Origin: a bacterium
GTDB taxonomy: Bacteria; Actinomycetota; Acidimicrobiia; Acidimicrobiales; Bin134
Direction of reading: 5' to 3'
Assembly (NCBI GenBank): GCA_028819295.1
Contig: JAPPMA010000015.1
Coordinates: 1-64,000, forward strand
Length of the DNA: 64,000 nucleotides
Shown: positions 1 to 64,000 of the stretch, in pieces
Layout: each line of letters starts with the position of its first letter
How positions within the stretch are numbered: position 1 is the first letter of the stretch
Position numbers and translations under genes: made by a program
The notes under the pieces: model-generated
Database searches by the model: none
Told to the model about the DNA's origin: nothing
Seen by the model: the letters and a program-made list of their open reading frames with translations, nothing else

Positions 1-209
1 TTGATGAACGCATTGGTGAGAATGCGGAACAGCCAGGCCCGCAGGTTGGTGCCCTGCTGGAAGCTGCCGAAGCCGCGGTAGGCCCGCAGGTAGGTTTCCT
101 GCACCAGGTCTTCGGCATCTGCTGCATTGCGGGTCATACGCCGGGCCGCCGAGTAGAGTTGGTCCATGTAGACCATGGCCTGGTCGGCAAAAGTGGCTTG
201 GTCAGCCAT
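1..209 (-). CDS. ECF RNA polymerase sigma factor, SigH/SigR-like (3' part outside window)
   Basis: Only the first 69 codons are inside the window; the gene continues past base 1. The translation starts [12 protein letters not shown] and contains [19 protein letters not shown] followed by a region with AYRGFGSF and LRAWLFRIL. This is sigma region 2 (core binding and -10 recognition) of the stress-responsive SigH/SigR/SigE-type ECF factors of actinobacteria. These factors are commonly held by a redox-sensing anti-sigma factor, but no such gene can be seen here. The start codon is the ATG at 207-209. Family assignment is confident; the exact paralogue is not. Confidence 0.85.
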
Positions 210-251
210 GATATTGCCGCGATCGAGGGAAATGCCCGCAGCCGGTGCGAG

Positions 252-1490
252 TCATCTTCCGACACCGCCCACCTGCTCCCGCCACGGAATGTGTCTGTCC
301 ACCCGGGGCTCGGGCGGCAGTCCGAGCACTCGCTCGGCCATGTTGTTGCGGTGTACCTCATCGGTGCCTCCCCCGATGGAGCCCCAGAATCGGTTCAGCA
401 CCTCGTTGGCCCAAACTCCCGTGTCGGCGTGGTCGCCGGCCACCCCGAAACCCCCGAGGATCCCCACGCCGAGGTCGCCTCGATCACGACGACTCTCCGA
501 CCAGTACACCTTCAGCACCGAGCCGTCGAAGGCGGGCCGACGCCCCCTCCGCGCATCCTCCTGAAGCCTCCGGCCCATCCATTCGAGCAGCTTCTCTCTG
601 GTGTAGGCCTCAGCCAGCTCTTGGCGGACCACCAGGTTTCGGGACGCGCCCCATCGCCGAGCCAGCCCGATCAGGTTGGCCGCGCTGTCGGCCCGGTCCA
701 TGCCCCCGCCGATCATGGCGGACTCGTTGGCCAGCACCAGCCGGGCCACCGCCCATCCGCCGTTCACCTCGCCTAACACATTGTCGGCCGGAATCCGCAC
801 GTCGCTCAAGAACACCTCATTGAAGTGGGCCGAGCCGTTGATGGTGCGGATGGGCCGGGGGTCCACTCCGGGGGTGGACATGTCGACCAAAAAGAAGGTG
901 ATGCCCTTGTGCTTGGGGGCGTCGGGGTCGGTGCGGGCCAGCAGGATTCCCCAGTCCGACAGGTGGGCCGACGTGTTCCACACCTTCTGTCCGTTCACTG
1001 CGAACTCATCGCCGTCGCGCTCGGCCCGGGTGGCGAGGTTGGCCAGATCCGACCCGGCGCCGGGCTCGCTGAAAAGCTGGCACCACACCATATCGCCCCG
1101 CAGCATGGGCTTGAGGTGGCGCGCCCGCTGCTCGTCGGTGCCGAAGCGGCCGATGGCCGGCCCGGCCAGTGCGATGCCGGCGGCCAGAAATCCGCTGGTC
1201 ACATCGAATTGGGCCACCTCCTGCTGGAAGATCTGCCGCTGCCACCGCTCGCCGCCCCGCCCGCCGTGGTCAACCGGCCAGTCGATGGCCGCCCAACCGC
1301 CCTCGTACAGCTCCCGCTGCCAGGCTCGACAGCGGTCCATATGGGCTCTCTCGGCGGCGGCATCGGGGTGGGTGGTTCGGGTTGACCATCCATCGCCCTC
1401 CTCACGCCGCGGGGCTCTGGCCTCGAGCCAGCCCCGCACCTCGGCGCGGAACGCGGCCTGCGGCAAAGTGTCCTCTGAGTGCTGGCCCAC
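252..1490 (-). CDS. Acyl-CoA dehydrogenase (FadE-type)
   Basis: A flavoprotein that would oxidise acyl-CoA to enoyl-CoA in beta-oxidation-type catabolism. The sequence shows the FAD/substrate motif FSEPGAGSDLA, NGQKVW in the middle beta domain, and the C-terminal signature GTDEVHRNNMAERVLGLP. I chose the GTG at 1488-1490 (VGQHSEDTL), which gives 412 residues, close to the usual 380-410. The open frame runs about 195 codons further upstream, but that stretch is antisense to the methyltransferase and lacks family character. The gene is divergent from the methyltransferase at 1599, so the gap between them probably carries both promoters. The substrate is unknown. Confidence 0.88.
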   Translation of the reverse strand: MGQHSEDTLPQAAFRAEVRGWLEARAPRREEGDGWSTRTTHPDAAAERAHMDRCRAWQRELYEGGWAAIDWPVDHGGRGGERWQRQIFQQEVAQFDVTSGFLAAGIALAGPAIGRFGTDEQRARHLKPMLRGDMVWCQLFSEPGAGSDLANLATRAERDGDEFAVNGQKVWNTSAHLSDWGILLARTDPDAPKHKGITFFLVDMSTPGVDPRPIRTINGSAHFNEVFLSDVRIPADNVLGEVNGGWAVARLVLANESAMIGGGMDRADSAANLIGLARRWGASRNLVVRQELAEAYTREKLLEWMGRRLQEDARRGRRPAFDGSVLKVYWSESRRDRGDLGVGILGGFGVAGDHADTGVWANEVLNRFWGSIGGGTDEVHRNNMAERVLGLPPEPRVDRHIPWREQVGGVGR

Positions 1491-1598
1491 ACTACGAAGA
1501 TACGGTATGGCGTCACCGGACACAGAGGAGAAGCGCCTATGGCTGGCGCAGGCCCAGCCGTCTTGGAGCCCAATGCCAGTTGCAGAGGAGAAGAGTCT

Positions 1599-2384
1599 AT
1601 GGCCGATGATCGATACGGGGTTCGCGACGAAGAGGTGGAGATTGAGCGCCACCGCCTTGAGATGCTGGCCGAGGCCCGCGATCCCCGAACGCGGCGAATT
1701 CTGGACAGCACGGGGCTGGGCCCCGGGTGGCGGTGCTGGGAGGTGGGCGCGGGAGGGGGCACGGTGGCGGCATGGCTCGGCAGACGGGTCGGTCCCGAGG
1801 GGTCGGTGTGGTCCACCGACGTCGACCTCCAGTTCCACCGGTCGGTGCTGCCCAACGCGGTGGTGGAACAACACGACGTGACCCGCGACCCCGTTCCTGA
1901 TTCGGCGTTCGACCTCATCCACGCCAGGGCCGTGCTCCAGCATCTGCCCGAGCGCGATCAGGTTATGGAGAAGCTGTGGGCGGCTCTGGTGCCCGGCGGC
2001 TGGCTGGCAGTGGAGGACGGCGCTTTCGGATCGTTCGCCGAGCAGACCCTGCCCGAGCCCTACGGCACCGTTCACCGCTACGTGTCGGCGGGGGTCACCA
2101 CCGAGTGGCGCGACGCCGACTACGGAGTGCGGCTGCCCGGCCGCTTCCGCGACCTGGGCGCGGCCGACATCGACGTCATCGGCGATGTTTGGGCCATGCG
2201 GCCCGGAGAGCCGGGCGGGGAGTGGTGGTTTATGGCCTTGGAGCGCGCCATTCCCCGGCTGGTGGAGGCCGGTCTGGTGACCGCCGAGGACGGCGAGACC
2301 GCCCTGGCACAGGTTCGCGAGCCTGGATTTGTCATGATGAGCACGGTCTCGATCGCCGTGGTCGGCCGAAAGCCAACGCAGTAG
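1599..2384 (+). CDS. SAM-dependent class I methyltransferase
   Basis: About 261 residues with the SAM-binding glycine-rich motif WEVGAGGGTVAAWL and the post-I acidic turn STDVD. The order is that of a UbiE/Methyltransf_11-type enzyme; HARAVLQHLPE corresponds to the motif after the SAM pocket. Two in-frame ATG codons, at 1539 and 1599, have nearly identical upstream sequence (AGAGGAGAAG, then four variable bases and TATGGC) exactly 60 bases apart. I chose the inner one because the extra 20 residues look non-conserved, but both starts have good ribosome-binding sites. It ends 18 bases before the P450 and is probably co-transcribed with it. The methyl acceptor is unknown. Confidence 0.82.
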   Translation: MADDRYGVRDEEVEIERHRLEMLAEARDPRTRRILDSTGLGPGWRCWEVGAGGGTVAAWLGRRVGPEGSVWSTDVDLQFHRSVLPNAVVEQHDVTRDPVPDSAFDLIHARAVLQHLPERDQVMEKLWAALVPGGWLAVEDGAFGSFAEQTLPEPYGTVHRYVSAGVTTEWRDADYGVRLPGRFRDLGAADIDVIGDVWAMRPGEPGGEWWFMALERAIPRLVEAGLVTAEDGETALAQVREPGFVMMSTVSIAVVGRKPTQ

Positions 2385-2402
2385 TGAGCCAAGGAGGCAG
2401 AG

Positions 2403-3623
2403 ATGGAACCACTTGAACTATGGAACCCCGCAACCTTCAAGAACGGATTCCCCCACGACTACTTCCGTCACAGGCGCGACACCGACCCGGTGTTCTGGTG
2501 CGAGCACCCGGTGTGGGGGGGCTTTTGGAACGTCACCCGCCACGCCGACGTGCAGCGGGTGTCCCGCGACTCAGACTGCTTCAAGAGCCAGCCCAACCCG
2601 TTTTTGGCCGACGACCGGGCCCCTGCGGTGGACGACGGCTCCAACTCGCTGTTTCTCATCAGCCTGGACCCACCCGATCACACCAAGATGCGCAAGCTCG
2701 TCAACCGGGGGTTCACGCCCCGACGGGTGCGCGACTTGGAGGAGAGGATCCAGGCCCAGGTCGACCGGCTTATCGATCAGGTGGCAGACAAGAACGGCTG
2801 TGAGATGGTGAGCGAGGTCGCGGTGGAGCTGCCCTTGCAGGTTATTGCCGATCTGGTGGGCGTTCCCGAGCAGGATCGCCATCAGATCTTCCACTGGACC
2901 GAGATCACCTTCGGCTTCGACGAGAAACACACCCCCGACCAGCAGGCCGAAGCCGGAGCGCAGATGTTCGCCTATGCCGACCAGATGTGCGAGATCCGCA
3001 AAGCCGAGCCCCACGACGACCTCATAAGCGTGCTGATGGAAGCCGAAATCGACGGGGAGTCGCTGGATCAGATGCAGATCGATGTGTTCTTCATGCTCCT
3101 TCAAAATGCCGGCTCTGAGACCACCCGCAACCTGATCACCACCGGCACGCTGGAGCTCATTCGCAATCCCCGCCAGATGCAGATGCTCAAAGACGACCGG
3201 TCGCTCATTCCCAACGCCGTGGAAGAGCTGTTGCGCTACACCACACCGGTGACCCAGTTCGTTCGCCGGCCCAGCCGCGACACCGTGGTGGGCGGCCAGG
3301 AGGTGAAGGCGGGCGAGCCGGTGGTGATCTGGTATTCCTCGGCCAATCGGGACGAGCGGGCCTTCGAGAACCCCGACACTCTGGACGTGACCCGAGACGC
3401 CAGCCAGCACGTGGCCTTTGGCGCCGGTGGACCCCACTTCTGTTTGGGAGCGTCGCTGGCCCGCTTGGAGGCCAAGATAATGTTCGAGGCCATCGTCGAC
3501 CGTTTCGAGGGCTTGGAGTTGGCCGTGGACGACCCCAGCGCCCTGCCCCGTCTGCACTCCACCCTGATCGACGGCTATGCCGAGATGCCTCTGCGCTGGA
3601 AGTCGGTCAAACCCGCTGCTTAG
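2403..3623 (+). CDS. Cytochrome P450
   Basis: A 406-residue soluble bacterial P450 that would hydroxylate a small hydrophobic substrate using ferredoxin-delivered electrons. The I-helix oxygen-activation motif is AGSETTRN. The heme-thiolate loop is FGAGGPHFCLGASLAR, with the ligand Cys at residue 347, and the region following EELLRYTTP matches the ExxR K-helix environment. AAGGAGG stands just upstream of the ATG. It follows the methyltransferase by 18 bases. No ferredoxin or ferredoxin reductase gene lies nearby, so the redox partner must be elsewhere. The sequence resembles the CYP125/142-like sterol or terpene group, but substrate cannot be read from it. Confidence 0.93.
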   Translation: MEPLELWNPATFKNGFPHDYFRHRRDTDPVFWCEHPVWGGFWNVTRHADVQRVSRDSDCFKSQPNPFLADDRAPAVDDGSNSLFLISLDPPDHTKMRKLVNRGFTPRRVRDLEERIQAQVDRLIDQVADKNGCEMVSEVAVELPLQVIADLVGVPEQDRHQIFHWTEITFGFDEKHTPDQQAEAGAQMFAYADQMCEIRKAEPHDDLISVLMEAEIDGESLDQMQIDVFFMLLQNAGSETTRNLITTGTLELIRNPRQMQMLKDDRSLIPNAVEELLRYTTPVTQFVRRPSRDTVVGGQEVKAGEPVVIWYSSANRDERAFENPDTLDVTRDASQHVAFGAGGPHFCLGASLARLEAKIMFEAIVDRFEGLELAVDDPSALPRLHSTLIDGYAEMPLRWKSVKPAA

Positions 3624-3647
3624 AGGCTATGCCGATTCCCATACATA

Positions 3648-3666
3648 TTATGTTAGGCTAACTTGA
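3648..3666. promoter_or_regulatory. Candidate IdeR/DtxR iron box
   Basis: TTATGTTAGGCTAACTTGA matches the 19-bp DtxR/IdeR operator consensus TTAGGTTAGSCTAACCTAA at 16 of 19 positions, including an intact palindromic core TTAGGCTAAC. It lies in a short AT-rich gap 28 bases before the start of an iron-binding lipoprotein gene, where an iron-dependent repressor would be expected. The consensus is recalled from the family, not searched. Confidence 0.7.
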
Positions 3667-3694
3667 TACACTGAGCTGGCTGCCCTAAGGTCCG

Positions 3695-4786
3695 ATGCCC
3701 ATGACCAACATTTTTCGTCTTGGGCTGGTGGGGGCGATTCTTGCGGTGGCCCTGCTGGCCTCGTCCTGCGGCGGCGGCGGCACGAGACTCGACGGTGTGG
3801 CCGCCACCATCTACGACGGCCCATGCGTCGATGCCAACGGCTTTTCGGTAACCGTGTACTCCGGTCGCAGCGAGAACCTGATCAAGCCGGTTCTCGACGC
3901 GTTCGCCTGCGAATCCGGCACCTCTGTGCGGGTTCGCTGGGCTTCTTCTACCGACCTGGCTCTGCTGATCGCCGAAGAGGGCGACCGCACCGAAGCTGAT
4001 GTGTTCATCTCCCGATCACCAGGTCCGGTGGGGTTCCTTGAGTCCAAGGGCTTGCTCAACTCGATGGACTTCAACGTGCTCGACTTGGTGGCCCCAGAGC
4101 ATCGGGGGGCCAACGGCACCTGGATCGGGTTCTCCGGACGCAAGCGGGTGCTGGTACACAATCTGGACAGCGTGCCTGCGGCCGAGCTGCCGAGCTCGGT
4201 GTTCGACCTCACCGAGCCGCAGTGGCGGGGTCGAGTGGCCATACCAGCCACCAACGGATCGTTCGTCGACTGGTTCACTGTGTTCCGCGACCAATACGGC
4301 AATGATGCAGCCACCCAGTGGCTGAGCGACATGGTGGACAACGACGCCCGCTACTACCCCAACAACGTGGCCATCGTGGAGGCGGCCGCTCGGGGCGAGG
4401 TCGACATGGGCCTCGTGAATCACTACTACAACTACCGGTTGGCAGCCGACGCGGAAGCAGCTGGCACGCCGCATCAGGCGGCCAACCACGACTTGTCGAA
4501 TGAAGACATCGGTGCCCTGCTCATCATCACTGCCGCTACCATGACCTCCAACGTGAACGACCGGGTAGCATCCCAAAACCTGATCTCCTACCTGCTTTCG
4601 CCATCGGCCCAGCGCTACTTCACAACAAACACCTACGAGTACCCGCTTGCTGGCGGCGTCGAGTCCAACCCCGCACTCCCGCCTCTGGCTGCTCTGTCGA
4701 TCGGCTCCGTTGATTTCGACGCCCTCGGCGGCGGCTTCGAGACCACCGAGGAAATCATCCAAAGCAGCGGAATCCTCAGCCAGTAA
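3695..4786 (+). CDS. Fe(III) ABC transporter substrate-binding lipoprotein (FbpA/FutA-like)
   Basis: A 363-residue extracytoplasmic binding protein. The N-terminus has a hydrophobic signal and a lipobox LASSC followed by glycines, so it should be lipid-anchored. The mature part begins with VTVYSGRSENLIKPVLDAF and later ADVFISR, the usual opening of iron(III)-binding FbpA/FutA proteins. NHYYNYRL (Tyr244, Tyr245, Tyr247) matches the paired tyrosines that coordinate ferric iron in that family. A second ATG two codons in is also possible. No permease or ATPase gene adjoins it, which is odd for the family. The iron box upstream suggests induction under iron limitation. It sits between two heme-containing P450 genes. 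Confidence 0.88.
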   Translation: MPMTNIFRLGLVGAILAVALLASSCGGGGTRLDGVAATIYDGPCVDANGFSVTVYSGRSENLIKPVLDAFACESGTSVRVRWASSTDLALLIAEEGDRTEADVFISRSPGPVGFLESKGLLNSMDFNVLDLVAPEHRGANGTWIGFSGRKRVLVHNLDSVPAAELPSSVFDLTEPQWRGRVAIPATNGSFVDWFTVFRDQYGNDAATQWLSDMVDNDARYYPNNVAIVEAAARGEVDMGLVNHYYNYRLAADAEAAGTPHQAANHDLSNEDIGALLIITAATMTSNVNDRVASQNLISYLLSPSAQRYFTTNTYEYPLAGGVESNPALPPLAALSIGSVDFDALGGGFETTEEIIQSSGILSQ

Positions 4787-4809
4787 AGGGTTGCACTAAC
4801 GTTCCACCC

Positions 4810-6063
4810 GTGGACGTCGACCCCCTCGATCTCATCTCTCCCAAGCGCTATGGCGAGAACGGCCAGCCTCACGACCTGCTGGCCTGGATGCGCCAGAACT
4901 CCCCTGTACACAGGTGCGAGCCAGACGGATTCCAAGACTTCTGGGCCATAACCCGCCACACCGACATCATCGAGGTCTCCACCCAGCCCGAGATCTTCAG
5001 CAATGAGGCCGACGGCATCGTGGTGCTCAGCGACCAACAGGTGGCCGACCAGTCCGAAGGCGGAACCATCATCGGCAACATGCGCACGATCATCAGCATG
5101 GATCCGCCCGATCACCGGCTCTATCGCAAGGTGGCCAGCGGTTTCTTCACTCCCCGGGGGATCAGCCGCCTCGACCAGATCGTCAACGAGAGCGCCAAGG
5201 GCCTGCTCGACAGCCTCGGCGACGATGGCGAGTGCGATTTTGTGGACATCATCGCCCAGCGCCACCCGCTGCGGGTGTTGGCCACCATCTTGGGCATCGA
5301 CCGCGACGACGAGGAGCGCCTCTTGGTGCTGACCCAGCAGCTTCTGGCCGGCGACGACCCCGACTACCGGCGGGAGGCGGAGAGCCGATACGAGGCCAGC
5401 CAGGAAGTGGGCATGGAGTTCTATGCCATGTTCGACCGCATCATCAAGGACCGCCGGACGAATCCCACCCAAGACCTGGCCTCCATGCTGGCCCATGCCC
5501 ACCTCCCGACCGGCCAGCCCTTGGGCGAGATTGAGACCTTCGGCTACTACCTGATTGTGTTCGTCGCTGGCCACGACACCACCCGCAATGCGTTATCGGG
5601 GGCGATGGAGGCATTTTTGGCCCATCCCGACCAGCTTCAGCGGCTGCGGGAGCACCCAGAGTTGGCCAAGGACGCGGTGGAGGAGGTGATCCGGTGGTCC
5701 ACCCCGGTCAACTACATGAAGCGCACCGTGATGGCCGATGCCGAGGTGGCGGGCCAGCCGGTGAGTGAAGGCGATTTTTTGATGCTGCTCTACGCCTCGG
5801 GCAATCGGGACGAGGCGGTGTTCGACCGGCCCCACGACTTCGACATCGGTCGCCATCCCAACCGCCATCTGGGATTCGGCTGGGCCGAGCACTACTGCCT
5901 GGGGGCGCACCTGGCCCGGGCCAGCACCGAGGCCCTCATCACGCAGATGGCGGAGCGGGTTGTCGAGATCGAGCCGGCCGGGCCAGCCGTTCGCACCGAA
6001 TCCAACCTCATTGTGGGTACCAAGCAGCTTCCGGTTCGCTACAAGCTCCGCCCCGCGGCCTGA
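4810..6063 (+). CDS. Cytochrome P450 (second copy, divergent in sequence)
   Basis: 417 residues with a GTG start. The I-helix motif is VAGHDTTRN, the K-helix EEVIRWSTP, and the heme loop FGWAEHYCLGAHLARA has its thiolate ligand at Cys363. The sequence is clearly different from the P450 at 2403, so this is not a recent duplicate. It starts 23 bases after the iron-binding lipoprotein and is followed 35 bases later by a flavin monooxygenase, so the three may share a transcript. The style is that of P450s acting on steroids, terpenes or fatty acids; the substrate is not determinable. Confidence 0.93.
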   Translation: MDVDPLDLISPKRYGENGQPHDLLAWMRQNSPVHRCEPDGFQDFWAITRHTDIIEVSTQPEIFSNEADGIVVLSDQQVADQSEGGTIIGNMRTIISMDPPDHRLYRKVASGFFTPRGISRLDQIVNESAKGLLDSLGDDGECDFVDIIAQRHPLRVLATILGIDRDDEERLLVLTQQLLAGDDPDYRREAESRYEASQEVGMEFYAMFDRIIKDRRTNPTQDLASMLAHAHLPTGQPLGEIETFGYYLIVFVAGHDTTRNALSGAMEAFLAHPDQLQRLREHPELAKDAVEEVIRWSTPVNYMKRTVMADAEVAGQPVSEGDFLMLLYASGNRDEAVFDRPHDFDIGRHPNRHLGFGWAEHYCLGAHLARASTEALITQMAERVVEIEPAGPAVRTESNLIVGTKQLPVRYKLRPAA

Positions 6064-6098
6064 CTCCTGTACCCGATCCGAACCACTCCCAAACGACA

Positions 6099-7760
<1,662 letters not shown>

Positions 7761-7764
7761 CGGT

Positions 7765-7840
7765 GTCCGCTCTGGAGGAATACAGCGGCATCATCGGCGT
7801 CCGCTCTGGAGGAATACAGCGGCATCATCGGCGTCCGCTC
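7765..7840. repeat. 34-bp tandem repeat, 2.2 copies
   Basis: Two perfect copies of a 34-base unit that begins GTCCGCTCTGGAGGAATACA, at 7765 and 7799, are followed by 8 more bases of a third copy at 7833. The array begins four bases after the monooxygenase stop and covers the 3' end of the toxin gene on the other strand. Because 34 is not a multiple of three, each copy is read in a different frame. Slippage here therefore changes the toxin's C-terminal residues. Confidence 0.95.
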
Positions 7841-8102
7841 GTCGGTATACCCTGTCGCGCTTTCCCACTCGCACCACGAGCACGCGTACTGCATCGTCTT
7901 GGATGTCGCAGACAACACGGAAATCGCCTACCCGATAGCGCCACAGTTTTCCCAGCGGCCCGGCCAGAGCCTGACCGACCCGGCGTGGGTCCGCACCAGC
8001 AATTCGCTCATCCATGTAATCCATGATGCGGCGCGCCGAGTTCTTGTCGAGCTTCCTCAGTTGAGTTTTGGCTGTGTCGGTGTAGTCAATCGTCCAAGCC
8101 AA
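7791..8102 (-). CDS. RelE/ParE-type toxin
   Basis: 103 residues starting MAWTIDYTDTAKTQLRKLD, with LGKLWRYRVGDFRVVCDI and VLVVRVGKRDRVYRR. This is the compact RelE/ParE fold with basic residues on the active face; RelE members cleave mRNA on the ribosome and ParE members poison gyrase. It follows its antitoxin on the same strand with a 17-bp overlap. The last 15 or so residues after VYRR come from a 34-bp tandem repeat and look non-native, so the conserved core probably ends at VYRR. Confidence 0.85.
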   Translation of the reverse strand: MAWTIDYTDTAKTQLRKLDKNSARRIMDYMDERIAGADPRRVGQALAGPLGKLWRYRVGDFRVVCDIQDDAVRVLVVRVGKRDRVYRRADADDAAVFLQSGRR

Positions 8103-8313
8103 GCTCTTTCCTCACATCAGCCGCAGCATGAGCCTGTTCTTGGTTCTTCCGGATGCGTTCGAGGACGTCCGCGGCCAAGTAATAGTCCTCGACATCTTCG
8201 AGTCCGCGCTCGATGATCTCGCGCAGATAGAAGGCCTTTGTCCGCCCCGTCAGCAAGGCAAGCTGGCTGAGCCGCTCCTCTGTCTTGGATTCCAACCGAA
8301 TCGACGTCGGCAT
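8086..8313 (-). CDS. Ribbon-helix-helix antitoxin (RelB-like)
   Basis: 75 residues opening MPTSIRLESKTEERLSQLA, an N-terminal beta-strand plus two helices typical of ribbon-helix-helix repressors. An acidic helical tail (DVEDYYLAADVLERIRK) would wrap the toxin. It is the first gene of the pair and overlaps the toxin start, as expected for a translationally coupled, autoregulated toxin-antitoxin operon. A short AT-rich stretch upstream, around 8330-8360, is shared with the arylsulfatase on the other strand and may hold the operator. Confidence 0.85.
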   Translation of the reverse strand: MPTSIRLESKTEERLSQLALLTGRTKAFYLREIIERGLEDVEDYYLAADVLERIRKNQEQAHAAADVRKELGLDD

Positions 8314-8404
8314 TGGGCCCCTTCTCTCATTTAGGACTACTTGTATTCACTATATCGCGCCTTGTTGCGGCACCAAGTGGCGTACTGGCTATCCTCACCG
8401 TTTG

Positions 8405-10675
8405 ATGACCGAACACCGCATCGGGCTCACCCTGGCCGAGTCAACCTCCCCGCCGGTGCCGCGGCCCTACGACCCTGATGCCCCCAATGTGCTGGTGATC
8501 GTGCTGGACGATCTCGGCTTCGCCCAATTGGGGTGCTACGGCGCCGACATCGACACCCCCAACCTGGATCGCCTGGCCGGTCGGGGGTTGCGGTTCACCA
8601 ACTTCCACACCACCGCGGTCTGCTCTCCCACCCGGGCCTGCCTGCTCACCGGTCGGAATCACCACCGGGTGGGGGTGGGGATGCTCACCGACATGCCCAT
8701 CAACTTCCCCGGCTACAACTGCCAGATCCCCGATTCCGCTGGGACGTTGGCCCAATACCTGGGGGCTGAGGGCTGGGCCACCTACGCGGTGGGGAAGTGG
8801 CACCTCACCCCCCGCGACCAACGAGCCGCCGGGCCGTACCACACCTGGCCCACGGGGGTCGGGTTCGACCACTATTACGGGTTCCTCAACGGGGAGACCA
8901 ACCAGTGGACCCCTCAGCTCATCCGCGACCAGACCTATATCGAGCCGCCCGCCACCCCCGAGGAGGGGTACCACCTCGATGCCGATCTGGCCGACCAGGC
9001 CATCGACTATCTGCGGGGACTGCGGCTGGCCGATCCCGAACGGCCCTTCATGATGTGGTATGCCACCGGCACCCCGCATGCCCCCCATCAAGCGCCCCCG
9101 GAGTGGATCGACCGCTACGCCGGGCAGTTCGACCGGGGCTGGGACGTGTGGCGAGAAGAAGTGCTGGTCCGCCAGAAGGAGATGGGGGTCATTGCTGCTG
9201 ATGTTGAGTTGTCGGCTCGACCCGAGTGGGTTGAGCCCTGGGCTGAGATCGACCCCGACCGCCGGCGATTGTATGCCCGAATGATGGAGGTGTACGCCGG
9301 ATTCTTGAGCCACGCCGACCACCACATCGGCCGAGTGATCGACCACCTGGAGTCATCCGGCGAGGCCGACAACACCGTGGTGGCGTTGATCTCCGACAAC
9401 GGCACTTCGGCCGAAGGCGGGCCCAACGGCAGCTGGAACCAGATCCGGCACTACATCAGTGACGAGCCCGACGACCTTGAGCTGGAGATGTCCCACTACG
9501 ACGACCTCGGCGGGTTCCGCTCTTCCGGGCACTACCCCTGGGGGTGGGCGCTGGCCGGCAACACCCCCTTCCGGCGGTGGAAGCGGTACACCTTAGAGGG
9601 CGGGGTGCGCGACCCTTTCATCCTTTCGTGGCCAGCGGGCCTAGCGGCTCGGGGCGAGCTGCGCCATCAGTACTCCCACGTCACCGATGTGATGCCCACC
9701 ATTTTGGACCTGGCCGGGGTGCAGCCCCCGGCCGAATTCGGCGGGGTGGAGCAGATGTCGTTCGACGGCGTCAGCATGAAGCCGATCGTAGATGGCAACG
9801 ATCCCGATGCCGCCCGCACCAGCCAGTACTACGAGTGCTGGGGGAGTCGGGCCATGTACCACGAGGGGTGGAAGGCGGTAACCAATCACGTCAACCAGCT
9901 CACTGCTGCCGAGCGGGAAGCCATCATCGGCAGCCACGACTTCGCCGAGGACGAGTGGGAGCTGTTCGACACTGTGGCCGATCCCACCGAGTCGCACAAC
10001 TTGGCTGATACCCATCCCGAGAAGCTGGCTGAGATGATTGCGCTGTGGGACGCCGAGGCCGAGCGCAATGGGGTTTTGCCCTTAGACGACACCTCGGTGA
10101 ACCGTATTGCCCACATGCTGGCCCCCTGGATGTCGCTGCGGGACCGGTACGACTTGGTCCCCGGCGACAAGGTTCACGAGGCCTCCGGGCCATTGCAGTT
10201 CGGCGGCTACCGGGCGGTGGCCGCTTTCCCCGATGGCCTTCCCGCCGGAGCATCGGGAGTCATTTGCGAACAGGGCGACTGGATCTCGGGCTGGGCCCTG
10301 TTCTTGGCCGACGGCGAGATCCGCTGGGTGGCAGTGGTGAACGGTCGGGAATACCGGGCGGCCGCCACCGTCCCGATGGGAGCCTGCTTTGTGGGTGCAG
10401 TGGTAGCGCCGACCGACGGCGGCTTGTTCACGGTCACGCTTACTGCTGGCGATGCCGAGATTGGCCGGAGTGAAAACCCAGTGCCCCTGTCGATGAACTG
10501 GGCCCCCGACGGCGCGTTCTTGACTGTGGGGTACGGCCGTTTGTTCCCTGTGTGTGACGACTACAGCCCTCCCGCCCCTGCACCTGGTGGCATGGCCACC
10601 TTGACCATCGACACTGGTCGGCCCCCACCATTCGACTTCGACGCCGAGATGGCCCACGCCATGCGCCACCAATAG
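8405..10675 (+). CDS. Arylsulfatase (Cys-type, formylglycine-dependent)
   Basis: 756 residues from the ATG at 8405; an in-frame open stretch continues upstream without family character. NVLVIVLDDLGFAQLGCYG supplies the paired aspartates that bind calcium. CSPTRACLLTGR (Cys73) is the sulfatase signature whose cysteine is converted to formylglycine by FGE. VGKWHL and the SDNGTSAEGG block complete the catalytic site. No signal peptide is evident, so it may be cytoplasmic or use an unrecognised route. The roughly 200-residue tail after the catalytic fold is typical of the 750-residue bacterial class. Sulfated polysaccharides, sterols or phenols are possible substrates. The formylglycine-generating enzyme is not in the window. 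Confidence 0.92.
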   Translation: MTEHRIGLTLAESTSPPVPRPYDPDAPNVLVIVLDDLGFAQLGCYGADIDTPNLDRLAGRGLRFTNFHTTAVCSPTRACLLTGRNHHRVGVGMLTDMPINFPGYNCQIPDSAGTLAQYLGAEGWATYAVGKWHLTPRDQRAAGPYHTWPTGVGFDHYYGFLNGETNQWTPQLIRDQTYIEPPATPEEGYHLDADLADQAIDYLRGLRLADPERPFMMWYATGTPHAPHQAPPEWIDRYAGQFDRGWDVWREEVLVRQKEMGVIAADVELSARPEWVEPWAEIDPDRRRLYARMMEVYAGFLSHADHHIGRVIDHLESSGEADNTVVALISDNGTSAEGGPNGSWNQIRHYISDEPDDLELEMSHYDDLGGFRSSGHYPWGWALAGNTPFRRWKRYTLEGGVRDPFILSWPAGLAARGELRHQYSHVTDVMPTILDLAGVQPPAEFGGVEQMSFDGVSMKPIVDGNDPDAARTSQYYECWGSRAMYHEGWKAVTNHVNQLTAAEREAIIGSHDFAEDEWELFDTVADPTESHNLADTHPEKLAEMIALWDAEAERNGVLPLDDTSVNRIAHMLAPWMSLRDRYDLVPGDKVHEASGPLQFGGYRAVAAFPDGLPAGASGVICEQGDWISGWALFLADGEIRWVAVVNGREYRAAATVPMGACFVGAVVAPTDGGLFTVTLTAGDAEIGRSENPVPLSMNWAPDGAFLTVGYGRLFPVCDDYSPPAPAPGGMATLTIDTGRPPPFDFDAEMAHAMRHQ

Positions 10676-10677
10676 CC

Positions 10678-11562
10678 ATGTATCCGTCCCGGCGCTTCGG
10701 CTACAGCGACGACCCCTGGTTCCGCATCGGAACGTTCCCGGTCTCCACCACCGTGTTTGTGGTCGGCCTCGGCGTGGTCTCGATGTTCATCTGGGGGATT
10801 GAAGGCCGTTTTGGTCCCTTGTTCCGCGAGTTGGTACTGGTTTCAGAGAACTACCAACTCGGAAGCGTGGTGGAAGGCGACATCTGGCGGCTGGTCACCT
10901 GGCCGATCCCCAACGAACCCCACTTCTGGACGATCGTCCTGTTCGCCATCTTCTACATGCTGGGCTCCCAGATTGAATCCCTCCTTGGACGCTGGCGGTT
11001 CGCATTCTTTCTCGCTGCCCTCACGCTTATTCCTGCCGTCATTGTGACTGCGGTGGAGGCGGTGGCCGGTGTCAACGGCTACGTGGCTGGCCTGCGAATG
11101 GTGGAAGTCGGAGTGTTGGTGGCCTTTGCCGCTCAGTACGCCCAGGCCAGATTCTGGCCCGGCATTCCCGGGTGGGTGATCGCCGTCGTCATCGTCGGGC
11201 TCGATGCCATCCAAGCCTTGGGCAACCGCAACTGGTTTGCCCTGATCGTTTTGGCCTGCACGGTGGCCGTGGCGCTGCTCGGCATTCGAGCATTCGGCTA
11301 CGCAACCAATCTCACGTGGATTCCGAAGCTGTCCCTGGCGTCGAGTTCCGGTCAGTCTTCGGCCAGCACTCGCCCTTCGAGGTCTCGTCGCCGGGGTCGA
11401 GGCCGGGATCATCTGCGGGCAGTCCGGCCCCGCGACGAGTCGGTCACCCCCGAGACCGACGCTTTGCTCGACCAAGTGGCCAGCCAAGGTCTGGACAGCT
11501 TGAGCCGCAAACAGCGCAAGCAACTCGAAGCCCACGCCCGCCGCCTGCGCCGCCGCCGGTGA
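10678..11562 (+). CDS. Rhomboid-like multi-pass membrane protein, apparently non-proteolytic
   Basis: 294 residues with about six hydrophobic segments. EGDIWRLVTWPIPNE and IVLFAIFYMLGSQIESLLG correspond to the loop and helix that open the rhomboid fold (xxWRxxT/S...). The catalytic GxSG and the downstream catalytic His are not present; the corresponding stretch reads GLRMVEVGVLVAFAAQYAQ. It therefore looks like a pseudoprotease. The C-terminus has a Ser/Arg-rich linker, then TPETDALLDQVASQGLDSL and a very basic end, matching a small helical tail often found on bacterial rhomboids. It starts 2 bases after the sulfatase stop. Confidence 0.7.
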   Translation: MYPSRRFGYSDDPWFRIGTFPVSTTVFVVGLGVVSMFIWGIEGRFGPLFRELVLVSENYQLGSVVEGDIWRLVTWPIPNEPHFWTIVLFAIFYMLGSQIESLLGRWRFAFFLAALTLIPAVIVTAVEAVAGVNGYVAGLRMVEVGVLVAFAAQYAQARFWPGIPGWVIAVVIVGLDAIQALGNRNWFALIVLACTVAVALLGIRAFGYATNLTWIPKLSLASSSGQSSASTRPSRSRRRGRGRDHLRAVRPRDESVTPETDALLDQVASQGLDSLSRKQRKQLEAHARRLRRRR

Positions 11563-11645
11563 TCCGATAGGGAAGTCTGAGGCCGACGGCACTGCCTGGC
11601 TGGACGTACTACGGTTACAAAGCGTCAACTGGCGGAAGGAGTCCT

Positions 11646-12869
11646 ATGGCACAAGTGGGCGATGACATCATCGTGCTGGACAGTGTCTACAAGATCTTCG
11701 GACCCCAACCCCGCGGAAGGGCGTTCGAGCTCGCCAGCTCCGGGATGGGCAAAGACGAGGTGCAGGCCGAGACCGGGCATGTGGTGGGCCTCCACAACGT
11801 GTCGTTCTCGGTGCCCAGGGGAGAGATATTCGTGGTGATGGGCCTGTCGGGGTCGGGCAAGTCCACCGCCATCCGCACCGTCAACAAGCTCCACGACATC
11901 ACTGCGGGCACCGTCACCGTCGAGGGCACCGACGTTCAGACCCTTGAGGGCTCAGAGCTTCAGGCATTCCGCAGGAGCCAGATGGGGATGGTCTTCCAGC
12001 ACTTCGCACTGTTCCCCCATCGCAACGTGATCGACAACGTGAGCTACGGCCTCAAGGTCCAGGGCGTCGACAAGGACGCCCGCAGCGAAGCGGCCATGCG
12101 GGCCTTGGCGTTGGTCGGACTCGACGCCTATTCGCAGAACATGCCGTCGGAGCTTTCCGGCGGTATGCAGCAGCGGGTGGGCTTGGCCCGAGCGCTGGCG
12201 GCGGACCCCGAAATACTGCTGATGGACGAGGCCTTCAGCGCCCTAGACCCGCTGATCCGCCGCCAGATGCAAGACGAGCTGCTGGAAATCCAGAGCGAGC
12301 TCCAAAAGACCATCCTGTTCATCACCCACGACCTCAACGAGGCGCTCCGCATCGGAGACCGGGTGTGCATTATGAAGGATGGCGCTGTCGTGCAGATCGG
12401 CACGCCTGAGGAGATTCTCACCGAGCCGGCCACCGGGTATGTGGCTGAGTTTGTGCAGGATGTCGACCAAGGCCGCGTCATCCAGGTACACGAGGTCATG
12501 CAAGTGCCGGCACCCGTTGCCGCCAGCGCCACCATCGCCGAAGCCCTCAGTGCTATGGGTGACCGCATCGGCGCGTTCGTGTTGGATGCCGCAGGTGCGC
12601 CCACCCATCTGCTGACCGTCGAAGACGCGGCCCGGGCTGCCAGCATGGGTACCACTGATCTGGCTCGTGCGCTTCGCACCGACTTTGAGCGCTGCGGCCC
12701 CGACGACCGCCTCAACGAGGTATACGCCGCCGCTGGCCGCGGCCTTTCAATCGCGGTGTGCGACGAGTCGGGTGTGCTGGTCGGGAATCTCGACCCCCGT
12801 CACATCATGGAAGAAATGGGCCGGGTCGAGAACCTGATCGATGGTTTCGAGAGAGAGGTATTCCTGTGA
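11646..12869 (+). CDS. proV: Glycine betaine/proline ABC transporter ATP-binding protein
   Basis: 407 residues. Walker A is GLSGSGKST, the signature LSGGMQQRVGLARAL, and Walker B ILLMDEAFSALDP; the last is the distinctive ProV/OpuAA wording. The C-terminal 120 residues (VHEVMQVPAPVAAS onward and the DESGVLVGNLDPRHI block) are tandem CBS modules that sense ionic strength in OpuA. A strong GGAAGGAG ribosome-binding site precedes the ATG. The stop overlaps the GTG of the permease gene. The expected role is compatible-solute uptake energised from the cytoplasmic face. Confidence 0.93.
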   Translation: MAQVGDDIIVLDSVYKIFGPQPRGRAFELASSGMGKDEVQAETGHVVGLHNVSFSVPRGEIFVVMGLSGSGKSTAIRTVNKLHDITAGTVTVEGTDVQTLEGSELQAFRRSQMGMVFQHFALFPHRNVIDNVSYGLKVQGVDKDARSEAAMRALALVGLDAYSQNMPSELSGGMQQRVGLARALAADPEILLMDEAFSALDPLIRRQMQDELLEIQSELQKTILFITHDLNEALRIGDRVCIMKDGAVVQIGTPEEILTEPATGYVAEFVQDVDQGRVIQVHEVMQVPAPVAASATIAEALSAMGDRIGAFVLDAAGAPTHLLTVEDAARAASMGTTDLARALRTDFERCGPDDRLNEVYAAAGRGLSIAVCDESGVLVGNLDPRHIMEEMGRVENLIDGFEREVFL

Positions 12870-15199
12870 GCCTGCTGGCCCAGTCGGAGTCCCCCGGTAT
12901 TGCCGACAACGAGGTCCTCGACCAGTGGACGATTCCGTTCGGCGAATGGGTCAAGCAGATGGTCAACTGGATCGACCTCAACCTCGGCTGGCTGCTCGGC
13001 ATCATCGAGTGGCCATTTACTTTCCTCTTCCGCAACTTTGTTGATGGTCCCAACCACCATCCCTGGTGGGAAATCACCGACATGCCGTGGATCGCGGTTT
13101 GCCTCATCTTTTTCGTGATCGGCACGCTGGCCCGCAACGTGAAAGTCGGCGGCTTCGTCGCGTTGGCGTTGGCCGGCTGCGGACTACTCGGCATTGAATA
13201 CTGGGATGACACAGCGTTGACAGTGGGCATGATCATTGTCGCCGTCGCACTCTGCGCCCTTATCGGCATTCCCCTCGGTGTCCTTTGTGGCCGATTCGAT
13301 GGGGTGTGGAATGCCGTGCGTCCTGTGCTCGACGCTATGCAGGTTGTGCATGCGTTTGTGTACATGCTGCCGGTCATCTTCTTCTTCGGTATCGGTACCG
13401 AACCAGCCACGATGGTCACCATGGTGTTTGCCCTGCCGCCGCTAATTCGTCTCACCAACCTTGGAGTCAGACAGGTGCCCGCGGATGTAGTGGAGGCCAG
13501 TCGGGCCTACGGGGCCCCCGAGTGGCGCGTGCTGCTAGATGTCCAGCTTCCATTGGCGCGTCCTGCAATCATGACCGGACTCAACCAGACGTTGCTGTTG
13601 TCTATCTCCATGCTGGGTATCGCTGCCATCATGGGTGCGGGCGGATTGGGCTTGCAGGTTTTTCGGGCGGTGCAGTCACTAGACGTTGCTCTAGCCGCTT
13701 CGAGCGGTCTGGCTCTGTTCATGGTCGCAGTGGTGCTAGACCGCATCTCTCAGACTGAGGAGAGTGATGGTCAGAACCTCTTTACACGCATCCGCCGGGC
13801 TTGGGCCCATCGTCGCGATCCCGAAGCACTGCTTCCCCAGGCATCGTCGATCGGCGTCGTGGCCAAGACGAGAAGCCACCCGGCACCACTGTCGGCAGCC
13901 GAGCGCCGCTTCTTGACAATCGTTGCAGCCGGCGCCCTCATTGCTGTTGTTGCGGTGTTCTTGCCATGGGGGAGTGACTCGGGAAGGATTTCCGGATATG
14001 CCAGGTTGATTGACACCGGGCGATACGAATACGTCGAAGTTGACCCCGTGAGGTCCCCTGGGATGGTCGAGCTTCAGGAAGCGAGTGTCGATCCGCCCGC
14101 CGAACGTGCCCAAGAGATTGCCGTGCTCGATGCCCAGATCAATGCGGTGGTTGTAGCAGCAGGGGCTGAGGGGGTAACAGACGAAGAGACGCTAGCGGTC
14201 ATTGCCGATATTGAGAATGACATTGCGTTGCTTTCCAATCCTCTGGCAGGTCGCAGCTATCGCGGTTTGGATGCAACCGGTGGGTCCTTCTACGGCATCA
14301 TGGTGCTCGGTTTCGCTGTGTTGATTCTTGCTGCGGTTGTGACCAATCTGAGACGACTAGGTGGAGATATTCGCCTGTTTGGGTCAAATGGCGTCGTGGT
14401 GCTTGCCGTTGGGTCCCTGGCTGCGGCGATCGCCTATGTCTGGGCGCCGGCAGCATCGGCCAACGTCACACATAACATGGGAGTCGGTCCTTGGGTCGCC
14501 ATTGTGGGCGGGGTGGTAGCGACCCTGGGCGCACTTGCCTGGCTTCGGGAGGCACCCTACGCAGCCCGCACCCCCCTGAGAGCTGGCGTCTCGTACAGCC
14601 AAATCGGTGTGGTCGCCGTTGTTGCTGCGCTGATTGTCATAGCTGGGTTCTCGGGATGGTCCATCGATCAACGCGTCGAGTCCGTTGTTTCACCAGAACT
14701 CCAGGCAGAAGTCTCGGCTTTGGAGCAGCAAGCAGAAAACAGCGACGATCCTGCTGTCGAAGCTCGCATAGCTCAAGAGATCATTGCGCTTTACAGCGCG
14801 GCTCAGCGAACCGAAAAGATTGTCACAGACGGCTTTTCTGGCGACGGCAGCAAGTACGGCTATCTCGCCATCGCCTTCGGCACCATTGGCGTCGTTTGTG
14901 TGCTGCCCGCGGCCGGGGTTTTCGGTAGCAATGAGAGAAAGCGACGGCGCTGGAACGCGGTGGTCGCCGGCGTCGGCGTCAGTCTGATGGTTGTAGCGTC
15001 GGCGTGGATCGCTTCTCTGCTCAGGGTGGCCGATATCAAATTCTCCAGCGGCGCAGGCGCCTTTTTGTGTCTGGTCGCGGGATTCCTCCTCATGGCGAGT
15101 ACGGCCGGTGTGCTGATGAAGTTCGGCCGATCACAGGTGTATGTCTCTGTCGATGAGCCAGAAGTGGCGCCGGAAGGAGCAACGGCCGACATCGGGTAA
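12866..15199 (+). CDS. proW: Glycine betaine/proline ABC transporter permease with long C-terminal extension
   Basis: 777 residues from the GTG at 12866, whose TG is shared with the proV stop (GTGA). The first 320 or so residues are a ProW permease, with the EAA loop VEASRAYGAPEWR and the usual IMGAGGLG. Normal ProW/OpuAB proteins are 280-350 residues. Here another 450 residues follow, with about six extra predicted membrane segments and two soluble Glu/Ala-rich stretches (one near VELQEASVDPPAERAQ, one near ELQAEVSALEQQAEN). I do not recognise this extension. It may be a fused accessory membrane domain. No frameshift separates it from the permease. Confidence 0.9.
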   Translation: MSLLAQSESPGIADNEVLDQWTIPFGEWVKQMVNWIDLNLGWLLGIIEWPFTFLFRNFVDGPNHHPWWEITDMPWIAVCLIFFVIGTLARNVKVGGFVALALAGCGLLGIEYWDDTALTVGMIIVAVALCALIGIPLGVLCGRFDGVWNAVRPVLDAMQVVHAFVYMLPVIFFFGIGTEPATMVTMVFALPPLIRLTNLGVRQVPADVVEASRAYGAPEWRVLLDVQLPLARPAIMTGLNQTLLLSISMLGIAAIMGAGGLGLQVFRAVQSLDVALAASSGLALFMVAVVLDRISQTEESDGQNLFTRIRRAWAHRRDPEALLPQASSIGVVAKTRSHPAPLSAAERRFLTIVAAGALIAVVAVFLPWGSDSGRISGYARLIDTGRYEYVEVDPVRSPGMVELQEASVDPPAERAQEIAVLDAQINAVVVAAGAEGVTDEETLAVIADIENDIALLSNPLAGRSYRGLDATGGSFYGIMVLGFAVLILAAVVTNLRRLGGDIRLFGSNGVVVLAVGSLAAAIAYVWAPAASANVTHNMGVGPWVAIVGGVVATLGALAWLREAPYAARTPLRAGVSYSQIGVVAVVAALIVIAGFSGWSIDQRVESVVSPELQAEVSALEQQAENSDDPAVEARIAQEIIALYSAAQRTEKIVTDGFSGDGSKYGYLAIAFGTIGVVCVLPAAGVFGSNERKRRRWNAVVAGVGVSLMVVASAWIASLLRVADIKFSSGAGAFLCLVAGFLLMASTAGVLMKFGRSQVYVSVDEPEVAPEGATADIG

Positions 15200-15212
15200 A
15201 CCGGGGCGGCTA

Positions 15213-16418
15213 TTTGGTGTAGGGTGTGGCCTCTAGGCGGGTTGGTGCGCTCTGAGGCGGGCCAAGCTTGACTTCAATTGGAGGGTTACCAATGAGAGAG
15301 CGCAGCTATTGGCGAGTTTTGCTGGCCATTCTTCTGGCCTTCGGGCTGGTTGTGGCGGCTTGTGGCAATGATGATGATGACGAGGCTCCGGCCGCGCCTG
15401 CGGAGGAGGCTCCGGCCGCGCCTGATGACGAGGCTCCGGCCGCGCCTGCGGAGGAGGCTCCGGCCGACGCGATGCCTGGTGAGGGTGTCAGCGTGACCAT
15501 GGCTCGGGCCGACTGGGCCACTGGTTATATGCAGGCGGCTATCTACCACCACCTGCTGGAAGAACTTGGCTATGACGTGAGCGAGCCTGCCGATATTGAG
15601 CTTGCGCCTTCGAACGCGTACGTGGCTATGGCTGAGCGCGAGTTCGATTTCTGGGCCAACTCGTGGTATCCGAACCACGACCCGTTCGTCGCGGGCGAGA
15701 TGCCCGATGGCTCTTTGGTGAGCGATCACGTGTCGAAGGTGGGCCTTGAGGCCGGGCGCGGCGGCATCGAGGGCTTGTTGACCAACAAGTCGCTGGTGGA
15801 AGAGCACGGCATCAGAACTCTTGATCAGCTCGTGGGAGACGAGGATCTGTTCCAGCTGTACGAGGCGGCCGACAAAGAGCCCGGCGATGGGGTGCTCCAG
15901 ATTTATGGGTGCCCCGAGGGCTGGGGGTGCAACCTGTTCATTGCCGGCCTGATTGAGGACAAGGGTTGGACCGGCAGGGTCCAGCAGGTTGAGGTGGGCG
16001 GCTACGACGCCACCTTCGCCGACGCAGTCGACCGCGCTGGCAGCGGCACCCCGTTCATCGCGTACACGTGGAGCCCGAGCTTCTATACGAACCACATCGG
16101 GCCTGGTGACCAGGCCATGTGGCTGTCGATAGACGGGGGTGCGCCCACCCTGCTCGGCACCGATGTCTGCACCGATGATCCGTGCAACCTCCTCATTACC
16201 GCTGACATCCAGGTGACGGCCAACAACGACTTCCTTGTCGAGAACCCGGCCGCGGCGAGGCTGCTGGAGCTGGTGGAGATCAGCGTGGTCGACATCGCAC
16301 TGCAGAACGCGCGCTACGACACCGGCGGTGAGAACACCACCGCTGACGTCAACCGCCACGCCGCCGAGTGGATCGCCGACAACCGCGACACAGTCGACGC
16401 CTGGCTAGCAGAAGCCCG
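15213..16418. repeat. 1,206-bp perfect direct repeat, copy A
   Basis: Matches 18121-19326 with no difference that I can see by eye. Sense and antisense translations over most of it are also identical in the two copies. It starts 14 bases after the proW stop and carries the untranslated leader, ribosome-binding site, signal peptide and OpuAC domain. It ends inside the codons following WLAEAR, where the two proteins diverge abruptly. The offset between copies is exactly 2,908 bases. Confidence 0.97.
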
Positions 16419-17223
16419 CAACGCCAGCAGCTTCACCCCCGCACCCGCACCAGAGCCGGTGCCGACCGACACACCTTCATCAGATCGTGGTCTTTGCCAA
16501 GAGGGAATGACGCTGAGAAACGGCGACCACTGCAGTTATTCCAGCGGCAGCACCAGGATTGCAATGAAAATCGACAACGGATGCATCATTTTCGGAGAGG
16601 ACAGCAACATCGGAGGACGTATATTTGTCGGCGGCAGTAGCATGTGCGGAGGAGGTATCAATCTGGTTGTTCCCGAGGGACCACTTCGCAGCGAGAGAAA
16701 CGCCGATGGCTCTGTTAGCATTAGCAGCCTCCCCGCTTCGGGACCAGCATCCACTTGGGAAACAACGTTCCCGGCACCCACGTCGGCAACGCCCACGCCG
16801 GTGCCGACCAGTTCTCCCACGCCAACGCCGACGGCGACTTCCTCGGCAGATCAAGTATCGATAACCGAATTCAACGGAGCCAGCCTCTCAACTAGGTTTT
16901 CCATGTTTGAGGCGGGGAGGATTGCGAAGTGTCGAGTGGGCCTAGTTCTGCCGCGAGACGGTTTCTGCATTGATCCCGATGCAGATTCGATAGACCCGTC
17001 GAACAGAGTTCGGTTCTTGGTGGCCCACCTATCTGACGGCTCTGGCTTGGTAATGGGAGAGGCATGGGTAGTTGACCGATCATCCGGCACGATCACACTC
17101 ATCGGCACAAACGTGGAATTCGGCTGGATTTCTGGGATTGTTTTCCAATCGCGCACAAGCGTGGACTATGGCAATATCACCGCCGAGAGGCAGGGTGAGA
17201 ACTGGGTCATAACGGGTCTTTAG
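15292..17223 (+). CDS. proX: OpuAC-type (glycine betaine) substrate-binding lipoprotein with unrecognised C-terminal domain
   Basis: 643 residues. GGAGGG at 15280 fixes the ATG at 15292. The signal has lipobox VVAAC followed by an acidic NDDDDE run and an EAPAAP-type low-complexity linker. Residues 70-375 are an OpuAC/ProX domain (VSVTMARADWATGYM, FDFWANSWYPNHDPFV). Its position after proVW marks it as the transporter's binding protein. Residues 376-643 differ completely from the duplicate at 18200. A Pro/Thr linker leads to a module with LCQEGMTLRNGDHCSY and three further cysteines, then a long Thr/Pro linker, then a second small domain with KCRVGLVLPRDGFCID. These look like secreted beta-rich modules; I do not recognise them. 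Confidence 0.88.
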   Translation: MRERSYWRVLLAILLAFGLVVAACGNDDDDEAPAAPAEEAPAAPDDEAPAAPAEEAPADAMPGEGVSVTMARADWATGYMQAAIYHHLLEELGYDVSEPADIELAPSNAYVAMAEREFDFWANSWYPNHDPFVAGEMPDGSLVSDHVSKVGLEAGRGGIEGLLTNKSLVEEHGIRTLDQLVGDEDLFQLYEAADKEPGDGVLQIYGCPEGWGCNLFIAGLIEDKGWTGRVQQVEVGGYDATFADAVDRAGSGTPFIAYTWSPSFYTNHIGPGDQAMWLSIDGGAPTLLGTDVCTDDPCNLLITADIQVTANNDFLVENPAAARLLELVEISVVDIALQNARYDTGGENTTADVNRHAAEWIADNRDTVDAWLAEARNASSFTPAPAPEPVPTDTPSSDRGLCQEGMTLRNGDHCSYSSGSTRIAMKIDNGCIIFGEDSNIGGRIFVGGSSMCGGGINLVVPEGPLRSERNADGSVSISSLPASGPASTWETTFPAPTSATPTPVPTSSPTPTPTATSSADQVSITEFNGASLSTRFSMFEAGRIAKCRVGLVLPRDGFCIDPDADSIDPSNRVRFLVAHLSDGSGLVMGEAWVVDRSSGTITLIGTNVEFGWISGIVFQSRTSVDYGNITAERQGENWVITGL

Positions 17224-17429
17224 GAGGGGACTTATATACGAGAGTGCCATGCGTTGGCCATATGGGCAGCGGGGCTTTTCGCTTCGATGGTAAGCGGCTT
17301 CTCGGCTCAGGGCTTATGTGATGATGCCGCCCAGCATTCGCTGCTCAGGCTGGTCGGCGCGAGAACTGTGAGGTTCCCATACTCAATCCAGGAGGTGGGT
17401 CATGGCGTCACTCGCTCCTCAGCCCCATT

Positions 17430-17633
17430 GTGCAGATGATGGCTGGCGGGGCGTCGTTGCCTGGTGCTGGTGGCGGCACGCTGGGGAACTGGGTGCGCCG
17501 GGATCGCGCTGAGCGGGCCGGCGGGCTGAATTCCGATGAGCGGGCCGAGTTGGAGCGGTTGCGCAGGGCGAACGCGGCTTTGCGCATGGAGCGTGATGTT
17601 CTCAAACAATCGGTGGTTCTTTGGGTGAACTAG
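17430..17633 (+). pseudogene. IS3-family OrfA fragment
   Basis: The C-terminal part of an IS3-family OrfA, with [14 protein letters not shown], the leucine-zipper-like stretch [20 protein letters not shown] and the end QSVVLWVN. The N-terminal helix-turn-helix is missing: the frame upstream has no family character, and no terminal inverted repeat can be recognised to the left. The OrfB frame overlaps its last 13 bases, the usual arrangement for programmed frameshifting. Confidence 0.8.
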
Positions 17634-18016
17634 GCAACGCGGTGACCGCAGAGTTCATCGCGGCCCAGAGGACCGATCACGGTGTGCCTCATGCGGTGGC
17701 GTGTCGGGCGTTGGGTGTGGCGCCCTCGACTTTCTATAAGCACCTCGACCGGTCTCTGACCGATCAGCAGGTCTGCCGCCAGGCCACGGACGCCGAGGTG
17801 AAGCGGGCGTTCGACCGCTTCCAGGGGACCTACGGGTCTCCCAGAGTGCGCCCCCAGCTGCGCCGCGACGGGATGTCGGTGTCGAAGAAGACGGTGGAGG
17901 CGTCGTTGGCCCGCCAGGGTCTGTGCATCCGCCCCAAAAAGAAGAAGGGCCTGACCGGCCAGGGCCCTGCCCATGCGGCCCCCGAGGACCTGCTGTCGTG
18001 GCTAGATGGTGCGTAA
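17621..18016 (+). pseudogene. IS3-family OrfB (transposase) fragment, truncated before the rve domain
   Basis: 131 residues. AEFIAAQRTDHGVPHAVACRALGV and STFYKHL are the HTH_21 region of an IS3 transposase, and YGSPRVRPQLRRDGMSVSKKTVE is the block just before the integrase core. It stops after QGLCIRPKKKKGLT plus about 20 unrelated residues, so the DDE catalytic domain is absent and the element cannot move itself. An inverted repeat TTCGGGGC/GCCCCGAA at 18044-18051 and 18068-18075 follows; it may be a residual end or a hairpin. The remnant lies between the two copies of the 1,206-bp repeat. Confidence 0.8.
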
Positions 18017-18120
18017 ATTGAACTGAGCGGGATCAAAGGAATCTTCGGGGCACACCGTTAAGGGCGGGCCCCGAATCAGTCATGAGCGTTCTTCCCGGCG
18101 CTTCTAGCATTCATGCCTGG

Positions 18121-19326
18121 TTTGGTGTAGGGTGTGGCCTCTAGGCGGGTTGGTGCGCTCTGAGGCGGGCCAAGCTTGACTTCAATTGGAGGGTTACCAA
18201 TGAGAGAGCGCAGCTATTGGCGAGTTTTGCTGGCCATTCTTCTGGCCTTCGGGCTGGTTGTGGCGGCTTGTGGCAATGATGATGATGACGAGGCTCCGGC
18301 CGCGCCTGCGGAGGAGGCTCCGGCCGCGCCTGATGACGAGGCTCCGGCCGCGCCTGCGGAGGAGGCTCCGGCCGACGCGATGCCTGGTGAGGGTGTCAGC
18401 GTGACCATGGCTCGGGCCGACTGGGCCACTGGTTATATGCAGGCGGCTATCTACCACCACCTGCTGGAAGAACTTGGCTATGACGTGAGCGAGCCTGCCG
18501 ATATTGAGCTTGCGCCTTCGAACGCGTACGTGGCTATGGCTGAGCGCGAGTTCGATTTCTGGGCCAACTCGTGGTATCCGAACCACGACCCGTTCGTCGC
18601 GGGCGAGATGCCCGATGGCTCTTTGGTGAGCGATCACGTGTCGAAGGTGGGCCTTGAGGCCGGGCGCGGCGGCATCGAGGGCTTGTTGACCAACAAGTCG
18701 CTGGTGGAAGAGCACGGCATCAGAACTCTTGATCAGCTCGTGGGAGACGAGGATCTGTTCCAGCTGTACGAGGCGGCCGACAAAGAGCCCGGCGATGGGG
18801 TGCTCCAGATTTATGGGTGCCCCGAGGGCTGGGGGTGCAACCTGTTCATTGCCGGCCTGATTGAGGACAAGGGTTGGACCGGCAGGGTCCAGCAGGTTGA
18901 GGTGGGCGGCTACGACGCCACCTTCGCCGACGCAGTCGACCGCGCTGGCAGCGGCACCCCGTTCATCGCGTACACGTGGAGCCCGAGCTTCTATACGAAC
19001 CACATCGGGCCTGGTGACCAGGCCATGTGGCTGTCGATAGACGGGGGTGCGCCCACCCTGCTCGGCACCGATGTCTGCACCGATGATCCGTGCAACCTCC
19101 TCATTACCGCTGACATCCAGGTGACGGCCAACAACGACTTCCTTGTCGAGAACCCGGCCGCGGCGAGGCTGCTGGAGCTGGTGGAGATCAGCGTGGTCGA
19201 CATCGCACTGCAGAACGCGCGCTACGACACCGGCGGTGAGAACACCACCGCTGACGTCAACCGCCACGCCGCCGAGTGGATCGCCGACAACCGCGACACA
19301 GTCGACGCCTGGCTAGCAGAAGCCCG
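18121..19326. repeat. 1,206-bp perfect direct repeat, copy B
   Basis: Identical to 15213-16418. The left boundary is abrupt: the bases before it (tail of the IS3 remnant region) do not match the end of proW. The right boundary is inside the coding sequence, where copy A encodes Asn-Ala-Ser and copy B enters the BMP-domain fusion. Confidence 0.97.
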
Positions 19327-20272
19327 AGCCGCTACCGAATACACGCTCGCGCCTCCGCCGGCACCAACGCCTTTCCGTGTGGCGGTAGTGGCGCCGAGCG
19401 CGAGCAACGACTTGGCGTTCACTCAGAGTATTTTCGACGCGGTGACCGCCCTCGAGAATGCCGGACACATCAGTGAATTTGCCATCACCGACGGCACCTT
19501 GATCGTGGAGGACGCAGGCGCCGCCCTTCGGGGCTATGCCGAAGATGGCTACGACCTGGTCATCGCCCACGGTTCCCAGTACGGCGGCCCGCTCCAGGAG
19601 ATCGCACCGGACTTCCCCGACGTATCGTTCATCTGGGGCACCGCCGTTGACACCTTCGGCATTCCCAATGTGAACTCCTACTCGGTTTGCTCCGATTTGG
19701 GCGGATATGTCAACGGTGTGGTCGCCGCACAGCTCACAGAGAGCAACGTGATCGGCGTGGTCGGCCCACTCGAAGTGGGCGACGCCAAGCTCTATGTCGA
19801 CGGGTTCAAAGCTGGAGCCGAAGCTCAGAATCCCGACGTCGAGGTCAAAATCGTCTACACCGGCTCGTTCGGTGATGTGGCGCTGGCCGCAGAAGCCGCC
19901 GAATCGCACATCTCCGCCGGGGCCGACGTGCTGACCGGCTCGGCTCAGATGGTGGTGGGCGCCACCGGAGTGGCCCAGCAGAACGATGTGCTGTGGTTCG
20001 GCACCCAGGCCAACCAGACTGCCCTGGGCGAGGACATCGTGGTGGCTTCGCAGGTGTACCGCTGGGAGGTCATCCTCTCTGAGGTGGTCGATCAGGTCAA
20101 GAGTGGCACTTTGGGCGGGACTGAATACATCATGACCTTCGAAGGCGGAGGACTAGACATTCAGTTCAACCCGGCCATGGACATCCCCGCTGACGTAATA
20201 ACCTCAGCCGAGGCGACCATCGCTGGCCTGTCCGACGGATCGATCTCAACTGGTCAGCCGTGTAGCTCCTGA
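18200..20272 (+). CDS. Chimeric lipoprotein: OpuAC (betaine-type) domain fused to BMP-family nucleoside-binding domain
   Basis: 690 residues. Residues 1-375 are identical to the ProX-like protein at 15292: lipobox VVAAC, acidic linker and OpuAC domain. After a short Ala/Pro linker a second complete binding-protein fold begins at about residue 392 with FRVAVVAPSASNDLAFTQS and continues through SYSVCSDLGGYVNGVVAA and TGSAQMVVGATGVAQQND. This is the BMP/PnrA/Med family that delivers purine nucleosides to an ABC importer. The next gene, 14 bases on, is the matching two-domain ATPase, so the BMP half is likely the native partner and the OpuAC half an acquired front end. Whether both ligand sites function is unknown. 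Confidence 0.88.
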   Translation: MRERSYWRVLLAILLAFGLVVAACGNDDDDEAPAAPAEEAPAAPDDEAPAAPAEEAPADAMPGEGVSVTMARADWATGYMQAAIYHHLLEELGYDVSEPADIELAPSNAYVAMAEREFDFWANSWYPNHDPFVAGEMPDGSLVSDHVSKVGLEAGRGGIEGLLTNKSLVEEHGIRTLDQLVGDEDLFQLYEAADKEPGDGVLQIYGCPEGWGCNLFIAGLIEDKGWTGRVQQVEVGGYDATFADAVDRAGSGTPFIAYTWSPSFYTNHIGPGDQAMWLSIDGGAPTLLGTDVCTDDPCNLLITADIQVTANNDFLVENPAAARLLELVEISVVDIALQNARYDTGGENTTADVNRHAAEWIADNRDTVDAWLAEARAATEYTLAPPPAPTPFRVAVVAPSASNDLAFTQSIFDAVTALENAGHISEFAITDGTLIVEDAGAALRGYAEDGYDLVIAHGSQYGGPLQEIAPDFPDVSFIWGTAVDTFGIPNVNSYSVCSDLGGYVNGVVAAQLTESNVIGVVGPLEVGDAKLYVDGFKAGAEAQNPDVEVKIVYTGSFGDVALAAEAAESHISAGADVLTGSAQMVVGATGVAQQNDVLWFGTQANQTALGEDIVVASQVYRWEVILSEVVDQVKSGTLGGTEYIMTFEGGGLDIQFNPAMDIPADVITSAEATIAGLSDGSISTGQPCSS

Positions 20273-20286
20273 CCGAATAACCGAGT

Positions 20287-21843
20287 ATGAATACTGACTC
20301 GGCAGCGCCGAGGCCGGCACCGATGCTGGAGATGCGCGGTATTACCAAGCGCTTCCCCGGTGTGGTGGCCAACGAGGACGTTGACTTCACGGTACTGCCG
20401 GGTCAGGTTCATACCCTTCTGGGAGAGAATGGAGCAGGCAAGAGCACGCTGGTGAAGATCCTCTACGGGCTCTACCAGCCCGACGAGGGGTCGATTACCT
20501 TCGATGGCTCCCCAGTGAACATCGATTCGCCCTCAGTGGCGATTCATACTGGCATCGGCATGATCCACCAGCACTTCATGCTGGTGGACACCCTGACCGT
20601 GGCCGAGAACGTGGCCCTGGGACTGGGCACACCGCTCAGCCTGACCAACCTCCAGCCGATTCGCCGGCGTATTCGAGAAGTATCTGAGGAGTTCGGCCTG
20701 CACGTCGATCCCGATGCCTATATCTGGCAGATGGCGGTGGGAGAGCGACAGCGGGCCGAGATCGTCAAGGCGCTGTACCGAAACGTGAGACTGCTGGTGC
20801 TGGACGAGCCCACCGCGGTGCTGACCCCGCCCGAGGTTTCCGATTTGTTCGTCACCCTCCGACAGCTCAGCTCCGATGGAAGAGGGCTGGTGTTCATCTC
20901 TCACAAGCTGAACGAGGTGATGGAGATCTCCGACGAGATCACGGTGCTGCGTGACGGCAAGGTCTCGGGGCGCACCACCCCGGAAGAATCCAGCAGGGAG
21001 TCGCTGGCCATGATGATGGTGGGGCGCCCGGTGGAGTTCACCCGCACCCTCGCCGAGCAGGAGCCGGGCGATCCCAAGCTGGAGGTGAAAAGCCTCCAGG
21101 TTCGGGGCGACCGCGAGGAACTGGCGGTGCGCGATGTGAACATCGACGTGCGGGCCGGTGAGATCGTGGGCATCGTGGGAGTGTCGGGCAATGGGCAGCG
21201 GGAATTGGCCGAGGCCATTGTCGGTTTGCGGGAGACCGAGTCGGGCGAAATCTCTATCGACGGCAATCTGGTGAAAACCCCCACCCCCAAGCAGGTGCGG
21301 TCGATGGGCTTGGCCTATGTGCCCGAAGAGCGCATGAAGTACGGCAGCATCGGCGACTTCACCGTGGCCGAGAACCTGATTTTGGCCGACTACGACCAGC
21401 CGCCCTACGCGCGGAGCGGGCTGCTGAGCCTTCGCACTATCGAGTCCCGCAGCGAACAGTTGGTCAGCGACTACTCCATACGCACGCCGAGCACTGAGAC
21501 CCTTACCCGCAAACTGTCGGGAGGCAACATTCAAAAGGTGGTGATTGCCCGGGAGTTCAGCGGCGAGGCCGATGTGCTGCTGGTGGCCCAGCCGACCAGG
21601 GGAGTCGACATCGGGGCGGCCGAGTACATTCACGAGCAGCTGCTCACCCAGCGGTCTCAAGGCCGGGCCATTTTGCTGATCAGCGAGGATTTGGACGAGG
21701 TGATGGCGCTGTCCGACCGGCTGGTGGTGATGTACGAGGGATCGGTGATGGGCCGATTAGACCGGGCCGATGCCACCGTCGAGCAGGTGGGCCTGCTCAT
21801 GAGCGGCGTGGGCGAGCCCGAGAGCGCAGCAACAGCAGGATAA
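20287..21843 (+). CDS. Nucleoside/simple-sugar-type ABC transporter ATP-binding protein (BmpE/YufO-like, tandem ABC domains)
   Basis: 518 residues with two ABC modules. The first has Walker A GENGAGKST, signature VGERQRAEIVKAL and Walker B LLVLDEPTAVLTPPE. The second is degenerate in Walker A (GVSGNGQREL) but has LSGGNIQKVVIAREF and VAQPTRGVDIGA, as in RbsA/MglA/YufO proteins. It directly follows the BMP-type binding protein. Permeases normally follow this gene but here a VapBC module and tRNA-Sec do. A matching permease pair lies at 57009-59074. The expected role is to energise uptake of nucleosides such as guanosine or inosine. Confidence 0.9.
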   Translation: MNTDSAAPRPAPMLEMRGITKRFPGVVANEDVDFTVLPGQVHTLLGENGAGKSTLVKILYGLYQPDEGSITFDGSPVNIDSPSVAIHTGIGMIHQHFMLVDTLTVAENVALGLGTPLSLTNLQPIRRRIREVSEEFGLHVDPDAYIWQMAVGERQRAEIVKALYRNVRLLVLDEPTAVLTPPEVSDLFVTLRQLSSDGRGLVFISHKLNEVMEISDEITVLRDGKVSGRTTPEESSRESLAMMMVGRPVEFTRTLAEQEPGDPKLEVKSLQVRGDREELAVRDVNIDVRAGEIVGIVGVSGNGQRELAEAIVGLRETESGEISIDGNLVKTPTPKQVRSMGLAYVPEERMKYGSIGDFTVAENLILADYDQPPYARSGLLSLRTIESRSEQLVSDYSIRTPSTETLTRKLSGGNIQKVVIAREFSGEADVLLVAQPTRGVDIGAAEYIHEQLLTQRSQGRAILLISEDLDEVMALSDRLVVMYEGSVMGRLDRADATVEQVGLLMSGVGEPESAATAG

Positions 21844-21848
21844 GCGGA

Positions 21849-21868
21849 CCTGGTCGAATCAGAAGAAT
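21849..21868. repeat. Imperfect 20-bp direct repeat, left flank of VapBC
   Basis: CCTGGTCGAATC, two differing bases, then AAGAAT. It matches 22637-22656 at 18 of 20 positions. The two copies bracket the vapBC genes and nothing else, as if the module had been inserted with a duplicated flank. Confidence 0.7.
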
Positions 21869-21889
21869 TGGTGCAGGTGCCATAGGAGC

Positions 21890-21905
21890 GCATATGTAGA
21901 TATGC
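21890..21905. promoter_or_regulatory. Candidate VapB operator
   Basis: Inverted repeat GCATAT-GTAG-ATATGC just before the antitoxin start, followed by another CATATG at 21911. Ribbon-helix-helix and AbrB-type antitoxins commonly bind such palindromes to autoregulate their operons. This is a positional inference. Confidence 0.45.
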
Positions 21906-21913
21906 TTTTCCAT

Positions 21914-22150
21914 ATGCGAACTACGATTATTTTGCCCGATGGGTTGGCCGAACGGGCCAAAAGGCACGCTGCCGAGCGAGGATGCACTTTTACCTCGCTG
22001 GTGATAGACGGCCTCCAACTAATGTTGCAGAGCACGTCTGGCGATTCGCCGCCGCCTCTGCCCATCTACCTCGGCGACGGGCAGATGCTTGTTGACATAA
22101 CCGACAGAGAAGCCCTCTGGGAAACGCTCGACGCCGACGGCTGGCGATGA
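21914..22150 (+). CDS. vapB: VapB-type antitoxin (ribbon-helix-helix)
   Basis: 78 residues from the ATG at 21914 (MRTTIILPDGLAERAKRHA); an ATG at 21902 would add four residues (MLFH) and lies nearer to the AGGAG at 21884. The opening strand plus helices are those of a ribbon-helix-helix DNA-binding protein. The C-terminal part (LVDITDREALWETLDAD) is acidic and would neutralise the toxin. The stop overlaps the toxin start as ATGA. Confidence 0.8.
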   Translation: MRTTIILPDGLAERAKRHAAERGCTFTSLVIDGLQLMLQSTSGDSPPPLPIYLGDGQMLVDITDREALWETLDADGWR

Positions 22151-22581
22151 TCCTTCCTGATGTCAACATCCTTGTCTATGGGTTTCGGAGCGACTTGCCT
22201 CAACATCCGAGCAGCCGGGCATGGCTTGAGAGTGTTCGCTCCGGACCTGAGCCGCTAGGGCTTGCCGATGCGGTTCTCACCAGCTTTCTGCGGCTGGTGA
22301 CGAATCGAAGGGTCTTTGCCGACGCTGCGACGATCTCCGATGCCCTCTCGTTCACGTCAGCGCTGCGGGAGACGCCCAATTGCCGGAACCTGGTGCCTTC
22401 CAACGCAACCTGGGAGCAATTCTCGGTGTTCGCCTCAAACGACCCATACATTGTCGGCAACCATGTCCCCGACGCCTGGCTCGCGGCTCTTGCCATGTCC
22501 AACGGCGCCCGGCTCGCCACCGCCGATGCTGGATTCGCCCGATTCAAGGGCCTGTCCTGGTTCAACCCCCTCCTCGCCTGA
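22147..22581 (+). CDS. vapC: VapC-type PIN-domain toxin
   Basis: 144 residues. MILPDVNILVYGFR provides the first PIN-domain acidic residue (Asp5), ADAVLTSFLRLVTNRRVF the second region, and DAWLAALAMSNGARLATADAGFARF the C-terminal acidic pair. VapC proteins are Mg2+-dependent ribonucleases that often cut tRNA or rRNA. Its start overlaps the antitoxin stop. Directly downstream are the right-hand direct repeat (22637) and tRNA-Sec. Confidence 0.88.
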   Translation: MILPDVNILVYGFRSDLPQHPSSRAWLESVRSGPEPLGLADAVLTSFLRLVTNRRVFADAATISDALSFTSALRETPNCRNLVPSNATWEQFSVFASNDPYIVGNHVPDAWLAALAMSNGARLATADAGFARFKGLSWFNPLLA

Positions 22582-22636
22582 CGGCGGCGGGGAGCAACAT
22601 CCAAACCGAGGCTGCAACAGCAGCGGGACAAGCCGG

Positions 22637-22656
22637 CCTGGTCGAATCGCAAGAAT
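22637..22656. repeat. Imperfect 20-bp direct repeat, right flank of VapBC
   Basis: CCTGGTCGAATC-GC-AAGAAT, the partner of 21849-21868, lying 55 bases after the vapC stop and 24 bases before tRNA-Sec. Confidence 0.7.
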
Positions 22657-22680
22657 CGACAGTAGGCTGACTCCCTCCCG

Positions 22681-22773
22681 GGAGGTGTCTGAGTACCTGG
22701 TGGGCTCCCCCGCCTTCAAAGCGGGTGGGACGGGCGATCCCCGTCCGGCGGGTTCGATTCCCGTCCACCTCCG
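22681..22773 (+). tRNA. selC: tRNA-Sec (anticodon UCA)
   Basis: A 93-base cloverleaf with a long acceptor and a long variable arm. Acceptor GGAGGTG pairs with CACCTCC and is followed by discriminator G. The anticodon arm is CCCGC-CTTCAAA-GCGGG with anticodon TCA. The variable arm GGACGGG-CGAT-CCCGTCC has a 7-bp stem, and the T arm is GCGGG-TTCGATT-CCCGT. The 8-nt stretch between T stem and discriminator matches the 8/5 plan of bacterial tRNA-Sec, although the eighth pair is T-C here. CCA is not encoded. It reads UGA as selenocysteine together with SelA and SelB encoded at 48.9-52.0 kb. Confidence 0.95.
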
Positions 22774-24381
22774 CTATCCGGCGGCCTTGCGTGCAGGCAT
22801 GGCGATGGCATTGAAGAGCGACGGCGCATCCTGAGCCCTTCCCCACTGTTGAAGGAGTTGATCGGCTGCCCGGGCGATCGCAGTGGCATCCAGGTGCTGC
22901 CCGGCTTTTGCGAGAGCGTCCCGCGCGTCCCTCTCGACTCCGGCGCGGTGGTGATGAAGAATGGCAGCGAGGTCAATGCGCTGGAGCAGCTTCTTCGTCA
23001 CCGGCCGCTTGGCGTCGGCGAAGAGCAACGACTTGAGGAGGAGGGCTGCGGCTTCACTGGTCAGCGCACTGAGGATGAGGGCTGCCTCGGCTGCTGATTC
23101 GCACGGCAGGAAGTATGACGTGTCGTCAAACAAGACGGGCCGGTCCTCGCTCGGACCCACGAGTTGGAACCTAGGGGCCTTGTGGAGGCCCGAGGCTGCA
23201 ACCTTCCATGGCGCGAATGTGTAGGGCCCGATGCCGAACATTGAGAAGGCTGCTCGGCTTCGGTATATCGACGACTTGCGGGCAGCGAACCGTTCCGCAT
23301 GGACCTGCAAGTAGTTCCAGAGCTTGGGTGCTGTGTACCGGAGGCTCCTCGTCTCATCGGCCAGCGACCGCTGAGTCACGACGACGTAGCGCTCCGGGGC
23401 CCGGCCTGCGTTGACATCTGAGCCCTTTAGGAGGGGATACACCCAGTCGCCTTCAACCTCGACGGCCTCACCTAACGCATTTTGGAGTTTGCCGTCCTCA
23501 TTGGGGCGAAGCTCCATGACGGCAGCCATATCGTGCTTGACGCCCTGTCGCCACTCCACCGGCGACGAGCCGTCATATGGCCGAGATGCCGCGTGAGCAT
23601 CCACATCGGCAACGAGAGCACCATCTACCAATCCCATAGTGCTCGCGGGACAGCCTGCATCAAGCGACTCGAAGACTTGGCATCGGTAGTTGTGGCTAGT
23701 CCCATCGAGCCGGACAGCGAAGAGGCAGGCGTCGACTGCTGCCCCGAACGACTTCTTCGCGTCGATTCGCCACAGGAACGAATCAGCCACATGCAGGTCC
23801 AGGTGGGCTGCCAGCGTGAGAACCCGGCGCGCGACGGAAGTCTTGCAAAGGAGGGCGACGGTCGGCTCCTCTCGACGCAGTTCCGTGAGCAGCCGCATCC
23901 AGATGTACTCGGCAACGTCGAAGTTCGACTCGCCCGTCAGCGCGTCGATCCCCCGCACAGAACGCAGGTTCGCACGGTCGGGGACTTGTTTTGAGCCCAT
24001 GGCGCCGAGGTCGGACAACGTGACCCATGGCGGATTCCCGAGGACAAGCAGTGGCCCATCCATCTCCCACTGGAGCTTGCCCAAATCGTGCCGGAACATA
24101 TCGCCCACCTCAACTCGCCACGAAACGTCCTTGGCGGCAGAGTGGTCGAGGAGACGACGCGCGACGGCAGCATGGGTTGGCTGTATCTCGACTCCTAGCA
24201 TTTCGATGCGCGGCTCGAGGACCGAGGCCGCGGCGAGCATGAAACTCCCCTCACCACATGTCGGTTCCAGTACCCGGCGCGTTCCACGCTGAATCGTTGC
24301 TAGTACTTGAGCGCACTCGACTGCGAGTTCCCGAGGCGTCTGGAAATCGCCGAGTTCCTTACGAGAAGAGGTCTTGGACAC
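22774..24381 (-). CDS. N6-adenine DNA methyltransferase (restriction-modification type)
   Basis: About 535 residues. Motif I is VLEPTCGEGSFMLAA and the catalytic motif IV is NPPWVTLSD, typical of gamma-type N6-adenine methylases; the rest would hold target recognition. I chose the GTG at 24381 because AGGAAGGG stands 7 bases before it; the frame is open to an ATG at 24441. It overlaps the end of the upstream gene by about 20 bases, so the two are coupled. The stop codon immediately abuts the 3' end of tRNA-Sec. With its neighbour it likely forms a type II restriction-modification system. Confidence 0.85.
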   Translation of the reverse strand: MSKTSSRKELGDFQTPRELAVECAQVLATIQRGTRRVLEPTCGEGSFMLAAASVLEPRIEMLGVEIQPTHAAVARRLLDHSAAKDVSWRVEVGDMFRHDLGKLQWEMDGPLLVLGNPPWVTLSDLGAMGSKQVPDRANLRSVRGIDALTGESNFDVAEYIWMRLLTELRREEPTVALLCKTSVARRVLTLAAHLDLHVADSFLWRIDAKKSFGAAVDACLFAVRLDGTSHNYRCQVFESLDAGCPASTMGLVDGALVADVDAHAASRPYDGSSPVEWRQGVKHDMAAVMELRPNEDGKLQNALGEAVEVEGDWVYPLLKGSDVNAGRAPERYVVVTQRSLADETRSLRYTAPKLWNYLQVHAERFAARKSSIYRSRAAFSMFGIGPYTFAPWKVAASGLHKAPRFQLVGPSEDRPVLFDDTSYFLPCESAAEAALILSALTSEAAALLLKSLLFADAKRPVTKKLLQRIDLAAILHHHRAGVERDARDALAKAGQHLDATAIARAADQLLQQWGRAQDAPSLFNAIAMPARKAAG

Positions 24382-25015
24382 CGTCGACCCTTCCTGCGCT
24401 CGCGATTGCGTGGCCATACTGAAGCCGCCACTGAAGGGCATTGCTGATTGTGATGAAGCCCTGTGTCGGGGGGTCGCTGAGAACTCGCTCCGCCAAGGCC
24501 ATGCGACCGATTTCGTCTAGCGGCAGAGTTCGGTCCTCCATGAAACCAACGAGATCTTCGGCATTCCCGCCGCGGTCGAGTATCTCGGTGATTCCCCTCG
24601 TCGTCTGGTAGTCGCCGGTCCTCGACCGGTCGATGAAAACCGCGTGGCGAACATCGATTGCCGCAGACTGGGTCTCGTGAGCGTCGGTCTTCTCGTAAAC
24701 GAACACGAGCAGGCCGTAGCCCAAACCGAAGATCTTCTGCGACGCGTCGCGGAACGGACACGATGACTGCGGTTGTTTGACGAAAGTCGCTTTGAGATCA
24801 ACCCCAAGCTCCGGGAAGTCAATCCCACGAGCTGCGATTCCAGGCTCATACGCGTACCGCCCTATGAGGAACTCGTTGAATCTCGCCTCCACCCAGGTGC
24901 CCAGCGCCTTGCCATCTGTTGTGCCGAATAATTCGGTGACCGGCGCGTCGCCAAGCGACTCCGCGAACTCAGCAGCCGCGGCCTTCAAGCCATTGAGGTC
25001 GAGTGAGCTTGGCAT
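24359..25015 (-). CDS. Probable type II restriction endonuclease
   Basis: 218 residues, no confident family match. GIDFPELGVDLKATFVK has the spacing of a PD-(D/E)xK nuclease core (acidic residue, then DLK), preceded by a helix containing WVEARFNEFL that could carry the first catalytic Glu. The position directly upstream of, and overlapping, a DNA adenine methylase is the classic arrangement for the cognate endonuclease. Either ATG 25015 or GTG 25018 can start it; GGTGGA lies just before. A MutH/Sau3AI-like enzyme is a reasonable alternative description. Confidence 0.65.
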   Translation of the reverse strand: MPSSLDLNGLKAAAAEFAESLGDAPVTELFGTTDGKALGTWVEARFNEFLIGRYAYEPGIAARGIDFPELGVDLKATFVKQPQSSCPFRDASQKIFGLGYGLLVFVYEKTDAHETQSAAIDVRHAVFIDRSRTGDYQTTRGITEILDRGGNAEDLVGFMEDRTLPLDEIGRMALAERVLSDPPTQGFITISNALQWRLQYGHAIASAGRVDGVQDLFS

Positions 25016-25196
25016 CACTCCACCCTAACGCTGCTATGTGACACCAGGCTTGACTCACCTGCGGTTGTCAGCATGGGCGTTCGCAGTGGATATCGCCGGT
25101 AGGCTCAGGTTGTGACCGTCTCGGTCTCGGCAGGGGGCACATGGGCGAATCAGAGCAGACTCATGGGTGCCGGGATTCCACCTCCTCTGAAGTGAA

Positions 25197-26108
25197 ATGA
25201 AGACACGCGTTGCTTTGAGGGAGCTTGAGAACTTCGTGGCTGTCGCGGAGTGCGGATCGGTGACTGAGGCTGCCGCGGTGGTGGGCATCTCGCAGCCGGG
25301 GCTGTCTGCTTCGATCCGCAACTTGGAGCGGGTGCTGGGGGTTCGCCTGCTGGTGCGCCACCGCGGTCGGGGAGTGTCGTTGACCCCGGAGGGGGATCTG
25401 CTGATGGCCGAGGCTCGGGCCACCCTGTCGCGCGCCGGCGAGCTGGAAGCCCGCATGTCGGCGGCGATTTCTGACGACTCGGGGCGAGTTCTGGTCGGGT
25501 CACTGGTCACCGTGGCGCCCATCGTCACACCATCGCTGGTCCGCCGGTTTCGCGAGCAGCATCCCGGCATTGCCGTGGAGATCCGCACCGGCACTCAAGA
25601 CGAGCTGCTGGCCTGGCTTCGCACCGGCGCCGTACACGCGGCCATCACCTACGACATCGAGCTGGGACGGGAGGTGGACTTCGAGCGCGTTCTCGACATC
25701 GAGGCCCACGCGGTGATCAACGCCTCACACCGCCTCGCCGACCACGCGGTGATCGACCTCGAAGCCCTTGCGGGGGATCCCTACATTCTCCTCGACCTCC
25801 CCTTGAGCCGTGAGTACTTCATGTCGCTGTTTTTGGCCACCGGCATCGCCTATCACCCCGCAGCCCGTCACGCCGACATCTCCCTGGTTCGCACACTTGT
25901 GGGCAACGGGTTCGGGTATTCGCTGGTCAACCTGCTGCCTGCCACCGACATCGCCCAAGACGGCAGCCGCGTCGTCTACGTCCCCCTGCGCAGCGAGCTC
26001 CCGTCGCTGGGGCTGGGCCTCGCGCGCCGATCCGACGACAAGCCCCCCCGAGCCCTCGAGACCTTCGTGGACTTCGCGCGGTCAGCGCTGGTGCTTCCCC
26101 GGCAATAG
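25197..26108 (+). CDS. LysR-family transcriptional regulator
   Basis: 303 residues. The N-terminal winged helix reads LRELENFVAVAECGSVTEAA, then GISQPGLSASIRNLERVLG and VSLTPEGDLL, the standard LTTR DNA-binding domain. Residues 90-300 are the periplasmic-binding-like effector domain. It lies upstream of, and on the same strand as, the transporter/catabolic run that starts at 26312, with an AT-rich 203-base gap between, so it is the obvious candidate regulator of that run. The same-strand layout is less common than divergent for LTTRs. The effector is unknown. Confidence 0.9.
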   Translation: MKTRVALRELENFVAVAECGSVTEAAAVVGISQPGLSASIRNLERVLGVRLLVRHRGRGVSLTPEGDLLMAEARATLSRAGELEARMSAAISDDSGRVLVGSLVTVAPIVTPSLVRRFREQHPGIAVEIRTGTQDELLAWLRTGAVHAAITYDIELGREVDFERVLDIEAHAVINASHRLADHAVIDLEALAGDPYILLDLPLSREYFMSLFLATGIAYHPAARHADISLVRTLVGNGFGYSLVNLLPATDIAQDGSRVVYVPLRSELPSLGLGLARRSDDKPPRALETFVDFARSALVLPRQ

Positions 26109-26311
26109 ACCGCCGAACTCCGCCCACTCCAGCTTTCGTCGGCATCTTGAATAAACAAATGTGATGACTTACATATAAAATATCTCTTTGATTTATCCGC
26201 AGACTGAGCCTACGGTGCCGGAAATGCTCGGGTTCAAAACCCTGCGGGTGGTGAACCCAACCCCTGGTCGCTTCGTGCTGCCGGGAGGACGCGGAAGGGG
26301 AGATTCACGGC
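26109..26311. promoter_or_regulatory. AT-rich regulatory gap before the transporter/catabolic operon
   Basis: This 203-base gap contains a distinctly AT-rich patch at 26147-26205, unusual in this GC-rich window. Inside it is an inverted repeat ATGT-N8-ACAT at 26159-26174, of the size bound by LysR-type regulators, followed at once by TATAAA. GGAAGGGGAG shortly before the GTG at 26312 is the ribosome-binding site. The promoter and operator assignment is inference. Confidence 0.5.
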
Positions 26312-27424
26312 GTGGAACCGAACCACGAGCGGGGAACGGTCTCATTGCGCGAGGTGACCAAGCGCTTCGGCGACACCTTGGCCGTTGCCGCCGTCGACCT
26401 TGAGGTGAAGGCGGGCGAGTTCATCTCCCTGCTCGGCCCCTCGGGCTGCGGGAAGACCACCACACTTCGGATGATCTCGGGCTTCGAGCACCCCTCGGAG
26501 GGTCGGGTGTTCATCAGCGGCCGAGACGTCACCGACACGCCTGCTCACCGCCGGACGGTCAACTCCGTTTTTCAGAGCTACGCGCTCTTCGGCCACATGA
26601 CGGTTGCCGACAACGTCGCCTTCGGGCTGCGGGTCAAACGGCGCGACAAGAAGACGATCGAGGCCAAAGTGCATGAGGCTCTCGATCTTGTTCAGCTCTT
26701 GGGCTTCCAATCCCGGTACCCCGGCCAGCTCTCCGGCGGACAGCAGCAGCGGGTGGCGCTGGCACGGGCTGTGGTCAACGAGCCTGAAGTGCTGCTCTTG
26801 GACGAGCCCCTCAGCGCACTCGACCTCAAGCTCCGCCAGGCCATGCGATTCGAGCTGACCCGCCTGCACGGCGACCTGGGAATGACCTTCGTGTTCGTCA
26901 CTCACGATCAGACCGAGGCGATCACGATGAGCGATCGCATCGCGGTGATGGATCAGGGGCGCATCCATCAACTCGGAACCCCCGTCGATATCTACGAGCG
27001 GCCCGCGTCGAGGTTTGTGGCCGAGTTCATCGGAGAGGTCAACATGTTGGAGGCCGCGGTGGTCGGGGGCGACGGTGCCCGAACCGAAGTGCTGCTGCCG
27101 TCGGGGCACCGGCTGACGTGTGCGCCAGTCGGCGCCGACGGCCTGAGCCCGGGCGCGCCGGTGGTTATCGCGGTGCGGCCGCAACGGGTTCTGCTCGCCC
27201 CGGAGGGCGAAATCGACCCCGGCGGGCACGCAGTGGTGACCGGCGAGCTGCGCGAGCTGCTGTTCTTGGGCGATTCGACCCGGGGCACCGTCCGCCTCGC
27301 CGACGGCTCGGAATTGGTGGCCACCCGCTACAACGAGGCCGGCACCCACCCGTTCGGACTCCTGCGCCCCGGAGACAGAGTCGACGCCGGCTGGAGGCAC
27401 GGTGCCGCGTGCCTGGTGGAATGA
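26312..27424 (+). CDS. potA: ABC transporter ATP-binding protein, PotA-like (polyamine/quaternary amine class)
   Basis: 370 residues, GTG start. Walker A is GPSGCGKTT, signature LSGGQQQRVALARAV, Walker B LLLDEPLSALDLKLR and H-loop FVTHDQTEA. A C-terminal TOBE domain (VVIAVRPQRVLLAPEG) completes the PotA/MalK-type subunit. It is first in an operon with two permeases and a binding protein, each overlapping the next by 4 bases. The class carries spermidine, putrescine and many other small cationic solutes, so the name indicates class, not proven substrate. Confidence 0.9.
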   Translation: MEPNHERGTVSLREVTKRFGDTLAVAAVDLEVKAGEFISLLGPSGCGKTTTLRMISGFEHPSEGRVFISGRDVTDTPAHRRTVNSVFQSYALFGHMTVADNVAFGLRVKRRDKKTIEAKVHEALDLVQLLGFQSRYPGQLSGGQQQRVALARAVVNEPEVLLLDEPLSALDLKLRQAMRFELTRLHGDLGMTFVFVTHDQTEAITMSDRIAVMDQGRIHQLGTPVDIYERPASRFVAEFIGEVNMLEAAVVGGDGARTEVLLPSGHRLTCAPVGADGLSPGAPVVIAVRPQRVLLAPEGEIDPGGHAVVTGELRELLFLGDSTRGTVRLADGSELVATRYNEAGTHPFGLLRPGDRVDAGWRHGAACLVE

Positions 27425-28506
27425 TGGCCGAGCCCACCGCCCCAACGACTGCGGCTGACCCTTCCTCCACCCGTCCCCCCGCCCGCCGCCGGGTCGCCCC
27501 GCTGCTTGCCCCCGGCCTGCTGTGGATCGCAGTGGCCTATGTGGTTCCCGGCCTGCTGGTGGTCGTCTATTCGTTCCTCACCCCCAAGCTCGGCGGCGGC
27601 GTGGTTTGGGAGGCCACCCTCGACTCTTGGGACCAGATTGTGGCCAAGGGCCGCAGGTCCACCGCCGGTTGGGGCACCGTGGGCGCCGCCGTGCTGCGGG
27701 GCGCGGCTGCTGTGGCGGTGGCTTCGGTCCCAGCCGTCGCGGCCGCCCGATATCTCGGCCGCCGCATCTCCGCAAGCCTGGCCTTGGCGGCACTCTTCGG
27801 AGGGCTGGTCGCGGTGAATCACCTTGCGTCCGAGTACAACAACTACACCGCGGTGTTCGCCCGTTCGGTGGTGTGGTCGGTGCTGGCGACGGTCATCTGC
27901 ATCGGCCTCGCCCTGCCGCTGGCGGTGTTCATCTCCTCGCGCCGCAGCCCGGTGACCAAGAACGCCCTGTTGATCGCGGTGATGATCCCGTTTTGGACGT
28001 CGATGCTCGTGCGCACCTACGCCATCCGGTTCCTGTTCGCCAACACCGGACCGCTCAACAACCTGTTGGAATCGCTTGGGCTGGACCGGATTGTGTTCCT
28101 CAACACTCGTTTCGCGGTGATCCTCGGGCTTGTGTACACCGCGTTGCCGTTCATGATACTGCCGCTGTACGCAGCCACAGAGCGGGTTGACCGAGCGCAG
28201 ATGGAGGCGGCCCGCGACCTCGGGGCACGACCACCCCAAGTGTTCGCCGACGTGTTCCTGCCCATGGTCAAGCCCGGCCTCATTGTGGGCGGGGTGATGG
28301 TCTTCGTGCTGTCGGTTTCCCAGTACCTCGTGCCCACGCTGCTGGGCGGGGGCAAGACGAACATGATCGCCAACCTTTTGGAGCTCCAGTTCGGAGAGGC
28401 GTTCAACTGGCCTCTCGGCGCGGCCATCGCCGCGCTGTTCAGCGTGGTCACCCTGGCGAGCCTCTATGTCACAGTGGGCCGCCGCGACCAGGAGCAGTTC
28501 CTGTGA
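27421..28506 (+). CDS. potB: ABC transporter permease, PotB-like
   Basis: 361 residues from the ATG at 27421, which overlaps the ATPase stop (ATGA). It has about six membrane segments and the EAA-type loop ATERVDRAQMEAARDLGA followed by VFLPMVKPGLIVG. Two extra N-terminal hydrophobic segments and a soluble insertion (TLDSWDQIVAKGRRS) precede the conserved core, making it somewhat longer than E. coli PotB. It pairs with the next permease to form the channel. Confidence 0.88.
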   Translation: MMAEPTAPTTAADPSSTRPPARRRVAPLLAPGLLWIAVAYVVPGLLVVVYSFLTPKLGGGVVWEATLDSWDQIVAKGRRSTAGWGTVGAAVLRGAAAVAVASVPAVAAARYLGRRISASLALAALFGGLVAVNHLASEYNNYTAVFARSVVWSVLATVICIGLALPLAVFISSRRSPVTKNALLIAVMIPFWTSMLVRTYAIRFLFANTGPLNNLLESLGLDRIVFLNTRFAVILGLVYTALPFMILPLYAATERVDRAQMEAARDLGARPPQVFADVFLPMVKPGLIVGGVMVFVLSVSQYLVPTLLGGGKTNMIANLLELQFGEAFNWPLGAAIAALFSVVTLASLYVTVGRRDQEQFL

Positions 28507-29483
28507 GCCGTCGGCATCCCGGCACACGCATGCCAAAGCTGGCCATCGGGTCGGCCTCGGCGCTGGTGTACGTGTTCTTCTACGTGCCGGTGGCGGTGCT
28601 GGTGCTGTTCTCGTTCAACCAGGCCCGCACCGGGGGGCGCTGGGCCGGGTTCACCACCGACTGGTATTCGGCGCTGGCCGACAACGACCGGCTCCTAACC
28701 GCCACTTGGAACTCGCTTTTCATCGCGATCATCTCCACTGCGATAGCGGTGGTGCTGGGAACCATGCTGTCGCTGGCCCTTGACCGGCGGGTGTTCAGAG
28801 GCCGCACCGCGGCCCAGCAGGTGGTTTACCTGCCGGTCATCGCGCCGGAGATCGTGACCGGGGTGGCCCTGCTCGCCTTCTTCTCGCTCACCCTGGGGCG
28901 CCTCAACGACATGCTGGGGCGCAGCGCGCAAGACGCCATTCGAATGGGGCGACCGACGATCATCATCGCCCATGTGGCCTTTTGCACCGCCTTTGTCGCC
29001 CTGGTTGTCCGAGCCAGCCTGCGCACGCTCGACCCCTCCTTGGAGGAGGCTGCCCAAGACCTGGGCGCCAACGGCTGGACGACTTTCTGGAGGGTGACGC
29101 TGCCCGCCATCATGCCCGGCGTCCTCGGAGGGGCGCTGTTGGCGTTCACCCTTTCGCTCGACAACTTCGTCATCACGTTCTTCGTGAGCGGACCGGGCGC
29201 AACCACCCTGCCCATAGAGGTCTTCGGACAACTCCGACGCACCATCAGCCCTGAGGTGAACGCGATATCCACGCTGATATTCGGCGCCTCGACGCTGCTT
29301 CTCACTGGCGCGCTGGGCATCCAGTCGGCCGTCTCGAGGCGGCGAAGCCGACCGGATGGAGATAGCGGCCCCGACGGCGCTGCTGTCGCCCGACCCGACG
29401 CCGGGCTTCGCAACCCGGATGCCGGAGCGAGCCACAAGAGCTACCCAAGCAACCCACAACTCATTGGAGGGGGAAAACCATGA
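28503..29483 (+). CDS. potC: ABC transporter permease, PotC-like
   Basis: 326 residues with a GTG start overlapping the potB stop. YVPVAVLVLFSFNQARTGG is the typical PotC opening, and the EAA loop reads LRTLDPSLEEAAQDLGANGW. SLDNFVITFFVSGPGATTLP is the strongly conserved PotC segment. The last 45 residues are hydrophilic and look added to the family core. Its stop overlaps the start of the binding protein. Confidence 0.9.
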   Translation: MSRRHPGTRMPKLAIGSASALVYVFFYVPVAVLVLFSFNQARTGGRWAGFTTDWYSALADNDRLLTATWNSLFIAIISTAIAVVLGTMLSLALDRRVFRGRTAAQQVVYLPVIAPEIVTGVALLAFFSLTLGRLNDMLGRSAQDAIRMGRPTIIIAHVAFCTAFVALVVRASLRTLDPSLEEAAQDLGANGWTTFWRVTLPAIMPGVLGGALLAFTLSLDNFVITFFVSGPGATTLPIEVFGQLRRTISPEVNAISTLIFGASTLLLTGALGIQSAVSRRRSRPDGDSGPDGAAVARPDAGLRNPDAGASHKSYPSNPQLIGGGKP

Positions 29484-30715
29484 CCAAATCAACCAGAATT
29501 TCAGGTACACGAGGGCTTTTGCTGCGACTGCTTGCGGTGTTGGCCGTCTTCGCGGTTGTGTCCGCGGCATGCGGCAACGACGACGACGACACAACCGCGG
29601 ATGCTCCGGCAACTCAGGCCCCGGCGCCAACCGAGCCTCCAGCCCCTGAGGCCCCGGCGCCGACCGAGGCCCCGGCGCCGACCGAGCCCCCGGCCGCCGA
29701 TGAGCCGGTTTCCGGTCGGTGCGGCGATCCGGCACGACTTGGCGACTCGATCAACTTCTTGAACTGGGCCGACTACATCGACGTGGCCGTTCTCGACATG
29801 TTCGAGGAGGAGTGCGGAGTGAGCGTCACCATGGACACCCATGTGGCCAACGAGGAGGCCGTCGCCAAGGTGGACGCGGGCAACTCCGGCTACAGCCTGG
29901 TGATCGTCACCGACTACGCGGTGGAGATCATGTCTTCGCAGGACCTGCTCCAACCGCTCGACATGGGTGAGATTCCCAACGTCGCCAACATCGACCCGAA
30001 CCAGATGGACCCGTACTACGACCCGGGCAACGTCTACTCGCTGCCGTACCAGTACTCGACAACCGGCTTCGCGTTCGACGTGACCGCCTTCGACACGCCA
30101 CCGACGAGCTACAGCGCCATCTTCGACGAGAACCCGCTGTGCGGCCAGTCGTCGCTGCTGGAAGACCAGCGCGAGGTGCTGGGCGCCGCGCTCGTCTACC
30201 TGGGCTACGACTGGAACGAGACTTCCCAGGCCGCCCATGACGAGGCCCTTGAGCTGGTGCTCGATGCCCGCGACTGCGTGACGGGATTCGACTCGGCCAA
30301 CTACATCGGCAATCTCGCCAGCGGTGAGGTTCTGGCCGCCCAGTCCTGGGGATTCGCGGCGGGCATCGCCTACCTCGACAACCCGAACATCCGCTACATC
30401 ATCCCCGACGAAGGGGGCACCATCTGGCAGGACAATTTCCTGATTCCCGCCGACGCTCCTGACCCCTACACCGCCCATGTGCTGATCAACTACATGCTCG
30501 AGCCGGACATCGGCGCGCTGATCACCGAGTTCACCATCGGCTACACCCCGAACTTGTTGGTTCCACCGCTGCTGTCCGACGGCTACTACGAGGTGGTCTC
30601 CGGCACCGGGCTGGAGCTGACCGACGAGATCCGCGACAGGCTGGTGTGGCAGGTGCGGAGCGAGGAACACTCCATCTTCGCCGACACCTGGTCGCAGGTC
30701 ATCGCGGCTGGCTGA
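29480..30715 (+). CDS. potD: ABC transporter substrate-binding lipoprotein, PotD-like
   Basis: 411 residues. The signal peptide ends in lipobox VSAAC followed by GNDDDD and an Ala/Pro/Thr/Glu linker, the same anchor style as the ProX-like proteins here. The mature fold has SINFLNWADYIDVAVLDMF and PYQYSTTGFAFDVT, typical of PotD/PotF-type type II binding proteins. The NWADYI context is shared by proteins binding polyamines and other cationic amines. It is the last of the four transporter genes and is followed 44 bases later by the M20 hydrolase. Confidence 0.9.
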   Translation: MTKSTRISGTRGLLLRLLAVLAVFAVVSAACGNDDDDTTADAPATQAPAPTEPPAPEAPAPTEAPAPTEPPAADEPVSGRCGDPARLGDSINFLNWADYIDVAVLDMFEEECGVSVTMDTHVANEEAVAKVDAGNSGYSLVIVTDYAVEIMSSQDLLQPLDMGEIPNVANIDPNQMDPYYDPGNVYSLPYQYSTTGFAFDVTAFDTPPTSYSAIFDENPLCGQSSLLEDQREVLGAALVYLGYDWNETSQAAHDEALELVLDARDCVTGFDSANYIGNLASGEVLAAQSWGFAAGIAYLDNPNIRYIIPDEGGTIWQDNFLIPADAPDPYTAHVLINYMLEPDIGALITEFTIGYTPNLLVPPLLSDGYYEVVSGTGLELTDEIRDRLVWQVRSEEHSIFADTWSQVIAAG

Positions 30716-30759
30716 CCGGTTGCCCACCGAACCGCCGAGCTGACGGTCTGGAGCCAGGA

Positions 30760-31932
30760 TTGGTTTCCCGCCAACCACAGTCGGGCGGGGAGATCATCGA
30801 TCTCCTCGCCCGGCTCGTGGCCTTTGAGACAGAGAGCGGCGCGCCCAACGAGGCGCTGGTCGATTTCTGCGCTGAGCACGCGGCGCGCGCCGGCGCCCAA
30901 GTGCGCTCGGTGGAGGGTCCGAGCGGGCGATCCAATCTGCATGTGCGCTATGGCCCAGACGAGCCGGGGGGTTTGCTGCTGTCGGGTCACACCGATGTGG
31001 TGCCGGCCGGCTCGGGGTGGTCGACCGACCCGTATCAACTCACTGAGACGGGTGGAAAGCTCCAGGGCCGGGGAACAGCCGACATGAAGGGCTTTATCGC
31101 CACCGCGCTGGCGGTTGCCGCCGCCGCCGACCACCGCCAATTGCGGGCGCCGCTGCATCTGGCTCTCAGCTACGACGAAGAGGTCGGCTGCATCGGCGTT
31201 CGAGGTCTGATCGACCACCTCGCCTCGCAGCCGAGCTGCCTTCCCGCCGCAGTGCTCGTCGGAGAGCCGACATCGATGCGCTTGGCCAACGCCCACACCG
31301 GCAAAACCGCCCACCGGGTGATGATTCAAACCCCGTCCGGCCATTCCAGCCGAGCCCGGAACCAGCCCAGCGCGATCTCCGAGGCGATCAAGCTGTGTGC
31401 CGCCATCACAGTGTTGAACGCCGCCGAGAATCCCGGTGGCGCTGATCCCAGCGCTGGCAACGAGGCGTTTGTCTCGGCGAACATCGGCACCATCAGCGGT
31501 GGGGTGGGGCTCAATGTCTTGGCTCCTGAATGCGAGCTGGCTTTCGAGATCCGCTTCGGTGCCTCGGTTGACCTCGACTGCTTGGCTGCACCGATCTGGG
31601 CGGAAGTGCAGCGCATTGACGCCGAACTGGCCTCGGTGGGCGGCGGCGCCCGGTCGATCGAGGTGGCTGCCTACCCCGCGCTGCACACCGACCCGGCGCT
31701 GCCGGCGGTGCGAAAACTGGGATCGGCAATCGGCGCCGGTCAAGCGATCGCCGTCGATTTCGGCTGCGAAGCGGGGCTGTATGCCCAGCAGCTCGGTGTG
31801 CCAACGGTGATCGCCGGACCCGGTGACATTGCCGACGCCCACCAACCCGACGAGCACATCGACCCTACGCAGCTCGTGCGCTGCTCAGAAGTCCTGCACA
31901 AGGCGGTCGCCGCCTTCTGCATGGCGACGTAG
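30760..31932 (+). CDS. M20-family amidohydrolase/deacylase (ArgE/DapE-like)
   Basis: 390 residues from the TTG at 30760, preceded by a GGAGCCAGGA-type site; the frame is open 38 codons further but overlaps potD. The di-zinc motifs are GHTDVVPAG, GRGTADMKGF and YDEEVGCIG, with VGEPTSM further on and DFGCEAGLY near the end. The family hydrolyses N-acyl amino acids and small peptides. In this operon it may release an amino-acid-like moiety from the imported compound; that is inference. Acetylornithine deacetylase is the nearest named function, but no arginine genes are nearby. Confidence 0.87.
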   Translation: MVSRQPQSGGEIIDLLARLVAFETESGAPNEALVDFCAEHAARAGAQVRSVEGPSGRSNLHVRYGPDEPGGLLLSGHTDVVPAGSGWSTDPYQLTETGGKLQGRGTADMKGFIATALAVAAAADHRQLRAPLHLALSYDEEVGCIGVRGLIDHLASQPSCLPAAVLVGEPTSMRLANAHTGKTAHRVMIQTPSGHSSRARNQPSAISEAIKLCAAITVLNAAENPGGADPSAGNEAFVSANIGTISGGVGLNVLAPECELAFEIRFGASVDLDCLAAPIWAEVQRIDAELASVGGGARSIEVAAYPALHTDPALPAVRKLGSAIGAGQAIAVDFGCEAGLYAQQLGVPTVIAGPGDIADAHQPDEHIDPTQLVRCSEVLHKAVAAFCMAT

Positions 31933-31984
31933 ATGCCGTTCACCCCAGGCTTCATCTGATTCCGACCGCCGAAGGAGGCCGTCA

Positions 31985-33238
31985 ATGACCACAGCACCAA
32001 CCATGACCACCACATTCCAGCCCGCCGCCCACCCGCCCTCGATCGACGAGCTGATGGCCCGAGTCGAGGAGCTCGGCCCGCGCTTCCGCAGCAGGATGCG
32101 GGCCTTCGACGCTGAGCCGGCCTTTCCCGTCGAGAACTTCGCCGAAGCCCTCGAGGCCGGTTTGCACAAGCTGTGCGTGCCGACGGAGTTCGGCGGAGTG
32201 GGCCTTTGGCAGCCGGGCAACTACAGCGGCTGGTACCGTTTGCTTGAACGCCTCGCTTATTGGGACACCAACACCGCCCAGCTTCTGCAAGTTCACAACC
32301 ATGCGGCCGGTATCATCGCCTGGCACGGAACCGACGTCCAACGCGACTACTTCATGCCCCGCATCGTCGACGGCGCATTCTGCGCCTCATTGGGATCAGA
32401 AGCCCACCTGTATGAGAACGGCGCCGAGCGGCTGGAGTCGGAACTGACCAGAACAGACGGCGGCTACCGGCTCACAGCGCGAAAGGGATTCGCCTCAGTT
32501 GCCGCTGTCGCCACGTACCTGATGGTGTGGGCAGCGGTTGAGGGAGACGGGCCATACGCCATGCGAATGGTGTTCGCGGTGGTCGACAAGGAATCCGACG
32601 GGGTGGAGCTGCTGGACGACTGGCAGATGCTGGGCATGCGCTCCACCATCTCGTGTGGAGTGAAGTTCAACGATGTGTTCATTCCCGATGACCATGTGGT
32701 GGGCGAGCCGGGCGGATGGGTCACCGGCGATCCCCGCACGTTCTCGTGCGCTTACGCGGCCAATCACATCGGGTCGGCGCAGGCCGCCTTCGATTTCATC
32801 GCCGGCTACGTAAAAGACCGCGACGACCTCAGCGGCTCCGAAGTCGTGCGGGTGCGCCTTGGGCGCATGGACGCCAAGCTGTTCGCGGCCCGAGCGTGTT
32901 TGCGGGCCACCGCGGCCCGCTTGGACAGGGGCGAAGACCCCGACAGCGTGGAAGCCGATGCAGTGCGAACCATGCACCTGGCCAAAGACGCCGTGCTGTC
33001 CATTCCCTACGAGGGCTTCGACCTGCTCGGGGCCCGGGCATGCCACGAGCGCTACCCGCTGGGCCAGATGATGCGCGACGCCCGCACGTTCACGCTGCAT
33101 TTCCGCGACGACCTCTATGTTGAGCGGCTGGCCGAGATCGCGCTGGGCCGAGGCTTCTCCGCCAAAGGCGGTCGCGGCGGATCGACCCCCTTCGAAGGCA
33201 CCACCGCTCAATTGGGACAGGCTCATGCCGGCGCATGA
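31985..33238 (+). CDS. Acyl-CoA dehydrogenase-like flavoprotein
   Basis: 417 residues, ATG at 31985 after GAAGGAGG. The fold is recognisable: LCVPTEFGGVGL at the N-terminal helical domain, FCASLGSEAHLYENG where ACADs have the FAD/substrate loop, LGMRSTISCGVKFNDVFIP in the beta domain, and a helical C-terminus. The usual C-terminal FGGTSEIQRN block is replaced by LHFRDDLYVERLAEIALG. That departure suggests a substrate other than an ordinary acyl-CoA, possibly a DszC-like or amine/imine chemistry. It lies between the M20 hydrolase and RidA genes, and its stop codon is in the first of three repeated hairpins. Confidence 0.8.
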   Translation: MTTAPTMTTTFQPAAHPPSIDELMARVEELGPRFRSRMRAFDAEPAFPVENFAEALEAGLHKLCVPTEFGGVGLWQPGNYSGWYRLLERLAYWDTNTAQLLQVHNHAAGIIAWHGTDVQRDYFMPRIVDGAFCASLGSEAHLYENGAERLESELTRTDGGYRLTARKGFASVAAVATYLMVWAAVEGDGPYAMRMVFAVVDKESDGVELLDDWQMLGMRSTISCGVKFNDVFIPDDHVVGEPGGWVTGDPRTFSCAYAANHIGSAQAAFDFIAGYVKDRDDLSGSEVVRVRLGRMDAKLFAARACLRATAARLDRGEDPDSVEADAVRTMHLAKDAVLSIPYEGFDLLGARACHERYPLGQMMRDARTFTLHFRDDLYVERLAEIALGRGFSAKGGRGGSTPFEGTTAQLGQAHAGA

Positions 33239-33321
33239 GCGGGCGCGCACTCGAGACAGGCTCATGCCGGCGCATGAGCGGGCGCGCTCTCGAGACAGGC
33301 TCATGCCGGCGCATGAGCGGG
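33216..33321. repeat. 39-bp tandem repeat, 2.7 copies, each with a 20-base hairpin
   Basis: The unit begins GACAGGCTCATGCCGGCGCA and recurs at 33216, 33255 and 33294, differing at one position. Each copy holds a perfect 8-bp stem GCTCATGC-CGGC-GCATGAGC, at 33221-33240, 33260-33279 and 33299-33318. The stop codon of the flavoprotein gene is inside the first hairpin, and the RidA gene starts 23 bases after the last. The unit is in frame (39 = 13 codons) and would encode DRLMPAHERARTR-type repeats in another frame, but I see no real gene there. The hairpins may act in mRNA processing or attenuation, or as a protein-binding array. Confidence 0.95.
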
Positions 33322-33343
33322 GAAGGCGGCCGGGGGTGGGCCG

Positions 33344-33769
33344 GTGACCTCGCACCGCCGCCTGCGGAAGTTCAACACCCGCGACACCTACCCCGACCAG
33401 AGCCTCGACAACGACTTGTGTCAGGTGGTCGTGGCCAACGACACGGTGTACCTGCGAGGCCAGGTTGGCACCGACTCCGATGGCAACCTGGTGGGCCTGG
33501 GCGACCCGGCCGCCCAAGCCGAACAGGCCATGGCCAATGTGTTCCGACTCCTCGAAGAGGCCGGTAGCGAGCCCGGCCACATCGCCAAGATCACGGTCTA
33601 CATCACCGACCGCCGCCACCGCACACCCGTCTACAGGGTGATAGGGCGCTGGCTCAAAGGCGTTTACCCGGTTTCCACTGGGTTGGTGGTGTCGGGGCTG
33701 GCCCGACCGGAGTGGCTCATGGAGATCGACGTCATCGCGGTGATCCCCCAAGGCGAACCGCAGCCATGA
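33344..33769 (+). CDS. RidA/YjgF family protein
   Basis: 141 residues, GTG start. The fold is clear from VYLRGQVGTDSDGNLVG, AEQAMANVFRLLEEAG and KITVYITD. RidA proteins hydrolyse reactive enamine/imine intermediates to ketones and ammonia. In this run, next to an amine dehydrogenase and a HutI-like hydrolase, it could clear imines produced during degradation. The usual C-terminal Arg/Glu active-site pair is partly modified (RPEWLMEIDVIAV keeps the Glu), so the precise substrate is open. The stop overlaps the next start as ATGA. Confidence 0.88.
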   Translation: MTSHRRLRKFNTRDTYPDQSLDNDLCQVVVANDTVYLRGQVGTDSDGNLVGLGDPAAQAEQAMANVFRLLEEAGSEPGHIAKITVYITDRRHRTPVYRVIGRWLKGVYPVSTGLVVSGLARPEWLMEIDVIAVIPQGEPQP

Positions 33770-35061
33770 CCAACCTCAACATCGTGGGCGCGGCGCAAAT
33801 CGCCACCGTGCGTGACCGCGGCGGGCCGCGGCGGGGCCCCGAGCAGAACGAGATGGATCTGATCGCCGGTGGGGCCGTGGCGATCCGCGACGGTCGTATT
33901 GCTGCCGTCGGCCCCGCTGACGATGTCATGTCGGAATGGGGCGACCCGTCGGTCCCGGCACTAGACGCCACCGGAAAGACGGTGCTGCCGGGGCTCGTCG
34001 AATGCCACTCCCATGCCCTGTTCGGCGGGGAGCGCCACCGCGAATACGCCGAGCGCCTCGGCGGAGCAAGCTTGGCCGAGGTGGCCGCTCGGGGCGGGGG
34101 CATCTGGGCCAGCGTGCTGGCGAGCCGCCAGTCGGGCGACGATGATCTGCGCTCTCGCTTGGCTCAGGGATATCGGCGCGTGCTGGCCGGGGGAGCAACC
34201 ACCCTGGAGGTGAAGTCCGGCTACGGATTGACCGTGGACGAAGAGCTGCGGGAGCTGCGCCTGCTCGAAGAGTCGCGATCCCGAACGCCGCTTCAGCTTG
34301 TGGTGACCTTTCTGGGCGCCCATGTGGTGCCCCGCGACATCGGCGGCGAGAGCCCGTCAGATGCCTACACGGATCTCATTATCGACGAGATGCTCCCGGC
34401 TGTGGCCGAACAGCAGATCGCGCAATACCACGATGTCACCGTGGAAGACGGCCATTTCACTCCCTCGCAGGCGCTGAGGCTCATCGAGGCCGGGCGGGCT
34501 GTGGGACTCGAGCCCAGAGTCCACGCCGATGCCTGGAAGCCTTCGGAGGGCTGGGCCACCGCCGCGGGTGCCAATGCCGTCAGCGCCGAGCACCTCACCT
34601 ACACGCCCGACGACGAGATCCGCGATGTGGGCCGATCAGACACCATCGCGGTCGTCCTGCCGGTGGCCGAGCTGATCTACATGACCGACCGGCGGGCCAA
34701 CGCCAGGGCCTTCATCGACGGCGAGGTGCCGTTGGCCGTGTCCACCGACTACTGCTCCTCGATCCACGCCACATCGCTGTTGACAACCATGGCCACCGCC
34801 GCCCCCTGGTTCAGGCTGACCCCCGCCGAAGTCGTGGTGGGGACCACACTGAATGCCGCTTACAGCATTGGCCTCAACCGCGACTGCGGTTCCATCGACG
34901 TCGGCAAGCGAGGCGACCTCATCGTGGTCGACTGCCCCCATCCCAACGAGATCTTCCTCGCACCGGGCGCTCCGCTGCTAGACACAGTGGTAATCCAAGG
35001 CTCAGTGGTCTGGAGTACGAGTACCGGAGGCGGAGGCGAGGGGGCACCCGGCAATGAATGA
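33766..35061 (+). CDS. hutI: Imidazolonepropionase-like amidohydrolase (HutI family)
   Basis: 431 residues from the ATG at 33766. Metal-binding HSH lies in LPGLVECHSHALFGG. TTLEVKSGYGLTVDEE, VVTFLGAHVVPRD, VHADAW and AEHLTYTPDDE follow in the order found in HutI, which opens the imidazolone ring of imidazolonepropionate to formiminoglutamate. No histidase (HutH), urocanase (HutU) or HutF/HutG gene is nearby, so this may be a paralogue for a related ring compound. It overlaps the RidA stop by 4 bases and the next gene by 8. Confidence 0.87.
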   Translation: MTNLNIVGAAQIATVRDRGGPRRGPEQNEMDLIAGGAVAIRDGRIAAVGPADDVMSEWGDPSVPALDATGKTVLPGLVECHSHALFGGERHREYAERLGGASLAEVAARGGGIWASVLASRQSGDDDLRSRLAQGYRRVLAGGATTLEVKSGYGLTVDEELRELRLLEESRSRTPLQLVVTFLGAHVVPRDIGGESPSDAYTDLIIDEMLPAVAEQQIAQYHDVTVEDGHFTPSQALRLIEAGRAVGLEPRVHADAWKPSEGWATAAGANAVSAEHLTYTPDDEIRDVGRSDTIAVVLPVAELIYMTDRRANARAFIDGEVPLAVSTDYCSSIHATSLLTTMATAAPWFRLTPAEVVVGTTLNAAYSIGLNRDCGSIDVGKRGDLIVVDCPHPNEIFLAPGAPLLDTVVIQGSVVWSTSTGGGGEGAPGNE

Positions 35062-37150
35062 CAATCCGTACGAGATCTTGTTGGAAGAAGTGCCCTTCGG
35101 CCCGGTTGTGGCCCGAAACCGCTTCTTCCAGGTTCCCCACTGCAATGGAATGGGCTATCGCGATGTGCGCGCCCACGCGGAGATGCGGGCAGTGAAAGCC
35201 GAAGGCGGATGGGCGGTCGTCTGCACCGAGCAGGCAGAAGTCCACTACACGTCGGAGATCTCGCCGTTCATCGAGGTCCGCCTCTGGGACGACGAAGACA
35301 TCCCCGCGCTGGCGCTGATAACCGAGCGCGTCCACGACCACGGGGCGCTGGCCGGGATCGAACTGGCCTACAACGGCATGAACGGCCCCAACCTCACATC
35401 GCGCACCGCGCCGATGGGGCCCGCCCATCTGCCCATTGCCGGCTTCACCGACGACCCGGTTCAAGCTCGGGCCATGACCTTGCGGGACATCGCCAACTTG
35501 CGGCGCTGGCACCGACAAGCGGTACGGCGATCGCTGAATGCCGGCTTCGACCTGGTCTATGTGTACGGCGGCCACGCCCTCGGCGCCGTCCACCACTTTC
35601 TCTCGCCCCGCTACAACCAGCGCACCGACGCCTACGGGGGCAGCGTGCAGAACCGGATGCGCCTTTTGCGCGAGCTTCTGATCGACACGGTGGAGGAAGC
35701 CGATGGCGCGGCCGCAGTGGGCTGTCGAATCACCGTCGAAGAGCTCATCGGCGACTCCGGCATCAGCCGAGACGACATCGAGGCCGTGCTCGGCGAGTTG
35801 GGCGAGATACCCGACCTGTGGGACTTCGTGATGGGCAGTTGGGAGGACGACAGCGTCACCTCTCGCTTCGGGGAGGAGGGAGGCCAAGAGCAGTATGTGG
35901 CCGGCCTCAAAGCCCTCACCTCCAAACCCGTGGTGGGCGTGGGGCGGTTCACCTCTCCCGACACCATGGCCCGGATGGTGCGCCAAGGAGTGATCGACTT
36001 CATCGGGGCAGCCCGCCCCTCCATCGCCGACCCGTTTCTGCCCGCCAAAGTGGCCGAGGGACGGGCCGAGGAGATCAGAGAGTGCATCGGCTGCAACATC
36101 TGCGTCTCAGGCGACTTCACGATGTCGCCCATCCGCTGCACCCAGAACCCGTCGATGGGAGAGGAATGGCGGCGGGGATGGCATCCGGAGGTGTACCGAC
36201 CCCGCCACGCGGAGGAGTCGGTGCTCGTGGTGGGCGGCGGGCCATCGGGATTAGAGGCGGCGATGTCGCTGGGCAAGCGGGGATACCCGGTTGTGCTGGT
36301 GGAGAAGTCACGCCGGCTCGGAGGGCGAGTGGCCGGCGAAGCCCGCCTGCCCGGTCTCTCGGCATGGATCCGGGTGCTCGACTACCGCCACGCCCAACTG
36401 GAACGCCTAGAGCAAGTGGACTTCTACCTCGAAAGCCCCATGACCGCCGGCGAGGCGCTCACCGCGGCATCGGAATACGGCTTCGCCCACATCGCGGTGG
36501 CAACGGGATCGACCTGGCGCCGCGACGGAGTGGGACGATGGCACACCCAGCCACCCCCGCTCGGGAACCTCCCAGTGCTCACCCCCGACGACCTCATGGC
36601 CGGCCAACGCCCAGGCGGACAAGCGAGCAGCGCGGACAAAAGGGTGGTCGTCTTCGACGACGACCACTACTACATGGGCGGAGTGCTGGCCGAAATGCTG
36701 CGGGCCGAGGGTTTCGAGGTGGAACTCGTGACGCCGGGGGCGATGGTGTCCTCATGGACGGTCAACACAATGGAACAGCGCCGCATCGCCGCCCGCCTGC
36801 TCGACGTCGGGGTGGCGCTCCACTGCTCGACTGCTCTGGTCGGCGCCCACGACGAAGGCATAAGAACAGCCTGCGCCTACACCGGAAGGCAAGGGGTGAT
36901 CGCTTGCGATGCCGCCGTCTTCGTAACCGCCCGCCTGCCAGAGGACTCGCTGGCCCAGGAGCTGTTGGCCCGTCGGCAAGAATGGGCTGATGCAGGCGTG
37001 AAGAGCGTCACCGCCATCGGCGACGCCTGGGCGCCGGGGACGATTGCCGCCGCGGTTTGGGCCGGTCGCCGCTATGCAGAGGAAATCGAAGCCCCCACCG
37101 ATGACGCCGACGCCACGCCATTCCAAAGAGAGCTCACCGCCATAGACTGA
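35054..37150 (+). CDS. TMADH/DMADH-family iron-sulfur flavoprotein dehydrogenase (probable N-demethylating)
   Basis: 698 residues, colinear with trimethylamine dehydrogenase. An N-terminal FMN barrel has RNRFFQVPHC with Cys30, the residue that covalently binds FMN in TMADH. A 4Fe-4S site follows at Cys344, Cys347, Cys350 and Cys362 (ECIGCNIC and RCTQN). A C-terminal ADP-binding domain starts VLVVGGGPSGLEAAMSLG. VYVYGGH (Tyr171, His174) and the SWEDD region keep the catalytic Tyr/His/Asp set. The aromatic bowl differs: Tyr60 of TMADH is Gln60 here, as in dimethylamine dehydrogenase, and position 74 is Glu. The likely reaction is oxidative N-demethylation of a methylated amine. It closes the operon. 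Confidence 0.88.
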   Translation: MNDNPYEILLEEVPFGPVVARNRFFQVPHCNGMGYRDVRAHAEMRAVKAEGGWAVVCTEQAEVHYTSEISPFIEVRLWDDEDIPALALITERVHDHGALAGIELAYNGMNGPNLTSRTAPMGPAHLPIAGFTDDPVQARAMTLRDIANLRRWHRQAVRRSLNAGFDLVYVYGGHALGAVHHFLSPRYNQRTDAYGGSVQNRMRLLRELLIDTVEEADGAAAVGCRITVEELIGDSGISRDDIEAVLGELGEIPDLWDFVMGSWEDDSVTSRFGEEGGQEQYVAGLKALTSKPVVGVGRFTSPDTMARMVRQGVIDFIGAARPSIADPFLPAKVAEGRAEEIRECIGCNICVSGDFTMSPIRCTQNPSMGEEWRRGWHPEVYRPRHAEESVLVVGGGPSGLEAAMSLGKRGYPVVLVEKSRRLGGRVAGEARLPGLSAWIRVLDYRHAQLERLEQVDFYLESPMTAGEALTAASEYGFAHIAVATGSTWRRDGVGRWHTQPPPLGNLPVLTPDDLMAGQRPGGQASSADKRVVVFDDDHYYMGGVLAEMLRAEGFEVELVTPGAMVSSWTVNTMEQRRIAARLLDVGVALHCSTALVGAHDEGIRTACAYTGRQGVIACDAAVFVTARLPEDSLAQELLARRQEWADAGVKSVTAIGDAWAPGTIAAAVWAGRRYAEEIEAPTDDADATPFQRELTAID

Positions 37151-37197
37151 CCCGCCAACACTCCGTCGCCGCCGAAAGGAGGGCTGCTGGCAGAGGC

Positions 37198-38163
37198 TCA
37201 GACAGCCAACAGGTCGCGGGCGCCGGTGTCGCTGCTGGGGTGGCGGAGCTTGGACATGGCCCGGGCCTCGATTTGGCGGATGCGCTCGCGGGTGAGGTTG
37301 AAGTGCTCGCCGACTTCTTCGAGCGTGCGGGGCTCGCCGCGGTCGAGGCCGAAGCGAAGCTTGAGGATCTCCCGCTCGCGCTCGTCGAGGGGACCGAGCA
37401 GTCGGGTGATCTCCTCGGGCAACAGCGCAGTGGCGGCCACCTCGAAGGGAGACTCGGCGGAGCGGTCCTCCACCACATCGCCCAACTCGGCGTCGCCGTC
37501 CTCGCGCAGGGGCTCGCTCAGCGACAGCGGCTCGGCGGCAAAGCGCAGGGCCTCGGTGACCTTATCCTCGGAAAGGTCCACCTCTACGGCCAGCTCGGCC
37601 AGGGTGGCCGGGCGACCCAGTTTCTTCTCCAGATTGGCCCGGGCCTTCTGAAGCCGGGCCAGGGTGTCGCCGGCGTGAACCGGCAGCCGGATGGTGCGAC
37701 CGGTGTTGGCGATGCCCCGGGTGATGGCCTGGCGGATCCACCAGGTGGCATAGGTGGAGAACTTGAAGCCCTTGCGCCAGTCGAACTTCTCCACCGCATG
37801 CATCAGCCCGAGGTTGCCCTCCTGGATCAGATCCAGCAGGGGAAGCCCGGATGCCTGGTACTTCTTGGCGATGGACACCACGAGGCGCAAGTTCGACTGC
37901 ACGAAACGGCGCTCAGCCTGTTCGCCGACCTTCACCTGACGGCGCAGAATTCGCCGCCGGGCGGGCGACAAGCGCTCGGGGCTCGCCGGGTCGGCCTGCT
38001 TGTCCTGGTCGAGGAGGGCCTGCGCTTCGTTGCCTTCCTCGATCTTCTGTGCCAGCTCAACCTCATCGTCTTTGGTGAGCAGCGGGTATTGGCCGATATC
38101 GGTCAGGTAGAGCCGGACGAGATCCTCGTCATCGCGCTCAACACGTTCTTTCGGCACAGTCAC
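37198..38163 (-). CDS. RNA polymerase sigma-70 factor, group 2 (SigA/HrdB paralogue)
   Basis: 321 residues. LVRLYLTDIGQYPLLT is region 1.2. NLRLVVSIAKKYQASGLPLLD and GLMHAVEKFDWRKGFKFST are region 2, with TYATWWIRQAITRGIA at 2.3-2.4. Region 3 follows, and region 4 is TLEEVGEHFNLTRERIRQIE with a nearby FGLDRGEP. The short N-terminus lacks region 1.1 of a primary sigma factor, so this is a SigB/HrdD-like secondary factor. GTG start with GGGAG upstream. It is convergent with the TMADH-like gene. Confidence 0.93.
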   Translation of the reverse strand: MTVPKERVERDDEDLVRLYLTDIGQYPLLTKDDEVELAQKIEEGNEAQALLDQDKQADPASPERLSPARRRILRRQVKVGEQAERRFVQSNLRLVVSIAKKYQASGLPLLDLIQEGNLGLMHAVEKFDWRKGFKFSTYATWWIRQAITRGIANTGRTIRLPVHAGDTLARLQKARANLEKKLGRPATLAELAVEVDLSEDKVTEALRFAAEPLSLSEPLREDGDAELGDVVEDRSAESPFEVAATALLPEEITRLLGPLDEREREILKLRFGLDRGEPRTLEEVGEHFNLTRERIRQIEARAMSKLRHPSSDTGARDLLAV

Positions 38164-38248
38164 TCACTCCCGATGAAACGTGGGTTACCACAGCCGCTGC
38201 CGTACGGTCGACGCTGACCGGGCCAGAGACACGGACAAAAACTGTTCA

Positions 38249-38812
38249 TTAATGATACCCGTTCTGTGGCCGACGCGTCACCAGCGGAGGCCATCTTTTT
38301 TCTAAGTCGTCCCGTGAGAACGCTCGCCACAGCTTTTCTGTGTCGCTGGTGGAGGGGATTGTGGGGAGTGGCCAAACCCGTTTGGCATCGGCTTCCTCCT
38401 CCTCCAAGTCGGCCAGCACGATTCTCGCGGTGCGGATAAAGGCGCCGTCGCCGATCGGCGACAGCTCGTTTTGCAATTCCCGGAGCACGACTAGGAGCTG
38501 CGCCAAGGCCACCTCGTAGAGGGCGGCAACCGCATCGGCAAGCGGCGCCTCTTCGATATAGCCCACCGCACCGGCCCATGCCTCGGTGGGCGGGCGGACC
38601 CGGCCGGTGCCATCGAGGGCCGGGGAGTCGGGCAGCAGGTCTCTCCACCACTGGGCGTGCTGTCCGCAGCGGCGGCTGGAACGGGCAAGCAGGGCCCTGG
38701 TTTGGGCATCCAACGCCTCCCCTTCAGCGGCCAGGCGGCCTTGCAGCCCGAACAACTGCTCAGAGATCCAGGCCAAGCCGCCGCTGGCGTCGGCTTGGTG
38801 TTGAATGTCCAT
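38249..38812 (-). CDS. Hypothetical helical protein
   Basis: 187 residues from the ATG at 38812, unrecognised. It is nearly all alpha-helical and rich in Ala, Leu and Glu, with SRRCGQHAQWWRDLLPD and an acidic stretch ADLEEEEADAKRVW. The helical pattern and the paired acidic/His residues recall ferritin-like or four-helix-bundle proteins, but I cannot support a family. Its 5' end is one copy of a 32-bp direct repeat; the other copy, 50 bases upstream, begins at the nadE stop and holds a second, now frame-broken start. The longer open frame upstream of 38812 is antisense noise. Confidence 0.65.
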   Translation of the reverse strand: MDIQHQADASGGLAWISEQLFGLQGRLAAEGEALDAQTRALLARSSRRCGQHAQWWRDLLPDSPALDGTGRVRPPTEAWAGAVGYIEEAPLADAVAALYEVALAQLLVVLRELQNELSPIGDGAFIRTARIVLADLEEEEADAKRVWPLPTIPSTSDTEKLWRAFSRDDLEKRWPPLVTRRPQNGYH

Positions 38813-38867
38813 GGTCATCGGGGAGGGGTCAGGCCGGCGTCGGCTTGGTGTTGAATGTCCATGGTCA
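38786..38867. repeat. 32-bp direct repeat duplicating a gene start
   Basis: The 32 bases at 38786-38817 recur exactly at 38836-38867. On the minus strand each copy reads TGACCATGGACATTCAACAC and on into GCCGACGCC, giving MDIQHQADA. The upstream copy overlaps the nadE stop codon and gives a 15-residue ORF ending after LTPPR. The downstream copy leads the hypothetical gene. A 50-bp segment therefore appears to have been duplicated at a gene junction. Confidence 0.93.
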
Positions 38868-40520
38868 GATCTCTCCCCGGTAGCGGTTGGTGATGGGCAA
38901 CCGGCGGTCTCGGCCGAACGCTTTGGCGGTGATGCGGACCCCAGGGGGGTTTTGGCGGCGCTTGTACTCGGCTCGGTCCACCAAACCGGTAACCCGGTGG
39001 ACCAAGTCCGGGTCGTGGCCCCGGCGGCACAGATCAGCGGGGGTGAGGTCGTTCTCCACATAGGCCTCCAGCAGGGGATCGAGCACGTCGTAGGGAGGCA
39101 GGCTTTGGTCGTCTGTCTGATCGGGGCGCAGTTCGGCCGACGGCGGTTTCACCAGCACATGCTCGGGGATCAACTCGCGCCCGGCTCGCTGATTGCGGTG
39201 GCGGGCAAAGGCGTACACCTGGAGCTTCCAGAGGTCTTTGATCACGGCGTAGGCGCCGGCGGTGTCGCCGTAGAGGGTGGAGTAGCCCACAGCGCTCTCG
39301 CTCTTGTTGCCGGTGGTCAAGATCAGCCAGCCGAACTTGTTGGACAGGGCCATCAGCAGCGTGCCCCGGATGCGCGACTGCACATTCTCCTCGGCCAAGT
39401 CGGGATCCAAGCCGTCGAACGACGGGGCCAGCATGTCCAAGAACGCCTGGTGCCCGGGCTCCACCGGGATCACCCGGTGGTCGATGCCCAGGTTCTGGCA
39501 CAGGGCTTCGGCGTCGCTGAGCGAGTGGTCGCTGGAGTATCGGGAGGGCATGAGCACACCGTGGACATGGCCGGCGCCCAGGGCGTCCACCGCGATCGCC
39601 GCCACCAGCGAGGAGTCGATGCCCCCCGACATCCCGATGCCCACGTCGGTGAAGCCGTTCTTTCGCACATAGTCCCGGGTCGCCAGCACCAGCGCCTCGT
39701 ACTGCTCCTCGATCCCGTCCAAACCGGGGTGGGCCTCGTTGATGTTCTCGCCGGTGTCAGGAGCAGCCCACAGTTCGGCCCGGTCGGCCGTCTCCAGCTC
39801 GGCAATCAGCAGGTGCTCTCGAAACGGCGGAGCTTGGGCCACAACGCCTCCGTCGGCCGCCAGCACCAGCGATGCGCCGTCGAAGACCAGTTCGTCTTGG
39901 CCTCCCACCAAGTTGGCGTAGACGATGGGGCACCCGGTTTCCTCGGTCCGCTGGCGCAGGACGGCCAGGCGCTGGTCTGGCTTGCCGACGTGATAGGGCG
40001 AGGCGTTCAGGTTGAAGATGGCCTCGGCCCCGGCTGCGGCCAGCTCCCGCATAGGCCCGCCTGCGACCCATGCGTCCTCGCAGATCGAGACGCCCACCGA
40101 CACCCCGGCAATCTGGAACAGGCCGGGCTCGCCGGTGCCGGGCTCAAAGTAGCGACGCTCGTCGAACACCCCGTAGTTGGGCAGTTCCCGCTTGTGGTAG
40201 ACCCCGCCCAAGCGGCCGTTGGCGGCGATTCCGGCGGCATTCCGACACCCGTCGGCGTTGTCCGCGAAGCCCACCACGGCCGTACACGAACCGGAGCGAG
40301 CGGCGATGTGCTCCATCGCGGCGCGGCTGTTGCGCACGAATCTCTGCTTCAGCACCAGATCTTCGGGCGGATACCCGGTAACGGCCAGTTCGGGAAAGAC
40401 CGCGGCATGGCATCCGGACTTCTCGGCCACGGCCAGCGCTTCGAGAACCCGATCGGTGTTGGCGGCGATGTCGCCCACCACCGAGTTGATCTGGCCCAAG
40501 GCCACCCTCAGCTTGGCCAC
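38865..40520 (-). CDS. nadE: Glutamine-dependent NAD+ synthetase
   Basis: 551 residues, GTG start. The N-terminal nitrilase-like glutaminase domain has AAVFPELAVTGYPPEDL (catalytic Glu), YHKRELPNYGVFDE (Lys) and SICEDAW (Cys). The C-terminal ATP-pyrophosphatase domain has the P-loop GMSGGIDSSLVAAI and TTGNKSESAVGYSTLYGD. It amidates deamido-NAD+ with ammonia channelled from glutamine, the last step of NAD synthesis. The length and two-domain plan match actinobacterial NadE. Confidence 0.96.
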   Translation of the reverse strand: MAKLRVALGQINSVVGDIAANTDRVLEALAVAEKSGCHAAVFPELAVTGYPPEDLVLKQRFVRNSRAAMEHIAARSGSCTAVVGFADNADGCRNAAGIAANGRLGGVYHKRELPNYGVFDERRYFEPGTGEPGLFQIAGVSVGVSICEDAWVAGGPMRELAAAGAEAIFNLNASPYHVGKPDQRLAVLRQRTEETGCPIVYANLVGGQDELVFDGASLVLAADGGVVAQAPPFREHLLIAELETADRAELWAAPDTGENINEAHPGLDGIEEQYEALVLATRDYVRKNGFTDVGIGMSGGIDSSLVAAIAVDALGAGHVHGVLMPSRYSSDHSLSDAEALCQNLGIDHRVIPVEPGHQAFLDMLAPSFDGLDPDLAEENVQSRIRGTLLMALSNKFGWLILTTGNKSESAVGYSTLYGDTAGAYAVIKDLWKLQVYAFARHRNQRAGRELIPEHVLVKPPSAELRPDQTDDQSLPPYDVLDPLLEAYVENDLTPADLCRRGHDPDLVHRVTGLVDRAEYKRRQNPPGVRITAKAFGRDRRLPITNRYRGEI

Positions 40521-40567
40521 GCTTCTAGGCTAAGGGGGCCGAAGCCCGTTTCGGGTGTGCAGATTGG

Positions 40568-41992
<1,425 letters not shown>

Positions 41993-42124
41993 AGTGGGAG
42001 CCTCCTTTTTTGGCCCTTGATTTTCTCACAAGGGGCACAGGCCCAGCGCATCAAACTCCACAGATTTGCCGTCGCCCCTGCCGGACTGCCGATTCAGATG
42101 TCGCTTGGTTGCCGAGGCGCTAGA

Positions 42125-42472
42125 TCAACCCACATAGGCCCAGAGTTCGATTTCCACGAGGGCGCCGAGGGGGAGGGCGGCGACGCCGACCGCGGACCGG
42201 GCGGGGCGGTTGTCGCCGAAGCACTCGATATAGGCATTGTTCATGGCGCCGAAATCGTCCATGTGCAGCAGGAACACGGTTGCCTTGACCACATCGGTCA
42301 GGGTCGCTCCCTCGGTGGCCAGCACTGCCTCGGCGTTGGCCACCGCTTGGCGGAACTGGGCGATGAGCCCGCCGGGCACCAGGGCGCCATCGACGATACC
42401 GATCTGACCGGAGCAGATGAGGAAATCGCCGGCGCGGACAATGGGAGAGTACGGGCCAACCGGAGTGCTCAT
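42125..42472 (-). CDS. RidA family protein (second copy)
   Basis: 115 residues from the ATG at 42472, a canonical RidA: MSTPVGPYSPIVRAGDFLICSGQIG, NAEAVLATEGATLTDVVKAT and RPARSAVGVAALPLGALVEIE, with the substrate Arg and the final Glu. It hydrolyses 2-aminoacrylate-type imines made by PLP enzymes. The much longer open frame upstream is antisense to glnE. It is divergent from glnE with 27 bases between the starts. Confidence 0.93.
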   Translation of the reverse strand: MSTPVGPYSPIVRAGDFLICSGQIGIVDGALVPGGLIAQFRQAVANAEAVLATEGATLTDVVKATVFLLHMDDFGAMNNAYIECFGDNRPARSAVGVAALPLGALVEIELWAYVG

Positions 42473-42499
42473 GTCTGAGAAGAATACGGGACTGTCACA

Positions 42500-45217
42500 G
42501 TGCTCGTAGCATGGGGTCGTATGGAAGCTGAAGGCCGAGATCAGAACGTCGAACACCTGATCGCCTCCTGTCCGTGGCCAAAGGAAGCGCGATCGCTCAT
42601 TGAAGACCTCGGCATCGCCGACGAACGCCGAGCCCGAGCCGCGGCCATGCTGGCCGGGGCTTCCCGCAGTATGAGCAAAGCGGTGCGCCGCGACCCCAGC
42701 CTGCTCGGCGTGCTCGACCCCCCCTCGGAGTTCGCCACCGAGAAGATGACCCTGACCGCTCCCGATGATGCTGACCCATTGGACGGGCTGCGGCGGTGGA
42801 AGCGGCGCCAGCTCCTGCGCATCGCGTTGCGCGACCTGCTGGGCGAGGCCGACCTGGCCACGGTGGGCCGGGAGCTGTCGCTGCTGGCCGACGCCTGCTT
42901 CGCCCGGGCCCTGGAGATCGCCGACGAGGGCCCGCCTCTGGCCATCATCGGGATGGGCAAGCTGGGAGGCAACGAGCTGAACTACGCCAGCGACGTGGAC
43001 ATCGTGTTCGTCCACGAAGGGGACCCCGCTGCGGCAGCCCGCCGAGCCCGTAGGGTGCTGGAGATCCTGACCGCGTTCACCCCCGAGGGGCAGGTGTATC
43101 GGGTGGACATCGAGTTGCGGCCCGAGGGAGGGGCCGGAGCGCTGAGCCGCACCCCGGAGGCATTCGGAACCTACTTCGACCGGTGGGCGGTGCCCTGGGA
43201 GCGCCAGGCCTACATAAAGACCCGACTGACCGCGGGTGATCCCGAATTGGGCAATGCCTTTTTCGACGCCATCAAACCGGGGGTGTGGGGCGAGAACCTC
43301 GAAGCCGACACTGTGCCCCACCTGCGAGCCCTGAAGCTGCGGGTGGAGGAGTCGGCCAAGCTCAAGGGCAGCCGGGAGCTCAAGAAGGGGCCTGGCGGTC
43401 TGCGCGACATCGAGTTCACCGTGCAGCTACTCCAGCTCGTACACGGCCGCACCGACCCCACCATTCGCTCCCCCAATACCCTCACCGCGCTGCGCCAGCT
43501 CAGCTGGGGGGAGTACATCGACCAAGCCGATGCCGTCCACTTCACCACGGCATATATCCACCTCCGAACCGTGGAGCATCGTTTGCAGCTCCGCGATGAG
43601 CGCCAGACCCACGAACTGCCCACCGCCGAGGCCGACCAGGAGTGGGCGGCGTTGGCATCGGGGTTCGAGAGCTTGGAAGCGTTCCGGGAATCCCACAACC
43701 GCCATCAGACCTCGGTTCGGGAGATCCACCAGAGGATCTTCTACCGCCAAACCCTCGACCGGATGCACTCGACCGGACAGGTCAGCGAGCTGCTGCCCGA
43801 TCATCTCGGGCAACTGGGTTTCGCCGACCCCGACCGGGCCGCCGCCACCATCGAGCGCCTCACCGAGAACCTGGGACGCCGGGCCAACATGATGCAGCAG
43901 GTGCTGGTGATCATGGTGGAGGCCCTGGCCACGACCCCTGACCCCGATTTGGGGCTTGTCCGCCTGGCCTGGCTGCTGGACGGCGCTTACCGGGTTGGGA
44001 CCATCCTCCCCGTGCTGCGCGACTCCCCCATCGCCATCAGCGACATCGCCCGGCTGCTGGGATCCAGCCGGGTGGCCGCAGGCTGGATGCGCAACCACCC
44101 CGAGTTCGCCCGCTCACTGATGAACCCCGAAGAGCTGGCCATTCCCCGAACTGCCGAAGCCTTGGCGGCGGAGGCCGCCGAGGCGGTGCTATCAGCCGCG
44201 GGCGACCACGATCTTCAGATGGCTGAGCTGCGCCGGTTCGTCCAGCGCGAACAACTGCGGGTGGCGGCCCGGGACATCCTGGGTCTGGCCTCGATCATTG
44301 AGATTCCTCAAGAGCTGAGCATCATCGCCGACGCCGCGGTGGCCTCGGCCGTCGGCTCGCTGGCCCCGGAGATGCCCTTTGCCGTAATCGGGTTGGGGCG
44401 CTATGGCGGCCTGGATCTCTCCTATGCCTCTGATCTGGATGTGATCTTCGTGTACGAGGGCACCGGTTCCGAAGACGCTCGAGCCGCCAATCGCACCGCC
44501 CGGGGCCTGCTCCAAGAGATCGGGGCCCAAACCGCAGAGGGACGGGCCTGGGAGATCGACGCCCGACTGCGCCCTGAGGGCGAGAACGGGCAGCTTGCCC
44601 GATCGCTAGAGGGGTACCAGCGGTACTACGCCGAGCGGGGCCAGCTCTGGGAGCGCCAAACCCTGCTGAAACGCCGCTTTGTGGCCGGCGATCCCGAGGT
44701 CGGGCAGCGATTCCTCCAATTGGCTGACAACTGGTGCTACCAACCCGACTTCAGCGCAGCCGAGGTTGACGAGATCCGCACCATGAAGCGTCGAATCGAG
44801 GCCGAGCGGCTGGGCGCCGGCAACAAGGCGCGGGATGTGAAGCTCGGCGCGGGCGGGCTCAGCGACATCGAGTTCACCGTGCAGCTCATGCAGCTCCAGC
44901 ATGGATTCGGTCGAGCCTCGATCAGGGACAGCCGCACGCTTCCGGCGCTGGCCGGTCTGTCGGAGCACAACCTGCTGGACATCGGCGACCGGGCCACCCT
45001 GGACGTGGGCTATCGCTTCTGCCAGCGGTTCCGCAATGCCCGCTACCACCTCTCCGGGCTCTCATCAGACGTGTTCCCCGACGACGACCACGAAAAGCTC
45101 CTGCTGGCCCGGCGGCTCGGCTATCCCGGCGCCAAGGATTTGGAAGCCGACTACCAGGAGATCACCGAGGCCGTCCGAGAGGTGGCCGACCGGCTGCTCT
45201 ACGGCGAGAACGGCTAG
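42500..45217 (+). CDS. glnE: Glutamine synthetase adenylyltransferase/adenylyl-removing enzyme
   Basis: 905 residues. It has two nucleotidyltransferase domains: the N-terminal de-adenylylating domain with GMGKLGGNELNYASDVDIVF and the C-terminal adenylylating domain with GLGRYGGLDLSYASDLDVIF. KKGPGGLRDIEFTVQLLQ and KLGAGGLSDIEFTVQLMQ are the matching repeats that follow each. A GTG at 42500 or an ATG at 42521 can start it. It controls the nearby glutamine synthetase by AMP transfer to its YDLP tyrosine. Confidence 0.95.
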   Translation: MLVAWGRMEAEGRDQNVEHLIASCPWPKEARSLIEDLGIADERRARAAAMLAGASRSMSKAVRRDPSLLGVLDPPSEFATEKMTLTAPDDADPLDGLRRWKRRQLLRIALRDLLGEADLATVGRELSLLADACFARALEIADEGPPLAIIGMGKLGGNELNYASDVDIVFVHEGDPAAAARRARRVLEILTAFTPEGQVYRVDIELRPEGGAGALSRTPEAFGTYFDRWAVPWERQAYIKTRLTAGDPELGNAFFDAIKPGVWGENLEADTVPHLRALKLRVEESAKLKGSRELKKGPGGLRDIEFTVQLLQLVHGRTDPTIRSPNTLTALRQLSWGEYIDQADAVHFTTAYIHLRTVEHRLQLRDERQTHELPTAEADQEWAALASGFESLEAFRESHNRHQTSVREIHQRIFYRQTLDRMHSTGQVSELLPDHLGQLGFADPDRAAATIERLTENLGRRANMMQQVLVIMVEALATTPDPDLGLVRLAWLLDGAYRVGTILPVLRDSPIAISDIARLLGSSRVAAGWMRNHPEFARSLMNPEELAIPRTAEALAAEAAEAVLSAAGDHDLQMAELRRFVQREQLRVAARDILGLASIIEIPQELSIIADAAVASAVGSLAPEMPFAVIGLGRYGGLDLSYASDLDVIFVYEGTGSEDARAANRTARGLLQEIGAQTAEGRAWEIDARLRPEGENGQLARSLEGYQRYYAERGQLWERQTLLKRRFVAGDPEVGQRFLQLADNWCYQPDFSAAEVDEIRTMKRRIEAERLGAGNKARDVKLGAGGLSDIEFTVQLMQLQHGFGRASIRDSRTLPALAGLSEHNLLDIGDRATLDVGYRFCQRFRNARYHLSGLSSDVFPDDDHEKLLLARRLGYPGAKDLEADYQEITEAVREVADRLLYGENG

Positions 45218-46755
45218 GCGTTCAGCACCCCGGTCGGCCAGTCGGGAGGATGGCCGGCTGCCCGCCACGTTGCTGCGGCGACTGCGGCGAACACGGCGTC
45301 GGCGCCGTTGACGGGCGGATCGTCGGACGGTTCGATCTTCACCTCCACCGGCGGCATCCGAGACGCGGGCACCACCCCAAAGGAGCGGATGGTGAGATCG
45401 TGTGCCTCGCCGTCGGGATCCACCGTCAATGCCTCGGAGATGACCCAGCTATAGGCCATGTGAGCGGCACCGATGCAGTAGGAGCGCAGCACGATCTCAT
45501 CCAGCGGGTCGCCGCACCGCACCTGTACCCGCAACCTGCCCTGGTGCCATTCGGCCCGAGCCGATCCGCAGCCGGGGGCAGCGATCTCGCCGGTCCCGTC
45601 ACCCACCGCGCTCAAGGCCACGGCGGCCTCAACCCAACCCGCGCCCCGAATGGCGATCGAGGTCGGCGGTCCGCCGATGTCCACCTCCTCCACTTCGAGG
45701 CCGGGCGCAACCGAGGCAATGGCGTCGGACACCCCGGGGGTGCGGGCCACCCGAGCCGTTCCTCGGCCGTCATGGGCGATGCCGATGGCCACCGGGGGCC
45801 GCTTGGGACCGTGGCGAACGGTGTCCTCGCGAGACCAGAGCACTCGCACTGGGCGACCGTGCTCGTCGGCCAGTCGCCGGGCTATTTCGGGCAGCGGAGA
45901 CGTCAGCTTGGCCCCGAATGCCCCGCCATTGGCCAGCGGGCTGGCCGGTTCACCGCCGGGTACGCACCACGAGGCATCAGTCTCCAGATAAGCCGGCTCC
46001 ACCCATGAGGTTCGGAGCCGCACCGCCCAGTCTCCCTCGGGAAACTCCAGGGGCATGGGAAGCTCGTCTGGAGTTCGCCGGCCCTGCACTTTCCCGGCTG
46101 CGGCCCGGGCCTCAGCCACCGTCTCCCCCAAAGCCCATCCTCCGCGCCCATCGGACAAGGCGACGAGGGCTCCTGTTGGCACAGTGTCGTCAGCGAACCC
46201 CCCCTCTCCTAGGGCCACATCCGGCCCCACGGCTTGGGGAATACCGCCCTCAAGCTCAGCCCGTTCGATCGCGGCGGCCCAATTCCGATGGGGGGCGGGC
46301 GCGCCATAGTTCTCCCACGCATCCAAGATGGTCTGCCACCCCGTGCACCGGCACAGATGAGCAGCCAGTGCGGTGGCTGCGGCCGACCGAGACCGATCTC
46401 CGCCAGAGCGGGCTTCGAGGCCCGCGAGTCGCATGATGATGCCAGGGGTGCAGAACCCGCACTGACTGGCACCAGCAGCACAGAACGCCTCACCCCACCC
46501 GGCCCGGGTCTCAGGCGGCAGTCCGGCCAGCGTTGTGATCTCCCGGCCCGCGACCCGGCGAGCCGGGGTCACACACGACACCCGCGGCTTCCCATCCACC
46601 CACACGGTGCAGCACCCGCATTGGCCTTGCGGACTGCACCCGTCCTTCACCGTGTGGATGCCCAGCCGGTCGCGGAGCACTTCCATGAGCGAGGCGCCGT
46701 CGTCGGCAACCTCAATCGGGCGACCGTCTACAGTGAGTTTCAATGGGGCCGCCAC
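45214..46755 (-). CDS. Miniature xanthine dehydrogenase-like fusion: 2Fe-2S domains plus shortened molybdopterin-type domain
   Basis: 513 residues. Residues 1-80 are a plant-type ferredoxin domain with Cys40, Cys46, Cys49 and Cys61 (GCSPQGQCGCCTVWVDGK). Residues 85-145 are the second 2Fe-2S helical domain with Cys99, Cys102, Cys135 and Cys137 (QCGFCTPG and LCRCTGW). The rest resembles molybdenum-binding subunits in scattered pieces (NGGAFGAKLTSPLPEIA, VRVLWSREDTVRHGPKRPP, IRGAGWVEA), but it is about 360 residues where the full domain needs 700 or more. It is intact and in frame, so it looks like a compact relative rather than a broken gene. No separate XdhC, FAD subunit or cofactor gene is near. 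It is convergent with glnE, overlapping it by 4 bases. Confidence 0.75.
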   Translation of the reverse strand: MAAPLKLTVDGRPIEVADDGASLMEVLRDRLGIHTVKDGCSPQGQCGCCTVWVDGKPRVSCVTPARRVAGREITTLAGLPPETRAGWGEAFCAAGASQCGFCTPGIIMRLAGLEARSGGDRSRSAAATALAAHLCRCTGWQTILDAWENYGAPAPHRNWAAAIERAELEGGIPQAVGPDVALGEGGFADDTVPTGALVALSDGRGGWALGETVAEARAAAGKVQGRRTPDELPMPLEFPEGDWAVRLRTSWVEPAYLETDASWCVPGGEPASPLANGGAFGAKLTSPLPEIARRLADEHGRPVRVLWSREDTVRHGPKRPPVAIGIAHDGRGTARVARTPGVSDAIASVAPGLEVEEVDIGGPPTSIAIRGAGWVEAAVALSAVGDGTGEIAAPGCGSARAEWHQGRLRVQVRCGDPLDEIVLRSYCIGAAHMAYSWVISEALTVDPDGEAHDLTIRSFGVVPASRMPPVEVKIEPSDDPPVNGADAVFAAVAAATWRAAGHPPDWPTGVLNA

Positions 46756-46770
46756 GCGCGGCGGAGGGGG

Positions 46771-47097
46771 TTAGCTGAAGCTCTGGCCGCAGCCGCAGGT
46801 GCGCTGGGCATTGGGGTTGGTGATGGAGAACCCGGCGTCGGTCAGACCGTCTTTGTAGTCGAGCACCGCCCCCTCCAGCAGAGCAGCGCTGGAAGAGTCG
46901 ACCACCACCTTGACATCGCCGAAGAGAACCTCCTGGTCTTCGGCGCCGAAGTCGGCATCGAAGTACATCTCATAGCTGAAACCGGAACAGCCGCCCGGAC
47001 GCACGGCTACCCGCAGAGCCAGGTCTTCGTCGTCAGCCTGCTCCTGGCGCACCAGATCTCCGACTTTGCTGGTTGCTGAATCAGTAAGTGTGATCAC
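46771..47097 (-). CDS. erpA: Iron-sulfur cluster insertion protein (ErpA/HesB type)
   Basis: 108 residues from the GTG at 47097 with GGGAGAG upstream. RPGGCSGFSYEM gives the first conserved cysteine and RTCGCGQSF the terminal CxC pair that holds the cluster. A-type carriers pass 4Fe-4S or 2Fe-2S clusters to apoproteins. It is divergent from mrp, another cluster-biogenesis factor, and downstream of nothing else on its strand except the 2Fe-2S fusion protein 15 bases after it. Confidence 0.94.
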   Translation of the reverse strand: MITLTDSATSKVGDLVRQEQADDEDLALRVAVRPGGCSGFSYEMYFDADFGAEDQEVLFGDVKVVVDSSSAALLEGAVLDYKDGLTDAGFSITNPNAQRTCGCGQSFS

Positions 47098-47222
47098 AGA
47101 ACTCTCCCGTTCGGTGCTGCGAACACTGCCATTGTATCCGCCAATTCCGCTTCCCAACACACCCAAGGCCAGACGGTGCGAAGCCCGCCCACAGTGGCTC
47201 GCTCTTCTAACCGTTAGCATCG

Positions 47223-48410
47223 ATGACTGTGAGCGATAGTCCGGCCGAGGCGCGGCCGACGGTTGACGATGTGATGGCCGTGCTCCGCGGGGTGATCGAC
47301 CCCGAGCTGGGCACCGACATCGTTGAGTTGGGCATGGCCCGCGACGCCGCAGTCAACCCCGACGGCCTGGTTGAGGTGACGGTGGCGCTCACCACCGCGG
47401 GGTGTCCGCTGAGGGCCCAGATCCAGCGTGAGGTGCGCAGCCGGGTCGGTGGCCTCCCGGGCGTTGAGAAGGTCAAGATCCACTGGAGCGAGCTGACCCA
47501 GGAGGAGAAGGCCGCGGCAATGGCCAAGGCCCGCTTCAATGTGGCCCAAAATGCCCCGGACACCGCAGTTCCCCCCACCACCAAGGTGGTGATGGTGGCA
47601 TCGGGCAAGGGCGGGGTGGGAAAGTCGTCGGTAACGGTGAACTTGGCCGCGGAACTGGCCCGACGGGGGATGCGGGTTGGAGTCATGGACGCCGATATCT
47701 GGGGCTACTCGGTTCCCCGGATGCTGGGGGTTGAGGGGCGTCTGGCCGGGGCGGAGAGCGAGAAGAAGATCGTTCCCAACGAGAAACAGGTGGGCGACGG
47801 CATCCTGGAAGTGGTGTCGATGGGATTCCTGGTTGACCGGGAGGAGGCCGCGCTTATGTGGCGGGGGCTCATGTTGAACCGCGCCGTCCAGCATTTCTTG
47901 GAGGACGTGCGCTGGGGCCCGATGGACTATCTGCTGATCGACATGCCGCCCGGAACCGGAGACGTTCAGATGGGCATCGCCAAGATGCTTCCCCAAGCGG
48001 AGATGGTGGTGGTGACCACCCCGGCCCGCAGCGCCCAGAAAGTGGCCACCAGGGTGGCTTCGATGGGGCGGTCGAACTATCTGCGGATCGCCGGGGTGAT
48101 CGAGAACATGAGCGCGTTCACAACCCCTGACGGGGAGTCGTACGCCATCTTCGGCCAGGGGGGCGGACAGGAGCTGGCTGACGAGCTGGGCGTGCCCCTT
48201 TTGGGCCATGTGCCCATCGACGGTTCGGTGGCCGCCGGCGGCGACGAAGGGGCGCCGGTGGTGCTGGGGGATGCCGCCGGCCCCGCGGCTGATGCATTCC
48301 GGGTCGTTGCCGATCGGCTGCTGGAGGAGATCCCCCCGGTGGACATGACAAGCTGCACCGCTCGGATATTCGAGGCGGCCGAGCAGGCCCTGGCCAGCCT
48401 CGACATATAG
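47223..48410 (+). CDS. mrp: Mrp/NBP35-family iron-sulfur carrier ATPase
   Basis: 395 residues. The N-terminal MIP18/DUF59 domain is VMAVLRGVIDPELGTDIVELGM with TTAGCPLR. The P-loop ATPase domain has the deviant Walker A ASGKGGVGKSS and DADIWGYSVPRMLGV. GTGDVQMGIAKML and IENMSAF mark the middle. ApbC/Mrp proteins bind and transfer Fe-S clusters in the cytoplasm. Divergence from erpA, with a 125-base shared gap, fits a joint role. Confidence 0.94.
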   Translation: MTVSDSPAEARPTVDDVMAVLRGVIDPELGTDIVELGMARDAAVNPDGLVEVTVALTTAGCPLRAQIQREVRSRVGGLPGVEKVKIHWSELTQEEKAAAMAKARFNVAQNAPDTAVPPTTKVVMVASGKGGVGKSSVTVNLAAELARRGMRVGVMDADIWGYSVPRMLGVEGRLAGAESEKKIVPNEKQVGDGILEVVSMGFLVDREEAALMWRGLMLNRAVQHFLEDVRWGPMDYLLIDMPPGTGDVQMGIAKMLPQAEMVVVTTPARSAQKVATRVASMGRSNYLRIAGVIENMSAFTTPDGESYAIFGQGGGQELADELGVPLLGHVPIDGSVAAGGDEGAPVVLGDAAGPAADAFRVVADRLLEEIPPVDMTSCTARIFEAAEQALASLDI

Positions 48411-48431
48411 GAATCAGCGGAGGGGCGACGC

Positions 48432-48875
48432 GTGCTGGTCTGGCTGGTGCTGTTGTTCATTGCGGTTCCCCTGGTTGAGCTGTACGTGATCGTGGAAACG
48501 GCCAGGAGCATCGGCACGCTGGAGACCATCGGCCTGTTGATCGTGGTGAGCGTGGTCGGCGCGTGGATGGTGAAGGCCCAAGGGCTGGCGGTGCTGTGGC
48601 GGATTCGCAGCAGGCTTCAGGAGGGCCAAATGCCCGGACGGGAGCTGGTGGACGGCGGCTTGGTGCTGCTGGCCGGCGCGCTCATGCTCACGCCCGGCTT
48701 CGTGACCGACGCCGTGGGTCTGCTGCTGCTGTTTCCGCCCGCCCGCATGGCGATCCGCCCGCTTCTCATCCGCCGGTTCCGCCATCGGGTTACCTATCTC
48801 GGCCCCGGAGATGCCAACCTGGGAGATGCCAGTCCGGGAACGGTTCACGACACCGACCTCGCCGACGGCGAGTGA
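48432..48875 (+). CDS. fxsA: FxsA-family membrane protein
   Basis: 147 residues, GTG start. LVLLFIAVPLVELYVIVETA is the first membrane segment. IGLLIVVSVVGAWMVKAQGL follows, then GRELVDGGLVLLAGALMLTPGF, the FxsA signature, and a last hydrophobic stretch. The polar tail (about 35 residues) is unconserved. FxsA proteins influence phage exclusion in E. coli but their normal function is unknown. It follows mrp by 21 bases. Confidence 0.92.
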   Translation: MLVWLVLLFIAVPLVELYVIVETARSIGTLETIGLLIVVSVVGAWMVKAQGLAVLWRIRSRLQEGQMPGRELVDGGLVLLAGALMLTPGFVTDAVGLLLLFPPARMAIRPLLIRRFRHRVTYLGPGDANLGDASPGTVHDTDLADGE

Positions 48876-48901
48876 TTGCTCACCACTAGATCCATACGCT
48901 G

Positions 48902-50179
48902 ATGGCTGTGAGACCCCCCTCGGTGGATGCCCTGGCCCGGTCGCTGGCTGACACCGGGCTGCCCCATCCGCTGCTGGTGGATGCCGCCCGAGCGGCAATC
49001 GCCGACGGCGGCGCTGCCGGCATCGAAGAGCGAGCCCGCCGCCACGCCCATGCCGCGGCCCGAGCGCTGCTTCAACCAGTGGTGAACGCCACCGGGGTGC
49101 TGTTGCACACCAACCTCGGCAGGGCGCCATTGGCCGTGGCTGCCGACGCGGCCTACACAAACCTGGAGTTGGATCTGTCCTCGGGCCGACGCGGGTCCCG
49201 CCACGACCATGCCGCGGCGCTGCTGGCCCGCCTGTGCGACACCGAAGACGCCATCGTGGTGAACAACGGGGCGTCGGCTGTGCTGCTTGTCCTCGCCGCC
49301 CTGGCCGGCGGGCGGGGGGCGGCCGTGTCTCGAGGCGAGCTGGTGGAGATCGGCGGCGGGTTCCGGGTGCCGGAAGTCATGGCCCAGTCCGGTGCCCAGC
49401 TTGTGGAGGTGGGCACCACCAACCGCACCCGACTGGCCGACTTTGAGTCGGCGGTGGCCAATCCGGCCAACGGCGCCGCCCTCGCTCTGAAGGTCCACCA
49501 GTCGAACTACCGCATCGTGGGGTTCACCGAGCAGGTGACGGTGGCCGAGATGGCCTCACTCGACGTTCCCGTGGTGGCAGACATCGGATCCGGCCTGGTT
49601 GATGCCGCCTGTCCGTGGCTGGACAACGGTCCCCCGCCGTGGCTGGCCGGCGAACCCGCCGCCCGGCAGAGCCTGGCCGACGGGGCTGCGCTGGTGACGT
49701 TCTCAGGCGACAAGCTGTTCGGGGGCCCCCAGGCGGGCATCATCGCGGGCCGGGCCGACCTGGTCGGCCAGTGCGCCCGCCACCCCTTGGCCCGAGCGCT
49801 TCGACCGGGCAGCTTGGTGCTGAACGCACTCCAGCAGGTGGTGCTGGCCTATTTGCGGCGAGACGGCCAAGCCATCGAGTTCTGGCGGATGGCCTCGCTG
49901 GCCGCGACAGATCTGGAACAACGGGCACACGGGGTGGTGGAAGGGTCGGGAACAGGCGTGGTGGCGGAGATGGCGTCGGTGCCAGGCGGCGGCACGCTTC
50001 CAGGAACAGAGATCAACTCGTGTGGCGTGGTGCTGAACGGGGATCACACCACCGCGCTCAGAGCCCGGACCCCGCCAATCATCGCCCGAGTGAGCGAAGA
50101 TCGCACCTGGCTGGACCTGAGAACGGTGGCCCCCGCCGACGATCAACATGTGATTGCCGCCCTGAAGGCCCTTGGGTGA
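48902..50179 (+). CDS. selA: L-seryl-tRNA(Sec) selenium transferase
   Basis: 425 residues. VNATGVLLHTNLGRAPL is the conserved N-terminal block. SGDKLFGGPQAGII contains the PLP lysine (Lys271). LRTVAPADD is near the end. SelA converts seryl-tRNA(Sec) to selenocysteinyl-tRNA(Sec) using selenophosphate, as a homodecamer. It is followed by selB with a 55-base gap. The matching tRNA is at 22681. The selenophosphate synthetase gene (selD), usually close, is not in the window. Confidence 0.95.
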   Translation: MAVRPPSVDALARSLADTGLPHPLLVDAARAAIADGGAAGIEERARRHAHAAARALLQPVVNATGVLLHTNLGRAPLAVAADAAYTNLELDLSSGRRGSRHDHAAALLARLCDTEDAIVVNNGASAVLLVLAALAGGRGAAVSRGELVEIGGGFRVPEVMAQSGAQLVEVGTTNRTRLADFESAVANPANGAALALKVHQSNYRIVGFTEQVTVAEMASLDVPVVADIGSGLVDAACPWLDNGPPPWLAGEPAARQSLADGAALVTFSGDKLFGGPQAGIIAGRADLVGQCARHPLARALRPGSLVLNALQQVVLAYLRRDGQAIEFWRMASLAATDLEQRAHGVVEGSGTGVVAEMASVPGGGTLPGTEINSCGVVLNGDHTTALRARTPPIIARVSEDRTWLDLRTVAPADDQHVIAALKALG

Positions 50180-50234
50180 GCATCACAGTGGAACGCCACA
50201 ACCGGCTGGTGAACGCCGTTCGAGATGCTTGCCG

Positions 50235-51962
50235 ATGAGCATCACCATCTCCACCGCCGGCCATGTGGATCACGGGAAGTCCACGCTGGTGGAGGCGCTC
50301 ACCGGGGTCGACCCCGACAGATTTGCCGAGGAGAAGGCCCGAGGCTTGACCATCGACCTGGGCTTCGGGTTGGCGCAACTGCCCACGGGACGGTCGGTGT
50401 CGATCATCGACGTGCCCGGACACGAGCGGTTCATCCGCAACATGCTGGCCGGGGTGGGTGCGGTGGATGCCTGTTTGTTCGTGGTGGCTGCCAACGAAGG
50501 GTGGATGCCGCAATCGGAAGAGCATCTGCGAATACTTGAGCTTCTGGGGGTGTCGCACGGGCTGATCGTGCTGACCAAGGTGGGACTGTGCGACGCCGAA
50601 ATCGTTGAACTGGCTCGCTTGGAGGTGGAAGAGCGAGCGGAAGGCACATTTTTGGCCGGAGCTCCGGTGGTGGAAACTGACATGGTGGATGGGGTTGGCG
50701 TCGATGACCTGCGAGCGGGGCTGGACGAGTTGGTGGACCGGACGCCGGCGGCTGCCGACTACCGCCGACCGAGGCTTTGGGTTGACCGGGCTTTCGCCGC
50801 CCGAGGCGCGGGAACAATAGTCACCGGCACCTTGGGTGGCGGGCAGGTCCGGGTGGACGACGAGTTGGAGCTGCGACCCAAGGGTGTCGCGGTCCGGGTG
50901 AGGGCCTTGCAGAGCCATCACAGCCAACGCACCAAGATCGGACCAGGCAACCGGGTGGCAGTCAACCTCTCAGGAGTCGGCCACCAAGAGGTGGCTCGAG
51001 GCGATGTGCTGGTGCGAGCTGGGCAGTGGCACTTGACCAGCCGACTCGACGCGTCCTTGACCGTGCTGGGCGCGTTGGACCACGAGGTGTCCCGCCGAGG
51101 CGCCCATGCCATCTATGTGGGGGCGTGTGAACTGCCGGCCAGGATGCGGATTCTCGGCCCCGAAACGCTGTCTCCGGGTGAGACTGGGCTGGTGCGGCTC
51201 CACCTTCCCCGCAAACTGCCGCTGTTGCCCGGAGACCGTTTCGTCTTGAGGGAGAGCGGTCGAGCGGAGACCATTGGGGGCGGCACCGTTCTCGACGTTG
51301 ATCCGGTGCTGCCCGCTTCCAGGGCCAAGCCCGATCGGTCGGTGGATCGAGTGGTCGCCGAGCGAGGATGGGTGGAGGCCGACCACCTGGCGCTGCTGAC
51401 CGGCCAGCGGCGGGAACCTGATGTCGGCCGGTGGGTGGTGAGCTCGGCCGTGCTCAACGACACTCGGGCTCGGCTGCGGGAGGCAGTGGACGATGCTGGG
51501 CCTCTGGGGCTCAATGTGGCCGGGCTGAGCGAATGGGACCGGGCGGTGCTCGGCCGGTTGGAAGATGTGGCCGTCGAGGGCGGCCGAGCCCGGCCAGTCG
51601 GCCTTTCGGATCCCTTCCAGAATCACCGGTACACGGCCGCACTGGAGGCGGCGCTGTTCACCCCACCCGATCCCGAGGCCGCGGGCGTGGACCGCAGCGA
51701 GGTGCGGGAGTTGGTGAAGCGGGGTCTCGTTGTGGACCAAGACGGGGTGTTCTTCGCGGCGTCGGCACTGGCGGCGGCCGGTTTGGTGCTGGCTGAGATG
51801 TTGGCCGTTCAACCCGACGGTGTAACCGTGGCCGAGGTGCGCGAGCGATTGGGAACAACACGCAAGTACACCCTGCCGCTGCTGGCCTGGCTTGACAGCA
51901 ACGGCGTCACCCGTCGTCGCGGAGATGTGCGCATCGCCGGACCCCGCCTGCCCGGCGTTTGA
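50235..51962 (+). CDS. selB: Selenocysteine-specific translation elongation factor
   Basis: 575 residues from the ATG at 50235. G1 is AGHVDHGKST, the G2 region RGLTIDLGFG has SelB-specific wording, and G3 is DVPGHE. The G4 motif reads TKVG at 114-117, with Gly where NKxD/TKxD proteins have the guanine-reading Asp; that is unusual and worth checking. Domains II and III follow, then winged-helix repeats that bind the SECIS hairpin (VAERGWVEADHLALL, VTVAEVRERLGTTRKYTLPLL). It delivers Sec-tRNA to UGA codons. Confidence 0.95.
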   Translation: MSITISTAGHVDHGKSTLVEALTGVDPDRFAEEKARGLTIDLGFGLAQLPTGRSVSIIDVPGHERFIRNMLAGVGAVDACLFVVAANEGWMPQSEEHLRILELLGVSHGLIVLTKVGLCDAEIVELARLEVEERAEGTFLAGAPVVETDMVDGVGVDDLRAGLDELVDRTPAAADYRRPRLWVDRAFAARGAGTIVTGTLGGGQVRVDDELELRPKGVAVRVRALQSHHSQRTKIGPGNRVAVNLSGVGHQEVARGDVLVRAGQWHLTSRLDASLTVLGALDHEVSRRGAHAIYVGACELPARMRILGPETLSPGETGLVRLHLPRKLPLLPGDRFVLRESGRAETIGGGTVLDVDPVLPASRAKPDRSVDRVVAERGWVEADHLALLTGQRREPDVGRWVVSSAVLNDTRARLREAVDDAGPLGLNVAGLSEWDRAVLGRLEDVAVEGGRARPVGLSDPFQNHRYTAALEAALFTPPDPEAAGVDRSEVRELVKRGLVVDQDGVFFAASALAAAGLVLAEMLAVQPDGVTVAEVRERLGTTRKYTLPLLAWLDSNGVTRRRGDVRIAGPRLPGV

Positions 51963-51973
51963 CCGTTCCGAGG

Positions 51974-52237
51974 TTAATTGCGCCGCCGATTGAGGATCTC
52001 TCGACGCTCCACCTCGTTGAGTCCACCCCAGATGCCATGCTGCTCGCGAATCTCCAACGCGTATTCGCGGCACTCGTCGATGACGCTGCATGCTTCGCAA
52101 ATCGCCTTGGCCCGGCTTTCCCGCTCCAACTTCTCTTCTTTGCGCTCAAAAGCCGGAGGCGGGAAGAAGACCGCGGCCTGCGGTCCTCGACACGCAGCCC
52201 GTATTTGCCAAGCTCTCTCACTGGTGACAGCGCTCAC
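51974..52237 (-). CDS. WhiB-family iron-sulfur transcriptional regulator
   Basis: 87 residues, GTG start with AAGGGGG upstream. Four cluster-binding cysteines are at 16, 47, 50 and 56 (ICEACSVIDEC). GIWGGLNEVERRE is the WhiB glycine-rich turn, and the end NRRRN is basic. WhiB proteins bind the sigma-A region 4 and sense redox or nitric oxide, and occur only in Actinobacteria and their phages. It is convergent with selB, 11 bases apart. Confidence 0.95.
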   Translation of the reverse strand: MSAVTSERAWQIRAACRGPQAAVFFPPPAFERKEEKLERESRAKAICEACSVIDECREYALEIREQHGIWGGLNEVERREILNRRRN

Positions 52238-52351
52238 TTGTTACCCCCTTGCATCGGACCTTATAGGCGAAGATGTCCGAACACAAGGCGAGAATCGAGC
52301 ATCCCCAGCCTGCTCCCGCTCCCAATCCTGGATCCTGGCCCCAACATGGCC

Positions 52352-53740
52352 CTATCGGCGGGGTTCTCGGTAGTCGCGGGCCGCCCCCTCGATGGGTTCA
52401 ACCTCCAACCACAATCCGTCGATCTCCACCACGCGGACCTGTTCGCCGACGGCCACCGGCGTTGCCCGGTTGACCCGCGCCCGCCACAGGGCATCGCGGA
52501 TGCGAACGACGCCATCGGGTGACACACCTTCGACCACCTCGCCGATCTCCCCGATCATCCAGCGCCGGCCGATTGTCGGTGTGGAAAAGCGGGTGCGAAC
52601 CATCGACGGCATCCCCGAGAACATGGCCACCGCCATCGACCCGATCATCACCACCATGGGAATCCACGACATGGAGACCCCTTCGTAGAGCCACCAGGTG
52701 CCCGCGGCGAACATTACCAGCCCGGCACCGGTCCAAAACCGGGGAACCGAGGTTTGGATGTCAATGCCGAACGCCACCATTGAGGCCACCAGCAGCACCA
52801 GCGCCCAAGTGTTGTGGGGCAGCACCGAGAGCCCGTAGCCGGCCAAGACAAACAGCACGGCGCCCACCACGCCGGCCACGCCGATGCCCGCGGTGAAGAA
52901 CTCGAACAGCATCAGGCCCATGCCGATGGCCAACAGCAGGTAGGCCACCGGCGGACTGGCCACGGTGTGGAAAAGCTGATCGGCGAGCGACAGGCCTCGG
53001 AATTGGACTTGGGTCAAGGGCTCCAATCGAGGTTGCCCGTCTACCTCCACGAGTTTGGACTCAAAGCCAAGATGGTCCAAGTCCACCAAATAATCGCCGA
53101 TCAGCGGGGCGACGCACTGCTCCTCCAGGGGAGCGACCCGATCGGTTTCAGGGTCGAACGGGATGCCTGCCTCGGCGTAGCGATCGCCAAGGTCATCAGC
53201 GGTGAGCGGTTCACAAGCAATCACCCCCTCGGTAACAAGCTGCCTCCATCCAAGCTTGTCGTTTCTGATCAGCTCCTGGTTGCTCCAGGCCACCGGATGG
53301 GGAGCCAACTGCGGAAGCGGCGGACCGAGGTCCCCCACTCGAGTGCCGGGAGCGATGCCCACATCATGGGCAGTCGCGAAGAGCTGGGCCACCTTGCGCT
53401 CCAAAGAGGCCCCGTTCGGGCCCACCCATACCGCGATCGGCACCGGCGACCCGGAAATGTCATCAGCCAACTCGACAAGGCGATCGTCGGAGACAACCGA
53501 GCGGCTGCTGTCAACCCGAAAAACCAGCAGCCGGGCACCAGCATCGGCTGCCTCATCCACTGAGGCTTCGATGAGGTCGGCCATGACCGGGTCGAGCAAG
53601 CCGGTGACTTCAACCACCACGGCCACCCCGGCATCAGCTCTTGTTTCGGTCTGGGCGCCCGCTCCGGTCGAGCCGAGCACAGCCAGGATTCCACCCCCCA
53701 CGAGGCAGGCAGCAGCCAGCTTCAACCGCGATGCTCGCAC
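52352..53740 (-). CDS. NfeD-family membrane protein (long form, ClpP-class protease-like N-terminus)
   Basis: 462 residues. A signal peptide is followed by a degenerate ClpP/crotonase-like domain (VVVEVTGLLDPVMADLIEA, LLVFRVDSS) and then about six membrane segments (VAYLLLAIGMGLMLFEFF, VGAVLFVLAGYGL). The C-terminal OB-fold is GEIGEVVEGVSPDGVVRI with WRARV. The catalytic SxxxxS/K pair of NfeD1b proteases is not evident, so protease activity is uncertain. NfeD proteins partner with stomatins; none is adjacent. Confidence 0.88.
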   Translation of the reverse strand: MRASRLKLAAACLVGGGILAVLGSTGAGAQTETRADAGVAVVVEVTGLLDPVMADLIEASVDEAADAGARLLVFRVDSSRSVVSDDRLVELADDISGSPVPIAVWVGPNGASLERKVAQLFATAHDVGIAPGTRVGDLGPPLPQLAPHPVAWSNQELIRNDKLGWRQLVTEGVIACEPLTADDLGDRYAEAGIPFDPETDRVAPLEEQCVAPLIGDYLVDLDHLGFESKLVEVDGQPRLEPLTQVQFRGLSLADQLFHTVASPPVAYLLLAIGMGLMLFEFFTAGIGVAGVVGAVLFVLAGYGLSVLPHNTWALVLLVASMVAFGIDIQTSVPRFWTGAGLVMFAAGTWWLYEGVSMSWIPMVVMIGSMAVAMFSGMPSMVRTRFSTPTIGRRWMIGEIGEVVEGVSPDGVVRIRDALWRARVNRATPVAVGEQVRVVEIDGLWLEVEPIEGAARDYREPRR

Positions 53741-53748
53741 CGTTGGGT

Positions 53749-54105
53749 TTACAACGCCTCGGGTGATTCGTCGCTGAGCAACGAGGCCAGCGCTTCTTCG
53801 GGAGTCTCAGCCACCGGGACGATCCGGTCGAAGCCGGTGGTGTGCAGCAGACGGGCCAGCGCCCCCTCACCACAGGCCACAACCACCTCACCGTCGGAAT
53901 CCCGGATCCGACGGATACCGCCGATCAGCGCCCCCAAACCGGCGGAGTCCATGAACGGAACCGATCTCAAGTCGATGAGCAGGCGGGGTTCAAGGGCCAA
54001 GTCGCCGATCCGCTCTCGGAACTGGGCCACGGTGTAGGCATCGATCTCACCGCTGGGGTGAAGCACCGTGTGGGTGTCCAGATTTTCGACATCGATCTCG
54101 AGCAA
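53749..54105 (-). CDS. STAS-domain anti-sigma factor antagonist
   Basis: 118 residues from a TTG at 54105 with GGGGAGG 5 bases upstream; the frame is open further but without family character. LHPSGEIDAYTVAQFRERI and PFMDSAGLGALIGGIRRI give the STAS fold with the phosphorylatable serine (MDSAG). Such proteins release sigma factors by binding the anti-sigma kinase when dephosphorylated. It ends 8 bases before the nfeD start and is divergent from the response regulator. Confidence 0.9.
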   Translation of the reverse strand: MLEIDVENLDTHTVLHPSGEIDAYTVAQFRERIGDLALEPRLLIDLRSVPFMDSAGLGALIGGIRRIRDSDGEVVVACGEGALARLLHTTGFDRIVPVAETPEEALASLLSDESPEAL

Positions 54106-54248
54106 TGGGCCTCCCCTTGACCGGCCTGATGCTAACGCGCCACAGCGCCAATGCCAGCGCCAGGCTGAAAGGCCACCCAAGAATTGCTGGTTCCAGCCAC
54201 ATTTCCCCAGCATGTTGTGGTGACATCGATTTTGGATACCATCGGAGT

Positions 54249-54614
54249 GTGACCCATGTGCTTTTGGCCACCGACAGCGACTCCGTATACAACGCCGTTG
54301 ATGCCGCGTTGGGGGGCGACACATCTGCACTCAGCAGGGTGAGAGCAGGAGCGGAGGTGCTGGCCGCGGTGCGGGAGCAGCAACCAGACGTGGTGATCTG
54401 CGACCTTCAGATCGGCAACATGGGGGGCATGGCGACGTGCTTGGATTTGCGGCTGGAGGCGGAAATGGGGCGGGCGCCGCAGACCCGGGTGTTGATGTTG
54501 CTGGATCGGGAGGCTGACGTGTATTTGGCGAAACAGGCGCGGTCGGATGGGTGGATCGTTAAGCCGTTGGATGCGGTGAGCGTGCAGCGAGCGGTTGCCG
54601 CGGTTTTGAACTGA
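54249..54614 (+). CDS. Single-domain response regulator (CheY-like)
   Basis: 121 residues from the GTG at 54249. The receiver fold has an acidic start (ATDSD), the phospho-acceptor in DVVICDLQIGNMGG, and the conserved lysine in WIVKPLDAV. There is no output domain and no histidine kinase nearby. With the divergent STAS gene it may belong to a sigma-factor partner-switch, but that is inference. An upstream in-frame ATG at 54105 would overlap the STAS gene antisense and is unlikely. Confidence 0.88.
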   Translation: MTHVLLATDSDSVYNAVDAALGGDTSALSRVRAGAEVLAAVREQQPDVVICDLQIGNMGGMATCLDLRLEAEMGRAPQTRVLMLLDREADVYLAKQARSDGWIVKPLDAVSVQRAVAAVLN

Positions 54615-54633
54615 GCCGGTATATTTGAACCTA

Positions 54634-54688
<55 letters not shown>

Positions 54689-54710
<22 letters not shown>

Positions 54711-55615
54711 ATTTTCGCCAGCAAAGGCGGCATCACCGTTTCGCGCATGTGATGGTTGGTTGATGTGGGGACGGTGAAGTTGGTGAGGTCCATGATTTCG
54801 TCCCATTGGTCGCGGTAGGACTCGGGGGTGGGGTCGAGATCGGTGTGGCCTTGGGTGGCGACACAGGCGAGACGGGCCATTCGGGGGCCGTCCACGGTGA
54901 AGAACTCGCCGTTGGCGGGGCAGTCCTCGTGGGCCAGCCAGATCACGGCGGGGGCGACGTTCTCGGGGCGCATGTGGGCTTCGATGACAGCGCCGAACTC
55001 GTCGCCGGAGCGATCAGGGCTGGGGGCGGTGACGGCCCAGGGAAGCACGCAATTGACCTGCAAACCGTGGTATCCGCCTTCCCGGCCTAGCGTGCGGGTC
55101 AACCCCATGATTCCGGCTTTGCAGGCGGCATAAGCGGACTGGCCCCGAAGGCCCCACACCGCCCCGGAAGCAACGTTTACGACGCGGCCGTAGCGCTGTT
55201 CCACCATTGCGGGCCACAGCGGCCACAGCACATGGCAGGGCCCGAGCAGGTGGATGGCGATCATTTCGTCGAACAACTCTGGGCCGGTCTCCGGGGTCAT
55301 GTCGGCGAATTCGGCTGCTCGATTCACCCCGGCGTTGTTGATCACGATGTGTACCGAGCCGAACGCATCTCGAGCCTGTTCGGCGAGGCCAACACCGCCC
55401 GCAGGATTGGTCACGCTGTGATGGTCGGCAATAGCAGTGCCCCCGGCCGCACTGATCTCGTCGACCACCTGGTCAGCAGCTTCAGAGACGATGTCGTTTA
55501 CCACCACCTGCGCTCCCCGCTCGGCCAGCAATTTGGCGTAGGCCCGGCCCAATCCCTGCCCCGCGCCGGTGACCACCGCGGTGCGACCGTCGAAGCGAAG
55601 CGGTGAGGCTGTCAT
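54689..55615 (-). CDS. Short-chain dehydrogenase/reductase (SDR)
   Basis: 308 residues from the ATG at 55615, which overlaps the upstream stop (ATGA). The cofactor motif is VTGAGQGLGRAYA, with NNAG, and the active site NVASGA plus YAACK (Tyr-x3-Lys). VNDIV after the Rossmann beta-2 suggests NAD(H) preference. The C-terminus is about 50 residues longer than a typical SDR and its last residues (KIGRAGGI) are read antisense through the 3' end of tRNA-Pro. Co-transcribed with the CoA transferase; the pair may process CoA-linked or alcohol intermediates. Confidence 0.9.
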
Positions 55616-56853
55616 CAACCGATGACGCCGTCGGCTCTGAGTTCAGCCAGCGCCTCGGCGCCCAAGCCGAGCTCGGCGGCCAGCACCTCGTCGGTGTGCT
55701 CGCCCAACCACGGCGGGCGGATGTCGGGGCCCTCGCTGACCGCCGACATCTTGACCGGATTCCCCGGTGTGAGCACCGGGGTGTCGGCATCCGGGCGGGG
55801 AATCTCCACCATCATGTGGCGGGCCTCGACATGGGGATCGTCGATCACGTCGGGCGCCTCGAACACCGGAGCGGCGGCCAGTCCGGCCGCCGCCAGGTCG
55901 TTGGCCGCCTCGACGGTGGTGCGGTCACCGGCCCAGGCCCGGACCGCAGCCCGGATAGCGTCCAGATTCTCCCGCCATCCGTCGCGGGTGGAGAACCGCT
56001 CGTCTGCCAGCCATTCGGGTCGGCCGATGAGATGGCACAGGCGCTCGAACTGGTGCTCTCGGCCGACCTGCATCACCAACTCGCCGGAGTCGATGGGAAA
56101 TCCGTCGTTGATGATTGGAGTGGGAACCCGGGGATCGGCCCCCAGCGACCAGTAGTTGGGCACCATGTCGCCGAAGGCCACCATGGCGTCGAACATGGCG
56201 ATGTCCACTTGTTGGCCGTGGCCGTGGCGCTCCCGCTGCCGCAGAGCCATCAGCACTCCGATCACGGCGTAAAGGCCCGAGCCGGTGTCGCCCAGTGCCC
56301 CCACCGGCGACACCTTCACGTTCTCTCCTTCGGCCCGGTTGATGGAGTAGAGGCCGCCCATGGACTCGGCGATGGGGGCGTAGGCGGGCCAATGGCCGTA
56401 GGGGGACTCGCCCAGGTTTCCGAAGCCCGACACCGACAGGTAGATGAGGCCGGGATGCAGCTGGGACAGGTCCTGGTAGCCCAAGCCGCTCCTGTCCAGG
56501 GTTCCGGGCTTGAGGTTCTCGGCGAGCACGTCGAACTTTGGGATCATCTGGCGGATGAGGTCGATGGCCTTGGAGTTCTTCAAATCCATGCCCACCGATC
56601 GCTTGTTGAGGTTGTTGCGCAGGTAGGTGCCGCCCACCGGCCGGCCGTCGGGAGCGGCGATGCCCGGGGTCGAGCCCCGACCCAGGTCGCCTCTCACCGG
56701 GTGCTCGATCTTGACCACTTCAGCGCCCATCCGGGCCATGAGCTGGGTGGCGTAGGGGAGCGATTGCATCTGCTCGATGGCCAGGATGCGAATGCCGTCG
56801 AGCGGCTTGCCGTTGGCCGCATGCTCGGGGGCGGTGACGTCGCCGACCCTCAT
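55615..56853 (-). CDS. CaiB/BaiF family CoA transferase
   Basis: 412 residues. GIRILAIEQMQSLPYATQLMARMGAEVVKIE (with ADVIK-type start) leads the type III CoA transferase fold. NLNKRSVGMDLKN, AENLKPGTLDRSGLG and VSGFG are conserved blocks, and the catalytic Asp corresponds to the MFDAMVAF region. The family transfers CoA between carboxylic acids such as carnitine, bile acids or alpha-methyl acids. It overlaps the SDR start by one base. The substrate is not determinable. Confidence 0.93.
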   Translation of the reverse strand: MRVGDVTAPEHAANGKPLDGIRILAIEQMQSLPYATQLMARMGAEVVKIEHPVRGDLGRGSTPGIAAPDGRPVGGTYLRNNLNKRSVGMDLKNSKAIDLIRQMIPKFDVLAENLKPGTLDRSGLGYQDLSQLHPGLIYLSVSGFGNLGESPYGHWPAYAPIAESMGGLYSINRAEGENVKVSPVGALGDTGSGLYAVIGVLMALRQRERHGHGQQVDIAMFDAMVAFGDMVPNYWSLGADPRVPTPIINDGFPIDSGELVMQVGREHQFERLCHLIGRPEWLADERFSTRDGWRENLDAIRAAVRAWAGDRTTVEAANDLAAAGLAAAPVFEAPDVIDDPHVEARHMMVEIPRPDADTPVLTPGNPVKMSAVSEGPDIRPPWLGEHTDEVLAAELGLGAEALAELRADGVIG

Positions 56854-57008
56854 GGGCTCACTTTCTGTTCACCTGGGAGTCGGCCGACGCCAACTGGTAC
56901 TCCATCACGCCGACACCGTACTCGCCCCGCCAAGGGCGCTCTAAGGGATCAGCTCAGGCCGAGCGGGGGGAACTTGTCGGTGAGAAGGGCCCCAGACGAA
57001 GCACTGGG

Positions 57009-57944
57009 TTAGCCATCCCGGGTGAATGGGCGGGTGAGGGCTGCGGGTTGGCCGATGCGCCGGCTCACCACCACCAGCACGATCACCGTCAAAACCGCGG
57101 GGGCCATGTTGGCGATGGATGCCACCGATCCTGAGATGACGTCTTGGACCTGGAGTTGCAGCACGGTGGAGGACACGATGCCGAACAGCAGGGAACCGGT
57201 CATCACCCCGACTGGCCGCCACGCCCCGAAGTACACCAGGGCGATGGCGATGAACCCGCGACCCGCAGTGAGGTTCTGCTGGAATATCCCGATCTCCAAG
57301 GCCAAAGCCGCCCCGGCCAGCCCGGCCATGGTGTTGCCGATGACGATCGCCGCGGTGCGAATGCCGTTCACGCTCACGCCCAAGGTGTCGGCCGCTTGCG
57401 GGTTTTCCCCCACAGCTCGCACGTTGAGGCCGAAGGTGGTCTTGGTGATGAGCCAATAGATCACCGGCACCAGCAAGAAGGCCACATAAGTGAGGATGGT
57501 GTGGCTGAACAGCAGTTCGCCCGCTCGGCCGGTGTCGTCGGCCAGCCAGTTGAAGGGCTTGGTCTGCAAACCGCTGATCGGCCGGGGGGTGCCCACCTGC
57601 TTTTGGAACAGCAGGTCGGTGAAGCCCAGGCCGAAAAGGTAGATCCCGATTCCGCTGATGCCCTGTTCGGCGTGCATCACCACGGTGATGAAGGCGTAGA
57701 TGAGGCCCATCGCCATGCCCGTCACCAGCCCCATCAGCAGCCCGAGGGCGGCGTTGCCCGTCTCCAGTGCGGTGTAGTAGGCGGCGAACGCGCCGATGAG
57801 CATCACGCCTTCCACGCCCAGATTGAGCACCCCGGCCCGTTGGCCGACGGCCTCGCCCAGGGCGGCGAGCAGGAAGGGCACCGCCAGCCGGATGCCCGAC
57901 GCCAGGGTGGCGGTGATGATGGCGACGGTGAAGAAGTCGTTCAT
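57009..57944 (-). CDS. ABC transporter permease, nucleoside type (BmpG/YufQ-like)
   Basis: 311 residues, about eight to nine membrane segments. RAGVLNLGVEGVMLIGAF is the characteristic opening of the YufQ/RbsC-like nucleoside permeases, and GLNVRAVGENPQAADTLGVSV is the conserved cytoplasmic loop. The start overlaps the stop of the partner permease by 4 bases. Its ATPase and binding protein are not adjacent; the matching pair is at 18200-21843. Confidence 0.92.
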   Translation of the reverse strand: MNDFFTVAIITATLASGIRLAVPFLLAALGEAVGQRAGVLNLGVEGVMLIGAFAAYYTALETGNAALGLLMGLVTGMAMGLIYAFITVVMHAEQGISGIGIYLFGLGFTDLLFQKQVGTPRPISGLQTKPFNWLADDTGRAGELLFSHTILTYVAFLLVPVIYWLITKTTFGLNVRAVGENPQAADTLGVSVNGIRTAAIVIGNTMAGLAGAALALEIGIFQQNLTAGRGFIAIALVYFGAWRPVGVMTGSLLFGIVSSTVLQLQVQDVISGSVASIANMAPAVLTVIVLVVVSRRIGQPAALTRPFTRDG

Positions 57945-59074
57945 GCCCGGTCCTCCATCTGGATGTCGCCCTCAGCCCATCGCTGCACTCGGGTTCGCAG
58001 TTTGAGGCTCCCCACCACGAACACCACCACCACGCCATTGAGGGCGATCACCAGAGCCTGGGGCACCTGCACCGCTCGTTGCAGGGAGATGCCACCGGCC
58101 AGCATCCCGCCGAACAGATAGGACGACAGCACGGTGAACAGCGGGTGCAGCCCTCCGAACAGCGCGGTCACGATGCCGTTGAACCCCGCACTCTGAGTGA
58201 ATGCCAGCGGGCCTCCCTCGCCGATCAGCCGGTGCGACTCGCTGCCGAACACCAGTACCGCACCGGCGATGCCGGCGCAGGCGCCGCTGAAAGCCAATGC
58301 CTGGGTGATGCTCATCTCGACTTTCATGCCCGCGGCCCGAGAGGCGTGGGGGTTGTGGCCCACCGCCCGCAGCCGCATGCCCAGGCTGCTGCGGAACAGC
58401 AGCAGATACCCCAAGACGGCCACGATCAGGGCCACCACGATGCCCAAGTGCAGTCGCGTCCCCCCCGGCAGAATGGGCAGGTCGGCATTCTGGGTCAAGC
58501 GCTTGGTTTGCTGGATCCTGATGGCGCCGGGCTCGATGAGCCAGTCCTCCAGCAGGAAGCTCATGAAGAACCCGGCGATGATGTTCATCATGATGGTGCT
58601 GAGGATCTCGTTGACCCCGCTATAGGCCTTGAGCGCTCCGGGGATCGCCCCCCAGATCCCCCCGCCGACGCCTCCAGCGATCATCACCAGCGGCACCAGA
58701 ATCGGACGGGGGACATCGGGCAGGGCCAGGGCCACCAGCGTGGCCAGGATGGCGCCCATGATGATCTGGCCTTCGCCACCGATGTTGATGACGCCGGTGC
58801 GGAAGGCGATGCAGATGCCGACACCAACCAGCATGAGGGGGATGGACTTCAGCGCGGTGGCGGCCAGCTCGTCAGGCCCTCCGAAAGCCCCGGTGAACAA
58901 CTCCCGGTAGCCGGTGAGCGGGTTGGCGCCGAATACTCCCAGAAGGATGGCGCCCACTGCCAGGGCTGCGATCACCGCAGCCGCGGGCACGACCAAACCG
59001 GCAAACGGTCGGAAATATCGACCTATGTCGTGTCTGCCAGAAGATTCTTGTTGACTATCTGCCATTTTCAACAT
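57941..59074 (-). CDS. ABC transporter permease, nucleoside type (BmpF/YufP-like)
   Basis: 377 residues with an ATG at 59074 (MLKMADSQQ) or an inner ATG. INIGGEGQIIMGAILAT is the YufP signature, SGVNEILSTIMMNIIAG the second conserved loop, and MRLRAVGHNPHASRAAGM the third. It has about nine membrane segments. It is first in a two-gene operon and is divergent from the tad locus. It would form the heteromeric channel with the YufQ-like protein. Confidence 0.92.
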   Translation of the reverse strand: MLKMADSQQESSGRHDIGRYFRPFAGLVVPAAAVIAALAVGAILLGVFGANPLTGYRELFTGAFGGPDELAATALKSIPLMLVGVGICIAFRTGVINIGGEGQIIMGAILATLVALALPDVPRPILVPLVMIAGGVGGGIWGAIPGALKAYSGVNEILSTIMMNIIAGFFMSFLLEDWLIEPGAIRIQQTKRLTQNADLPILPGGTRLHLGIVVALIVAVLGYLLLFRSSLGMRLRAVGHNPHASRAAGMKVEMSITQALAFSGACAGIAGAVLVFGSESHRLIGEGGPLAFTQSAGFNGIVTALFGGLHPLFTVLSSYLFGGMLAGGISLQRAVQVPQALVIALNGVVVVFVVGSLKLRTRVQRWAEGDIQMEDRA

Positions 59075-59129
59075 AGATTGTTCTGACTTCCCCTCTGCTT
59101 GCCGCGGCGATCAACTCGCGGAGGTTTTC

Positions 59130-59852
59130 ATGTTGGTGACCTGTTGGTCAACCAAGGGAGGTTCTGGCACATCGGTGACCGCCGCTCTCTTCAGCCTACA
59201 TGCTGCACGAGATAGGGGCCGACCTGTTCTGCTTGTCGATCTCTGCGGCGATTTGCCCGCGGTGTTCGGCAGTGCTGAGACGACATCGGGGTTGGCCGGG
59301 TGGCTACGCAGCGATCTTGCCCCCTGCTCGTTGGAACGGGTGCTTGAGGAGCTGGCGCCGAACCTGGCGCTGCTGGCCCGCGGGCAGGGGCCCTTGACGG
59401 CAAGGAGGGCTGACGAGCTCGTGGAATGGCTGGACTCTGATGCTGTTGTGGTGGTGGACGCCGGAGTATTGCCGGCTCAGGCTCAGCAGCCAGACGGTGT
59501 CTCGAAGTCGAGTCGGCCACTGGGGGCCGGCGCAGACAGTGTCTCGGGCGACGAAGAGCTGCGTTGGCGGCTGGCGGCCGAGGCAGACCGGTCGATACTG
59601 GTGACTCGGGCCTGCTATCTGGCTCTGCGCCGCGCCGTCTCGCTTCCGGTCCGGCCCAGCGGGGTCGTGCTGGTGGCCGAGGCCGGTCGGGCTCTGACTC
59701 GGTCCGATTGCGAGCGGGCTATCGGCGCTCCCGTACTGGCCACAGTGGCCATCGACCCCGACATTGCTCGAGCGGTGGATGCCGGGATGTTGAGGACGCG
59801 GGTGCCCAAAGGGGCGATCAAGGCCCTTGGCCGGTTATTCGGGGAACTCTGA
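59130..59852 (+). CDS. TadZ/ParA-like ATPase, degenerate P-loop
   Basis: 240 residues. CWSTKGGSGTSVTAALFSL occupies the place of the deviant Walker A of ParA/MinD (KGGxGKT/S), but the second lysine is Thr here, so ATP hydrolysis may be lost. VLLVDLCGDLP corresponds to the Walker A' region. It is positioned immediately before tadA, as TadZ/CpaE localisation factors are. GGAGG precedes the ATG. TadZ proteins with atypical ATPase motifs direct the pilus machine to the pole. Confidence 0.78.
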   Translation: MLVTCWSTKGGSGTSVTAALFSLHAARDRGRPVLLVDLCGDLPAVFGSAETTSGLAGWLRSDLAPCSLERVLEELAPNLALLARGQGPLTARRADELVEWLDSDAVVVVDAGVLPAQAQQPDGVSKSSRPLGAGADSVSGDEELRWRLAAEADRSILVTRACYLALRRAVSLPVRPSGVVLVAEAGRALTRSDCERAIGAPVLATVAIDPDIARAVDAGMLRTRVPKGAIKALGRLFGEL

Positions 59853-59855
59853 GCC

Positions 59856-60932
59856 TTGGCGTGGAGTCGCAGTGGGGGAGGGCGGGAGATTCGCCCCGGG
59901 TTTTGTGGAGGCTCTGTTGCTTGGGAGGGTGCGGCAAAGGCCATTGAGCCGTTTCTGCGCGATCCAACAGTGTCGGAGATCATGGTGAACGGACCCGGAC
60001 CGGTGTGGGTGGAGCGCCGCGGCCGCTTGGAGGCGACTGGAATTGTCCTGGACGTCGAGACCATCGAGCTGCTCATCGAACAGTCGGTGGCACCGTTGGG
60101 CCGGCGCATCGACCGCAGCTCTCCCATGGTGGATGCTCGCCTTCCCGACGGCGCCCGGCTCAATGCCGTGGTGCCTCCGGTGGCGGTGGACGGCCCTTAC
60201 GTGACCATCCGGCGCTTCTCTGTCCGCCCGGTTCCCCTGGAGGACTTCGCTTCGCCGGGGGTGGTGTCGGCGCTGCGGTGGGCGGTGGCCGCCCGCTGCA
60301 ATCTGGTGGTGTCGGGCGGCGCCGGGGCGGGCAAGACCACCTTGTTGAACGCGCTCGCTGCCTCTATCGCTCCTGGCGAGCGGGTGGTGACCGTCGAGGA
60401 TGCGGCTGAGTTGGCCTTGGCCAGCGATCACGTTGTGCGCTTAGAGGCCCGGCCGGCCGACTCCGACGGCGTTGCCCCGGTCACCATCCGACAGCTTGTG
60501 CGCAACGCCCTGAGGATGCGGCCCGACCGCATCATCGTCGGCGAGGTTCGGGGAGCAGAGACCCTGGACATGCTCCAAGCCATGAACACCGGGCATGAGG
60601 GTTCGCTCTCCACCTGCCATGCCAACAGCCCGGCCGACGCCATGAGTCGGCTGGAGACCATGGTGCTCCTTGACGGCGGTGCTGTGCCTCTGGCCGCTGT
60701 GCGACAGCAGATCTCCGCCGCGGTCGACATGGTGGTCCATGTGGCCCGCCGCCCCCATGGTCGGCGGCGCATTACTTCGCTGGCCGTCATCGACCGTTCC
60801 GAAGCGCGCGACGACGGCAGCCGCCCTCGACTGTGCCACATCGCCGACGAACGCCGATTGCACCGCCTGCCTGCGGTGGAGCCCCGGGCTCCCGACGCGG
60901 CGCCGGGCGATCCCCAGTGGCTGAGGCAATGA
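59856..60932 (+). CDS. tadA: Tad/Flp pilus assembly ATPase TadA (CpaF)
   Basis: 358 residues, TTG start. [18 protein letters not shown] is the N-terminal signature of CpaF/TadA. Walker A is [15 protein letters not shown], the Asp box [16 protein letters not shown], and the His-box [15 protein letters not shown]. The short N-terminus suggests a compact actinobacterial form. It drives assembly of Flp-type pili or a related secretion filament. It is followed by tadB with a 4-base overlap. Confidence 0.93.
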
Positions 60933-61699
60933 TCGCGGCCAAGAGGTTTCTCGCCGCGGCCGCCGGTCGGATTCAAGCCATGGCCGCTTCGGCCGATGTG
61001 TCTTTGACTGTGGCCCAGGTGTGGCGCGGGCTGGCTGCCGTCGCCCTGCTCGGGGCTGGATTCGGCGCACTTCAGGCCGGTGCGGTCGGGGCGCTGATCG
61101 GGGGGACTGGATTCGTGGCCGGGGCCGTTGCTGCGCTCAGATTCAATCGCCACCGCCGCGATCGGGTGATCGAGGGACAGCTTCCCGGGTTCCTGGAGGC
61201 CATCGCCCGGGGCTTGCGCAGCGGCTTGCAACTCGGTCCTGCCGCGGTCGAGGCCGCATCCAGCGCACCTGCGCCGCTGTGCCACGAGGTGGCGCCGCTG
61301 GCCGCCGAGCTCCAACGGGGGATTCGCAGTGCAGACGTGTTCGAGCGTTGGGCCAGTCGCCGCCCCCACAGCGGCACCGGCTTGGCCGCCGCTGCCATTG
61401 CTTTTGCCGCTACCGCTGGCGGGGCCCGCGCTCGAGCCATCGACGGGGTGGCCGCCACCTTGCGCGATCGGGCCGCGCTCGAGCTCGAGGTGCGCTCGCT
61501 CACGTCGCAGGCCCGGGCTTCGGCGATGATGATCGCAGTTCTGCCTGTGGGATTCATGCTCTTGTCGGTTGGCGTGGGCGACGACGGGACCGGCTTTTTG
61601 TTCACTGCCCCCCTCGGCTTGTCCATCCTGGCCCTCGGTCTGGGCCTCGATGTGCTCGGTGGGCTGTGGATGCATCGAATCCTCAATTCCCGGAGTTGA
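60929..61699 (+). CDS. tadB: Tad pilus inner-membrane protein TadB
   Basis: 256 residues from the ATG at 60929 overlapping the tadA stop. It has a T2SF-type domain: two membrane segments near the N-terminus, [23 protein letters not shown] in the cytoplasmic helical part, and a C-terminal hairpin of hydrophobic segments ([34 protein letters not shown]). It forms the platform with TadC. A 20-codon ORF at 61701-61763 follows and may couple translation to tadC. Confidence 0.85.
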
Positions 61700-61764
61700 T
61701 ATGGCCCCTTTTCTGCGATCCGCTTATCCGGCTGTCGCCGGTGCCGCAGCGGGAGGCTGCTGAT

Positions 61765-62469
61765 ATGACCCTTCCTTTGGCGCTGGGGCTGCTGTGGGCC
61801 GCGGTGGTGGTGCTGTGGGGATGGAGGAGGCGACCCCGACAGACTCGATCCCCGTTTCCGGTCCCGAAGCGGGCGCGTTCCTCGCCAACGTCGATCGCCC
61901 TCGGACTTGTCGCGGCCATCGTGATCGCAGTGGGCGTTGATCCGGTGCTCGGGGTGGGCGCCGGCCTGATGGTGTGGGTCGCCCCCCACCGACGGCGAGC
62001 CCGAGAACAACGGCAAAAACACGCTGAGGTGCTCGAAGAACTGCCCGAAGTGATCGATCTGCTCCGGCTGGCGATTTCTTCGGGGCTCAATGTTCATCTG
62101 GCGGTGGCCGAGGTGGGGGAGCGCCTCTGCGGTCCGGTGGGGCTCGGACTGGTGGGTGCCAGCGGGCGGGTGCGCGCCGGGATGCGCCTAGCCAATGCGC
62201 TGGAAACGCTGCCCGACGCCGTCGGCGAGCCGGTTCGCCCCCTGGTGAGGGTGCTGGTGGACGGCGACCGCTACGGCACCGACTTGGAACCCGCTTTGGA
62301 GCAGCTTGCCGCCGACAGTCGGCTGCTGCGCCGCCGCCGCGCTGAGGAGAGCGCTCGCCGCCTGCCCCTGCGGCTTCTGTTCCCCCTGGTTATCTGCATT
62401 CTGCCCGCATTCATCCTCCTCACTCTGGCCCCGGTGCTGGCCGAGACATTGGTGGCTCTTCGCCAATGA
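61765..62469 (+). CDS. tadC: Tad pilus inner-membrane protein TadC
   Basis: 234 residues from the ATG at 61765; upstream frame is open but is shadow of tadB. LPLALGLLWAAVVVLWGW is the first membrane segment, EVIDLLRLAISSGLNVHLAV the T2SF helical core, and LLFPLVICILPAFILLTLAPVL the final segment. With TadB it anchors the pilus motor. The stop overlaps the start of the pilin gene. Confidence 0.85.
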   Translation: MTLPLALGLLWAAVVVLWGWRRRPRQTRSPFPVPKRARSSPTSIALGLVAAIVIAVGVDPVLGVGAGLMVWVAPHRRRAREQRQKHAEVLEELPEVIDLLRLAISSGLNVHLAVAEVGERLCGPVGLGLVGASGRVRAGMRLANALETLPDAVGEPVRPLVRVLVDGDRYGTDLEPALEQLAADSRLLRRRRAEESARRLPLRLLFPLVICILPAFILLTLAPVLAETLVALRQ

Positions 62470-62756
62470 CCAAGTTGTCTTCTTCCCCCGTCGCGTTTTT
62501 CCGTACAGGAGTTCGTATGATCCTGCTTCGATTCCTCATCGCTCTGCACTCATGGCTGGCTCGGCTGCTGATGGTTCTGCACTCACGGCTGGGTCGCTTG
62601 CGCTCTGAGCGAGGCCAGGCCACTGCCGAGTACGCCCTCGTTTTGCTGGGCGCCGCCGCGGTGGCCATGCTGCTGTTGTCCTGGGTTACCAAGACCAACC
62701 GCATCTCCAATCTGCTCGACGCCGTCTTTCGCCACATCACCGGTCTGGTGGGCTAG
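62466..62756 (+). CDS. Flp-type pilin (DUF4244-like)
   Basis: 96 residues, ATG overlapping the tadC stop. After a long, weakly conserved leader, SERGQATAEYALVLLGAAAVAMLLL is the pilin motif: Gly before the cleavage site, Glu at position +5 and a hydrophobic helix. The 45-residue leader is longer than usual, so the ATG at 62518 (MILLRFL) or a later start may be the real one. A prepilin peptidase is not seen in the window. Confidence 0.8.
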   Translation: MTKLSSSPVAFFRTGVRMILLRFLIALHSWLARLLMVLHSRLGRLRSERGQATAEYALVLLGAAAVAMLLLSWVTKTNRISNLLDAVFRHITGLVG

Positions 62757-63145
62757 TGGCTTGGCCGGTGGCGGGATCGACACCGGGCGACCGAGGCCAA
62801 GCTGCGGTCGAGACGGCGCTGGTTCTGCCGCTGGTGATGGCTGTGGTGCTGGTGCTGGTGCAGGTGGGACTGCTGGTACGCGACCACATCCTGATCGTCC
62901 ATGCGGCCCGCGAGGCGGCCAGAGCGGCCGCCGTCGAGCCGACCACTGAGGCTGCTTCTGCTGCTGCGTTGGCTGCCTCCGGTCTGGACCCGGCCAGATT
63001 GCAGGTGCAGACGTCGGGGAGTCGGGCGACCGGCGGCCTTCTCCGGGTGACGGTGCGCTACCGCCCAACAGCCGCGGTGCCCCTGGTGGGCCGGTTCTTT
63101 CCCTCAACAGCACTCGAGGAGACCTTGACCACCAGGGTGGAATAG
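62756..63145 (+). CDS. TadE-like pseudopilin
   Basis: 129 residues, GTG start overlapping the pilin stop by one base. DRGQAAVETALVLPLVMAVVLVLVQ is the TadE/TadG N-terminal helix with the Glu of the cleavage motif, followed by AREAARAAAVEP and a beta-rich end. TadE proteins are minor pseudopilins needed for Flp pilus production. It is the last gene of the tad run; TadG and the outer parts are absent, as usual for Actinobacteria. Confidence 0.87.
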   Translation: MAWPVAGSTPGDRGQAAVETALVLPLVMAVVLVLVQVGLLVRDHILIVHAAREAARAAAVEPTTEAASAAALAASGLDPARLQVQTSGSRATGGLLRVTVRYRPTAAVPLVGRFFPSTALEETLTTRVE

Positions 63146-63191
63146 GCGCTGTGCCCGGAAACGGGGTCGGCGCACAAGTAGTCTGCAATTC

Positions 63192-63536
63192 GTGGAATTC
63201 AGTGTCACCGTTGCCTCGCACGGGCGGTGGGAAGTGTTGACGGTGACCGGCGAAATCGACATGGCCACCGCGCCCCGGTTCCGCCAACGCCTGCTGGCCG
63301 TGATAAGCGCTGGCGCCCACAACGTGGTGATCGACCTCTCTGGGGTGGATTTCATCGATTCCACCGGTCTGGGCGTGCTGATGGGGGCGGCCAAACGCGT
63401 TCGGAGCGCCGGTGGGGACATCCGATTGGTGATGGCGGGCTCTCGCCTCGGCGATCTCGTCGAGCTCACCCGCCTCGACCGGGTTCTCGACGTGTTCGGC
63501 TCGGTATCTGCCGCCACCTCGGACTCCGAGGCGTGA
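63192..63536 (+). CDS. STAS-domain anti-sigma factor antagonist
   Basis: 114 residues, GTG start. VLTVTGEIDMATAPRFRQRL and VDFIDSTGLGVLMGAAKR are the STAS fold, with Ser in DSTG as the phosphorylation site. The next gene, overlapping its stop by one base (TGATG), is the anti-sigma kinase, so the pair is an RsbV/RsbW-type partner switch. The sigma factor it governs is not in view. Confidence 0.93.
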   Translation: MEFSVTVASHGRWEVLTVTGEIDMATAPRFRQRLLAVISAGAHNVVIDLSGVDFIDSTGLGVLMGAAKRVRSAGGDIRLVMAGSRLGDLVELTRLDRVLDVFGSVSAATSDSEA

Positions 63537-63976
63537 TGTCGGCTTCTGCCAGCATGGATTTCGAGATTCCCGCTCGCCCGGAGTACCTGTCGCTGGTTCG
63601 CTCCCTGGTGGTTGAGGCCGCGGAAACAGACACGAATCTGACTCAAGAGCGCGTCGAGGATTTCAAGGTGGCCGTCTCCGAAGCCGCCACCAACGCCATA
63701 GAGGCCCACGCCCGGGCCTGCTGCGACGAGTCCATTCGGATCCGCTGCAAGATCACCGAAGACCGCCTTGAGTTCCACATCGCCGATCGGGGTTTCGGCT
63801 TCTATCCCAACCAGATTCAGGTTCTCCCCGAACCCGACGATCCCAGCCGCTTGAATTACGAGCGGGGCTTGGGCATCTATCTCATGCAGGTCTTGTCTGA
63901 CGACGTCGAGATCAAAAGCGGCCCCGATGGCACTCAGGTATGTCTTTCCATTCAACTGCCTGCTGTGACTGAGTAA
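63536..63976 (+). CDS. RsbW/SpoIIAB-type anti-sigma factor serine kinase
   Basis: 146 residues from the ATG at 63536. The GHKL ATP-binding site has VAVSEAATNAIEAHA (N box), ADRGFGF (G1) and ERGLGIYLMQ (G2). The family phosphorylates STAS antagonists and sequesters SigB/SigF-type sigma factors. Its start overlaps the STAS stop, giving coupled expression. The window ends 24 bases later, so a sigma gene might follow. Confidence 0.92.
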   Translation: MSASASMDFEIPARPEYLSLVRSLVVEAAETDTNLTQERVEDFKVAVSEAATNAIEAHARACCDESIRIRCKITEDRLEFHIADRGFGFYPNQIQVLPEPDDPSRLNYERGLGIYLMQVLSDDVEIKSGPDGTQVCLSIQLPAVTE

Positions 63977-64000
63977 GCCCACCGCCGAGCGGCTACGTTC

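Follow-up and report, generated by a model that had tools for sequence, protein, structure and literature searches.

ProX of E. coli is one stand-alone periplasmic protein, in which three tryptophans form the ligand cage. It belongs to the ProU system (ProV-ProW-ProX) and its structure is available (1R9L/1R9Q). In GlnPQ (PMC8025302) and OpuA (PMC11065425), a single permease is fused to tandem binding domains, both of which feed it. Importers of the BMP/PnrA-type (PF02608) comprise bmp, an ATPase and two BPD_transp_2 permeases. Recombination of cassettes, which yields chimeric surface proteins, is known for pilE/pilS and vlsE. No description of the locus presented here, or of an OpuAC::BMP fusion, was found in the open-access literature searched, the coverage of which is incomplete.

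The window analysed comprises 64,000 nucleotides (C99:1-64000) of the genome G000, a metagenome-assembled genome (MAG) of 3.56-Mb in 108 contigs, which is 95% complete. Metagenome-assembled Acidimicrobiia are the named relatives within the genus, and we take some of them, at least, to be sponge symbionts. Comparison of these genomes suggests that the OpuAC module is quite probably a recombining front-end cassette common to neighbouring lipoprotein genes behind proVW, and that the BMP tail was acquired via an inversion.

Genes of the proVW locus

Like in ProU, the genes are arranged in the order proV-proW-binding protein. Here, proV (11646..12869, forward strand) encodes a betaine/proline/choline-type ABC ATPase (TIGR01186, 353 bits, cut-off 326.6) and proW (12866..15199, forward strand) a permease (PF00528, E=1e-20), whose best NCBIfam matches are choline/ProW permeases, below cut-off. 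Unlike that of ProU, this permease is extended at its C-terminus by a long additional stretch. For convenience, the region 10678-11562 is labelled 'rhom'.

Behind proW, two lipoprotein genes are present on the forward strand, gene A (15292..17223), an open reading frame with an OpuAC head and an orphan tail, and gene B (18200..20272), the OpuAC::BMP fusion. The OpuAC domain (PF04069) is found with E=1e-26 in both genes (94.3 bits, gathering cut-off 21.2), and the Bmp domain (PF02608) of gene B with E=3e-35 (122 bits, gathering cut-off 24.1). The OpuAC head aligns with 1r9l over the whole length of ProX, including all three cage tryptophans. Since it reaches 198.8 bits against the NCBIfam ProX equivalog, below the cut-off of 215, it is considered to be ProX-like and not ProX proper. 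Unlike the stand-alone ProX, it occurs as a lipoprotein head in at least two genes with different tails. The ProX-like head with all three cage tryptophans, together with a ProV scoring above its family cut-off, points to a likely role of the locus in the uptake of betaine-type osmolytes.

Gene B adjoins the gene of the BMP importer ATPase (20287..21843, forward strand), which contains two ABC domains (PF00005 twice). The permeases of this importer, perm2 (57075..57905) and perm1 (57941..59074), both PF02653 and on the reverse strand, are stranded 36 kb away. For the ATPase and the BMP domain, the top-scoring family is a putative vitamin-B6 importer, but the scores are far below cut-off.

The repeated OpuAC module within and between genomes

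The front parts of genes A and B form a maximal exact direct repeat of 1,206 bp (copy A, 15213..16418; copy B, 18121..19326; both forward strand, 100% identity, offset 2,908). The flanks of both copies are unrelated, with complete divergence on each side. Since the second-longest exact repeat of the whole 78-kb contig has just 44 bp, this repeat is far beyond chance. In each copy, a leader of 79 bp with ribosome-binding site precedes the ATG, and the lipoprotein signal (..LVVAACGND) that follows is linked to the complete OpuAC domain by an acidic Ala/Pro spacer. The genes likely start at the ATG at 15292 and 18200, respectively, and not at an upstream TTG. Within the G000 genome, these two are the sole full-strength copies, and they part within the first codon after 'WLAEA'.

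An earlier note on this DNA had described copies that are identical including leader and ribosome-binding site and diverge within one codon, one of them running into an unrecognised module and the other into a BMP domain, and all of this is confirmed. The continuation of copy A is a module of 268 aa (16417..17223, forward strand), in which the linker NASSFTPAPAPEP is followed by a Cys-containing, Thr/Pro-interrupted secreted module. It has no Pfam match at E<=10, and searches of genus and order genomes revealed no credible homologue; the weak matches fall mostly on the Thr/Pro-rich stretch. An AlphaFold2 model from the single sequence was unusable (pLDDT 38).

Between the copies, the remnant of an IS3-family transposase gene is present (17621..18016, forward strand; NF033516, E=2e-18, partial and below cut-off), of which an 80% copy lies on contig C64. 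The stretch 18065-18120 precedes copy B and matches the sequence that precedes copy B in G008. A transposase-driven duplication was rejected as a general cause, since G008, G016, G018 and G019 lack the remnant in the equivalent interval.

For comparison, the locus was taken from approximately 17 congeneric genomes. Neighbouring OpuAC modules of one genome are 100% identical in G000, 99.7% in G008 (three base differences), 99.4% in G007, 99.9% in G015 and 98.1% in G019, and just outside the module the identity drops to 25-65% (60-column windows). Comparison between species gives 55-95% identity for the OpuAC domain; the nearest pair of species reaches 95%, other pairs 56-92%. In a tree, the copies cluster by genome. 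In G016 and G018 the copies differ by 8-20%, with identities of approximately 84-92%, which indicates that the exchange is intermittent. With zero differences in 1,206 bp compared to 5% to the nearest species, the last homogenisation in G000 would fall, as an estimate, roughly into the final twentieth of the divergence to that species. The very recent event that had been proposed from the perfect identity is therefore supported as a recent homogenisation of the front ends (100% within the genome, at least 5% difference between species).

In a MAG, an error of the assembly or a mixture of strains could lie behind such a perfect repeat. Contigs of about ten relatives end within the OpuAC module or directly next to it, at least 15 times, and in the seven best assemblies 13 such ends were counted compared to an estimate of about one expected. 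In G020, an exact overlap of 141 bp, ending at the edge between head and tail, is common to the contigs of proW-OpuAC and of BMP, and in G013 an exact contig overlap of 141 bp starts at the spacer; 141 is also the k-mer size given in the contig names of both. Such overlaps are the expected branch points of identical modules with alternative ends, where two copies per cell and a strain mixture are indistinguishable. A second copy or a join made by the assembler, or the merging of two strain variants, would fit a genome of 108 contigs, a perfect repeat and the broken contigs of the relatives. We nevertheless consider this quite improbable, since the single-contig chromosomes of G007 and G015 show a like repeat with few mismatches, a pattern that is no short-read artefact, the copies of G008 differ at three bases and both outer joins, on the proW side and on the BMP side, recur in relatives. 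For short-read MAGs of these sponge symbionts, breakage or collapse at this locus serves as a warning.

Purifying selection alone, without exchange, might keep the heads identical, since the domain has a fixed ligand and the three cage tryptophans are conserved. This has practically no probability and is refuted by the third codon positions, which are identical within G000 and only 40-90% identical between species (10-60% different); moreover, few segments of the locus diverge as fast as OpuAC.

Further evidence comes from the leaders, of which two types are kept by position across species. The A-type leader (MLxKKHWKVWLALFAVLALVVAACGN) adjoins proW, while the B-type leader (MRERNLWRVLLAIFLVFGLVVAACGN) is found on the BMP fusion of G008, G016 and G000. 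Copies A and B of G008 and G019 are separated by a gene on the opposite strand, which was labelled ureohydrolase-like by eye from its motifs. The interval with this gene is 92% identical between both genomes over 1,373 bp, whereas the OpuAC modules flanking it are approximately 75% identical between them and nearly identical inside each genome; of the G019 B copy, the contig holds the first 158 bp only, which are 100% identical to the A copy. This indicates that the modules were overwritten on both sides, while the gene stayed put.

A single recent tandem duplication in the lineage, after which copy A gained its orphan tail with no ongoing exchange, would agree with the 1,206 bp identical including the leader in G000, where the copy behind proW bears a B-type leader like a fresh 5' part of gene B. 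This explanation is unlikely, since in G008 both positions are occupied, A with an A-type and B with a B-type leader, and the pair was homogenised separately, and likewise G007, G015 and G019 have homogenised pairs of their own. Leaders kept by position and the gene between the copies of G008 and G019 place the duplication before the split of the species, and at silent sites the copies of one genome resemble each other more than those of different species. This pattern is that of concerted evolution, which would proceed by gene conversion or unequal crossing-over, and not of a one-off duplication. From conversion, repeated duplication plus deletion cannot be fully separated.

The last event in G000 was more than a simple conversion, since the left edge of the repeat, at 15213, lies where the two leader types share no homology. 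Copy A would have received the B-type leader and the head together in this very recent event, its tail being an orphan.

Origin of the OpuAC::BMP fusion

An intact perm1-perm2-bmp-ATPase operon, as is typical for BMP/PnrA-type importers, is present in G007, G015, G010 and G004, where bmp has its own lipoprotein signal. In contrast, the operon of G000 is broken by an inversion, and bmp has no signal peptide of its own and is fused behind OpuAC. Compared to the intact operons, the stranded permeases are 85-95% (perm2) and 93-95% (perm1) identical.

In G007 and G015 the gene order is sulfatase-rhom-[OpuAC-OpuAC-proV-proW]-SDR-NfeD-SelB'-SelA'-GS-ATPase'-bmp'-perm2'-perm1'-MinD, and in G000, G008 and G001 it is sulfatase-rhom-[proV-proW-OpuAC]-bmp-ATPase-GS'-SelA-SelB-NfeD'-SDR'-perm2'-perm1'-MinD, where the prime denotes the relative orientation. 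The latter order was also found in G011, G013 and G020, within the limits of their contigs. As shown by gene order, one ancient inversion of 27-37 kb (bmp to SDR) explains the two arrangements; it separated bmp from perm2 within the operon and set bmp in frame behind OpuAC. Based on the gene order of G000, G008, G001, G013 and G020, the segment inverted relative to G007/G015 extends approximately from 19373..57000. From its completeness, the intact operon is inferred to be the ancestral state. OpuAC, located before proV in the former order, lies behind proW in the latter, which is a change additional to the inversion. The inverted segment also holds a later island after the tRNA-Sec gene.

The OpuAC::BMP fusion occurs in most congeneric genomes, and outside the genus the top BMP relatives are mostly located in single-domain-sized frames or in BMP-BMP doubles. 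The fusion had been read in the earlier note as a swap of the binding protein of one transporter; the fusion itself stands, but the BMP partner belongs to a separate ABC importer, so that two operons were joined. This represents a multi-species example of how multi-domain binding proteins can be built, in which an inversion breakpoint leads to the in-frame fusion of the receptors of two importers, and in which recombination kept rewriting one half of the fused gene.

Recombination between copies A and B had been predicted to place the BMP fusion directly behind proVW. Exactly this is the fixed arrangement of G001, G011 and G012, in which a single gene behind proW consists of A-type leader, OpuAC and BMP; the same holds for G021 as far as its contig reaches. 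Such a single fusion may have been left by recombination of A and B or may be the state before the duplication. A comparison with relatives, proposed in the same note in order to find the ancestral arrangement, did reveal the alternatives, but the order is not settled by the Bmp+ATPase+Rhom species tree, in which (G011,(G016,G021)) is firm (100/98) and the deep nodes have a support of 45-58.

A phase-variable switch, in which recombination would flip cells between tail types, could make use of the direct repeats as deletion substrates, and its product is the arrangement of G001, G011 and G012. The contig overlaps of G013 and G020 would agree with both states in a clonal population, but do not prove it. 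The suggestion of such a domain-swapping switch is not upheld and appears highly improbable: deletion between direct repeats is irreversible, relatives are in fixed states, and apart from the transposase remnant no recombinase was found at the locus and no exact inverted repeats of at least 40 bp in the contig.

Proposed exchange of heads and back ends

The history of OpuAC follows that of ProW. Among nine genomes, the nucleotide distance of OpuAC correlates with that of ProW in both of its parts (rho 0.74 and 0.78, with Mantel p values of at most 0.0005), and no correlation was found with Bmp (-0.19), ATPase (-0.06), ProV (0.12) or Rhom. Between G011 and G016, Rhom, Bmp and ATPase are 92-96% identical, compared to 65% for OpuAC and 65-76% for ProW, and G020 and G016 display the opposite pattern. 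This shows that the halves of one reading frame differ in history, and ProW-OpuAC behaves like a block exchanged between lineages, as judged from these distances. In single-copy genomes linkage to ProW would be sufficient, and in tandem genomes conversion would bring the allele to the second copy.

For the recombining cassette favoured here, the OpuAC module, an acidic spacer plus a ProX-like betaine-binding domain, stays near-identical within a genome, presumably by RecA-type gene conversion and unequal crossing-over, while leaders and back ends differ. This exchange might be favoured or tolerated, since every OpuAC would have to dock on the one resident ProW, and a new ProW-OpuAC allele would spread to the other copies. 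The products would be lipoproteins with the same predicted betaine-binding head on different tails, and OpuAC::BMP would be a binding protein with two heads, which serves two different ABC importers. This 'head exchange' in full, in which conversion overwrites all neighbouring OpuAC heads in line with each new ProW-OpuAC allele, tails are swapped and OpuAC::BMP couples two importers, is put forward as a tentative and somewhat doubtful model. If it is true, all heads stay matched to the resident permease while the tails change, and two ABC importers are coupled by one lipoprotein. With this locus, the co-adaptation of receptor and permease becomes testable, with the question whether a shared permease drives the homogenisation of paralogous heads.

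With more than one binding domain per ABC importer, the OpuAC-OpuAC doubles of G007, G015, G016 and G019 may be compared to GlnPQ and OpuA. In contrast to these, the domains are here carried by lipoproteins separate from the permease, and the BMP head is part of a different importer. Recombination between homologous cassettes is shared with pilE/pilS and vlsE; here, however, the exchange homogenises the head and does not diversify it, every copy is an open gene and a dedicated machinery was not found.

Four options follow the OpuAC module, namely a stop (..AAG*), a second OpuAC, BMP or the orphan tail, the last in G000 only. Most of the linkers at the joins belong to one of two kinds, ATEYT.. 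and NASGFTPAPAPEP.., and both of them occur at OpuAC-OpuAC as well as at OpuAC-BMP joins. Since different joins have these linkers in common, including the orphan tail, which is placed behind the second kind, tails are probably exchanged at the linker. The G+C content of the orphan tail is 0.556, compared to 0.633 for OpuAC.

Binding-domain doubling and the lipoprotein leader

An order-wide search revealed reading frames with two BMP domains in other families of the order, for example G115:C65:7693-9453 as well as frames on G223:C126 and G275:C24 (genome, contig and, for the first, position). Due to this, the doubling of binding domains seems to be a habit of the wider group.

The B-type signal peptide and acidic spacer at 15292-15471 resemble around 26 further sites in the source genome at roughly 40–70% identity, and these sites are the starts of many other reading frames. 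This is a lipoprotein leader common to many frames of this genome, which might itself seed recombination.

The C-terminal extension of ProW

The permease ProW (12866-15199) carries a C-terminal extension of more than 400 residues beyond the permease domain. Within the locus, this extension is the part with the highest divergence by median distance.

The surroundings of the tRNA-Sec gene

The BMP ATPase is separated from the tRNA-Sec gene (22681-22774) by an insertion, a toxin-antitoxin pair of the VapC family (21902-22581; TIGR00028, 120 bits), which is absent from G008, a relative from the same genus.

Directly 3' of the tRNA-Sec gene starts a segment of about 14.4 kb (22775-37196), which is likely a genomic island. 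This segment is absent from G008, where the sequence matching position 37197 adjoins the tRNA-Sec gene directly. The island contains an N6-methylase, LysR, polyamine-type ABC genes, an amidohydrolase and an OYE-like enzyme. In G012, another relative, its methylase gene sits immediately 3' of the BMP ATPase.

Together with SelA and SelB (48902-51962), tRNA-Sec represents a selenocysteine machinery, and the inverted segment of the window holds all three genes.

Follow-up and report, generated by a model that had tools for sequence, protein, structure and literature searches.

A fused OpuAC-Bmp binding lipoprotein of possible dual importer service and its apparent origin by chromosomal inversion

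Binding proteins of ABC importers are usually seen as one transporter's own. Can a single anchored protein serve two of them, and how might such a protein have come about? The question is raised by a gene in what is called here the window, the whole stretch of 64,000 nucleotides of acidimicrobial DNA that was analysed (Table 1). The original prediction read one frame as a lipid-anchored OpuAC domain followed by a Bmp domain, next to a nucleoside-type ATPase, and this reading was borne out: the frame is open throughout its 690 residues, and both domains lie above the Pfam gathering scores (OpuAC, PF04069, 9.3e-27 and 94.7 bits against 21.2; Bmp, PF02608, 3.1e-35 and 122.1 bits against 24.1). 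These are the only Pfam matches in the protein, whose binding domains are not fused to a permease. An acidic Ala/Pro stretch lies between the lipoprotein leader and the OpuAC domain. The Bmp domain has no leader before it, although its unfused orthologs do; the leader of the fusion is that of OpuAC, and the Bmp leader has been lost in all 12 fused genomes compared at the junction. The earlier picture of the neighbourhood was incomplete in two respects, since it missed an exact OpuAC copy in the upstream gene P0002 and the splitting of an operon. The nucleoside-type permeases missing beside the fusion sit in the same window, about 35 kb away and on the minus strand, and the Bmp-type importer set is complete in the genome, consisting of a tandem-domain ATPase and two PF02653 permeases, the latter in trans.

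Table 1. Coordinates of the features of the fusion locus in the window
Feature	Position	Strand	Basis or remark
proV-type ATPase with CBS match	11646..12869	+	Pfam
proW-type permease ORF with long C-terminal extension	12758..15199	+	Pfam; true start probably near 12866
Copy 1 of the exact 1206-bp repeat	15213..16418	+	Inside upstream gene P0002
Upstream gene P0002, 643 aa	15292..17223	+	Leader and OpuAC identical to those of the fusion, different C-terminus
Orphan C-terminal region C1 of P0002	16419..17223	+	No Pfam match
Transposase-like remnant (HTH_21), presumably IS3-type	17621..18016	+	Pfam; between the two OpuAC copies
Copy 2 of the exact 1206-bp repeat	18121..19326	+	79 bp of upstream region, leader, OpuAC domain
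OpuAC-Bmp fusion lipoprotein, 690 aa	18200..20272	+	ORF, Pfam, alignments
Lipoprotein leader of the fusion, lipobox VAAC	N-terminal		Sequence read directly
OpuAC domain of the fusion	18398-19285	+	Residues 67-362
Pro-rich linker of the fusion	about 19328-19372	+	Between OpuAC and Bmp
Bmp/PnrA domain of the fusion	19376-20164	+	Residues 393-655
Nucleoside-type ABC ATPase, 518 aa, two nucleotide-binding stretches	20287..21843	+	Pfam; 14 bp past the fusion stop
Permease 2 (PF02653-type) of the split nucleoside-type importer	57015..57944	-	Pfam on the G007 ortholog
Permease 1 (PF02653-type) of the split nucleoside-type importer	57944..59074	-	Pfam on the G007 ortholog

A stop or frameshift at the junction near 19326 would have undone the fusion, and the frame is intact there, with the same junction recurring in diverged genomes. 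Sequence crosses the OpuAC-Bmp junction in 13 of the 22 genomes of the genus (the window's own genome G000, together with G001, G003, G005, G008, G011, G012, G013, G014, G016, G019, G020 and G021). Full-length or near-full-length matches are present in seven of the 13, the six relatives being 63-91% identical (G013 from residue 58), and in the remaining fused genomes the contig starts or stops inside the fusion gene, for G021 within Bmp. Because the junction recurs in diverged genomes, neither chance nor a single assembly error explains the fusion; chance or a frame error was thus ruled out as its source. The protein is therefore no one-off. Outside the genus, no match spanning both domains was found among the matches listed from 397 genomes of the order, 296 of the class and 396 of the phylum (overlapping samples, a phylum threshold of E<=1e-60, and two or three candidates scored per genome). 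Elsewhere in the genus, Bmp is unfused, carries its own lipoprotein leader and is preceded by the PF02653 permeases in four of the 22 genomes (G004, G007, G010, G015). No Bmp ortholog was found in another four (G002, G006, G009, G018); behind permease 2 these have the gene, presumably MFS-like, that also stands there in fused genomes. G017 gave no close ortholog of the fusion-locus genes. The named relatives are metagenome-assembled Acidimicrobiia; Candidatus Poriferisocius and other sponge-suggesting names occur among the weaker matches, and by our reading of these names there may be a sponge link.

Gene order indicates how the two domains were brought together: the fusion appears to have originated by chromosomal inversion. 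In the single-contig genome G007, permease 1, permease 2, Bmp and the ATPase follow one another on the plus strand and, past about 30 kb, the MFS-like gene, proW2, proV2, a di-OpuAC gene, a DUF6576-type gene and a sulfatase all lie on the minus strand; the order in G015 is the mirror image. The operon order permease1-permease2-Bmp-ATPase is common to other families, and since permease 2 directly precedes Bmp in 17 of 19 loci outside the genus (the other two have no flank), it is taken to be ancestral. In the fused genomes a segment of 30-35 kb beginning at Bmp is inverted, whereby its opposite end comes to lie against permease 2, with the breakpoint in the window just below 57015, and Bmp comes after OpuAC. 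The inversion would thus both have split the operon and placed Bmp behind an OpuAC domain. In G003 and G005, proV2-proW2-MFS stand directly after permease 2, and the gap before proV2 retains the old Bmp 5' region: local alignments with G007, G015 and G010 scored 24-37, as high as none of 1000 plain base shuffles in each of six tests, against 314 and 987 of 1000 for a control gap (OpuAC-proV2 of G007). With such a regulatory remnant preserved, the inversion lets one read, as is seldom possible, how a fusion gene and a split operon came about together in a bacterium. No long shared repeat was found at the two breakpoints to explain it; in G007/G015, the longest exact stretches that the di-OpuAC gene shares with the Bmp 5' region measure 9-12 bp, with one further stretch of 19 bp at 89%. 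Inverted repeats of at least 40 bp were not found in the window, and a repeat-driven switch was accordingly rejected there; a simple tandem duplication of the window region was rejected too, the repeat spanning 1206 bp only. A DNA search in plasmids gave no match.

The course of events may have been as follows. One inversion, with breakpoints at the start of the Bmp gene and beside the di-OpuAC gene, would have put Bmp in the place of the second OpuAC domain of a di-OpuAC lipoprotein, and the OpuAC part would later have been exchanged and homogenised by gene conversion. The proteins of G007 and G015 have two OpuAC domains joined by an ASGFTPA.PEP-type linker, and the fusions of G003, G005 and G012 carry an OpuAC tail of this G007/G015 type with a similar linker before Bmp. 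Their OpuAC type differs from that of the remaining fusions, the domain of G012 being nearest to that of G015 (82%). The other fusions have a second OpuAC type, and the di-OpuAC linker of L114, ATEYTLAPTAPAP, resembles the G000/G019 linker ATEYTLAPPP. This likeness of linkers and tails to di-OpuAC proteins suggests that Bmp occupies the place of the second OpuAC domain; judging by the two domain types, most lineages probably exchanged their OpuAC part afterwards.

Concerted evolution was compared in nine genomes or loci with two or more full OpuAC copies. In seven of them (G000, G008, G007, G015, L114, one pair of L116 and one pair of L119) a pair of copies within the genome is 97.6-100% identical (95-100% at third positions), while the nearest other genome reaches 75-95% (58-90% at third positions). 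No such homogenisation is seen in G016 (87.7-91.8%), G018 (84.1%) or the other L116/L119 pairs (60-85%). Gene conversion or duplication gave the upstream gene of the window its exact 1206-bp copy. The exact repeat of G008 amounts to 1047 bp and covers the domain only, the first copy having a different leader and ending in a stop. Ahead of copy 1, the G000 sequence at first resembles the one preceding copy 1 of G008 (AAACCGGGGCGGCT); farther along it changes over to the sequence of the fusion, a pattern that points to the fusion as donor and to the upstream gene as recipient. Strong homogenisation was also observed within the di-OpuAC proteins of L043, L044, L114, L116 and L119, whose domains are 97.6-99.5% identical within a protein and far from those of other genomes. 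The tail C1 of P0002, behind a similar Pro-rich linker, makes a second case of another tail on the same OpuAC module. Across the 22 genomes of the genus no real relative of it came up: matches at E<=0.001 were obtained in five, of which one was the gene itself and the other four were weak (1.6e-4 to 6.4e-4). Folded alone, P0002 reached a pLDDT of 38.5, and the model of its tail was not used.

A single clean origin was not obtained on trees, where the placement of G014 conflicts. The Bmp+ATPase tree, built without G021, needs two state changes, with the fused G014 grouping with the unfused G007/G015 at 99/97 and the other 11 fused rows grouping at 85/97. In the permease tree, whose resolution is poor, G014 stands beside G006, and in the CoA/SDR tree (genes presumably of these types) it is again found with G007/G015. 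The position of G014 across these trees requires recombination or repeated inversion.

Nei-Gojobori dN/dS values show purifying selection acting on the two domains and likewise on the orphaned permeases. Among seven fused genomes, Bmp gave values of 0.058-0.158 in all 21 pairs, with no stop inside these frames, and OpuAC gave 0.11-0.36 in the 15 pairs without G012 and 0.24-0.78 in the six pairs with it, where synonymous changes are near saturation. The medians in fused genomes were 0.057 for permease 1 (66 pairs, range 0.01-2.14, with one pair an outlier at 2.1), 0.051 for permease 2 (63 pairs) and 0.099 for the ATPase (66 pairs); those in unfused genomes were 0.044, 0.079 and 0.113, respectively (six pairs each). 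The permease 1 of G012 (L073, L104) contains an in-frame TAG, either a sequence error or a broken gene. In the window's own Bmp, five genus-invariant columns are changed, and F436L falls at a column invariant in 19 other rows, which hints at drift in this genome. Of the 15 other genus rows, nine show no change at such columns, one to three occur in five, and G004 shows 12.

Modelling agreed with the predicted pair of ligand-binding folds. Residues W65, W140 and W188 of ProX, presumably its betaine tryptophan cage, all align with Trp in the OpuAC domain of the fusion. The AlphaFold model, built on a 10-row alignment, was moderate (pLDDT 67.1, pTM 0.48), and its best PDB matches in a fold search were ProX with glycine betaine (1r9l) and the Bmp/PnrA-type structures 4p98, 6pi5, 6yab, 2fqw and 6shu. 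The Bmp-fold proteins in the same match list include a riboflavin-binding one (4iil) and AtzT, named for triazine (6pi5). In Bmp/PnrA proteins two Phe stack on the base (PMC7093131). The Phe in NDLAFTQS and GSFGD of the fusion aligns to Phe of 6yab, a correspondence at the level of the alignment.

Purifying selection on both domains and on the orphaned permeases makes a binding protein for two transporters likely, and we assign a probability of about 0.6 to a lipid-anchored protein that works in this way. The ProVW importer would receive a betaine-type solute from the OpuAC domain, and the importer made of the adjacent ATPase and the two permeases about 35 kb off would receive a nucleoside-type ligand from the Bmp domain. 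The earlier proposal that two folds on one tether serve two transporters has thus gained intact folds, purifying selection, proVW upstream and the permeases themselves; the service to both is what we infer from these. No OpuAC gene other than the fusion lies between proW and the ATPase in G001, G011 and G012, so that ProVW has no other operon-encoded binding protein there. If the reading is true, a conserved two-class chain with permeases under selection amounts to one anchored receptor serving two importers. Somewhat short of even odds, and hence tentative, is the wider proposal that one inversion event created an obligatory link of two unrelated importers on one tether while splitting one operon, that a single polypeptide ties osmolyte uptake to nucleoside-type uptake in lineages without another operon-encoded OpuAC, and that the tandem binding-domain lipoproteins of the class are swappable cassettes.

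Other explanations concern the present role of Bmp or the reality of the single chain. Bmp could be a passenger, fused by accident of the inversion and losing function, above all in the window's genome, as the five G000-specific changes at invariant columns and the failure to find Bmp in four of the 22 genomes, these four having the inverted order, might indicate; with low dN/dS in every pair of the seven fused genomes, frames free of stops and conserved permeases, we consider this unlikely. A shade less plausible still is that Bmp now serves ProVW, widening the substrate range of one importer as a second domain does in GlnPQ, and that the nucleoside importer no longer uses it. Bmp does stand where related di-OpuAC proteins have their second OpuAC domain, with a similar linker before it, but the nucleoside-type ATPase still lies 14 bp downstream, both it and the two orphaned permeases are under strong purifying selection, and we know of no ProVW system that accepts Bmp-type proteins.

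That an assembler made the fusion, or the exact 1206-bp repeat, from short reads seems improbable. In its favour, those fused genomes that have names were assembled from metagenomes, many contigs break off within the OpuAC repeat, and neither of the two single-contig genomes (G007 and G015) carries the fusion; however, the junction recurs in separate assemblies at the identities given above (63-91%), and both ends of the inversion are consistent. The single-contig G007 and G015 have near-identical OpuAC copies as well; only the window's exact copy is not cleared in this way. We give the least credence to a frame translated or processed into two proteins, OpuAC and Bmp, acting apart: the Pro-rich linker has low predicted confidence at 385-389, but a separate Bmp product would have no export leader, this having been lost in all 12 junctions compared.

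As a two-domain protein serving two importers, the fusion would combine traits of several known systems. It shares with ProX/OpuAC proteins (PF04069; E. coli ProX, 1r9l) the OpuAC fold, the three presumed cage tryptophans and the adjacent proVW, but differs in having a lipoprotein leader and a second domain of another class. With Bmp/PnrA lipoproteins (PF02608; 2fqw, 6y9u, 6shu) it has in common the Bmp fold, an adjacent nucleoside-type ATPase and PF02653 permeases in the genome, whereas its Bmp lacks a leader of its own and the permeases lie about 35 kb away. Among the matches listed from the class Acidimicrobiia, di-OpuAC and di-Bmp frames are common, tandem Bmp-Bmp frames being observed in several families (e.g., L146 and L157). 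They have the same tether design, and the di-OpuAC proteins of G007, G015 and L114 have a similar inter-domain linker, but the two domains of such a frame are of one class and often nearly identical. GlnPQ likewise carries two binding domains in series on one chain, but its domains are fused to the permease and feed one transporter (PMC8025302), in contrast to the two classes, two presumed transporters and absent permease of the fusion. Rearrangement also makes a new fused gene in deletion-born bacterial fusions (PMC12803068), whereas here the event would be an inversion that split an operon at the same time; inversion in H. pylori is a known case of a rearrangement-born fusion (PMC3046158). 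Tandem binding domains and rearrangement-born fusions are thus already known, and the OpuAC-Bmp protein would be a new combination as far as searched. A literature search of partial coverage, and hence weak evidence of absence, found no OpuAC-Bmp fusion.

Apart from the fusion, the window differs from its relatives beyond the nucleoside-type ATPase. About 15 kb (22147-37150) separate this gene from the next conserved one and hold PIN and N6-methylase-type genes, along with what we take to be a LysR-type gene and a further ABC system. For the ORFs lying here, no match is present in those stretches of G007, G008, G015, G016 and G020 that were compared, and in these that conserved gene closely follows the ATPase. 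Farther downstream, a 66-bp direct repeat, 77% identical, lies at 43373-43438 and 44831-44896 inside one 905-aa frame, which is presumably GlnE-like.
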